Below, piece by piece: positions 1 through 41,854 of a DNA stretch of 41,854 bases. How positions within the stretch are numbered: the stretch's first letter is position 1; the number at the start of each line of letters is the position of its first letter. The notes beneath the pieces are model-generated. The model saw only the letters and a list, made by a program, of their open reading frames with translations, was not told the DNA's origin and did not search any database. Source of the DNA: an uncultured Verrucomicrobiales bacterium (GTDB taxonomy: Bacteria; Verrucomicrobiota; Verrucomicrobiia; Limisphaerales; UBA1100); the NCBI GenBank assembly GCA_913041895.1, contig CAJWKQ010000005.1:1-41854 (forward strand), read 5' to 3'. The translations under genes and the position numbers were made by a program.

Positions 1-1036
1 GCTCTTTTTGAATGCCGGGAAGATAAGCCAAAGTTTTTGCCCAGATTCCCCGAAGTGAAGGCCCGAAAATAACCATCCCTAATAAACAAACTACCGGAAG
101 TAATTTAAGAGCCTGTTTGGCATAAGGCAGTGAGGAGCGAGAAAGATAGATTACGCCGGGTATAGACACGGCAATCACAAGAAGGCTGACCCAAAGATGC
201 CAATAAGTGGAGGTCCAATAGTAACCCGCTGTGTTGGGGCACAGCCATACCGAAACACTGATTAAAGTGGTTGCAATCAGTGTATATCGGTTTGGGGCTT
301 CAAGGGATTCAAAGCTTATAGGTATTTTTTTAATATCTAAGTTTAATAGATAGGCAATAAACATGCCGACAGCAGCAGTGGCTTTGAATCGGTAGGCAAT
401 AAACATCACGCCTACAGCTGTAACGATTGTTGAACCGGGTTCGTAGAAGAATGGATAGATAAATATGGTGATCACTGCGGCTATTAGCCAGCCGACCGAT
501 TCACTACGGTTACTCTTCAGTAAGAAAAATATTAAAAATGCAGGGATGGTTATCGCAAAAAGATCTGTATCCAGATACCCCGCAATAGTGCGGTTAAAAT
601 AACTAGAAGCAGAGACCGCGAGGCAAGCTGCGCCGAATCCCAGAAAAGATACATTGTATAGTCTTCCGATCAATACCAACGGAATCGCTAGTAACCCTCC
701 TGCCAAGACCGGCAAATATGTGGCAATATCCAAAGGATGAAAGCCTCCGTATTTAGCCAGAATAACTCCTATGACAGTGAGTGCCCCGTTTGAATTTTGG
801 TCGGGGTGACCTTTGAGTTTCTCTGGCAAAGGGTCCTTTTTGGAACCCTGTTGAATAACTGATGCAAAAAGGTAAGCGTCGTGGGTTGTCGGGAGGTAGT
901 GTTTCTGCCATTTAACACTGGGGCGATTCTCTGCGTGTTTTACCCATTGAGCGCGTTGCCAGTAGCCAAATGCCCATGCAATTAGGATAAGGCATATAGT
1001 AAGGGCTATACTCCATGGAAACTTAGTTTGGGTCAC
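1..1036 (-). CDS. pglB-like: STT3/PglB-like oligosaccharyltransferase, N-terminal ~345 aa (C-terminus off the left edge)
   Basis: Manual reverse translation from a GTG at 1036..1034 (in-frame stop upstream) gives MTQTKFPWSIALTICLILIAWAFGYWQRAQWVKHAENRPSVKWQKHYLPTTHDAYLFASVIQQG...YLPVLAGGLLAIPLVLIGRLYNVSFLGFGAACLAVSASSYFNRTIAGYLDTDLFAITIPAFLIFFLLKSN... This matches the recalled Campylobacter PglB blocks NDGYAFAEGARD and [35 protein letters not shown]. It is multi-spanning. The ORF is not in the supplied track because it is truncated. Confidence 0.87.
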   Translation of the reverse strand, partial: MTQTKFPWSIALTICLILIAWAFGYWQRAQWVKHAENRPSVKWQKHYLPTTHDAYLFASVIQQGSKKDPLPEKLKGHPDQNSNGALTVIGVILAKYGGFHPLDIATYLPVLAGGLLAIPLVLIGRLYNVSFLGFGAACLAVSASSYFNRTIAGYLDTDLFAITIPAFLIFFLLKSNRSESVGWLIAAVITIFIYPFFYEPGSTIVTAVGVMFIAYRFKATAAVGMFIAYLLNLDIKKIPISFESLEAPNRYTLIATTLISVSVWLCPNTAGYYWTSTYWHLWVSLLVIAVSIPGVIYLSRSSLPYAKQALKLLPVVCLLGMVIFGPSLRGIWAKTLAYLPGIQKE

Positions 1037-1111
1037 GGTCTGAATCTTGTCCTGAAAATCATCCTAAAATCATGCTAACTTCCTGCAATCCAAAACAATC
1101 CAGTAAGCTGG

Positions 1112-1672
1112 TTGATAACTTTCATAGTGAAAACTTTACTGAGAGCAAAATGTAAGGCGACCCTTTCAGGGGTGAACGAATTGCGCACAGAGGACGCTTG
1201 GTTTGTTGCACACACAAGGCCGAGATGTGAGAAAAAACTTCAGAGATGGTGCTATAGGGAATCATTCACCAGCTGCCTACCCACCTATATAAGTGTTCGG
1301 AAATATGCCAGCAAAGAGGTGCGTTTTTCCAAACCTCTTTTCCCTGGCTACCTATTCCTAAGCTTCTCACGAGAGAATATTCGAATAGTTAGGCAGAGCC
1401 AGTATATTGCAAATCTACTGGAGCCCCCGGATCAAAATGAATTTGAATCTCAGCTAAGAGAAATAATGAAGGCAACGACTCTTTCTGAGGAGATATATAT
1501 TGCTCCATCTATCGGGTCGGGGGCTCGGGTTCTCATTAAGCGCGGACCTTTAGCAGGAATTGAAGCCTGGGTGGAAAACCGCTCTGGAATTGAAACGGTA
1601 ATATTGAGATTGGATTTCATAGGTCAAGGAGCAATCGTCAATGTCTCGGTACAGGATTTAGAGTTGGTCTGA
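1112..1672 (+). CDS. NusG/RfaH/UpxY-like transcription antitermination factor
   Basis: WFVAHTRPRCEKKLQRWCYRE..LPTYISVRKYASKEVRFSKPLFPGYLFLSF matches the NusG N-terminal domain, followed by a KOW-like tail (GSGARVLIKRGPLAGIEAWVENR). The true start may be GTG 1172. Confidence 0.85.
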   Translation: MITFIVKTLLRAKCKATLSGVNELRTEDAWFVAHTRPRCEKKLQRWCYRESFTSCLPTYISVRKYASKEVRFSKPLFPGYLFLSFSRENIRIVRQSQYIANLLEPPDQNEFESQLREIMKATTLSEEIYIAPSIGSGARVLIKRGPLAGIEAWVENRSGIETVILRLDFIGQGAIVNVSVQDLELV

Positions 1673-1849
1673 AGCCAAACTAATTGCGCAATGGCTTCTC
1701 CAAGTAATTTGTGTTGATCATAAAGCTATGCAGTAGGGTTGACGGATTTATCCGAATCGACGGGCGCGCAGCGTGCTTAAAATAATTTATTTAAAGTAAA
1801 GTTGTCTTATGATTGCTGCTAAAACGCAGTTCTTTTCATACCACAAGCC

Positions 1850-2872
1850 ATGAAAATTGCTTTGGGCTACCACATTCAGCAGGGCGCTTGGGGCGGGGGG
1901 AACCAATTTGCTAAATCAGTTGTTCGAGTGCTTGAGGAAGCGGGTCACAAGGTTGTTTATTCGCTGGATGAAGACGATATTGATATCATTTTGCTGACTG
2001 AAACCAGATGGCGCAGTCCATCATCCTCATTTACTGCGGCAAAAGTGATACGCTACATCATTCTGAAGAATAAAAATGCTCTGGTAATCCAGAGGATAAA
2101 CGAATGTGATGAACGCAAAGGTTCTAGCCATATGAACAGTTTACTTAAGCGCGCTAACTATATAGCAGATCATACGGTTTTCGTGGGAAGCTGGCTCAAG
2201 GAGCTGCCTGTTTGGAGGGAAGGCAGCCATTCGGTAATCTTAAATGGGGCGGATCAGGAAATATTTACGGCTGACAGACGAGGTTATTGGGATCGAACTC
2301 AGCCTTTACAGCTGGTGACTCACCACTGGGGTGCCCACTGGATGAAAGGGTTTGATGTGTACCTGCATATAGATCGATTATTGGAGCAAGAGAGATGGCG
2401 GGAAAAAATAGGCTTCACCTATATTGGAAACTTGCCAGATAATATTACTTTTAAAAATATTCGTCATATAAGCCCGAAGAGTGGATCTGAATTAGGAATG
2501 GAACTCGCCAAAAATCACGCATATTTGACAGCGTCCATGAATGAACCCGGGCCGATGCATCCAGTTGAAGCGGCTTTATGTGGCTTGCCACTAATATACC
2601 GTTCTAGTGGCTCTTTACCGGAGTACTGCAATGGTTATGGAATTAGGTACCATGGCCCAAATGATGTTGAAGCGGCTATATATCGGATGTTGGATGAATA
2701 TAAAACTTGGAGTGATGCTGTGAAGAGTTATCCAAATACTGCACTTAGAATGGGGCAGAGCTACGTCAAAATGTTCGAAGACTTACTAGTAAATCGTGAA
2801 GAAATTGTTAGCCGCAGACGCGTTTGGCGGGAACCTCTAACAGTGTTATTAAACCATCTATCAATCAGATGA
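1850..2872 (+). CDS. glycosyltransferase, GT4-like
   Basis: MKIALGYHIQQGAWGGGNQFAKSVVRVLEEAGHKVV N-terminus and C-terminal EPGPMHPVEAALCGLPLIYRSSGSLPEYC donor-binding motif. Confidence 0.78.
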   Translation: MKIALGYHIQQGAWGGGNQFAKSVVRVLEEAGHKVVYSLDEDDIDIILLTETRWRSPSSSFTAAKVIRYIILKNKNALVIQRINECDERKGSSHMNSLLKRANYIADHTVFVGSWLKELPVWREGSHSVILNGADQEIFTADRRGYWDRTQPLQLVTHHWGAHWMKGFDVYLHIDRLLEQERWREKIGFTYIGNLPDNITFKNIRHISPKSGSELGMELAKNHAYLTASMNEPGPMHPVEAALCGLPLIYRSSGSLPEYCNGYGIRYHGPNDVEAAIYRMLDEYKTWSDAVKSYPNTALRMGQSYVKMFEDLLVNREEIVSRRRVWREPLTVLLNHLSIR

Positions 2873-2875
2873 ACA

Positions 2876-2887
2876 GTTACGCGTAAC
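2876..2887. repeat. perfect 12-bp palindrome GTTACGCGTAAC in the intergenic gap
   Basis: Read directly: gttacgcgtaac equals its own reverse complement. Confidence 0.6.
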
Positions 2888-2958
2888 AATGATTTCAAAA
2901 GACATATAACAGAAGTCGATGTAATTCTACGTTTAATGAGGAATGATTTCATCAGTTA

Positions 2959-4077
2959 ATGGATTGTTTAAGATCTTTAAAAATTAATGCTTCCTGTATT
3001 CCTTGGAGATTTCTTGAGTTAATTGGGAGTAAGGACAAGAAAGCCAAGATTCAATATGTAGTGGAAAAAGCCCAATGGGCCATACATTGGGAAGGACAGT
3101 CAATTCGCAATAACATAGAAAAGATGTACCCTGGCGCTATGGATGTTACATCTCGTCCCAATCGTATTATGGGAGCTGGCAAAGTAGTGCACTTTGGTTC
3201 ACAGTATATGTGGGAAAATTGGGCCCGGCATCTCACAATAAAAAACCACTATGTCGCATCTTTTTTTCACGGTAAGCCAGAAGATAGTCCTGCAACAGCT
3301 CGGCACATAGAACATTTTTTGGCATTATCATCAAGGCTTTCAAAGATTGTTGTGTCTTGCTCTTTGGTTTACGACAGACTCTGTAAACTGGGAGTCGATG
3401 AGGTTAAGCTGGAAAAGATTCCAATAGGAGTGGATACGGAGGTGTTTAGCCCGGCCAGAGCTGAAAAACGATTGCAGATCCGCCGAGAAATAGGGGTTTC
3501 AGATGACGTAGTTGTAATCGGTACATTTCAAAAAGATGGTCAAGGGTGGGGTGATGGAAACACGCCAAAGAATATCAAGGGCCCCGATGTTTTTTTGTCT
3601 GTAGTTGAGAGGTTAGCACGCGAATTTTCGTTGCATATAGTACTGACGGGACCTGCGCGCGGTTATGTAAAAAAAGGGCTGGAAGTAGCTCGAATACCGT
3701 ATACTCATCGATATCTTCAGACTCCCCAAGAATTAGTTAATCTCTACCCTGCACTGGATTTCTATTTGATTACTTCCCGCGAAGAAGGTGGACCAAAGGG
3801 GCTTCTGGAAAGCATGGCATCGGGTATTCCGGTTGTTTCAACTGCAGTAGGGATGGCGCCTGATCTAATTAAGAATGGAGTTAATGGATTCATGGTGGAT
3901 AGCGAAGACGTGGAGGGTCTGGCAGACTCTGCATTGGAGCTTATGAGTCTTTCAGCCACAGCACTTTCAGAAATGACTTCAACAGCACGTAAAAGTGTCT
4001 TTGAATGTGATGTAAATAGTGTCGCTATGCAGCACTGGAATAAAGTGTATCAGCCAATTTTGGATGAATCTAAATAA
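2959..4077 (+). CDS. glycosyltransferase family 4-like
   Basis: IPIGVDTEVFSPAR, EEGGPKGLLESMASGIPVVSTAVGMAPDLIKNGVNGFMV. Confidence 0.88.
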   Translation: MDCLRSLKINASCIPWRFLELIGSKDKKAKIQYVVEKAQWAIHWEGQSIRNNIEKMYPGAMDVTSRPNRIMGAGKVVHFGSQYMWENWARHLTIKNHYVASFFHGKPEDSPATARHIEHFLALSSRLSKIVVSCSLVYDRLCKLGVDEVKLEKIPIGVDTEVFSPARAEKRLQIRREIGVSDDVVVIGTFQKDGQGWGDGNTPKNIKGPDVFLSVVERLAREFSLHIVLTGPARGYVKKGLEVARIPYTHRYLQTPQELVNLYPALDFYLITSREEGGPKGLLESMASGIPVVSTAVGMAPDLIKNGVNGFMVDSEDVEGLADSALELMSLSATALSEMTSTARKSVFECDVNSVAMQHWNKVYQPILDESK

Positions 4078-5167
4078 GAAATCGGCAACGGGATTGCTGA
4101 TCCGATACTTGTATGAAGGTTTTTGTTGGGGGCGAGTTTGCCTGAATCGTTCCTGCTCTAAGGATCGAAATTTGGTTGTATATTATGGCGGTGCGCGTGG
4201 TGGGGATTTCGGGGGGACTTTGGTCAAAGTTGCCAGGCTCCAGAAAGTTTTTCCTGAGAGGAAATGGGGGTTTAATATGGTGTACAACCTCAGCAATGCC
4301 TCATATCTCAACGAGCAGACGATCAGAAGCCTTAAACAGCAGGAAATACCAATTGTGCATAATCAAAATGGTACGTTCTATCCTGCATGGTATGGAGGCG
4401 ATTGGTTTCACGAAAACAAACGTATGGCTTCGGGTTTCCATGCTGCTGATTATGTTTTTTATCAGAGCGAATTCTGCCGAGATGCTGCCCGCCATCATCT
4501 AGGAGAACGCAAAGGTCCTGGAGAAATCCTATATAATGCGGTCGATACAAATTTATTTTCTCCAGCAGAAAGGAAAGGAAGCTCCCGCCCTTTTACTTTT
4601 TTGGTTACTGGAAAGATTGACCTGCACATGTGGTACCGTCTAGAGAGCACATTGCTTGGGTTAGCATTCGCTTCGAAAATGGGAAAGAAGTACGCTCTTA
4701 CAATCGCGGGTTGGATGAGTTCAAATGTTAGGAGATTGGTTGGCAATCTGGTGCGAGAGAAAAATCTGGGCCAGCAGGTCCGGGTTCAAGGGGCATACAC
4801 ACAGTTAGAAGCTCCGGGAGTATACCGTAATGCGGACGCTTACGTAATGATGAAACATCAAGATCCTTGCCCAAATGTGGTCATTGAGGCGCTGTCCTCG
4901 GGATTGCCTGTATTATTTTCGAAATCAGGAGGGGTGCCAGAGTTAGTGGGAAATGAGGCGGGAATAGGATTAGAATGTGAACTAAGTTGGGAAAGGGTTT
5001 GTGTGCCATCTCCGGAGGAAATTGGACAAGGTATGGTTCAGATCGTAAGCACATCCGACAGTATGTCTGAAGCAGCAAGACATCGGGCATGCAGTATGTT
5101 CGATATTTCACACTGGGTTGATAGACACCAAGAAATATTTAGCCGTATTCAGAATTCAGACGCATGA
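4064..5167 (+). CDS. glycosyltransferase family 4-like
   Basis: YNAVDTNLFSPAERK, DPCPNVVIEALSSGLPVLFSKSGGVPELVG. The ORF track opens at 4019, but the ATG at 4064 (MNLNKKS) reduces the overlap with the upstream gene. Confidence 0.85.
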   Translation: MNLNKKSATGLLIRYLYEGFCWGRVCLNRSCSKDRNLVVYYGGARGGDFGGTLVKVARLQKVFPERKWGFNMVYNLSNASYLNEQTIRSLKQQEIPIVHNQNGTFYPAWYGGDWFHENKRMASGFHAADYVFYQSEFCRDAARHHLGERKGPGEILYNAVDTNLFSPAERKGSSRPFTFLVTGKIDLHMWYRLESTLLGLAFASKMGKKYALTIAGWMSSNVRRLVGNLVREKNLGQQVRVQGAYTQLEAPGVYRNADAYVMMKHQDPCPNVVIEALSSGLPVLFSKSGGVPELVGNEAGIGLECELSWERVCVPSPEEIGQGMVQIVSTSDSMSEAARHRACSMFDISHWVDRHQEIFSRIQNSDA

Positions 5168-5225
5168 GTCGATTCTGTAAAATTCATTTCGCCAATGTAA
5201 TAAAGTTCTCTATGAATACAGACCA

Positions 5226-6107
5226 ATGGCTGATCCTCTAGTTACAGTTATACTACCTTGTTATAACGCTCACCAGCACCTTGATAAGGCATTGGCTAGT
5301 GTTCTAGAACAGACATATAATAGAATTGAAATAATTATTGTTAACGATGGTTCCACAAACAGTGAAACGCTCGACTATTTGAGTTCTCTAGATAGCTCCA
5401 TAAATGTGGTTTATCAGCAAAATAAAGGGTTGCCTGCAGCTCGGAATCGCGGTTTTAACGATGCGAAAGGTTTATTTGTTTTGCCATTGGATTGTGATGA
5501 CTGGTTGGAACCAAATGCAATTGCTCAACTGCTTGAGGCTGTGGAAGTTGCAGGTGAGAGTGTTTTTGCATTTCCTCAGATGATTCTTGAAGGTCAGGCT
5601 GCTGGCATAACAACAAAGCATTATAATCTTTTTGAGCAGCTTTTCCTGAATCAATTGCCTTACTGCTTGCTGCTTCCCAAAGTCGCTTGGGAAAAAATAG
5701 GAGGATATGATGAATCCATGCGTCAAGGCTATGAAGACTGGGAGTTTAATATTCGTTTGAGCACAAATGGATGGCGGGCAGTGACCGTGCCGGAGCCACT
5801 ATTTCATTACAGGGTTACTAGAACCGGAATGCTGCTAAGTACTTCAGGTCGTCAGCATTGTGAATTATGGAAGACTATTAGAAAAAAACATCCTGAAACG
5901 TACCGTTGGAGTAAACTTAAGGAAACATGGACAGAGTGGAGAAAAAATCCTTCATCATATCCACTATGGGTTTATTTCATATGGTTGATTGCTAGTAGCA
6001 TTATGCCGACGGCATGGGGATCAAAATTCTTTTCATGGGCAAGGCGATATTCCAACAGCAGGCGGGTTACGCGCGCATATCACGCTAGAAAAGCTAAATT
6101 GATTTGA
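5226..6107 (+). CDS. glycosyltransferase family 2
   Basis: PLVTVILPCYNAHQHLDKALASVLEQTYNRIEIIIVNDGST, LPLDCDDWLEP, GYEDWEFNIRL. Confidence 0.93.
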   Translation: MADPLVTVILPCYNAHQHLDKALASVLEQTYNRIEIIIVNDGSTNSETLDYLSSLDSSINVVYQQNKGLPAARNRGFNDAKGLFVLPLDCDDWLEPNAIAQLLEAVEVAGESVFAFPQMILEGQAAGITTKHYNLFEQLFLNQLPYCLLLPKVAWEKIGGYDESMRQGYEDWEFNIRLSTNGWRAVTVPEPLFHYRVTRTGMLLSTSGRQHCELWKTIRKKHPETYRWSKLKETWTEWRKNPSSYPLWVYFIWLIASSIMPTAWGSKFFSWARRYSNSRRVTRAYHARKAKLI

Positions 6108-6188
6108 GACAATCATGTTAAAAATTGCAGATGACACATTGACTTTGAAGTGGAAGTTCATATCCGATTGATTGAAATATAATTAAAA

Positions 6189-8150
6189 ATGTGCGGGATT
6201 GCAGGATTTGCGGTTGAAGGAGGCTTTCAAGAAGAACTTGCGATAAAGGAAGCACGAGCAATGGCAGCTGCGTTGAGACACCGCGGTCCAGATGATTCAG
6301 GGTTGTGGATAGACTCTCAGGTTGGAATTGCTTTGGCCCATCAGCGACTATCGGTTCTTGATCTTTCCAAGGCCGGCAGTCAACCGATGTTTTCGGTCTC
6401 AGGCCGCTACGTGATTTCTTTTAATGGAGAGATTTATAACCACGAACAAATACGGCAAGAATTGAAAGGGAACAATATCAAATGGCGTGGTACATCGGAC
6501 ACGGAGTCATTGCTTGCGGGTATTGAAACATGGGGATTGGCTCGGACACTTGAAAAAATCGTAGGTATGTACGCTTTTAGCCTATGGGATGAAAAGAAGA
6601 GAGAGCTTTCATTAGTACGAGACCGAATGGGAGAAAAACCACTTTATTATGGGCTAAATAATGGCAGGTTCTTCTTCGGATCTGAATTGAAAGCCTTTAG
6701 GGCTCATTCCCAGTTCAAGGGAGAGATCAATCGTGATTCACTAGCTTTATATATGAGGCACAATTGTGTTCCCGCACCCTATTCTATATATCTTGGCATT
6801 AATAAATTGATGCCTGGCACTTATATCACAGTTCCATTGGGAGGTTTGAGTCGAACTGATGATATCAATCCCGTTCATTACTGGTCGTTGGAATCGGTCG
6901 CTTCCAACCAGCAAAGGAATGTCTTTGAGGGGAGTCAGGAGGAGGCGCTTGTGGAATTAGAGCGATTATTGAATGAAACAATAAGAGGTCAATCTCTAGC
7001 CGATGTTCCATTGGGTGCGTTTTTATCCGGGGGGATTGACTCCTCCTTGGTGGTAGCTTTGATGCAGGCAAACTCGAGTAAGCCCATAAAGACATTTACT
7101 GTGGGTTTTGAAGAGGAAGGATACAACGAAGCAAGTCATGCAAGGGCAGTTGCTTCCCATCTAGAGACGGATCATACCGAGTTATATGTTACACCCAAAG
7201 AGTGTAGGGCAGTAATTCCCAGATTACCCGAGCTGTATGATGAACCTTTCGCTGATTCTTCACAAATCCCCACCAGTTTGATTTCCAAGTTGGCCTCTAG
7301 TCAGGTAACAGTGGCTTTATCAGGTGATGGAGGTGATGAGATTTTTGGTGGATATAATCGGTATATTTGGACTAGAAACATTTGGAACAAGGTGAAGTGG
7401 TTCCCAAGAATAATGAAAAGCTTTGCCGCATTTGGGTTAAAATCCGCTTCGTATCAGACATGGGATCGTTTATACGGATTGGTTGATTTCGCTATTCCCA
7501 GCCGTCATAAAATTACTCAGGCCGGCTTGAAAGTCCATAAGTTGTCTGAAGTTATAACTGCCAGCAATCCTGATTTGTTCTACCGCGAGCTAGTGTCACA
7601 TTGGAAGAGTCCCTCTGATGTAGTCCTAAACGCAAGGGAGCCGAAAACTATTTTGACAAGCGTCATTGGAGGTATCCCTGAAAAGTCCATTGAACAGAGA
7701 ATGATGCTGATCGATGGACTAAGTTATTTACCAGACGATATTCTGGTGAAAGTGGACCGCGCATCGATGGGCGAGAGCTTGGAAACCCGAATCCCTCTTC
7801 TTGATCATCGAATAGTGGAGTTTGCATGGAATTTGCCCTTGGATATGAAGATAAATAATGGCACAGGCAAATGGGTGCTAAGAAAGTTGCTGGGGAAATA
7901 CCTTAAGGAAGGATTGTTTGAGCGACCGAAAATGGGGTTTGGGATTCCATTAGGGAATTGGCTGCGTGGTCCATTGCGCGATTGGGGTGAAGATCTTCTC
8001 AGCCGAAGAAGGCTAAGTGAGGAAGGCTTCTTTGAAGTCAATGCAATTAGGAATACCTGGAATCAACACCTTAAAGGTCAATCAGGACTTGAGTATCGAC
8101 TATGGGATGTTCTGGTTTATCAAGCTTGGCATCAAGCAAACAAAGATTAA
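6189..8150 (+). CDS. asnB: asparagine synthase (glutamine-hydrolysing)
   Basis: MCGIAGF N-terminal Ntn amidotransferase, RHRGPDDSG, SGGIDSSLV PP-loop, ALSGDGGDEIFGGY. Confidence 0.95.
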   Translation: MCGIAGFAVEGGFQEELAIKEARAMAAALRHRGPDDSGLWIDSQVGIALAHQRLSVLDLSKAGSQPMFSVSGRYVISFNGEIYNHEQIRQELKGNNIKWRGTSDTESLLAGIETWGLARTLEKIVGMYAFSLWDEKKRELSLVRDRMGEKPLYYGLNNGRFFFGSELKAFRAHSQFKGEINRDSLALYMRHNCVPAPYSIYLGINKLMPGTYITVPLGGLSRTDDINPVHYWSLESVASNQQRNVFEGSQEEALVELERLLNETIRGQSLADVPLGAFLSGGIDSSLVVALMQANSSKPIKTFTVGFEEEGYNEASHARAVASHLETDHTELYVTPKECRAVIPRLPELYDEPFADSSQIPTSLISKLASSQVTVALSGDGGDEIFGGYNRYIWTRNIWNKVKWFPRIMKSFAAFGLKSASYQTWDRLYGLVDFAIPSRHKITQAGLKVHKLSEVITASNPDLFYRELVSHWKSPSDVVLNAREPKTILTSVIGGIPEKSIEQRMMLIDGLSYLPDDILVKVDRASMGESLETRIPLLDHRIVEFAWNLPLDMKINNGTGKWVLRKLLGKYLKEGLFERPKMGFGIPLGNWLRGPLRDWGEDLLSRRRLSEEGFFEVNAIRNTWNQHLKGQSGLEYRLWDVLVYQAWHQANKD

Positions 8151-9306
8151 CACGCCTATTAGTTTAATAACTCAAAATCAAAAACGGATATTATTTGTTT
8201 CCGCAGCGGATTGGGCTTTCCGAATTCATCGGCTTTCACTTGCTAAGTGGCTTATTGGACGAGGATTTAAAGTGGCGGTGATATGCCCCAAGGGGGATGT
8301 AGTTGAAGAACTCCAGCAGTCTGGGTTAGAGGTATATGAAATGCATTTGTCGAGAGACCGTATTTCCTTAAGTGAATTATTTGCCGCATCAAAATCAATT
8401 ATTCAATCAATAGAAAATTTTAATCCCGATATTTTGCACTGTATTTCCTTAAGATGTATCCTGCTGGGCTGGTATGCAACGCGCACTAATTCAACTTCTC
8501 CACGGCTAGTAAACCATGTTATTGGAATGGGTAGTATCTTTTCTGAGAACCCGAGGTCAATTAGATTGAAAATGATACGAGGTATAGTGGATTGGGGATT
8601 AAAAAGAGCATTCCGAATGCATAATAGTACTACCGTGTTTCAGAATTATGATGATCTGAGATGGTGGCAGCAGCGGGCAGGTTTACAATCCAATCAGGCG
8701 CTATGTATTCCCGGCGGGATTGATTGGCATCTGGATAATTATGAGGATACGCTAAATGAAGGCCGAATTCTATTTGTTGGGCGCATGCTCCGGGATAAAG
8801 GAATACTTGAGTTAATAGATGCATGGGGCGAGTTACTTAAAGAAGGAATATCTTCCGAACTTTATCTTTGCGGTGCAGTCGATCCCGGAAATCCAAATAG
8901 TTTTAGCAAAGCAGAAATGGAAACGCTCGCAGAAAAGAGAGGATTTAAATGGTTGGGCAGGCGTGATGACGTTCCGGAGCAGATGGCTCGAGCTGCATTG
9001 ATAGTCCTGCCAACTTATCGAGAAGGGTTTCCAAGGGTACTATTAGAGGCGGGGATGGCCAGCCGCGCAGTTGTAGCAACTGATGTTCCTGGGTGCAGGG
9101 AAATAGTGGAAAATGAAAAAACCGGTTTATTAGTGAAACCACGTGAGGTTAGATCTCTTTTTCGGGCGATGAAAAGATTAATAAATGATTCTTCCTTACG
9201 AGAACAGTTGGCCCACCGACTCCATGAGCGGGTTAAAGCAGAATTTTCCGATTCGGTAATCAATCCGAAATGGGGAGATCTATACGACAATATCACGCGA
9301 ACATGA
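8107..9306 (+). CDS. glycosyltransferase family 4 (PglA-like architecture)
   Basis: KRILFVSAADWAFRIHRLSLAKWLIGRGFKVAVICPKG, FVGRMLRDKGILELIDA, PTYREGFPRVLLEAGMASRAVVATDVPGCREIV. The track opens at 8017; ATG 8107 is preferred because the earlier start overlaps asnB deeply. Confidence 0.9.
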   Translation: MFWFIKLGIKQTKINTPISLITQNQKRILFVSAADWAFRIHRLSLAKWLIGRGFKVAVICPKGDVVEELQQSGLEVYEMHLSRDRISLSELFAASKSIIQSIENFNPDILHCISLRCILLGWYATRTNSTSPRLVNHVIGMGSIFSENPRSIRLKMIRGIVDWGLKRAFRMHNSTTVFQNYDDLRWWQQRAGLQSNQALCIPGGIDWHLDNYEDTLNEGRILFVGRMLRDKGILELIDAWGELLKEGISSELYLCGAVDPGNPNSFSKAEMETLAEKRGFKWLGRRDDVPEQMARAALIVLPTYREGFPRVLLEAGMASRAVVATDVPGCREIVENEKTGLLVKPREVRSLFRAMKRLINDSSLREQLAHRLHERVKAEFSDSVINPKWGDLYDNITRT

Positions 9307-10301
9307 TCCTCGGTATATATATCGGAGCGGCCTTGATGAGTTTGGCACTTTGCTATCCTGTTCTCTTTTGGTTGAAGAAAGAAAACGTTTGGGATACGCC
9401 TAATGCCCGTTCTAGCCATGAGCAGCCTACTATTCGCGGTGGTGGAATCGCATCATTAATAGTAATCTTTTTTGTGATAGGGATTTGGGTTTGTCCAGAA
9501 TCCCCCAGATTGGGATATGCATGGATAGGGGGCTTGATTGTTTTGTCATGGGTAAGTTTGCGTGATGACTTTGGAGGTGTGCCAATCTTTCAACGGTTAT
9601 TGGCGCAAATCGTTGCAGTGGGCTTGGTGAATTGGGCTCTTTTGGCAAATGACCATTCGTGGGGAGTTATTTGCATCGCGTGCCTTGTAATGGTGGCTTT
9701 TATAAATTTTGTCAATTTCATGGATGGCATTAATGGTTTGGTTACAGGGATGATAATGCTGGTAGCTCTTGGGCTGGTCTGGACGTTTCCGGATATTAAC
9801 TGGCTCTGTAAGTTTGTGGCTTTAGCTTTGGCAGGCTCAGTGAGCGGGTTTTTGCCTTTCAATTTTCCAAAGGCTAAAATGTTTCTTGGTGATGTAGGGA
9901 GTATTACTTTGGGGTTTTCAACTGCTGTAATCATTTTGTGGATATGGGCAGATAATTCGACAGTTTCGAATCCATTATTACTTCCAATCTTCGTATTATA
10001 TTTTTTCCTAGAAGGGGGTGCTGCCATTTTGCGAAGAATGCTGACAGGCGAAAAATGGTGGGAACCGCACAGAGAACATTTTTTTCAGAGACTGAACAGA
10101 AGTGGGTACGGTCATACTCGTACGACGGTATTGATAATATGTATTCAATGCCTAGTAATCCTTTTTATTTGGGGTGCTGTTTCATACAAATGGCCTCCTA
10201 TTTTGTCTTGGCTATTATCCTTACTGATATGGGTGGGTTTTTTTCTCTACGTTGAATCCAAGTTTATGGATACAAAGGAAGGCTCTTTGCCGAAACTTTA
10301 A
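9303..10301 (+). CDS. MraY/WecA-family undecaprenyl-phosphate sugar-1-phosphate transferase
   Basis: PNARSSHEQPTIRGGGIA, LRDDFGGVP, INFVNFMDGINGLV, FLGDVGSITLGF, EPHREHFFQRLNRSGYGHTRTT; multi-TM. ATG 9303 preferred over 9270. Confidence 0.93.
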   Translation: MILGIYIGAALMSLALCYPVLFWLKKENVWDTPNARSSHEQPTIRGGGIASLIVIFFVIGIWVCPESPRLGYAWIGGLIVLSWVSLRDDFGGVPIFQRLLAQIVAVGLVNWALLANDHSWGVICIACLVMVAFINFVNFMDGINGLVTGMIMLVALGLVWTFPDINWLCKFVALALAGSVSGFLPFNFPKAKMFLGDVGSITLGFSTAVIILWIWADNSTVSNPLLLPIFVLYFFLEGGAAILRRMLTGEKWWEPHREHFFQRLNRSGYGHTRTTVLIICIQCLVILFIWGAVSYKWPPILSWLLSLLIWVGFFLYVESKFMDTKEGSLPKL

Positions 10302-10302
10302 T

Positions 10303-12132
10303 ATGGCCAATAGCATTCATCATAATTTGAGTCGTAATGAACGATTTATGATACTGCTCGTTGTATATGCCTTCGTTTTGGTGACGTCGACTCTTCTAGC
10401 ATACGGTTTGCGATTTGATTTTGCGGTGCCCACTGAACATCAGCTTTCTATTTTGAAGGTGTGGATGTGGGTTTGGCCCATCAAACTAATAGCTCTTGCA
10501 TTGGCAGGTCAATTTTCGAGCTTACTGAGCTTTTTTAGCATTCCCGACCTAAAGAGATTAGGTTTTGGGTTAGGAGTTGTAACAATGGGCTTACTATTTG
10601 TATGGAGTTTTATGCCGTGGGATTATGAAGTATCAAGGGGCGCAATCATATTGGACGGAATTGTAGCTTTCTTGGGAATTTCCATGATTCGCTTGGCCTT
10701 TAGATTAATCCGCCAAAATACAAGTTTAGCTGGTGATAGAGAACCTATCCGGATTGGTATAGTAGGAGCTGGAGCGGCAGGGGCAGCACTGGCACGTGAA
10801 ATGCAGGTTCAGGGAGGAATGCGTCCTATTGTTTTTTTCGATGACGCGAAAGAGAAACACGGCACTCAAGTACATGGTATTCCTGTAGTAGGCCCGGTTG
10901 AGATCTTGCAGAATCAGGAGCAATCTTTGGTAGAGGAGGTCGTGATCGCAATGCCTTCGGTATCCGGATCACGGGTGCGTGAAGTCACAAATGTGCTGCA
11001 GGGCTTAAACATAACTTTCAGGACGGTGCCAACGATGAGTCAATTGGCTCAAGGCCAAGTTGTAACAGCGTTACGCCCAGTCCGCATTAGTGATGTTCTT
11101 GGCAGAGAGTCAGTTGATCTGGAGACCAAAAATCTAATGGGATTTTTTGATGGAAAGACTGTTTTGGTTACGGGTGCAGGTGGAAGTATTGGTTCGGAAT
11201 TATGTAGACAATTATCGGACTTAAACCTTAAGCGTTTAATTATGGTGGAGAGGTCTGAAGCCTGCCTTTTTAAGTTGCATTCTGCAATCGATGGAAAAAC
11301 AGGACTGGTTCCGCAGCTATTAGATGTCCTCAACGAATCTGCAATGGAGAGCCTCCTTAAAAAATACAAACCTGAAATATTGTTCCACGCTGCAGCCTTT
11401 AAACACGTTTCATTATTAGAAGATCAGCCTGCGGTGGCTGTGTTAAATAATGTATTGGCTACTCATCAACTGGCCAGTATATCCGGAAAAAATGGAGTTG
11501 AAGCTTTTGTGCTTGTTTCGACCGATAAGGCGGTTGATCCCGCTAGTGTAATGGGCGCAACCAAGAGGATTGCTGAGCAGTTGATCGAAGGACATTCATT
11601 AAAAGGTGATGGAACAAATTATATGTCAGTACGATTTGGCAATGTGCTGGCTTCCTCTGGAAGCGTTGTCCCTATTTTTCAGAAACAGATTGAACAAGGC
11701 GGGCCTGTTACAGTTCGTGGAAATAAAACAACTCGATTCTTTATGAGTATTCCTGAAGCTGCGGGCCTTGTTTTATCCAGTGCAGCTCTTGGGGTAAATG
11801 GAGATCAATTTATTTTGGATATGGGAAAACCGGTTCGGATTGTTGATTTGGCTGAACAGATGATACGCCTCAGTGGCAAACTGCCCAGAGAGGAAATAGA
11901 GATCCGGTTAACGGAATTACTACCTGGTGAAAAAGCACACGAGTCCCTGCATTCGGCTGATGAGCAACTTGTTGATACCTCCCATCCCAAAATTAGAAGA
12001 GTTGAAGGATGCTGTATTCAGACTAACGAATGGGAAAAATTGAATTCAGAACTTAAACTCATTCGAGGGGCAAATGATGATACCGCTCTGACCTTCTTGA
12101 GGAAGTTTGTGCCCCACTTCCGCCCTCTTTAA
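10303..12132 (+). CDS. membrane-anchored nucleotide-sugar 4,6-dehydratase (WbpM/PglF/CapD family)
   Basis: N-terminal TM segments, CoA-binding-like domain (IGIVGAGAAGAALAREM), second Rossmann motif VTGAGGSIGSELCRQ, STDKAVDPASVMGATKR catalytic region with Met in place of the SDR Tyr, as in WbpM/PglF. ATG 10303 preferred. Confidence 0.93.
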   Translation: MANSIHHNLSRNERFMILLVVYAFVLVTSTLLAYGLRFDFAVPTEHQLSILKVWMWVWPIKLIALALAGQFSSLLSFFSIPDLKRLGFGLGVVTMGLLFVWSFMPWDYEVSRGAIILDGIVAFLGISMIRLAFRLIRQNTSLAGDREPIRIGIVGAGAAGAALAREMQVQGGMRPIVFFDDAKEKHGTQVHGIPVVGPVEILQNQEQSLVEEVVIAMPSVSGSRVREVTNVLQGLNITFRTVPTMSQLAQGQVVTALRPVRISDVLGRESVDLETKNLMGFFDGKTVLVTGAGGSIGSELCRQLSDLNLKRLIMVERSEACLFKLHSAIDGKTGLVPQLLDVLNESAMESLLKKYKPEILFHAAAFKHVSLLEDQPAVAVLNNVLATHQLASISGKNGVEAFVLVSTDKAVDPASVMGATKRIAEQLIEGHSLKGDGTNYMSVRFGNVLASSGSVVPIFQKQIEQGGPVTVRGNKTTRFFMSIPEAAGLVLSSAALGVNGDQFILDMGKPVRIVDLAEQMIRLSGKLPREEIEIRLTELLPGEKAHESLHSADEQLVDTSHPKIRRVEGCCIQTNEWEKLNSELKLIRGANDDTALTFLRKFVPHFRPL

Positions 12133-12147
12133 ATCTATATATACCAA

Positions 12148-12172
12148 CTTCAGGGATTATCGTTCTCTGAAG
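12148..12172. terminator. candidate bidirectional hairpin between convergent genes
   Basis: cttcaggga-ttatcgt-tctctgaag: 9-bp stem with one G-U pair and a 7-nt loop at the meeting point of a + and a - gene. Confidence 0.45.
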
Positions 12173-15100
12173 GATTAGTAATTATGCTTTGCGTTGTCGC
12201 ATTTTGATCGGCAGCACTGGTTAAGACAATCCGACGAGTGGCTGCTCCCCCAGAATTGGCCCAAGACGCGTTGTTGTCATAAATTAATTTACCACTGACG
12301 GTTATTTTTTTGCCATCAGCACTAAAAGCTAGACCAGCTGGAGGACTAGCAGGATTTATGTTTACCGAGTAGTAGGAATTTGTCGCATTGTCTTCAAAGG
12401 TGATTGTTTTCACCCCGAGAAAATTCTGCCCATTGATGACCAGTGGTAGAAGATTGTTTGGATAAACACCAGTTGTCCCATTGATGTCATAGGTATCTAC
12501 CCCATTAAACCCACTTCCAGCTCCAGCAAAAGTTGCGGTAACAGTTGAGTGAAACTCAGGCATGGCACTTAGAGTAAAAGCACCTGTGCTATTAAGGTCA
12601 CTGACCACCGTGCCAAAAGGTGTTGATATTTTTATTCGACGGTGATTGATGATGGGTGAATCGAGAAGGTTTGCATTAAAAAATGAATTAGGTGCGATAG
12701 TGAAGTTAGAGTCAGTGTTTAAAGTTAGGCCGTTACTAAAATAATTAGGGGGGGAACCGATGCTAGCTCCAGAGTTGGCTGCAATTGTACTACCGTCAAC
12801 ATCCACCACTTCGGCAGAGCTAATCAGCCCGAAACCAGAGCCAATAATCTCTATCGAATCGAAATCCCTGCGATAATTTGAGGTTCCGCTTGTAGTTTGA
12901 TAGCTCTTAAATGTTGGGGGCACTCCAACCTGAAACCGCAGCTCTTGTGGAGAGACAAACGCATCTCGATCGCTGATTAGTTTAAATCTACGCCATTTCG
13001 AAGAAAGTAAAGAAGAGTCAGCTGCAGCGGTATTACTAAACTGAATTGCTTTAGTATTAATAGATATCGCAGTGTCAGTAACCGTTATTCCGTTAGCAGG
13101 GAGCGTTATCTTAGGCTGATCTGTTGAGTTAAGATCTGTACCATTTTCATCAACTAATTGGATTTCTGTGACTCCCCGAAGATTTGAGCCGGTTAAAGTA
13201 ATGGTGTCGCCGGTGTTGGGGTCCCGGTTATATGTGAAAGGAGTAGTAAACCCGGCAATGAAAGCAACCTCAGGTTGGGCATTAACATTAAATTTCTGAC
13301 TGTTTGAGTTTCCAATTAAATTATATACTTTAAACATCCTCATGGCATCAGTGCCGTTACCGTCGGCGGTTCCTGTGAAGAAGGTGTCTTTCGAAAGCTG
13401 AATGAGATTACCTCCATCAGCTACTGCGACTCCAACAGTCGGGAGATCGATATGCACCGCTGGATCCAAAGCTGACCCGTTTATATCCACAATTTCGATG
13501 CGGTAGGTGGTGTTAAGTGCTTCCCCTTGAATCGTTACAATTTCATCACGGTGGAAAGCCGATGTTGCGTTAATATCGTTGACTCCTGGATTAGCAGTAG
13601 TTCCTCTGTATAAGCCTGTTATTTTAGGAGTGCTGGTGATATATTCAATGAGGTTCACACTATTGGTACTGCTAAGAGATGCAGCCGCAGAATCTCTAGC
13701 CACACGCATTCTTCGGTGTCTGCCATCAGCGGAAGTTGAAATTGCGTTTATTGGAAGTATGGCATGAGAATCACTGCGTACTTGAAAATCGGCGGTAGTG
13801 CTATTGCCAGTTGCCGGGAATAACACTGTTCCATTTTCGTCTTCGACCCTGAAGTAGCTTAGTTGAGATTTAATATCTCCTATTGGACGACTCTTAAATC
13901 CGTAACCGTATATATCTAAATTATGTTCGGCTCTGTCATAAGTAAGATTATCTCGACTTGTTCCAGTAATGACTGGGGTTCCGGTATCTATGCCGATTCC
14001 TTCGGAGGCATCACTCTTGCCAATAGTATTCCAAATAATTATTTTACGAGTGCCGGGATCCCCTTCCGCTGCGTCTGTAATATGACCGGGGGGAATAATG
14101 ATTTGATTGTGTGATTCGATAAATGTCTGAACTACTGATCCCTGAATTGTTTGCAAGACGACATTGCCATCCAATATCTGAATTGCAGTGGCTGAGGCGA
14201 GGTTGCTTCCTTCAATAATTAATTTTTCTTGTGTACGAGTAAGTCGACCATCCTCACCAGAATCTGTAATGCGGGTAATGACAGGTGTTGTAGTGGCCGG
14301 AGAGATAGCATTTTCAAGTATAGACATTTGGGCATCATTAGGAAAAACAACAATGTCTTTGGGGCCAGGGCCTTTTATGTGCCCCCAAAGACTGTAGGTA
14401 TTGGTATTGCCCACAACACTAGCTTCTCCGCTCCATATTACCTCGAATCCTTGCCCCAGCTTGGTAAACGTATATTGGATGGGGCCTGAAATAATTCCAG
14501 GCCCTACATTGGTGGTTAACAGTTGGGCTGGGCCTAGATTGTTGGTGTAGTTATCAATCCAAGCACTAAAGTCCGTACGATTGAATGCGATGGGAATGCC
14601 GTCGGGAGAGACCCCAAGCTCATCTGCAACAAATAGGATGTCTGGTTGGAATATTGCTCTGCCAACGGTTTGAGAAAAATGTTTCAAGGTTGGTACTCCA
14701 ATAAATGCCGAGGAACCAGGTGTGGTGTTGTTGAGATTGATTACATTTTGACCGTTAGTGCTGACAAATATATCAGTCCATTCATGAGTAGCAGCCGTGA
14801 AGTTTATGCCGAGGAACGAATCAAATTGCTGCTCCCTGAATTCTATTTTATTTATCCCTCCACGCATTGCTACATCCACCAGTGCGGGAGGAGCTTGAAC
14901 GGGTAAACTAGATGTGATTGGTAGACCCGGGATTATGCCTGCATTGCGTCTGGGAACATAAGCTCCAGAAATACCTGTGGGATCTGGATAGATTCTCCCC
15001 GATCCATTCGGAAAAACAGGAATGGCATAAGTAGGCAAAAAGCTAGCGGGTGTCATCAGAACAACATTTGGATCTAGTCCTTCATATACATAGTTGTTGG

Positions 15101-15971
15101 TGCGGTAGAGATATTTTAGCCCTCCAGCATCGTCGTAAGTTAAGGCGTGACGCGGTTGATATTGTCCCCCCATTGCGTTTTTGCCATCGTAGTACACGCC
15201 GAACCCAAATAGTGTCGGCTGTTCGGTCCAAAAGATGGCCGTGTTACCATAGAATGCATCGGTGATTGCCGATAAGCTGGTCCAGGCATTACCCGTGGTA
15301 TCTGTGGTAAACTCTTCCATATCAGCAAAGGACGGCACCTGAGTAACTCCGACAGAAGGCGGTGCATCGTGTATAAGGCGGTAGCTAAAAGCTACATTGT
15401 TAATCATTGAAGTTGGCTTATAGGTAATCGGATCAAAATTTCGTAGCCTTACGTTGAAATTCAATTGAGTTCCAGCAGCATTGGTTGAGGTGGAGTGAAT
15501 ACCAAAAGCATAACGGTAGGGATTGCCGAGACCCAAATGGTTTACTATTAATCCAAGAGTAAGACTTTTGATATCGATTATTTGGCCGTTTTTTGCGGTT
15601 GTATTTAGCCATGAAGAATTGTAGTTGCTGCGGAATCCATGATTGCTTAGGTCAAGGCTACTGACTCCGCTATACTCGTCATTTTCGAAAAAATCATTGA
15701 CTGCATTAAAGGCTTCATTGACTGCTTCACGGCCTTCCAATCCAAAATATTGCATGAAGCTCGCATCGAATGCATATGTCAGTAATGGGATGTTCCACCG
15801 GAAAAAGGTTTTCAAGTCTTTTGGTCCACCGAGGTCGTCCGTGTAGTTGAAGTCAATACTTCCACTGCCAAGCTCATTGGCATGCATAGGACCCACCAGA
15901 ACAAAGGCACGAGCGTTTTGGGTCCCCCAAAGCCCAGCTAGCAAAACAAGAAAAAGTAAAAAACGTTTCAC
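12150..15971 (-). CDS. large secreted protein with tandem TIG/IPT-like repeats; rich in D/E-X-N-X-S/T sequons
   Basis: GTG start, signal peptide MKRFLLFLVLLAGLWGTQNARA, 1273 aa. Repeats of the form ..I.GSNL.GVTEIQLVDENGTDL...DG..I.. An in-frame TAA just upstream fixes the start. Confidence 0.85.
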   Translation of the reverse strand: MKRFLLFLVLLAGLWGTQNARAFVLVGPMHANELGSGSIDFNYTDDLGGPKDLKTFFRWNIPLLTYAFDASFMQYFGLEGREAVNEAFNAVNDFFENDEYSGVSSLDLSNHGFRSNYNSSWLNTTAKNGQIIDIKSLTLGLIVNHLGLGNPYRYAFGIHSTSTNAAGTQLNFNVRLRNFDPITYKPTSMINNVAFSYRLIHDAPPSVGVTQVPSFADMEEFTTDTTGNAWTSLSAITDAFYGNTAIFWTEQPTLFGFGVYYDGKNAMGGQYQPRHALTYDDAGGLKYLYRTNNYVYEGLDPNVVLMTPASFLPTYAIPVFPNGSGRIYPDPTGISGAYVPRRNAGIIPGLPITSSLPVQAPPALVDVAMRGGINKIEFREQQFDSFLGINFTAATHEWTDIFVSTNGQNVINLNNTTPGSSAFIGVPTLKHFSQTVGRAIFQPDILFVADELGVSPDGIPIAFNRTDFSAWIDNYTNNLGPAQLLTTNVGPGIISGPIQYTFTKLGQGFEVIWSGEASVVGNTNTYSLWGHIKGPGPKDIVVFPNDAQMSILENAISPATTTPVITRITDSGEDGRLTRTQEKLIIEGSNLASATAIQILDGNVVLQTIQGSVVQTFIESHNQIIIPPGHITDAAEGDPGTRKIIIWNTIGKSDASEGIGIDTGTPVITGTSRDNLTYDRAEHNLDIYGYGFKSRPIGDIKSQLSYFRVEDENGTVLFPATGNSTTADFQVRSDSHAILPINAISTSADGRHRRMRVARDSAAASLSSTNSVNLIEYITSTPKITGLYRGTTANPGVNDINATSAFHRDEIVTIQGEALNTTYRIEIVDINGSALDPAVHIDLPTVGVAVADGGNLIQLSKDTFFTGTADGNGTDAMRMFKVYNLIGNSNSQKFNVNAQPEVAFIAGFTTPFTYNRDPNTGDTITLTGSNLRGVTEIQLVDENGTDLNSTDQPKITLPANGITVTDTAISINTKAIQFSNTAAADSSLLSSKWRRFKLISDRDAFVSPQELRFQVGVPPTFKSYQTTSGTSNYRRDFDSIEIIGSGFGLISSAEVVDVDGSTIAANSGASIGSPPNYFSNGLTLNTDSNFTIAPNSFFNANLLDSPIINHRRIKISTPFGTVVSDLNSTGAFTLSAMPEFHSTVTATFAGAGSGFNGVDTYDINGTTGVYPNNLLPLVINGQNFLGVKTITFEDNATNSYYSVNINPASPPAGLAFSADGKKITVSGKLIYDNNASWANSGGAATRRIVLTSAADQNATTQSIITNPSENDNP
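12160..14300 (-). repeat. about six tandem ~115-130-aa TIG/IPT-like protein repeats
   Basis: Repeat units begin PVITRITDSGEDG, PVITGTSRDN, PKITGLYRGTT, PEVAFIAGFTT, PTFKSYQTTSG, PEFHSTVTAT. Each contains a (I/L)xGxxF/L segment and then a VDxNG-like hairpin. Confidence 0.65.
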
Positions 15972-15991
15972 TGTTTATCTTAAATAAACAG
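15971..15991. promoter_or_regulatory. perfect 8-bp-stem hairpin abutting the GTG start of the 1273-aa gene
   Basis: ctgtttat-cttaa-ataaacag read directly; the start codon complement is 15969..15971. Confidence 0.5.
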
Positions 15992-16040
15992 GCATCCCAA
16001 AGCAGGACCTAATACCTCTTGATATTTAGGCCTTAAAATT

Positions 16041-16052
16041 GGGCTATAGCCC
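16041..16052. repeat. perfect 12-bp palindrome GGGCTATAGCCC
   Basis: Read directly in the intergenic region upstream of the 1273-aa gene. Confidence 0.6.
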
Positions 16053-16147
16053 TCCCTTGCTCTCATTATGGGCCCAGTAAATTCGAGCCCAACCCTTAGT
16101 TGTTCGCAGAAAAAAACGTGGCGTGAATAAGATGCCAATAAACGAGA

Positions 16148-17284
16148 TTAGCCGGCAAGGGAACTCACATATGAGGCTGCGTAATGAACGGTGAGAGAGG
16201 TCAATCCCCAGGCGCAGATGATGGCAATAATCAGTACGATGGCCAGCTCAGTGATCTGCATTGTCCATTGTAGACCCTTTCGGCAGCCGAGGAGGGTGAG
16301 AGTTTCTAATTCGCGAGTGCGCAATCGGCGGGTTAGAGCAATGATCAATGCCAAGAGTGCTCCCATTGCAAGGGTCACTAGCGAGTGATGGGCGTCTAGA
16401 AAATCACTGACGCGCAAAACCATGTACATAAGTTCGGACATGACATCTGGTGATTTGAGCACCTGCAGGGACGGATGATCTTGATAATGGGCTAGCAGTA
16501 GGGCTTGGGCTTTTTTACTCTCGGGCCGGACCAGCATGGCGGTTAAAGGGAAGGTCTCTGGATCTCCGTGAGGATGGAATGAATCAACATTTTCTTCTGT
16601 GATCTCGAGATGTTTCTTTACCAACTTTGGGCTGGTGCCGTTGTGATCAAGGCTTGGATCATGTCCATGCCATATGCCTTCGATGATCCATGCAGTCTTA
16701 AGACTCACAAAAATAGCTGTATCATCCGCTGTGTCAGATGGGGCAAGGACTGTGGTGATGTTTAGTTTCAGCGGATATTCTCCTGCCAAGTCGAATAAAT
16801 TTTCGCGGTCGGTCAAGAGCGTGTCGCCGGGGCGCAACCCCAGCTTGGTGGCGACGGCAGCACCAAGCTCGCAATCACCGAGTATTTGCATCGATTTCCC
16901 TTGGCGTATCTTGAGATTGCGGAAATGAAAATAATCCTTCCGGGTGCCCACCACGGGAAAACCTTGGCAGGTAAATTTGGAATGCAGCGGAATCACCTCA
17001 CCGATTTCCAGTTGTTGCAATTTTTTGTACTCGCCATTGGGCACAGTGCCATTATTTCGAGCCCGGAAATAAAGTCCGTGCAGGACGAGGTCAAAACGGC
17101 TGCCTTTGGGGCCGATCACTAGGGGCGTGGAATCGGCTCGGGCACTAATTGTGCGGTCAAATTCATCCACCAATTGGTGAGTTACCATTGGTAGATACAA
17201 TGCTATGGTTACGCCTAGAACCATTGCGGTTGATTGGCCTGAGCGTGTCCACAGATAACGCCATGCAAGAAAGAGACTACGCAT
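16148..17284 (-). CDS. FtsX/LolC/MacB-like ABC transporter permease
   Basis: N-terminal TM plus large periplasmic domain plus three C-terminal TM segments (LALIIALTRRLRTRELETLTLLGCRKGLQWTMQITELAIVLIIAIICAWGL). Start MRSLFLAW at 17284; the track opens at 17314. Confidence 0.85.
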   Translation of the reverse strand: MRSLFLAWRYLWTRSGQSTAMVLGVTIALYLPMVTHQLVDEFDRTISARADSTPLVIGPKGSRFDLVLHGLYFRARNNGTVPNGEYKKLQQLEIGEVIPLHSKFTCQGFPVVGTRKDYFHFRNLKIRQGKSMQILGDCELGAAVATKLGLRPGDTLLTDRENLFDLAGEYPLKLNITTVLAPSDTADDTAIFVSLKTAWIIEGIWHGHDPSLDHNGTSPKLVKKHLEITEENVDSFHPHGDPETFPLTAMLVRPESKKAQALLLAHYQDHPSLQVLKSPDVMSELMYMVLRVSDFLDAHHSLVTLAMGALLALIIALTRRLRTRELETLTLLGCRKGLQWTMQITELAIVLIIAIICAWGLTSLTVHYAASYVSSLAG

Positions 17285-17954
17285 AAGGAGTCTCTCGCTT
17301 ATGGAATTCCTCAAAATTAATCACCTGTTCAAAACGATCCAGCAGCGCGTGATCGTGAGTTACCATTACCAGTGTGGCGTGATTAGCATTAGCTTGTGCA
17401 AACAATAAATCTAGGATTTTAGACTTGCTGGAAGGATCGAGATTGCCGGTGGGTTCATCGGCTAGAATTAGCTTCGGTTGCGGCAAAAGTGCGCGTCCAA
17501 TCGCAACGCGTTGCAGTTCGCCTTGTGACAAGGTATCAATGGCTGCGTCCAGTTTGTCGGTCAATTGGAGATCTTTTGCCAAAGAATCGAGACGAATGTT
17601 CACTTCTGCCGTCAGATTAATTGCGTCATTCAGACGGTAAGGGATTCGGATATTCTCCAGAACATTCAGGTACTCAATCAGTCTAAAGTCCTGAAATACA
17701 AAGCCGATCTGTTTAATTCGAAAAGCGCGTCGGCCAGCATCAGACAAGCTGTGCAGTGGGTTTTCACCTACCTGAATTGTACCTGATTGCGGCTGAGTAA
17801 TACCGGCTAAAAGATGGAGCAAGGTGGTTTTACCCGAACCGCTAGGCCCAACAAAAGCAGTGCGTGATCCGGTTGCTAGCTTCAACTCAGGGATGTGCAG
17901 CCGGAAATCTTCGTCACCATAGGCAAACTCTACTTGGCATAGGCCGATATTCAT
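17277..17954 (-). CDS. ABC transporter ATP-binding protein (LolD/MacB-like)
   Basis: Walker A GPSGSGKTTLLHLLAG, signature LSQGELQRVAIGRALL, Walker B LILADEPTGNLDP. Confidence 0.95.
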   Translation of the reverse strand: MNIGLCQVEFAYGDEDFRLHIPELKLATGSRTAFVGPSGSGKTTLLHLLAGITQPQSGTIQVGENPLHSLSDAGRRAFRIKQIGFVFQDFRLIEYLNVLENIRIPYRLNDAINLTAEVNIRLDSLAKDLQLTDKLDAAIDTLSQGELQRVAIGRALLPQPKLILADEPTGNLDPSSKSKILDLLFAQANANHATLVMVTHDHALLDRFEQVINFEEFHKRETPYA

Positions 17955-19732
17955 CAGTTGTCGTCAAACATGCGCAGGCCGGTTTCAAAACGCACCCGTT
18001 TTTCATTCGTAACTTCAAATGCTGAGATACGTCCACGACCCTCTTTAGAGCTATCGAGCTTGATGCGGGCTGAGTATTGGTTTTCGCGTGTGTGAATGTG
18101 TCCCCAATGTTCTACTGTACCGGTTACATTCCAGGTGCAGAGCAAACTATAACTCTCTCCTGCCGGTTCAATAGAAACGATGCGCACTTCTTTTACATCT
18201 GAGATCGCCCCTCCCTGTTCCTGCATACGAAGAGCGCTTTCAATTTGAAGAAATAGTTTTTCAAGTGTTTTACCTGTGACACTGTGGGCGAGCGCATCGT
18301 AAATATCACTTTGTTGGTTATACTCCCAAGCGCGGTAAATGTTTTGAAGTAAAGTAGATGTGTGTTCCTTAAGGTCCAAGGAGGCAGAATGCTTTCTTTG
18401 TGAGAGTGGAACATGATCTTTAAATAAAAATGCGCCCAGCAACCAGATTGCGAGCACTCCCAAACTTCGTACGATGCGCTGAGAGTGGCCACGATAGATT
18501 CCCCACGTGAAAACGCTTGCGGCAAATGCAATCCCGATTAGAATAAAACTAACGCGTGAAATTGCGGGTTGAAGTGGGGCAATCCAACCAGTATTAAAAT
18601 TGATGGGGCTTGGTGTTTCGCCCTCACGGGACCAATCGTATTGTGGCTGGTCTTTAACGAAGAATTCTTCTGTTGGAGGTAAGTTGCGGTCATAAACAAT
18701 TGAACGCATAAACGGAGCCGAATCATTGAAGATCTCCCATTTCATTTTCACGGATTTGGGTGGTGCCTTGGCAGGATAACGGAGAATAATTCCAAGTCTT
18801 GCTTGATAAGCACTTATGCGACGAGGCTTTGCATTTTGGGCGAAGTCGTTGATGTCTAAACCAAAAAACTGTAGTCTCTGAAGCACTGCCTTTACCGGAA
18901 TTTCATCAATTTCAACGGGGTTTCGCTCGCGAAACCACTCGGCAATTAGTTTGCGCGCTACCTCTTGCTCTTCCACTTCAAGAAACTCACGATTTTTTCG
19001 TTTCACAGGCACCCATTTTTCGAATGTGAGCAGAGGCACCAGAATCTCATGACGAACCTCTCGGTCATTCAAATAAATGTAAGAATACAGTCCGGTGTAG
19101 CTGGTAATGCCAAGTCGTTTTTGCATTTCTTCCTCGCGCTTCTTACGCAACTCGCGCCAGTTCTTAGGGGCTTCCGTTGGGGGATTCTCCCAATCAATAG
19201 CAATGGTATGTGGTCTGCCGTGTTGGAGTTGAGTAGGTTTGTCAGTCCAAATGCCTTTCTGCAAAACCATGAAATCCATTATGGATGGGATCACGCTTTT
19301 GTTTCCTCCAAATTGCTGCAAAACAGTCAGAAATTTTGGTTTTTGCTTCGCAGGAATATAGCGCATCAAGAAAATTGCATGTCGCTTCATTAGCTCGGCT
19401 TGCGGCACGCCTTCATCCGGGATTGCCGCAAGATCCCGGCGTTCAACCTCTCCTTTCAGGAGTTTTCCATCTTCACCGCGTAGCGTAAAATGTTTTAGCA
19501 GGAATTCGTCGTGTTTTACCGCTGCTTCACGAAGGTCTTCAGCGTTAAAGATGGTTTTTGAGTCTGCTTTTAAGCTGTGAAAAAGCACAAGATCCTCGAG
19601 CATTATGCGAAGTTCCACTAGCACCTCATCCTCGCGCACATTGGCGACGGCGTTACTCATGGATATGGGATGAGCTATGGCCGAAAGGGCCAAAACCAAC
19701 CATGCTGCCACAATGATCCTGAGGGAGTTCAA
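17954..19732 (-). CDS. uncharacterised secreted/membrane protein coupled to the ABC transporter
   Basis: 592-aa ORF with signal peptide (LRIIVAAWLVLALSAIA) and central TM segments. Stop and next start overlap (TGATG), implying translational coupling with the ATPase. Confidence 0.8.
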   Translation of the reverse strand: MNSLRIIVAAWLVLALSAIAHPISMSNAVANVREDEVLVELRIMLEDLVLFHSLKADSKTIFNAEDLREAAVKHDEFLLKHFTLRGEDGKLLKGEVERRDLAAIPDEGVPQAELMKRHAIFLMRYIPAKQKPKFLTVLQQFGGNKSVIPSIMDFMVLQKGIWTDKPTQLQHGRPHTIAIDWENPPTEAPKNWRELRKKREEEMQKRLGITSYTGLYSYIYLNDREVRHEILVPLLTFEKWVPVKRKNREFLEVEEQEVARKLIAEWFRERNPVEIDEIPVKAVLQRLQFFGLDINDFAQNAKPRRISAYQARLGIILRYPAKAPPKSVKMKWEIFNDSAPFMRSIVYDRNLPPTEEFFVKDQPQYDWSREGETPSPINFNTGWIAPLQPAISRVSFILIGIAFAASVFTWGIYRGHSQRIVRSLGVLAIWLLGAFLFKDHVPLSQRKHSASLDLKEHTSTLLQNIYRAWEYNQQSDIYDALAHSVTGKTLEKLFLQIESALRMQEQGGAISDVKEVRIVSIEPAGESYSLLCTWNVTGTVEHWGHIHTRENQYSARIKLDSSKEGRGRISAFEVTNEKRVRFETGLRMFDDN

Positions 19733-19780
19733 GGCCGCGTCTTATAGTTTAAATCGCCGAATTACGAAAGCCTCAAAGAG

Positions 19781-21634
19781 TTACTTTACTTCGATGATGG
19801 TTTCCACCCACTCTCGAAAGTGCATGCCTTCAGATTCGATATCGGCAGTGATAATGTAAACCCCAGGCACCCTCGGAGCCTGAATCTTTACTTTTACCGT
19901 CCCTTCGGCTCGTGATCTAAGTTTGGTGGAGCTAGGTTTGCTCAGTACTTTGACACCTTGGCGGCCGTGTGGAGTGATCTTGAATATGCGCTGTGTCGGA
20001 GAATGATTGATGAGGCGTACTTCCACCTCGCGCATTTCGCCGGGTTTCATTTTGTTTCCGTATGGATAAAATGTCGCCCACCTTTCGTCTATCCCATAGT
20101 TTGGATCATCCCACGGAAAGAGATCGCGAAGGATCTTGGTGCGTTTGGCATATTGTGCTTCAAGGTAGGTTAGTTCCCTTCCCGAGAATCGGAATACATG
20201 CGGCACATGTTGGTTGATCAGCCAAGTATTCTTGGGCAATTCACGTACAATCTTGAAACATCGCGGGTAGCCTGAATCTGGATGGACTAGGTTTCGATTT
20301 AATAAACAATAATCATCGATGCCAGAGGGAGCAAACGAGTCGCCGATAAAGAACACCGGTTTGGCTTTGGGCCGTTCTACGAGTAATGCCCCGTGGTAAT
20401 ACATTTGCCCCGGGAAAAACCGAAAAGTGAATTGGTATTCATGCCATTTCATTGTCTCACCGTCTTTCATACCCTTGACATCTTTGATGGCATTTTCGGT
20501 TAAACCTGGCATGAGATATCTTCCAGGATTCTCTAATACATCCTCATATTCAGTAGTTGCAAATACGGGGCACTTGAAGTGTTCGGCAGCCGCCTTGACC
20601 ATTTGTGAATGGTCGTCATGCGTGTGGGTGACAAAGATGCCATCGATTTGTTTTACAACACTCTTCGCTACGAGATCTTTCACGTATTCGAATTGATTCT
20701 TTCCGCCGCAATCCAAAAGGAATCCATGGCCGTTGTCTGCCACGATGATGCGGCTGGTTGAATATTGAATAATCCAATCGGGCGTATCCAGGTGTAGGCA
20801 GTAAGGCATGAGGTCAATCTTTGCTCCCTTACCCAATATGCGTTCACCACAAATACGCATTCGCTCTTCTTTGAAATACCAATGCAATGCGTTGGTCGAG
20901 AGGTAGTTCCGGTAGAGCGCTTGCACACGGCTGATAAGTTTGTTGATAGCCTTTTCAGAGTTATCAATTACAGGGCCACGTGCAGGATATATAATATCTG
21001 GTTTCCACGCCTTTATCTTTTCGAGGCTGTTGATTAAATCTGCCAAGCGCGCGCCATAACCGTGATATCCCCCAACCTTTGCCTTGGGAATTGCATCTTG
21101 AAAACTGTATAGATCGAAGATTTTCCCATCTCCGTAAATTAAGTCTCCCGTGAACGCGCACCGCTTTCCATCCACCACTGCCAAATAAGACACGGCTCCT
21201 CGAGTAAAACCTGGCGTTTCCATTACCTGAAACTTGATGTTAGATGAGTCTATAACATCTCCTTCGCTTACCCATTTATCCACTTTTATCGGCTCTATCA
21301 ACACTTTGGTGGACTGCTGCTCATAATAATGGAAACGTTTCGAAGACATAGTTTTCCAGTAATCGTTTGTATTTGAAAATAGGTTTTCTTCTTTTTGCGG
21401 CGCCACCACGAGGGCGTCCTCAGGTATTGCTGCAATGACATCACGTCGGTGATGAGTAAGCAGCAATTGGCCTACTTTTTGATTGGATTTACCAAACCTA
21501 TACACGTGTACAGAATCAGAATTTTTGAGGTTTCCAATAGAAATTGAGTTTCCGTCGGCAAGTTGCTCAATCTTGACGCTTTCTGCCCCAGTTATTAATT
21601 GAATTAGCATTAGCGAAATAACTAGTGTGCGCAT
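19781..21634 (-). CDS. tandem metallo-beta-lactamase-fold protein (degenerate first domain, intact second)
   Basis: Second domain VTHTHDDHSQM, FFIGDSF, NQHVPH. First domain has LLTHHRRDV / TPGFTRG / FTGDLIYG / YPARGPV, with several metal ligands lost. Confidence 0.82.
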   Translation of the reverse strand: MRTLVISLMLIQLITGAESVKIEQLADGNSISIGNLKNSDSVHVYRFGKSNQKVGQLLLTHHRRDVIAAIPEDALVVAPQKEENLFSNTNDYWKTMSSKRFHYYEQQSTKVLIEPIKVDKWVSEGDVIDSSNIKFQVMETPGFTRGAVSYLAVVDGKRCAFTGDLIYGDGKIFDLYSFQDAIPKAKVGGYHGYGARLADLINSLEKIKAWKPDIIYPARGPVIDNSEKAINKLISRVQALYRNYLSTNALHWYFKEERMRICGERILGKGAKIDLMPYCLHLDTPDWIIQYSTSRIIVADNGHGFLLDCGGKNQFEYVKDLVAKSVVKQIDGIFVTHTHDDHSQMVKAAAEHFKCPVFATTEYEDVLENPGRYLMPGLTENAIKDVKGMKDGETMKWHEYQFTFRFFPGQMYYHGALLVERPKAKPVFFIGDSFAPSGIDDYCLLNRNLVHPDSGYPRCFKIVRELPKNTWLINQHVPHVFRFSGRELTYLEAQYAKRTKILRDLFPWDDPNYGIDERWATFYPYGNKMKPGEMREVEVRLINHSPTQRIFKITPHGRQGVKVLSKPSSTKLRSRAEGTVKVKIQAPRVPGVYIITADIESEGMHFREWVETIIEVK

Positions 21635-21780
21635 TGGAAAAAGGTAGCGTGAAGTCTTTGATAGGCAATAAAGGAATATAGCTAGTGATTATATGCACTA
21701 TGTGCCCTTTTCATAGTTTGTATGTGTGGGGGTAAGAGTATGTAAAATTCATAAGTTTATGGCTTTAAACTTGAAAAAAA

Positions 21781-22980
21781 ATGTGGAAAGGAGCACCTCT
21801 TCAGAGCGGGGGTATGACAACAAGTAACGATAAACGTAATGTGAGGACCGATTTGCCTCTAATGAGTGATGATGAGGGAAACGTTGTTTTATTTCATCCC
21901 TTTATCCCCGATAAAGCAAAGGATTATGTGTGCGATACGCTGAGCACAAGATGGATTGGCCAAGGGCCAAAAGTCGAACGGTTTGAGCAAAAATTTAAGG
22001 AAGTCATTGGCTCGGAGCAAAGCCCGATTTCGGTTGGAGCGGGAACAGACGCCTTACACTTAGCATATGTGTTGGCAGGCATTCAGCCTGGAGATGAGGT
22101 TGTGACTCCAGTCTTTACCTGTACAGCCACCAACATCCCTTTAGCACATATGGGGGCAGTTATTCGGTTTGCTGATGTTCAAACAGACACACTCAATATT
22201 GATCCAAACCATGTTCGCGCGCTAATGACTGAAAAAACAAAAGCGATTGTTTGCGTGCATTACGGAGGACTTCCTTGTGATATGCAGGAACTCCGTGAAA
22301 TCGCTGATGAGTGGAAAGTGCCGATAATTGAAGATGCCGCTCACGCATTTGGGGCATCTTATATGGGGACTCCGATAGGCAACCTTTCGGAATTTACCAT
22401 GTTTTCCTTTCAGGCAATTAAACATATTACAACGGGCGACGGCGGTATGTTAATGCTGAAGGACTCGGGTTTAGTTTCTAAGGCCAAACGGATTCGTTGG
22501 TTTGGAATTGATCGTGAGGCGAAGCAGGGGGGCATTTGGGAGAACGATATTACCGAATTAGGTTTCAAGTATCAAATGACTGATATTTCTGCTGCAATAG
22601 GATTGGCGGCTTTAGAGGAATATCCTCAAATGATAGAACATAGGAAAAAACTATTTTCAATATATGAAAAGGAGCTTATCAGTATTCCGGGTATCCAATT
22701 TGTTGGCTCACGGAGGACAGATCGGGAGCATGGAGCATGGCTTTGCACTATATTAGCGGAAGATCGACGCGGGCTTCAAGCAAAGCTGGCTGAACACCAC
22801 ATTGAGTCAAATCAAGTCCATTTCAGAAATGATCGCTATTCGATTTTCAAATCATACATTGAAGAAGGGGCGTATCCTCATATGGATACGGTGGAAGATC
22901 AGTATTTAGTGTTACCGCTGCACACTAAAGTGAGTGAAGAGGATGTATTGCGTATTTGCGATTTGGTCCGGAAAGGCTGA
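21781..22980 (+). CDS. DegT/DnrJ/EryC1 family PLP aminotransferase
   Basis: GAGTDALHLAYVLAGIQPGDEVVTPVFTCTATN, VHYGGLPCDM, IEDAAHAFGA, FSFQAIKHITTGDGGML. Start may be ATG 21814. Confidence 0.93.
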   Translation: MWKGAPLQSGGMTTSNDKRNVRTDLPLMSDDEGNVVLFHPFIPDKAKDYVCDTLSTRWIGQGPKVERFEQKFKEVIGSEQSPISVGAGTDALHLAYVLAGIQPGDEVVTPVFTCTATNIPLAHMGAVIRFADVQTDTLNIDPNHVRALMTEKTKAIVCVHYGGLPCDMQELREIADEWKVPIIEDAAHAFGASYMGTPIGNLSEFTMFSFQAIKHITTGDGGMLMLKDSGLVSKAKRIRWFGIDREAKQGGIWENDITELGFKYQMTDISAAIGLAALEEYPQMIEHRKKLFSIYEKELISIPGIQFVGSRRTDREHGAWLCTILAEDRRGLQAKLAEHHIESNQVHFRNDRYSIFKSYIEEGAYPHMDTVEDQYLVLPLHTKVSEEDVLRICDLVRKG

Positions 22981-22984
22981 AGGA

Positions 22985-23689
22985 TTGAGCATAAAAATTC
23001 CTTACCTGGCAGATAAGCAACTGATGGATTTGAATGAAAGGCTGCAAGGCCGAGGGGTCTTGACTGATTTACTTAAAAGTCAAGAGGGAGACCCATTTGA
23101 CAAGGGGACAATTATACCCGAGCTGGATTCTTCATATAAGAAAAATCATTATCAGTATTTGTTTTACGTACTTACTAGAATGTTACTGCCAAAGAGAATC
23201 GTAGAGATTGGGGTTCTACAGGGATTCTCATTGCTAGCCATGGGTTGCGCACTAAAGGAAAATGGAACGGGCGAAATTCACGCTTTTGATCTTTTTGAAA
23301 AGTATGAATACAAGTGTGATAACTTTGATGATGTTGCATCACGCGTATCAGAGATGGAACTTGAAAAACTCGTTACTTTACATCAAGCGGATGCATCATC
23401 GGTGGCTACATTTATAGAGGAAACTGATATTCTTCACGTAGATGTATCTAATGATGGTCAAATAGTGAGTGAAATTTTTTCACAATGGGAAAATAAAACA
23501 TCTCAAGCTATGATTTTTGAGGGAGGTAGCTTAGAGAGAGATAAGGTTCAATGGATGGTTGAGTATGATAAAAAAAGTCTTTTTGATGAGTTTTTGGAAT
23601 TAAGTAAAAACGAGCCAGAGTGGCACTTTTTCACAATCCATCCATTTCCTTCCATCACAATCGCTGTGAACGGAAAATATGAACCTTAA
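22985..23689 (+). CDS. class I SAM-dependent methyltransferase-like
   Basis: KRIVEIGVLQGFSLLAMGCAL motif I, EIHAFDLFE. The track opens at 22934; TTG 22985 gives little overlap. Confidence 0.65.
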   Translation: MSIKIPYLADKQLMDLNERLQGRGVLTDLLKSQEGDPFDKGTIIPELDSSYKKNHYQYLFYVLTRMLLPKRIVEIGVLQGFSLLAMGCALKENGTGEIHAFDLFEKYEYKCDNFDDVASRVSEMELEKLVTLHQADASSVATFIEETDILHVDVSNDGQIVSEIFSQWENKTSQAMIFEGGSLERDKVQWMVEYDKKSLFDEFLELSKNEPEWHFFTIHPFPSITIAVNGKYEP

Positions 23690-23879
23690 AATGAAGATGA
23701 CAATTCCCGCCTCTAGTCATGTTGTATATGGCTGGGGCACTATACCTCCTTGCATCAAGCTGAATTACATCTGCTAATCAGCTTCCGATTCTTTTTGAGC
23801 GCCTTTTTAAATTTGGGGTTGGTAATTTCATTTTAAATCCTACCTATATCGCCGGTAAAACTGATGTTAGTTGATTTAT

Positions 23880-24639
23880 TTTATATCTTTGAGCTTGAAA
23901 GTTTTTGCCTCTGTTTCGGGGTGTTTGCCCTTTTTTGTATTGGCTTTAAAGTAGTCTAGCAAGAATGAGTGACGACCTTGCCATCGATAAATACACGGCA
24001 CATTACCATGATAGATGCTGAGAAATATTTTCTATAAAACTCTTCTTTCTATGCTTCTCCTCAATTATGAGGGTTCGGAAAATCCCTGAAGTTCTGCAAC
24101 TGTGGGCACTGTACTCATCTTTCTCGGAATAGTACGTATCTATGTGCGGACACCGATATCGATTTATTAAATACTGTGCCTGCTTGGTGGCGGGCATGCT
24201 TTCCCCGCACCCTTTGCATAGTTTTTTATTTTGGCATCTTGGAGAATAAATTGCAAAGCTAATCAAGATGGTTCCTTGTAGTATCTTTTTGTCAATCAGT
24301 TGAGTGTATAATTTTTTATCAAAAGAAGACCACATGTAATAGGTATCAAATTCGGGTATTTCTGCTTGTTGCACATCCGCGTGGATTATCTTTCCATCAA
24401 TTATTTGTTGTGAATATTTTGCATGTTCTTTTCGGATTTCAAGTCCCCCTATTTTTTTTGGGGGGGGGGTGAAAATTGCCTATAAACGCAAGACTATGCC
24501 CCCAACCGGATCCAATTTCAAAAAAACTCTTATTCTCAATATATTCTGAAAGGTTTTCAAATACCTTATTTGGAGTTTTATGTGGCACATATCTCTCCAT
24601 TTTGAATATATCGCTTCTTTCGATCTCTTGTATATTCAT
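23880..24639 (-). pseudogene. frame-disrupted methyltransferase-like gene (homopolymer at 24452..24469)
   Basis: ORF 24439..24639 (..NKSFFEIGSGWGHSLAFIGNFHPPPKKNRGT*) breaks at C10A8 (minus strand). Removing one base rejoins it to ..KKIGGLEIRKEHAKYSQQIIDGKIIHADVQQAEIPEFDTYYMWSSFDKKLY.. in ORF 24003..24374. A second, weaker frame change near 24010 would extend to ..YHGNVPCIYRWQGRHSFLLDYFKANTKKGKHPETEAKTFKLKDIK*. Confidence 0.65.
24452..24469. repeat. T8G10 homopolymer tract
   Basis: attttttttggggggggggt read directly. Confidence 0.9.
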
Positions 24640-24702
24640 GGCTAAAAAAGATTTCCTGATTTTAATGGCTTGGCTTTTATATCACCTTAATCTGGCCAGA
24701 GA

Positions 24703-25827
24703 TTAACTGTGTAAATAATCTAGAATGGCCTCACATATAAACTCGATTTCCTGCTGTCCAAGCTGCGGGTACATTGGTAGTGTGACGATCGATTCACATA
24801 CATTGTCCGTTACACTAAGGTCAGCTCGAATGTATTCCCCATTTCTGTAAGGTTCCATTTGGTGCAAAGGTGGATCAAAATGGACAGATGCTTCTATGCC
24901 TATGCTCTTCAGGTGCAAGACGAGTGAATCGCGTAATTCAGGGTTTTTCAGTCGAATAGTGTACATTTGATATACATGCTTATTTCCTGGCACTACGACC
25001 GGAGTAATGATGTTATCCTTTTCTGAAAGTAAACCATTATAAAGTTCTGCATTTTTGATTCGCTTGCTATTCATGGATTCAAGCTTATCCATCTGAACCA
25101 CGCCCATTGCCGCCTGAAAATTAGTCAGCCTGAAATTATATCCAATATCAGATGCTATCCGACGCCATGGTTTATTTTTTGATTGTTGCTCAGGAGCGGT
25201 TTTATTTATGCCATGAGCCATCACGCATTTAACCCTATTGGCGATTTCGCTATCATTAGTTGTCAGCATTCCACCTTCACCAACAGTAATATTTTTAGTG
25301 GGGAAAAAGGAGAAGCATCCCGTTCCAAAGGAACCGGCTTGTTTCCCACAATGTTCTCCTCCAATCGTCTCTGCACTATCCTCTACTATGTACAACGAAT
25401 TCTTTTCTGCGATTTTTTTAATTTCAGTCATATCTGCCATCTGGCCAGCATAGTGTACAGGCATGATTGCCTCTGTTGAGGGGGTAATGAGTGATTCAAT
25501 TGATTTGGGGTTCAAGGTGAAAGAAGTTTCATTAATGTCAGCAAAAATGGGCGTCGCCTTCGCGTTTATTATTGCGTTGGCTGATGCCACCCATGTGAAA
25601 CTTGGGACAATGATTTCTCCGCGTATATCAGCGCATTCTATGGCTAATTGTAGGGCAGAAGTGCAGGAGTTCATTGATATAGCGTGATCTACCCCCAAGA
25701 GATTTTTGAACGCTTCCTCGAATTCAGAATTTTTTTCCCCGTGGCAAAGCCACCCGGAAGATATAGTTTCTGTTATGGCATCTAATTCCTCTGTGCCAAT
25801 ATCCGGAATGCATAAAGGTATTTTCAT
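24703..25827 (-). CDS. DegT/DnrJ/EryC1 family sugar aminotransferase
   Basis: MKIPLCIPDIGTEELDAITETISSGWLCHG, VEDSAETIGGEHCGKQAGSFGTGCFSFFPTKNITVGEGGML. Confidence 0.94.
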   Translation of the reverse strand: MKIPLCIPDIGTEELDAITETISSGWLCHGEKNSEFEEAFKNLLGVDHAISMNSCTSALQLAIECADIRGEIIVPSFTWVASANAIINAKATPIFADINETSFTLNPKSIESLITPSTEAIMPVHYAGQMADMTEIKKIAEKNSLYIVEDSAETIGGEHCGKQAGSFGTGCFSFFPTKNITVGEGGMLTTNDSEIANRVKCVMAHGINKTAPEQQSKNKPWRRIASDIGYNFRLTNFQAAMGVVQMDKLESMNSKRIKNAELYNGLLSEKDNIITPVVVPGNKHVYQMYTIRLKNPELRDSLVLHLKSIGIEASVHFDPPLHQMEPYRNGEYIRADLSVTDNVCESIVTLPMYPQLGQQEIEFICEAILDYLHS

Positions 25828-26798
25828 TTCATATTTGGATGCTCGTAAGATTGGACGTACATATTTATTCCCTCTTTTAAGTTAAACTTTGGATTATAAT
25901 CCAGTATTTCCTTAGCCTTTTGAATATCGAGAGCTCCCCTTAGTGGGCGATTCATATCTCTATCATCATTGATGATAACATTCAATTTGGGGAAGTAATT
26001 TAACAGTTCATCTGCTACTTCTTTCAATGAATATCCCTTTCCATAAGTAATATTGAAATCTTCGCCTATGGCATTCTTATGTAAAAGAGCTGAAGCTAAT
26101 CCGTTGGCGATATCTTCAACATAGGTGAAATCAAATTGCAGGTCTCCGCCTCCGTCCAATGTTATAGGTTTTTGTTCGATAGCATTTTCAATAAAAATTT
26201 GAATAACTCGTCGATTGATATCATAAGGCCCATATACTGCAGAAGGTCTCACTATAGTGCACGGGATATTAAATCTTTGTGCGAAAACACGTGTCATAAT
26301 CTCGCCACTGTATTTAGATCCACCATAAACATCTTTTGGCCTTTTTGGGTGGTCTTCGGGGCAGGGGATTGCATCAAAGTCGCCATATACCATACTAGAG
26401 CTTACATAGACGAAGTTCTTTAAATTTTTGCAGCTAATGACCGACTGTAATAGGTTAACTGTGCCACCAACAATACCTTGAATAGCTTCTTCAATGTATA
26501 TGTTGGATTGATTGGCTAATGGCATTCCTGCTAAATGCAATATATAATCCGGCTGTAATTCATCGATAGTTCTCTGAACCAAGCCGGCGTTTGATGTATC
26601 CCCTCTGATGAAAGATAGTTTTTCTATTTCAACTTCCGTAAATCTTCTCTCAAGATAATCCGGAAATCTAATTTTCTCGGTTGGCAAGTATCTTATGAAT
26701 GGGTCAAGTATTGTTATATTGTGCCCATTTTTAAACAGAATTTCTGTGACCTTGCTTCCGATTAGCCCGGCACCTCCAGTGATAAGAATCTTAGACAT
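25824..26798 (-). CDS. NAD-dependent epimerase/dehydratase (extended SDR)
   Basis: ILITGGAGLIGSKV, YVSSSMVYGDF, DVYGGSKYSGE; ATGA overlap with the downstream aminotransferase. Confidence 0.92.
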   Translation of the reverse strand: MSKILITGGAGLIGSKVTEILFKNGHNITILDPFIRYLPTEKIRFPDYLERRFTEVEIEKLSFIRGDTSNAGLVQRTIDELQPDYILHLAGMPLANQSNIYIEEAIQGIVGGTVNLLQSVISCKNLKNFVYVSSSMVYGDFDAIPCPEDHPKRPKDVYGGSKYSGEIMTRVFAQRFNIPCTIVRPSAVYGPYDINRRVIQIFIENAIEQKPITLDGGGDLQFDFTYVEDIANGLASALLHKNAIGEDFNITYGKGYSLKEVADELLNYFPKLNVIINDDRDMNRPLRGALDIQKAKEILDYNPKFNLKEGINMYVQSYEHPNMK

Positions 26799-26802
26799 AG
26801 TT

Positions 26803-27738
26803 TTACCTTAAATTACTTCCCCGTAAATTAGTGAAATCCGAAGCTCTCTGTTCTTCCCCCTCCTCCAAGCACGCTCTTTCTATTAAGACACCCCTATCTT
26901 TAGCTATAACAATCATCCCTTTTTTTTGCACTGAGATAATTCTCCCTGGCACACCGCAATAATTTTCATCAAGCAATCGCGCTCTGCATAAAAATAATTT
27001 TTTATTTCCAATATACGTAAACGCACAAGGATAAGGAGGGGCAAGTGCTCTAATTTGGTTGTGAACCTGAATCGCAGTCATGGTCCTCCAATTAATTAGG
27101 CCGTCTTCGAAAGTTCTGGAATGGTAGTAACATCCCTCAGAATGTTTTTGAGGGATTCGTTTGACAGAGTCATTTTTATAATCATTTAGAACTTCGTGGA
27201 CCAAATCGCTGGCGATATGGTTAATCTTTGTATGTAAATCTAGTATAGTATCATTAATATCTACACTGATCTTTCTTTGACTCAAAATGTCACCTGTGTC
27301 TATGCCTCCATCCATCGCAATCACGGAGCAGCCAACGTACTCTTCTCCATTGATTAAGGCCCAGTTTAATGGGGATGCTCCTCGGTAATCAGGCAACATG
27401 GACGAGTGGACATTAACGACTTCCATAGAAGGTATTTTTAATAAAGGTTGCTTGAAAATTTGGGTAAAAGATGACACTATAATTACATCTGGAGAGAGAG
27501 ACTTAATCTTCATTAAGCTTTCTTCCGAATTGATATTTCCCGTTGCGTGAATCGGGATTTTCTTTTCAGAACAAATTTGATCCACCGAAACATCCCATTC
27601 TGTATCACTGTTCTTTGGCGGGGAGGTGACGCAAAGCTGCACTCTCCAGCCTTTCTCTATTATGCCCTTTAGAGTAAGTGCGCCTTTTTTTCCTTTACCA
27701 ACGAAAATCAGGTTCATTGAAGCTCGTTTATTCTTCAA
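26803..27738 (-). CDS. methionyl-tRNA formyltransferase-fold protein, probable sugar N-formyltransferase
   Basis: VVNVHSSMLPDYRGASPLNWALINGEEYVGCSVIAMDGGIDTGDIL carries the N..H..D formyltransferase motif; sits in an aminosugar operon. Confidence 0.82.
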   Translation of the reverse strand: MKNKRASMNLIFVGKGKKGALTLKGIIEKGWRVQLCVTSPPKNSDTEWDVSVDQICSEKKIPIHATGNINSEESLMKIKSLSPDVIIVSSFTQIFKQPLLKIPSMEVVNVHSSMLPDYRGASPLNWALINGEEYVGCSVIAMDGGIDTGDILSQRKISVDINDTILDLHTKINHIASDLVHEVLNDYKNDSVKRIPQKHSEGCYYHSRTFEDGLINWRTMTAIQVHNQIRALAPPYPCAFTYIGNKKLFLCRARLLDENYCGVPGRIISVQKKGMIVIAKDRGVLIERACLEEGEEQRASDFTNLRGSNLR

Positions 27739-28528
27739 TCATGTTGATGTGTTCCGGTAAATAGCGGTTTTCTGCACGTGTAATACGTTCAAAGCTATGT
27801 CCGTCACGGTCAAATAAATCTAGATTATTAGCTATTGCGGATTCAACATTTTGTATACTGGTAAATTCATCAGTTCCGAATTGCTTGTGTGCACTGAAAT
27901 TCTGTAATTTGTTTATTATTGCTTCAGTTCCGCCAAAATATGTTAGATGCCATCCCCCTTTCTCGATTTTTTCATCTTCTTTGCAGAAAGTGCGATCTCT
28001 CCTGAGTTTATCCAAATCTTTTAAGTATGGCTGTAATAAATTATAGCTGGATATAATGGCGAGACTCCAAGGGTCTTTTGATTTGCATGTGGTGTTGTAG
28101 TAATACATGTCCTGTTTTAGGTTGTATATTTTATCAAAACCACGCTCTACGGTATCTTTTAAAGTGTTCGTGTCGGGGATTTCATCCACGTCGGAAATCA
28201 AAATAATGTCTTTGGCACTAGGAGAGCACTGCTCAATTCCTTCTCGGATTTTATTTCTTTGATGTTGGGCTCTTTTTAAGGAGGTTTGGTTCTTACTTTT
28301 CCAGAATTTGTCTGGGGGCATGTCGTCCACTACAACATGAATTATCTTGTCGCTATAAGCTTCAAATAACTTTTTATTTTCATCGTAAAACAGAGGCTTA
28401 CTTTTGTTAGCAAAGCTGACAGTTGACTCTACTAACACGAAGTGGTCAACCAGTTGGTTGAGTTCTTTAAGTCTCAACTCCAGCATACTGAGCTCATTGT
28501 AGAAGGGAAAGCAGTCTATAATTTTCAT
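27728..28528 (-). CDS. glycosyltransferase family 17-like (MGAT3-like)
   Basis: MKIIDCFPFYNELSMLELRLKELNQLVDHFVLVESTVSFANKSKPL, IILISDVDEIPD, GGWHLTYFGG. Confidence 0.8.
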   Translation of the reverse strand: MKIIDCFPFYNELSMLELRLKELNQLVDHFVLVESTVSFANKSKPLFYDENKKLFEAYSDKIIHVVVDDMPPDKFWKSKNQTSLKRAQHQRNKIREGIEQCSPSAKDIILISDVDEIPDTNTLKDTVERGFDKIYNLKQDMYYYNTTCKSKDPWSLAIISSYNLLQPYLKDLDKLRRDRTFCKEDEKIEKGGWHLTYFGGTEAIINKLQNFSAHKQFGTDEFTSIQNVESAIANNLDLFDRDGHSFERITRAENRYLPEHINMIEE

Positions 28529-28547
28529 TGTGTTTCTTTATTGGCTT

Positions 28548-29558
28548 TTAGTCTAGATTGAGACCTTGTTTTCTAAGGGTCTTTTTTATGGCTCGAATTT
28601 TATTTGCATATAGAAGTTTTTTTATGGGGTTTTTTGGCCAAAGGAGATCGGCTAGCTGCAGGCGATTCTTGACCTTAAATAAGATGTCATCTTTCTGAAC
28701 TGGGTAATACTCCAGCATGTCTGAATAGTAATTTATAGCCCGCAGATTGAGGTCACGTTGTCGCAATAATGATTCGCGACCTTCTGCCCCGTGTTTTTTG
28801 AGAAAGAACTGCTTACTTTTTTTAAGTTGCTCCTTGGAGTTCATGCTTGTTCCTCCTCCTTTATGATATATGAATACATCTTCAATCATCATCAGTGGAT
28901 ATCCCTTCCGGTGCGCACGATGGCAAAAATCCGTATCTTCATAATACCCCATACCAAACCCCTCTTCTAGTGGTCCGATATCTTCTAAAGTGCTTCGTTT
29001 CATCCCTATGCAGCAAAAATCTAGTTGTCTAACTTTGAGGGTAGAGTTATTTGCATGCTGGCACCAAGCTTTTCCTTCAGAAAGAATCTCCATCGGCTCT
29101 TGTGATTCGGTGAAAATTTTTTGTTCGCTACCTGTTTGGTTGATGACTGGACCCACGATCCAATCTGGATTCTGGTTAATGGTGTCAGAAAGTTTTCTTA
29201 TTGCTCCGTTTGGTATGATGGTATCAATGTCCAAGAAAAAAACTATATCTGATGTTGCTCTCTTGGCAGCATCATTGGCACCTCCAGGGAACCCGCGGTT
29301 AGTTTCGTTGGGTATGAATTCGACGTTTTCTTTATCTTCGATGAGGTGCTGTATCTTATTAGTGGTTTCTTCTCCCGAGGCATTATCAACTATGATTATT
29401 TGAAGTTCATCCAATTCACTCAGATTGAAGAGAGAATTTAGACAGGGTAGCGTTGTAGATTCAAAGTTCCTATAACTCACAAGCAAAACGCTTGCCGAAG
29501 TCGGTTTTTTATTTTGAGTGGCTGATCCGAACATACTTACATTTGTTATGATAAGCAA
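28548..29558 (-). CDS. glycosyltransferase family 2 (rhamnosyltransferase-like)
   Basis: SVLLVSYRNFESTTLPCLNSLF, IIIVDNASGEETTN, NRGFPGGANDAAKRA, FFLDIDT, GYYEDTDFCHRAHRKGY. Confidence 0.92.
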   Translation of the reverse strand: MLIITNVSMFGSATQNKKPTSASVLLVSYRNFESTTLPCLNSLFNLSELDELQIIIVDNASGEETTNKIQHLIEDKENVEFIPNETNRGFPGGANDAAKRATSDIVFFLDIDTIIPNGAIRKLSDTINQNPDWIVGPVINQTGSEQKIFTESQEPMEILSEGKAWCQHANNSTLKVRQLDFCCIGMKRSTLEDIGPLEEGFGMGYYEDTDFCHRAHRKGYPLMMIEDVFIYHKGGGTSMNSKEQLKKSKQFFLKKHGAEGRESLLRQRDLNLRAINYYSDMLEYYPVQKDDILFKVKNRLQLADLLWPKNPIKKLLYANKIRAIKKTLRKQGLNLD

Positions 29559-29622
29559 ACAACCTTGACCGAAATTGGATAACGGTCTATGCCCCGTTGG
29601 TCAAGGAGAGGTTGATCGGCTC

Positions 29623-30513
29623 GTGAAAGGAATCATATTGGCTGGCGGAGCAGGCACGCGGTTGTACCCCATGACACAAGTGGCCAGTAAGCAACTGCAA
29701 CCGGTTTATGATAAGCCAATGGTTTATTACCCTCTGTCTACCCTGCTGGAAAATGGTATAAATGAACTAGCCCTAATTTCTACACCTCAGGATCTGCCAA
29801 GGTTTCGTGAATTGTTGGGAACTGGAAACCAATGGGGGGCCTCCATAGAGTATTTGGAACAACCTAAACCTGAAGGGATTGCACAGGCCTTTATCATTGC
29901 TCAAAATTTTATCGGCAGCGATTCGGTGACTCTGATTTTGGGTGATAATATCTTCTATGGTGCAGGGCAGTTCGATAAAGCTTTTGCAGAACATGAAGCT
30001 GGTGCGACGATTTTTGCCTATCGTGTAAATGATCCAACACGGTATGGAGTAGTGGAGTTCGGTGATATGGGTAAGGCTATCTCAATCGAGGAGAAACCAA
30101 AAAATCCAAAAAGTTCCTATGCAGTACCGGGTTTATATTTATTCGATTCGAGGGTAACCAAAATAGCTAAGGGCCTAAAGCCCAGCTCTCGTGGTGAATT
30201 AGAAATTACGGACATTATGTCAGATTATATGAATCAAGGAACACTCAAAGTTAACCTGTTACGTAGAGGTGTGGCATGGTTGGATTCGGGGACGAGCCAG
30301 AGTTTGCACGAATCAGCAGCGTTTGTACAAACCATGGAAAAACGTCAAGGAATTAAAATGGGATGCCCGGAAGAAGCAGCCTTAACAGCAGGATTAATCT
30401 CATTGGCGGAATTTGACAGAGCAGTAGATGGTTTGCCGAATTGTGAGTATAGGGATTACCTGCGTGAAATATCGGCGGAGAACCACCGACTCCCACAACA
30501 AAGTTTATCTTAG
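29623..30513 (+). CDS. rmlA: glucose-1-phosphate thymidylyltransferase
   Basis: KGIILAGGAGTRLYPMTQVASKQLQPVYDKPMVYYPLSTL, LGDNIFYGAG, GLYLFDSRV. GTG 29623 likely the true start (track: 29575). Confidence 0.96.
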   Translation: MKGIILAGGAGTRLYPMTQVASKQLQPVYDKPMVYYPLSTLLENGINELALISTPQDLPRFRELLGTGNQWGASIEYLEQPKPEGIAQAFIIAQNFIGSDSVTLILGDNIFYGAGQFDKAFAEHEAGATIFAYRVNDPTRYGVVEFGDMGKAISIEEKPKNPKSSYAVPGLYLFDSRVTKIAKGLKPSSRGELEITDIMSDYMNQGTLKVNLLRRGVAWLDSGTSQSLHESAAFVQTMEKRQGIKMGCPEEAALTAGLISLAEFDRAVDGLPNCEYRDYLREISAENHRLPQQSLS

Positions 30514-30519
30514 AGTGTC

Positions 30520-31536
30520 ATGGATGCCCAGAGAGTATTAGTTACCGGTGGTGCAGGGTTTATTGGCTGCCATCTTGTTAGGGTATTGCTCGAGGATGAA
30601 TCGGTAGATTCAGTTATCGTGTATGATGCACTTACTTATGCCGGGGATTTAGCCAATCTCTCTGAGGTGAAGGATCACCCAAAATTTAAGTTTATTCAGG
30701 GAGACATTCGCGATATAGCTCAAGTTGAGGAGAACCTTTCTTCTCAACAATGTAATCGTGTCTATCATTTAGCAGCTGAATCCCATGTAGATCGTTCGAT
30801 TACAGGCCCCGCCGAATTTATAGAGACCAATGTGTTGGGGACCTTTAATTTATTGGAAACCTGCCGTAAACTATGGGCTGATATAGATGGACGGTTTTTG
30901 CATGTTTCAACTGATGAAGTGTATGGGGCTCTTGGAGAAACTGGGTGTTTTGACGAAAAGACTCCTTATGATCCACGTTCCCCATATTCAGCGAGTAAAG
31001 CCAGCTCAGATCATCTGGCTCGTTCTTATTTTCATACATTTCAATTTCCTGTTTTGGTTACTCATTGTTCCAATAACTTTGGGCCATATCAACATCCTGA
31101 AAAACTAATCCCTAAAACTATCAGCCGAATTATGGCTGGGGAAACAATTCCGGTATATGGAGATGGAAGTAATGTGCGAGATTGGATATATATGGAAGAT
31201 CATGTTGAGGCTCTGATTCTGGTCATGGATCAAGGGAAACTGGGCGAGACATACGACATAGGCGGGGGCAATGAAGAAGCGAATCTTAATTTAGTGAATT
31301 GTATTTGTGATGAGATCGATAGACTCTCGGATAAAGAGGTGGGGCATTCGCGTGAGCTAATTGAGTTTGTTACTGATCGACTAGGTCATGATTTTCGTTA
31401 TGCAATTGATTCACAAAAAATATCAAAGGAGTTGGGCTGGGCACCCCAAAGCACATTTGAATCGGCTCTGAATAACACAATCCAGTGGTACCTTAATAAT
31501 CAAGATTGGGTTAAGGAGATCGAAGCAAAAGGGTAA
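30520..31536 (+). CDS. rmlB: dTDP-glucose 4,6-dehydratase
   Basis: VLVTGGAGFIGCHLVR, HLAAESHVDRSI, HVSTDEVYGAL, PYSASKASSDHL, VTHCSNNFGPYQHPEKLIP. Confidence 0.96.
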   Translation: MDAQRVLVTGGAGFIGCHLVRVLLEDESVDSVIVYDALTYAGDLANLSEVKDHPKFKFIQGDIRDIAQVEENLSSQQCNRVYHLAAESHVDRSITGPAEFIETNVLGTFNLLETCRKLWADIDGRFLHVSTDEVYGALGETGCFDEKTPYDPRSPYSASKASSDHLARSYFHTFQFPVLVTHCSNNFGPYQHPEKLIPKTISRIMAGETIPVYGDGSNVRDWIYMEDHVEALILVMDQGKLGETYDIGGGNEEANLNLVNCICDEIDRLSDKEVGHSRELIEFVTDRLGHDFRYAIDSQKISKELGWAPQSTFESALNNTIQWYLNNQDWVKEIEAKG

Positions 31537-32315
31537 TGATATATATGGAAAAGAAAGTTTCAGTTTTCATCTTGGCTTACAATTCTGAAGATCGAATTGA
31601 GCGTGCGGTAAAAAGTGTTTTGTGGGCTGATGAAGTGGTGGTAGTGGATTCCTATAGCGAGGATCGTACTGCGGAAATCGCCGAGGAGCTCGGAGCCAAG
31701 GTGGCACAAGTCAAATTTGAAGGTTTTGGGAAATTACGATTGGCTGGGATTGAGCATACTACGCATGACTGGATTTTCAGTCTTGATTCAGATGAGGAAT
31801 GCACTTCTGAAGCGGAGAAGGAAATTAGGGAGATTATCAACTCTGAGAATCCTAAAGAGGCATATCATACACCAAGGCAGAATATCTTTATGGGGCAACC
31901 TATACGGTTTAGTGGCTGGTATCCGGACTACCGTCAGCCGCAGCTTTTCCAACGCGGAAAGATGACGTATCCTGCTGAAGAGCTTGTACACGAAGGGTAT
32001 CGATTGGACGGTCGGTTGGGGTATATGAAGTGTGATATTTTGCAGGAACCCTTTTGGACTTTGTCCGAGGTTTTGGATAAGTGTAACAGATATTCAAGCC
32101 TAGGCGCCGAAGAACTTGCACAAAAATGCCGTTCTGGAGGGGTTTTCATTGGGCTAGGTCATGGAATTGCGCACTTTATTCAAATTTATTTTTTAAAATT
32201 GGGCGTTCTCGATGGCGGACCAGGTTTGATGATTGCGATATGTAAAGGTTTGGGGTCTTTTATGAAATACTCCAAACTCGGGGAACTGAACCGAAAACAA
32301 CAAGATGTGAATTGA
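31536..32315 (+). CDS. glycosyltransferase family 2 (WaaE/KdtX-like)
   Basis: KVSVFILAYNSEDRIERAVKSVLWADEVVVVDSYSEDRTAEIAEELGAKV, DWIFSLDSDEE. Likely start 31545. Confidence 0.9.
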   Translation: MIYMEKKVSVFILAYNSEDRIERAVKSVLWADEVVVVDSYSEDRTAEIAEELGAKVAQVKFEGFGKLRLAGIEHTTHDWIFSLDSDEECTSEAEKEIREIINSENPKEAYHTPRQNIFMGQPIRFSGWYPDYRQPQLFQRGKMTYPAEELVHEGYRLDGRLGYMKCDILQEPFWTLSEVLDKCNRYSSLGAEELAQKCRSGGVFIGLGHGIAHFIQIYFLKLGVLDGGPGLMIAICKGLGSFMKYSKLGELNRKQQDVN

Positions 32316-32334
32316 ATGTTTATTCTTCAAGAAA

Positions 32335-33444
32335 GTGCGCCCGCTCCTGCATATCATTGAACCCACATTATCTAACCATTCAGGGCATTGCTATCATCAT
32401 GCGAGTACTCTGATTGGTGCTAATGAGTTTTTTGACGTTAAGGTTTGGATGGATAAATCCGGGAGCGGCTTATTTAAGGGGCAGGACTGTGAAGAAATAA
32501 GTGTTTTTAGTAGGCGATTCAGGAAATTTCAATTGGGATTTTGTTATGCAAGTTGCCTGAAAAGAGGAGGCACAATATTTATTCCAACTGCAGGGCAACT
32601 GGACATGGCGTGGATGGATATACTGATGCGGCTTCCCGTTGGGCTGAAGAAAAAACATGATATCGTTTTCCACTTCCACCAATTTCAACAAACCCCGGCC
32701 AAATTGGGGCGGCTTAGGGCATGGGCTAAAAGGAATAAGCGCTGGCGGATTTTGGCGACTACAAAACGACTATTGAAGCCTTTTCGTGAAGCCGGTTTTG
32801 AAAATTGCGAGGTGGCCTATTATCCGGTATCGGAAATTCCGGAAGATGTGATTTATCCAATGACAGAATCTGAACCTCATTTGCTCTATGCTGGGGCTGC
32901 CAGAGCAGACAAGGGCTTTAGTACAGTTGTTAAATATCTTTTATATTTGGACACTTTGAATCTGAAATGGCCGGCGTATATACAGTGTGCTGCTTCAGGC
33001 AACAAAAGCGAAGGAGAATTGGATTCTGTTTGCCGAGACAGTTTAATTCAATTGAAAGCACAATTACCATCATTCGTTCACTTAAAAGAAAAGGTGCTCG
33101 CGACAAATGAATTTCGTAATCAATTTCAAGGGGCGATTTGCCTGTTGCTATATGACCGAGTAGCCTACCGAGATAAATTCAGCGCGGTAGCATTAGAAGC
33201 GATGCGATGTGGAGCGCCCATTATTACTGTCAGAGATACATGGATGGGAGATCTGGTGTCATTTCATGGTTCAGGGGAGTTGGTTGATGGAAATGAAATT
33301 GAAGAACTACATTCTGCGGTAAAAAAGGTGCGGTCTAATTACACAGATTACCGCGAGCGTGCAATCGCTGCAGGAAAGAAATTGATCGCTATACATCATC
33401 CCGAAAATACACTTAAACTCTTATCATCAGGTATAAGCCGATAG
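32335..33444 (+). CDS. glycosyltransferase-like (GT4 fold)
   Basis: LHIIEPTLSNHSGHCYHHASTLI, LLYAGAARADKGFSTVVKYL, SAVALEAMRCGAPIITVRDTWMGDLV. Confidence 0.72.
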   Translation: MRPLLHIIEPTLSNHSGHCYHHASTLIGANEFFDVKVWMDKSGSGLFKGQDCEEISVFSRRFRKFQLGFCYASCLKRGGTIFIPTAGQLDMAWMDILMRLPVGLKKKHDIVFHFHQFQQTPAKLGRLRAWAKRNKRWRILATTKRLLKPFREAGFENCEVAYYPVSEIPEDVIYPMTESEPHLLYAGAARADKGFSTVVKYLLYLDTLNLKWPAYIQCAASGNKSEGELDSVCRDSLIQLKAQLPSFVHLKEKVLATNEFRNQFQGAICLLLYDRVAYRDKFSAVALEAMRCGAPIITVRDTWMGDLVSFHGSGELVDGNEIEELHSAVKKVRSNYTDYRERAIAAGKKLIAIHHPENTLKLLSSGISR

Positions 33445-33502
33445 TAATTTTTTTAAAGACGAGAGACGATCTGATTTGTTGTACATTTTATAATTATTTA
33501 AT

Positions 33503-34558
33503 ATGCGAGTCGTCCAAGTAGTACGAAATTTTGCCCCGACCGGCGGGATGGAGGAATATGTATGGCGTCTTACAAATAGTTTAGTGGATCAAGGCGCTGA
33601 AGTAAAAGTTGTATGCGAACGATGTGAGTCTGAAGTGCCGGATGGAGTTTCTGTGGACTTTGTCCCTCAAAGGCCTCGAGGTCCGCGTTGGTTCCGATCT
33701 CAGGGGTTTTCTAATCAATTGAAGAAGTGGCGTGATCGTTACTCAAGTTCAAATGATATCGTTCATTCCCACGAATTTGTTGATGAGGCAGATCTACTGA
33801 CATTTCACACAACCATTCATGGATATGGGGAACGTTCCTGGTTAAAACGTATGGATCCATCTTGGCATTTCAACCAATGGTTGGAGAAAAACACAGTTTA
33901 TTCTCCCAGGCTAAAGTTCTTAATACCTGTGTCAGATATGCTGAGAAATCAACTTGATGACAATTATCGCGGAATTAAGAATGTTTTGAGTTCTGCGATT
34001 CCTCCTGGGGTAATTAGGCCCAAATGCGAAGTGCGGCCTGAAAATGATTCGCGTCCTCATGCGTTGGGTTTCATAGGCAGAGAGTGGGAAAGGAAAGGAC
34101 TGAAACTTGTTGTTGAAATTTTCAGGCATCTTGTCAAAAAAAACCCGCGTATAAAATTGGTGATTGCGGGTGTTGATTTTGAAGAATTGAAGCCTTTCGT
34201 GACGGGATTAGAGTCTCAGTTGGATGTAATGGGATGGGTTCAAGATAAGGCCTCATTTTATGAGAAGATAGATATGCTTTTACACCCCGCAAGGCTTGAA
34301 GCCTTTGGGATGGTTGTTACTGAGTCATTAGCCTGTGGAATTCCCGTTTTGGTTTCAGATCAAGTTGGGGCCGCTTCGGAGGTAAAAGAAGAGCAAGGGC
34401 GAGTATTGCCTTTGAAAAGTTCTGTTTCAGAATGGGTGAAAGCGGCGAACACCTTATTAAAGCAACATTGCAAAACTGGCTCGGTATATGAGAGAAGCTG
34501 GGATCAAGTAGCATTGGAATATCAGGCGGTGTACACAAGGATGCTCTCCGTGAAATGA
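33503..34558 (+). CDS. glycosyltransferase family 4
   Basis: MRVVQVVRNFAPTGGMEEYVWRLTNSL, IPPGV, LHPARLEAFGMVVTESLACGIPVLVSDQVGA. Confidence 0.92.
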   Translation: MRVVQVVRNFAPTGGMEEYVWRLTNSLVDQGAEVKVVCERCESEVPDGVSVDFVPQRPRGPRWFRSQGFSNQLKKWRDRYSSSNDIVHSHEFVDEADLLTFHTTIHGYGERSWLKRMDPSWHFNQWLEKNTVYSPRLKFLIPVSDMLRNQLDDNYRGIKNVLSSAIPPGVIRPKCEVRPENDSRPHALGFIGREWERKGLKLVVEIFRHLVKKNPRIKLVIAGVDFEELKPFVTGLESQLDVMGWVQDKASFYEKIDMLLHPARLEAFGMVVTESLACGIPVLVSDQVGAASEVKEEQGRVLPLKSSVSEWVKAANTLLKQHCKTGSVYERSWDQVALEYQAVYTRMLSVK

Positions 34559-35802
34559 GTAAAACCAAGCAACATTGGTTAATAATCGCGCATTGTTTCA
34601 ATATGGATGGTCGTGCGGCAAGTCGTGTTGTAACAGATAGAGTATCTTTGTTTTTAGAACATAACATTGAACCTATAATTGTCAGTGCAGCTACAGGGGC
34701 GAAGCTTGATCAGTTTCAGCATTATCAGGTTATCTCATGGGCTCCTTCGGGCTTAAGGTTTGAACTTAGACATATGTTGGCCAATAGAAGATGGGTTAGA
34801 CTTATTTTTAATGTTTTAATTTCACCGTTCTATTGGATCGAACGGCTGTTTATCCGTTTGGACAGTCAATGGTCATGGTTTGCTTCGGCTTATATCAAAG
34901 GGTCTAAGTTGGTACGTGAAAAAAATATTTCTGTTGTGTACAGCTCAGGAGGAGCAATAAGCGCGCACATTGTGGCATTGCTTATAAAACGAAAATATTC
35001 CTCTGTTTGGATTGCTGAATTCCATGACCCTATCGGATTAAGAGAAATAAAATATAGAGGTCGATCCAGAGGTTTGTATGATTGGCTGGAACAAAAAATT
35101 TGTGATTCTGCAGATCACCTCTTATTCACGACAAAGGCAGCCAAGGCTCTTGCGAAAAAAAGATATGATGTAAAAGGTGAACTTCACACCGTTTATGCTG
35201 GTGTTGATCCTACAGTTGAAAAGCTCTCCTCGGAGAGAAAATTTGACGGGGATTTTGTCATTACGCATATCGGAAGCTTGGCAGGCAGAAGAAATTTGAA
35301 ATGTTTAATGCGTGCGTTAGAGTTGATCTATAGCCAACCCAGACAAATGAGTCTTTCCATAAGATTATACGGTACAATCGAGAGTTCTGTTAGAGCTGAT
35401 GTGGCGAAGAGTCCTCTTGAGCATTTGGTTCAGTTTGAGGGAACCGTACCAAGTTCTAAAGTCGGGCAAACAATGGCCGAAAGTGATTTGCTATTACTCG
35501 TCCATGGCGGACAGAAAATTGTTGCGCAAACAACTATCCCTTCAAAAGTATTCGAATATCTTCATTCATCCCGACCGGTTTTTGCATTAGTACAAGACAA
35601 CCACGAATTATATGAAATTCTAAAGGATGCCGGAGCATATGTTGCTCACGCTCTGGATGCAGAGGATATTGCAGATGTTTTAAATATTTGTTTAAAGGAT
35701 TACGAATCTCAAAATCTACGTTCTGTATCAGCAGGAGCCTTTTCAGCTACAGGTGCAGTCCGTAAAATAGTGAGCCTTGCAGATCGCAACGAGCTGATTT
35801 AA
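34555..35802 (+). CDS. glycosyltransferase family 4-like
   Basis: LLFTTKAAKALAKKRYD, VYAGVD, FVITHIGSLAGRRNLKCLMRAL, TTIPSKVFEYLHSSRPVFAL; ATGA overlap with the upstream GT. Confidence 0.85.
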   Translation: MSKTKQHWLIIAHCFNMDGRAASRVVTDRVSLFLEHNIEPIIVSAATGAKLDQFQHYQVISWAPSGLRFELRHMLANRRWVRLIFNVLISPFYWIERLFIRLDSQWSWFASAYIKGSKLVREKNISVVYSSGGAISAHIVALLIKRKYSSVWIAEFHDPIGLREIKYRGRSRGLYDWLEQKICDSADHLLFTTKAAKALAKKRYDVKGELHTVYAGVDPTVEKLSSERKFDGDFVITHIGSLAGRRNLKCLMRALELIYSQPRQMSLSIRLYGTIESSVRADVAKSPLEHLVQFEGTVPSSKVGQTMAESDLLLLVHGGQKIVAQTTIPSKVFEYLHSSRPVFALVQDNHELYEILKDAGAYVAHALDAEDIADVLNICLKDYESQNLRSVSAGAFSATGAVRKIVSLADRNELI

Positions 35803-36918
35803 ATGCCAATTAAAGCTGCCATAATATTAGGAACACGACCTGAGCTGATCAAACTCGCTCCAGTGATTTCTGCAATGCGGGCAAGCCCCAATTTCGAACC
35901 CTTCGTATTGTCAACGGGTCAGCATAGGGAAATGCTGGATCAGGCGATGAGTATGGTCGGTATTGACGCTAATGTTGATTTGGATTTGATGAGGCCCAAT
36001 CAATTGCTGACTGGAGTCTTACAGGCATCAATAGGGGGTATTGGGAATACTCTAGTTAGGGAGAATCCAGATGTGGTCTTAGTTCAAGGTGATACAACCA
36101 CCGCTTTGAGTGGTGCTCAGGCCGGATATTTTATGGGCATACCTGTTGGCCATGTTGAAGCAGGTCTTCGAAGCGGCAACATAAACGCGCCATTTCCCGA
36201 GGAGATGAATAGGATTCTAATTAGCAGATTAGCTAAGTGGCACTTTGCTCCTACAGAGTTGGCGCGTGACAACTTGCTGGCTGAATCAGTTTCCAGTGAA
36301 GCAATTCATATTACGGGAAACACCGTCGTTGATTCACTGAAGGAATTAATCCGGCATAGAGCTCAAGATATAGAAAATAAAACAGCTGACAGAATAATCT
36401 CAAAAGGCAGCCGCTTGATTTTGGTAACCTTGCATCGAAGAGAAAGCTTCGGTGGCCCTATTGAGGACATATGTCGGGCTCTCACAGAAATCGTCAATGA
36501 AAATCAGAATGTTGAGCTGTTATTCCCGGTTCATTTAAACCCGAAAGTCAGAGAAGTTGTAAATCGGATATTGGGAGGGAACAAAAGGGTTCACCTTACA
36601 GATCCCTTAGATTATGGGGAGTTTATCGGGGCACTACGCAGTGCGTATTTTGTGATAACAGATTCTGGAGGAGTTCAGGAAGAAGCTCCTGTATTTGGAG
36701 TCCCGGTATTGTTAGTGAGGGAAGCAACAGAACGGATTGAAGGAGTAGATGCTGGTGTGGTGTGCAAGATAGGTTTTGATACTGAAAAGCTGATTTCAAT
36801 TTCGGATCAACTACTCAAGGATCCAAAGAAACACCGACAAATGAGCCAAGTAAAGAATTTATATGGTGACGGGAATGCTGCAAAACGTATAACGGAAATA
36901 TTGGCGCGCGAAGCGTGA
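35803..36918 (+). CDS. wecB: UDP-N-acetylglucosamine 2-epimerase (non-hydrolysing)
   Basis: AAIILGTRPELIKLAPVI, VQGDTTTALSGAQAGYFMGIPVGHVEAGLRSGNINAPFPEEMNR, VTLHRRESFG, ITDSGGVQEEAPVFGVPVLLVREATERIEGVDAG. Confidence 0.95.
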   Translation: MPIKAAIILGTRPELIKLAPVISAMRASPNFEPFVLSTGQHREMLDQAMSMVGIDANVDLDLMRPNQLLTGVLQASIGGIGNTLVRENPDVVLVQGDTTTALSGAQAGYFMGIPVGHVEAGLRSGNINAPFPEEMNRILISRLAKWHFAPTELARDNLLAESVSSEAIHITGNTVVDSLKELIRHRAQDIENKTADRIISKGSRLILVTLHRRESFGGPIEDICRALTEIVNENQNVELLFPVHLNPKVREVVNRILGGNKRVHLTDPLDYGEFIGALRSAYFVITDSGGVQEEAPVFGVPVLLVREATERIEGVDAGVVCKIGFDTEKLISISDQLLKDPKKHRQMSQVKNLYGDGNAAKRITEILAREA

Positions 36919-36929
36919 GAGCCAAAATC

Positions 36930-37748
36930 TTATTTTAAGCCAATTCCAATTATTGACTTACGCAAAGAGGGGATCAAATCGCGCAGCATAGTTCCTAGAT
37001 ATTTGATTCTATCGTTACCAACTCTGATTCTCCTCGACTTCAGGAAACTTACCTGAACGTCTTTAAATTCTGCTAAGTTCAAAAGCAATTCCAATTCGGC
37101 AACGGTGAATTCACGGTTGTGTCTATCAGGAAAAAAAGATTGGTTATTGTAGATTATTGGATCTACCCGTAGGTAGTTTCTTTCGTAATCCCAAGTGATG
37201 TTTTTACCTCTCAGGAGCCTGAGCCGGTTTCTAAAACAGGCAACATTAGGGACGTCAATGATTACTTTTCCTCCAGGAGATAAAACCCTTCTAAATTCCT
37301 TTACTGCTCCCAGATGAGAATAGGTAAAATGCTCTAGGCATTGCCCGCAAACCACTGCGTCAAAAAAATTGTCCGGAAATGGAAGAGGGTCTATTTCAAA
37401 ATTACACCGGGAAAAAACAATTTCCCTCTCCTTGAAAACACGAGGGTATCTTTCGGGGCAGTCAGTGTGGTCACATCCGTAACATTCGTGGCCCAGATGG
37501 TCGAGTGCGGCAAGAAGCATGCCGCCTCCACACCCGGCATCTAATACCTTTGATTGCCCCTCGCAAGCATGGATAACCTCGCTGTATTTATCGGCTGAAG
37601 AGTAGAAAATACTCCACATATTTTCCTGATTTTGGTCGAATAGTTGCCCCTCATGTGCGAGTTTAATGAGTTGCCTTTTAATTTGATTCTTGGTCATGAA
37701 TCCGTTACTTGAATCGGGACAATAGAGTTTAGCTCTGTAAAGGGACAA
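36930..37748 (-). CDS. SAM-dependent methyltransferase (class I, type 11-like)
   Basis: SKVLDAGCGGGMLLAALDHLGHECYGCD, FDAVVCGQCLEHF, EFRRVLSPGGKVIIDVPN. Confidence 0.88.
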   Translation of the reverse strand: MSLYRAKLYCPDSSNGFMTKNQIKRQLIKLAHEGQLFDQNQENMWSIFYSSADKYSEVIHACEGQSKVLDAGCGGGMLLAALDHLGHECYGCDHTDCPERYPRVFKEREIVFSRCNFEIDPLPFPDNFFDAVVCGQCLEHFTYSHLGAVKEFRRVLSPGGKVIIDVPNVACFRNRLRLLRGKNITWDYERNYLRVDPIIYNNQSFFPDRHNREFTVAELELLLNLAEFKDVQVSFLKSRRIRVGNDRIKYLGTMLRDLIPSLRKSIIGIGLK

Positions 37749-37753
37749 GATAA

Positions 37754-39619
37754 TTGGGTAATATTTTAGATATCCTTAAGTTTGGTTGGCCCTATTTACG
37801 CAAATACCGCCATCGTCTTGCAGTTGCGATTGTTCTGGGAATTTGCTTTGGACTTTTCAATGCAAGCTTTGTGTGGGGCACTAAAACATTATTTGAGCGG
37901 CTAGGTGGCGACAAGTCGCCACCAGTGGCCGAAAAAACCGCAACCGGCTCTATTGGAGACGTTCAAAAATTTCTCCTGCACACAAAGGAGACTGCAGATG
38001 AGGTAGTAGATTATTGGCTTCCTCCCTTCGATAAAGAGACTAATTCGATCGACAATTTTCGTCGCATGGTGGGTGCGATCCTATTTCTTCCGATGTTAGT
38101 AATGCTAAGGGGAGCAACAGGGTATGCGACGGGCTATTTAATGGGATGGGTGAGTGAAAATGCCATTAAAGATCTAAAACTTGATATCCACAAAAAGCTG
38201 CAAACTTTATCATTGGGATATTTTCAGCATCGGGAAATGGGAGGACAAACCATGTTGTTTAACACAGGAGTAGGAGCTGTTTGGAGGTGTTTGTATTGTG
38301 GATTCTCGGATTTAGTAAAAGAGCCTTTTGCGCTGCTTAGCATAATTGTTGCGCTGCTCATTCTGGATTGGAAGTTGACTATAGTTGGGCTTGTTTTTCT
38401 TCCTCTGACGATTGGGCCAGTAATAATTCTGGGCCGAAAAATAAGAAAACAGTCTGAAATTGCCTATGAAAAAGGGGAAGATCAGGACAGTCTAATTGTA
38501 GAGGTTTACTCGAATATACGGCTAATAAAGGCTTATTGTTTGGAAAGATTACAACAGAAGAGGTTTGAAAAACTCTATCAACAATTGGCGCGTGCTGGTA
38601 TCAAAAGATGGCAAGCTAAAGAAATAGTTAATCCAGCCGTGGAGTTTCTTGCCATGATCGGTTTTGGGGTACTTTTGGCTTATATCTTTTGGGAAGGTCG
38701 TTCCATACCTCAACTGATCGGTTTTATGACAGGAATGATAATGCTTTATCAGCCAGTAAAAAAGCTGGCTGGCATAAACACTTATTTTCAGGAGGCTGTA
38801 GTGGGGGCCAATATGGTGCGGGATGCAATGAAAGAAGAGCCAGCTGTAAAGGAGGATTCCGCCGCTTTAGAGCTAAAGGAATTTAGTGAAGAAATTAAAT
38901 TTGAAGGGTTGGAGTTTTCGTATGAGAAAAAGGCAGTGCTACAAAATTTTGACTTTAAAATTTCCAAAGGGATGAAAATGGGTGTGGTGGGTGAAAGTGG
39001 AGCGGGTAAAAGCACTTTGGTTAGCTTGCTATTGCGATTTTATGATCCGACCAAGGGACGTATTGCCATTGATGGAACCGACATAAGGGATGTGAGTTTT
39101 GAAAGCTTACGAAAGCAGATGGCACTGGTGAGCCAGGAAGTTGTGATCTTTGATCAGACAGTCTCAGAGAATATTGCTTGCGGCAAACTGAACGCCACAC
39201 GCGAAGAGCTTATTGATGCAGCAAAGGCGGCTAATGCCCATGAGTTTATTGAGGGGTTGCCCGAGGGATATGATACGCGTTTAGGCGAGCAAGGCACACG
39301 GCTTTCAGGAGGCCAACGACAGCGAATTGCTATTGCCCGGGCTTTTGTCAGGCAGGCTCCAATATTAGTCCTAGATGAAGCGACAGCATCCTTGGATTCC
39401 AAGGCAGAAGCGGAAGTGCAGGCTGCAATTGATCGCTTGGAACAGGGCCGCACGGTGTTGTGTGTGGCTCATCGGTTGTCGACATTACAGAAGATGGACA
39501 AGATCATTGTGTTGGAGCAAGGCCGCGTGGTGGAGTCTGGGAGCTTTGAGGAATTATTAGGAGCCGGCGGCATTTTTTCTGAGATGGCAGCTAAACAGGG
39601 GCTGAAAACGACCGACTAA
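37754..39619 (+). CDS. MsbA/PglK-like ABC exporter (fused TMD-NBD), candidate lipid-linked glycan flippase
   Basis: TTG start; 6-TM ABC exporter domain then Walker A GESGAGKSTLVSLLLRFYDP, signature LSGGQRQRIAIARAFV, ILVLDEATASLDS, CVAHRLSTL. Confidence 0.93.
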   Translation: MGNILDILKFGWPYLRKYRHRLAVAIVLGICFGLFNASFVWGTKTLFERLGGDKSPPVAEKTATGSIGDVQKFLLHTKETADEVVDYWLPPFDKETNSIDNFRRMVGAILFLPMLVMLRGATGYATGYLMGWVSENAIKDLKLDIHKKLQTLSLGYFQHREMGGQTMLFNTGVGAVWRCLYCGFSDLVKEPFALLSIIVALLILDWKLTIVGLVFLPLTIGPVIILGRKIRKQSEIAYEKGEDQDSLIVEVYSNIRLIKAYCLERLQQKRFEKLYQQLARAGIKRWQAKEIVNPAVEFLAMIGFGVLLAYIFWEGRSIPQLIGFMTGMIMLYQPVKKLAGINTYFQEAVVGANMVRDAMKEEPAVKEDSAALELKEFSEEIKFEGLEFSYEKKAVLQNFDFKISKGMKMGVVGESGAGKSTLVSLLLRFYDPTKGRIAIDGTDIRDVSFESLRKQMALVSQEVVIFDQTVSENIACGKLNATREELIDAAKAANAHEFIEGLPEGYDTRLGEQGTRLSGGQRQRIAIARAFVRQAPILVLDEATASLDSKAEAEVQAAIDRLEQGRTVLCVAHRLSTLQKMDKIIVLEQGRVVESGSFEELLGAGGIFSEMAAKQGLKTTD

Positions 39620-40602
39620 GTTGACTGTCCGTAACCTTTCGGGTTTTTCTTCATCCAAGCCCACGCACTTTCGATAATGGATTCGGTTGACTGGTGCTTT
39701 GCTTTCCAACCCAATTGCGAAAGAGCTTTTTGTGTAGAAGCAACTAATTCTGCAGGCTCTTCAGGCCTAGCGGGTAATTCCTTGATCGGTATGGGGTGAT
39801 TGGTAATCGCACGGCAGGCCTTAATGATTTCGTGTACTGAATCACCCTTGCCTCTGCCCAAATTATAGTCTCCTTTTACTCCTGGCTTCAGCGCCAAAAT
39901 GTGTGCCGAAGCCAAGTCTTCAACATGGATATAGTCTCTGATGCACGTGCCATCTAGAGTAGCGTGATTAGTTCCATATATCGCGAGGTAATCTAGTTGC
40001 CCCATTGCAACTTGTAGTAGCCTAGGAATTAAGTGAGTTTCAGGATCATGGAATTCTCCATGTTCTCGCGAAGCTCCTGCCGCGTTAAAATACCTGAAAA
40101 TGACTGCTTCCATTCCACTTTGCATAGCGTGTGAAAGCAACATTCGCTCAAACGCCAACTTGGATTCTCCGTATGGGTGTGTGGGAATCTGGGGGATAGA
40201 TTCGGTAATCGGGGTCTGTGAAGGGATACCGTAAGTTGCGCAGGTAGAACTAAATATGAACTTGCTTACATTATGCCTTCTTGCGCATTCGAGCAAAGTA
40301 AACCCATTAATGGTATTATTTCTGTAGTAAACAAGTGGTTTTTCCATAGACTCACCTACAATGGTGCTTCCTGCAAAATGAAGCACCGCGTCTGGAAGGC
40401 ATGCTTCAAAGATTTCATCCAATTTTTCGCTGCAACCGATATCTCCCTGAAAAAAACGGGCGTCTTTTGATACTGCTTCACGATGGCCGGTTATCAGATT
40501 ATCTATGACCGTTACCTGGTAGCCCTCAGAAATGAGTTTTTCGACGCAGATGCTGCCGATATAACCGGCTCCTCCCGTGACTAGGATAGACCTTACAGTC
40601 AT
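39616..40602 (-). CDS. galE: UDP-glucose/UDP-GlcNAc 4-epimerase
   Basis: ILVTGGAGYIGSICVEKL, VLHFAGSTIVGESMEKPL, FIFSSTCATYGIP, HPYGESKLAFERML, FRYFNAAGAS, DYIHVEDLASAH. Confidence 0.95.
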   Translation of the reverse strand: MTVRSILVTGGAGYIGSICVEKLISEGYQVTVIDNLITGHREAVSKDARFFQGDIGCSEKLDEIFEACLPDAVLHFAGSTIVGESMEKPLVYYRNNTINGFTLLECARRHNVSKFIFSSTCATYGIPSQTPITESIPQIPTHPYGESKLAFERMLLSHAMQSGMEAVIFRYFNAAGASREHGEFHDPETHLIPRLLQVAMGQLDYLAIYGTNHATLDGTCIRDYIHVEDLASAHILALKPGVKGDYNLGRGKGDSVHEIIKACRAITNHPIPIKELPARPEEPAELVASTQKALSQLGWKAKHQSTESIIESAWAWMKKNPKGYGQST

Positions 40603-40730
40603 GTAAACGCGTGATATAGATGGTCGGTTAGAAACAGTTCACCGTCTGAAAGTAAAGAATAACCAATCATGCTCCAAGTAATAAAGAGCAACTATGCCTA
40701 ACACACGTCAATAATTTGAAGGGTATGAAC

Positions 40731-41585
40731 TTACGATGCAAGAGCAGGCGTAGATGGGATAACCGGCTGATATTGGACGCCTAAAAGAGTATGTAGTTTT
40801 GCGTTCATGATAGTCATGTTCGGAAAACGATCTCTGGGCTGGTGGGCTAGGCACCGATGGATGAGCTGGCTCAATCCAACGGGCACTTGCGGGTTATGAA
40901 GATGGGCAGGTTTAAACAAGTATTTTTCATTCAACTGATTACGGCGTGATTCGTCAGGGGTTCGGCCTCCGAATGGTCGCAATTTGGTGAGTAGCTCATA
41001 GGCAGTGACACCCCATGAGTAAATGTCTGCACGATGATCCATTGCTTTTCCCATTAGCTGTTCTGGAGCCATATAGGCTGGGGTGCCAGATACATTAGGG
41101 TATTTTTTGGGTTTACGGGGCAACGATTGAGCTGTGTCAAAATCGAGCAAGCTTACATGACCATTTAGGGAAACCATGATGTTTTCGGGTTTGTAATCTA
41201 GATGGATCCAGCCTCGGTCATGTAGATGGTTAAGACCATCAGCCATCTGGATTAGAACGTCTGCGACATTGTCAACCAATTTGAGCCCACGCGACAAGAT
41301 TGCTTTGAGATCTGCTCCTTGAATATAATGGAGTACCATATAAGGTGTTTTATCGGCCTTACCATGATTAATGAATCGAATAATGTTGGGATGAGGAGAA
41401 AGTGTTTGGTGAACTTTTAGCCCAGTCTTGAAGAGCTTCGGCGCACTAGAGCTGGTTAGCCCACTGCTGCGGAGCTTTCTAACTGCAACTACGTTTTCAA
41501 ACTCGTCGGTCGCCATCCAAATCTCGGTGATGCCACCTTGAGCTATACACTCATGCAATAGGTAATTTCCGAATCTTTTCGCCAA
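40731..41585 (-). CDS. serine/threonine protein kinase-like domain protein
   Basis: ECIAQGGITEIWMA glycine loop, IHLDYKPENIMV catalytic loop, LLDFD (DFG variant), SGTPAYMAPEQL, DHRADIYSWGVTAYELLT. TTG start. Confidence 0.88.
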   Translation of the reverse strand: MAKRFGNYLLHECIAQGGITEIWMATDEFENVVAVRKLRSSGLTSSSAPKLFKTGLKVHQTLSPHPNIIRFINHGKADKTPYMVLHYIQGADLKAILSRGLKLVDNVADVLIQMADGLNHLHDRGWIHLDYKPENIMVSLNGHVSLLDFDTAQSLPRKPKKYPNVSGTPAYMAPEQLMGKAMDHRADIYSWGVTAYELLTKLRPFGGRTPDESRRNQLNEKYLFKPAHLHNPQVPVGLSQLIHRCLAHQPRDRFPNMTIMNAKLHTLLGVQYQPVIPSTPALAS

Positions 41586-41675
41586 TTTTAACCTTCTCTC
41601 TGCGACGTCAAATCTGCTGCTGTATACAAACTAATACTAAAACATTAAATAAATACCACCAAATCGCCGTTTTTT

Positions 41676-41854
41676 TTGCGCGTATGGGAGAAGATAAGAA
41701 TAAAAATCCCATTAATATGTCAATCCAAAGCTAATTTTGGGAATAATATTCCAATTTTACTGATTATTGTGCTAGTTGCCTGTAACTTTGGCCTTCGATT
41801 TGCTGTTAATAACATGGGAAAAGGGAATATATTGAAGGAGGCGAGTGTCAGATT
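41676..41854 (+). CDS. possible 5' end of a small membrane-anchored protein (runs off the right edge)
   Basis: Open frame from a TTG at 41676 reads ..NFGNNIPILLIIVLVACNFGLRFAVNNMGKGNILKEASVR.. with one hydrophobic segment. Not in the ORF track. Confidence 0.35.
   Translation, partial: MRVWEKIRIKIPLICQSKANFGNNIPILLIIVLVACNFGLRFAVNNMGKGNILKEASVR

Follow-up and report, generated by a model that had tools for sequence, protein, structure and literature searches.

Knowledge of the PglB oligosaccharyltransferases rests mainly on Campylobacter and its relatives. The enzymes tested in a 2015 survey came from epsilon- and deltaproteobacteria, together with one from the Aquificae (PMC4894442). In C. 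lari PglB, residue R331 pairs with the Asp at position −2 of the sequon, and an R331-type Arg is retained by the relaxed PglB enzymes of C. coli, C. upsaliensis and D. gigas (PMC4894442). In the PVC group, to which the DNA studied here also belongs, the S-layer protein of Kuenenia stuttgartiensis is a heavily glycosylated surface protein (PMC5088730). No earlier report of a system like the one described below was found for Verrucomicrobiota in the open-access literature.

The window, that is, the whole stretch of DNA analysed (41,854 nucleotides from an uncultured Verrucomicrobiales bacterium), contains part of a PglB homologue, a set of glycan genes and the gene for a 1273-aa secreted protein, referred to below as the acceptor. 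The enzyme and the genes around the acceptor are as follows:

2-1036, minus strand: PglB/STT3 oligosaccharyltransferase, N-terminal 345 aa (PF02516, E 2e-16, over cut-off)
1112-1672, plus strand: NusG-family antiterminator-like gene that adjoins PglB (PF02357; adjacency conserved)
1850-9306, plus strand: glycosyltransferases and AsnB-like amidotransferase of the glycan cluster (profile matches, conserved order)
9270-10301, plus strand: WecA/WbpL-like polyprenyl-phosphate sugar-1-phosphate transferase, likely initiator of the lipid-linked glycan (PF00953)
10252-12132, plus strand: WbpM/PglF-like UDP-HexNAc 4,6-dehydratase, convergent with the acceptor gene (PF02719, E 2e-94)
16148-21634, minus strand: permease, ABC ATPase, 592-aa and MBL-fold genes upstream of the acceptor gene (conserved neighbours)
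37754-39619, plus strand: MsbA/PglK-like ABC exporter, candidate flippase (TIGR02203, 455 bits; PglK model, 216 bits; both below cut-off)

The PglB gene is cut by the contig end. Its C-terminal half was located at G000:C164:5756-7240 (minus strand) by means of an ~89%-identical relative (854 aa), to which it shows 86% identity; ~20 residues between the two halves were not seen. The window half carries the motifs THDAY and GYLDTD, and the other half METIIEAK (which includes the TIxE glutamate), LMVRISGS (with the R331-equivalent Arg) and WWDWG. The relative's full-length PglB matched that of C. lari (5ogl) with an E-value of 2e-46, the Arg of RISGS aligning with R331 and the glutamate of TIIE with E319; the R331-equivalent Arg and WWD were invariant in 11 PglB homologues, in which the alignment columns of the catalytic and sequon-binding motifs were likewise conserved. 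The NCBIfam model ProtGlycPglB gave 82 bits vs a cut-off of 1300, a score obtained with only the truncated, half-length protein of the window; this cut-off seems fitted closely to the Campylobacter enzymes and looks like a naming threshold rather than a defining feature. By homology, by its catalytic and sequon-binding motifs and by the R331-equivalent Arg, the gene is predicted to encode a PglB-type oligosaccharyltransferase. Since relaxed enzymes can keep this Arg, its presence supports, without proving, a −2 rule in the verrucomicrobial PglB.

The order of the cluster recurs, wholly or in its visible parts, in three genera (g1, g2 and g5). PglB is divergent from the NusG-like gene, which is followed by the glycosyltransferase, AsnB-like, WecA-like and WbpM/PglF-like genes; the acceptor gene then comes in the opposite direction, with the permease, ABC ATPase, 592-aa and MBL genes upstream of it. 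The PglB homologue that the initial annotation had placed in the acceptor's locus thus shares with it one conserved cluster. Some copies also include a DegT aminotransferase gene. The cluster likewise resembles O-antigen/exopolysaccharide loci. In one genome (G017), the PglB and acceptor frames are broken; their reading as pseudogenes was rejected since many genes of that contig are affected and the breaks look like indel errors.

The acceptor gene and its parts, all on the minus strand, are:

12150-15971, minus strand: 1273-aa secreted protein, proposed dedicated N-glycoprotein (ORF and site count; without a Pfam or NCBIfam match)
15906-15971, minus strand: signal-peptide-like N terminus, residues 1-22 (sequence; cleavage point inferred)
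14316-15905, minus strand: N-terminal domain, residues 23-552 (acidic sequons, 1/9)
12153-14315, minus strand: C-terminal region, residues 553-1273, Ig-like beta-domain chain (acidic sequons, 12/15)

The start codon is GTG and the N terminus is signal-peptide-like (MKRFLLFLVLLAGLWGTQNARAF). The interval 12195-15854, originally assigned to the protein, corresponds to the span of its sites, the full ORF being larger. Sequence searches of Pfam, NCBIfam and the PDB returned no match naming the acceptor, while its N-terminal domain is common to ~500-aa proteins across the order. The same genome encodes an acceptor paralogue of 2082 aa on contig C116.

When the N-X-S/T sites of the acceptor were recounted, the 13 with D/E at −2 were identical to those first listed; the total is 24, not ~23. 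The Asn residues of these acidic sequons, all placed by the sequon count, are listed below; at the position of the last, an acidic sequon is present in 11/16 aligned relatives:

15846-15848, minus strand: Asn42 of DFNYT
13833-13835, minus strand: Asn713 of DENGT
13569-13571, minus strand: Asn801 of DINAT
13479-13481, minus strand: Asn831 of DINGS
13356-13358, minus strand: Asn872 of DGNGT
13143-13145, minus strand: Asn943 of DENGT
13128-13130, minus strand: Asn948 of DLNST
12705-12707, minus strand: Asn1089 of DSNFT
12591-12593, minus strand: Asn1127 of DLNST
12480-12482, minus strand: Asn1164 of DINGT
12387-12389, minus strand: Asn1195 of EDNAT
12270-12272, minus strand: Asn1234 of DNNAS
12201-12203, minus strand: Asn1257 of DQNAT

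An acidic residue occupies −2 in 13/24 sequons vs 4/79 other Asn residues (Fisher P = 3e-7), and 5000 residue shuffles of the acceptor yielded 1.6 ± 1.3 acidic sequons with a maximum of 9, values that bear out the enrichment above chance noted at the outset. The neighbouring 592-aa and MBL proteins, described earlier as having none, indeed contain 0 acidic sequons among three and one sequons, respectively; the permease has one (DHNGT).

The C-terminal region was modelled as a chain of beta domains (mean pLDDT 86). In Foldseek, this model matched generic multidomain proteins of Ig-like type; the TM-scores were low, as flexible chains would lead one to expect. The matches include invasin and the EA1 S-layer protein (rank 9, low TM-scores), and Pfam gave no S-layer domain match. 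In the model, 10/12 of the C-terminal acidic-sequon Asn residues lie outside strands and helices; since non-sequon Asn residues are also mostly found in loops (25/43), this placement is only consistent with glycosylation. For the N-terminal domain, a weak model was obtained (pLDDT 61), and the matrixin-like matches of this model were not significant; together with a degenerate HExxH-like stretch, these give a faint hint that the domain may hold an inactive metalloprotease-like core.

The −2 bias was compared with the rest of the secretome over 1.19 Mb (38%) of the genome (941 ORFs), using a home-made signal-peptide/membrane heuristic. In the 320 other predicted secreted ORFs, 83/725 sequons (11.4%) were acidic vs 10.9% at non-sequon Asn, close to the one in ten that had been expected. 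Among the 941 ORFs, only the acceptor and its C116 paralogue (10/30 sequons acidic) were strong outliers; one further ORF (7/19 sequons acidic, P = 0.003) is compatible with chance in a set of this size. In two other PglB-bearing genomes, acceptor-family members were enriched and other secreted ORFs were not. The comparison with the organism's own secretome, which the initial annotation had proposed, therefore singles out the acceptor family as the only one clearly enriched in this 38% of the genome. Since the secretome outside that family is at background, selection appears to act on the acceptor family itself. These results bear on the possibility that PglB is a general enzyme, the acceptor being one substrate among many and merely site-rich, in a cluster devoted chiefly to O-antigen or exopolysaccharide. 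The Pgl systems known so far are general ones, rmlA, rmlB, wecB and many glycosyltransferases are found in the cluster, and the 11% of other secreted sequons that are acidic by chance could be used; we nonetheless hold this to be rather unlikely, since only the acceptor family shows selection for the whole motif (over 38% of the genome) and since the acceptor gene is consistently included in the cluster of three genera.

The initial annotation had cautioned that several sites fall in a recurring VDxNG hairpin and might be structural, in which case the sequons would be VDxNG[S/T] beta-hairpin turns of Ig-like repeats kept for folding. D-x-N-G-S/T is present at 5/13 sites (DENGT twice, DINGS, DGNGT and DINGT), several sites lie in hairpins of the model, and hairpin positions recur among repeats and relatives. 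Across the acceptor family, however, the acid depends on the sequon. At −2, 32% of sequons had D and 6.5% had E, vs 3.8% and 1.2% of other Asn, the +2 residue after D/E-X-N was Thr in 117 and Ser in 57 of 244 instances, and in the C-terminal region an acidic −2 residue was found at 146/273 sequons vs 35/637 other Asn. When hairpins were separated by type, the acid was present in 60% of NG[S/T] turns, in 4% of those with D for N (DG[S/T]) and in 12% of those in which NG is followed by a residue other than S/T; moreover, 8/13 sites in the acceptor are not NG turns, and N[A/S][S/T] sites were acidic in 59% of cases, like NG[S/T]. In a Mantel-Haenszel test with the alignment columns of 16 relatives as strata, a design that removes any position-specific preference for Asp, the acid accompanied 141/266 intact sequons (53%) vs 82/903 broken ones (9%), an odds ratio (OR) of 13.9; control motifs drawn from the same sequences (D-X-S/T, S/G/T/A/Q-X-S/T and N-X-notS/T) gave ORs of 0.38-0.55. 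Thinning the relatives to 11 sequences left the OR at 12.9; the P values of the full and thinned tests ignore phylogeny. Where the Asn was retained and the S/T lost, the acid was kept in 3/33 cases. The sites are spread over 40 alignment columns in the 16 sequences, and site positions therefore turn over. Judged from these alignments, the −2 acid, the Asn and the +2 Ser/Thr behave as one unit, as predicted for recognition by PglB; a structural cause appears unlikely, and the hairpin turn in particular is a quite improbable source of the motif. A role as calcium-binding loops, in which DxN(x) would be a Ca2+ site akin to DxNxDG/DxDxDG repeats, would fit the short Asp- and Asn-rich loops modelled in a beta-repeat surface protein but is hardly credible: D and N are interchangeable in loops of this type, where Ser/Thr at +2 is not required, and in the acceptor family [DE]xDx[ST] was recorded at 13/253 vs 174/449 for [DE]xNx[ST].

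A survey of 249 genomes of the order (completeness at least 80%) detected PglB in 12 genomes; the C-terminal region rich in sequons was present in 13, and a further genome gave a weak match to it (E 2e-4). Both are confined to the same two families, designated f1 and f8. Few members of the phylum have PglB: of 388 genomes sampled, 14 exceeded the Pfam threshold, several of them marginally. Genomes of the order that lack PglB commonly encode the N-terminal domain by itself; acidic sequons are rare in this domain whether PglB is present or not, and it shows no enrichment in the PglB-bearing family either (5.8% vs 3.3%). The pooled contrast between PglB-bearing and PglB-lacking genomes (35.5% vs 2.7%) was discarded as evidence since it is confounded, the PglB-lacking homologues consisting of the N-terminal domain only. 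Homologues in PglB-lacking relatives with the same sequon density had been named beforehand as counter-evidence. At the order level, such relatives lack the C-terminal region and thus provide no region-matched comparison. Within family f1, PglB was not detected in seven genomes, even with a more sensitive profile; acceptor homologues are present in 6/7, including three genomes that are 88-95% complete (G001, G003 and G015), and they stay sequon-rich where long enough, which taken alone goes against the claim. The NusG-like gene that adjoins PglB is also missing in 7/7 of these genomes, and several of the contigs that carry their acceptor genes break off within or close to the gene. Because this neighbour is missing too, a gap is the simpler reading: the absence of PglB is likely a matter of assembly or binning, although PglB may truly have been lost in some of the seven. 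The named records of the family are from uncultured Verrucomicrobiota; some are labelled Akkermansia or Pedosphaera, possibly in error.

Taken together, it is highly probable that the locus specifies an N-glycosylation system of the PglB type, whose dedicated acceptor, an Ig-like chain glycosylated at many loops, is encoded within the cluster itself. The family-specific enrichment, the motif coupling, the shared cluster and the restriction to the same two families all favour the earlier proposal that the acceptor is the resident substrate of the PglB in its locus, which stands as a prediction. The WecA-like transferase, the WbpM/PglF-like dehydratase and the cluster glycosyltransferases would assemble a polyprenyl-linked glycan, and a flippase, perhaps the MsbA/PglK-like exporter, would turn the lipid-linked glycan outward. 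STT3/PglB would then move the glycan to the Asn of D/E-X-N-X-S/T sites, the −2 acid presumably being chosen via the R331-equivalent Arg, a residue that is present in the enzyme. Exported by its signal peptide, the acceptor would bear as many as a dozen or so glycans, most of them on C-terminal Ig-like loops, and would be a heavily glycosylated protein of the envelope or cell surface. Glycan attachment, glycan structure, the flippase, the surface location and the function of the acceptor are predicted here from sequence. Natural selection appears to have imprinted the −2 rule on a natural acceptor of another phylum, and acceptor preference may therefore be readable from evolution without culture. 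The family also offers a natural many-site acceptor and diverse PglB enzymes for glycoengineering, and raises the question of the role of a dedicated bacterial N-glycoprotein at the cell surface.

The verrucomicrobial system resembles Campylobacter Pgl in its single-subunit STT3/PglB with the TIxE glutamate, the R331-equivalent Arg and WWD[W/Y]G, in its D/E-X-N-X-S/T sites, in the linkage of lipid-glycan genes, and in a dehydratase and aminotransferases like PglF and PglE. It differs in being found in another phylum and in having a WecA-like initiating enzyme (PF00953), whereas that of C. jejuni is PglC; in addition, the cluster encodes a multi-site acceptor, site selection is seen in one protein family, and the PglB (~850 aa in the relative) has low similarity to the NCBIfam PglB model. 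The S-layer protein of Kuenenia is O-glycosylated and lacks the D/E-X-N-X-S/T logic of PglB. The likeness to the archaeal S-layer N-glycoproteins (AglB) is one of analogy, namely a secreted protein N-glycosylated at many sites (predicted here) and an STT3-type enzyme; no sequence relation to the verrucomicrobial acceptor was found, and archaeal sequons are not known to follow a −2 rule. The chances seem about even that one-enzyme, one-substrate-family N-glycosylation evolved in this verrucomicrobial lineage, with a single cluster stably uniting the enzyme, the glycan pathway and a surface glycoprotein of many sites, and with the number of sites selected while their positions turn over; such a system would be a bacterial counterpart of the archaeal S-layer N-glycoproteins.

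The genome that carries the acceptor (G000) also encodes a 2082-aa paralogue of it (G000:C116:30-6248, locus L056), in which 10 of the 30 sequons are acidic; this paralogue is probably a second acceptor. Acidic sequons were also recorded in a secreted 2061-aa ORF outside the family (L223:10703-16903, on contig G000:C28), where they make up 7/19 (p = 0.003); these may have arisen by chance, or the ORF may be another substrate.

Two PglB homologues in genus g2 (L078:1076-5959 and L079:1392-6203) have open frames of ∼1600 aa, twice the usual length, and contain large insertions. On contig G017:C9 (L054, L074), frameshifts that are probably sequencing indels break PglB, the acceptor and their neighbours alike in the assembly.

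Upstream of the acceptor lies a block of genes kept in three genera:

window:16148-21634, conserved block coding for a permease, an ABC ATPase, a 592-aa protein and an MBL-fold protein of 617 aa

The N-terminal domain of the acceptor (window:14316-15905) is conserved across the order. A search of Pfam returned no match for this domain, which might, tentatively, be a matrixin-like fold that has lost its metal ligands. It contains non-acidic sequons resembling NYN[S/T][S/T]W-x-N-x-[S/T]A (window:15600-15625), which the PglB-bearing families keep and relatives without PglB do not.
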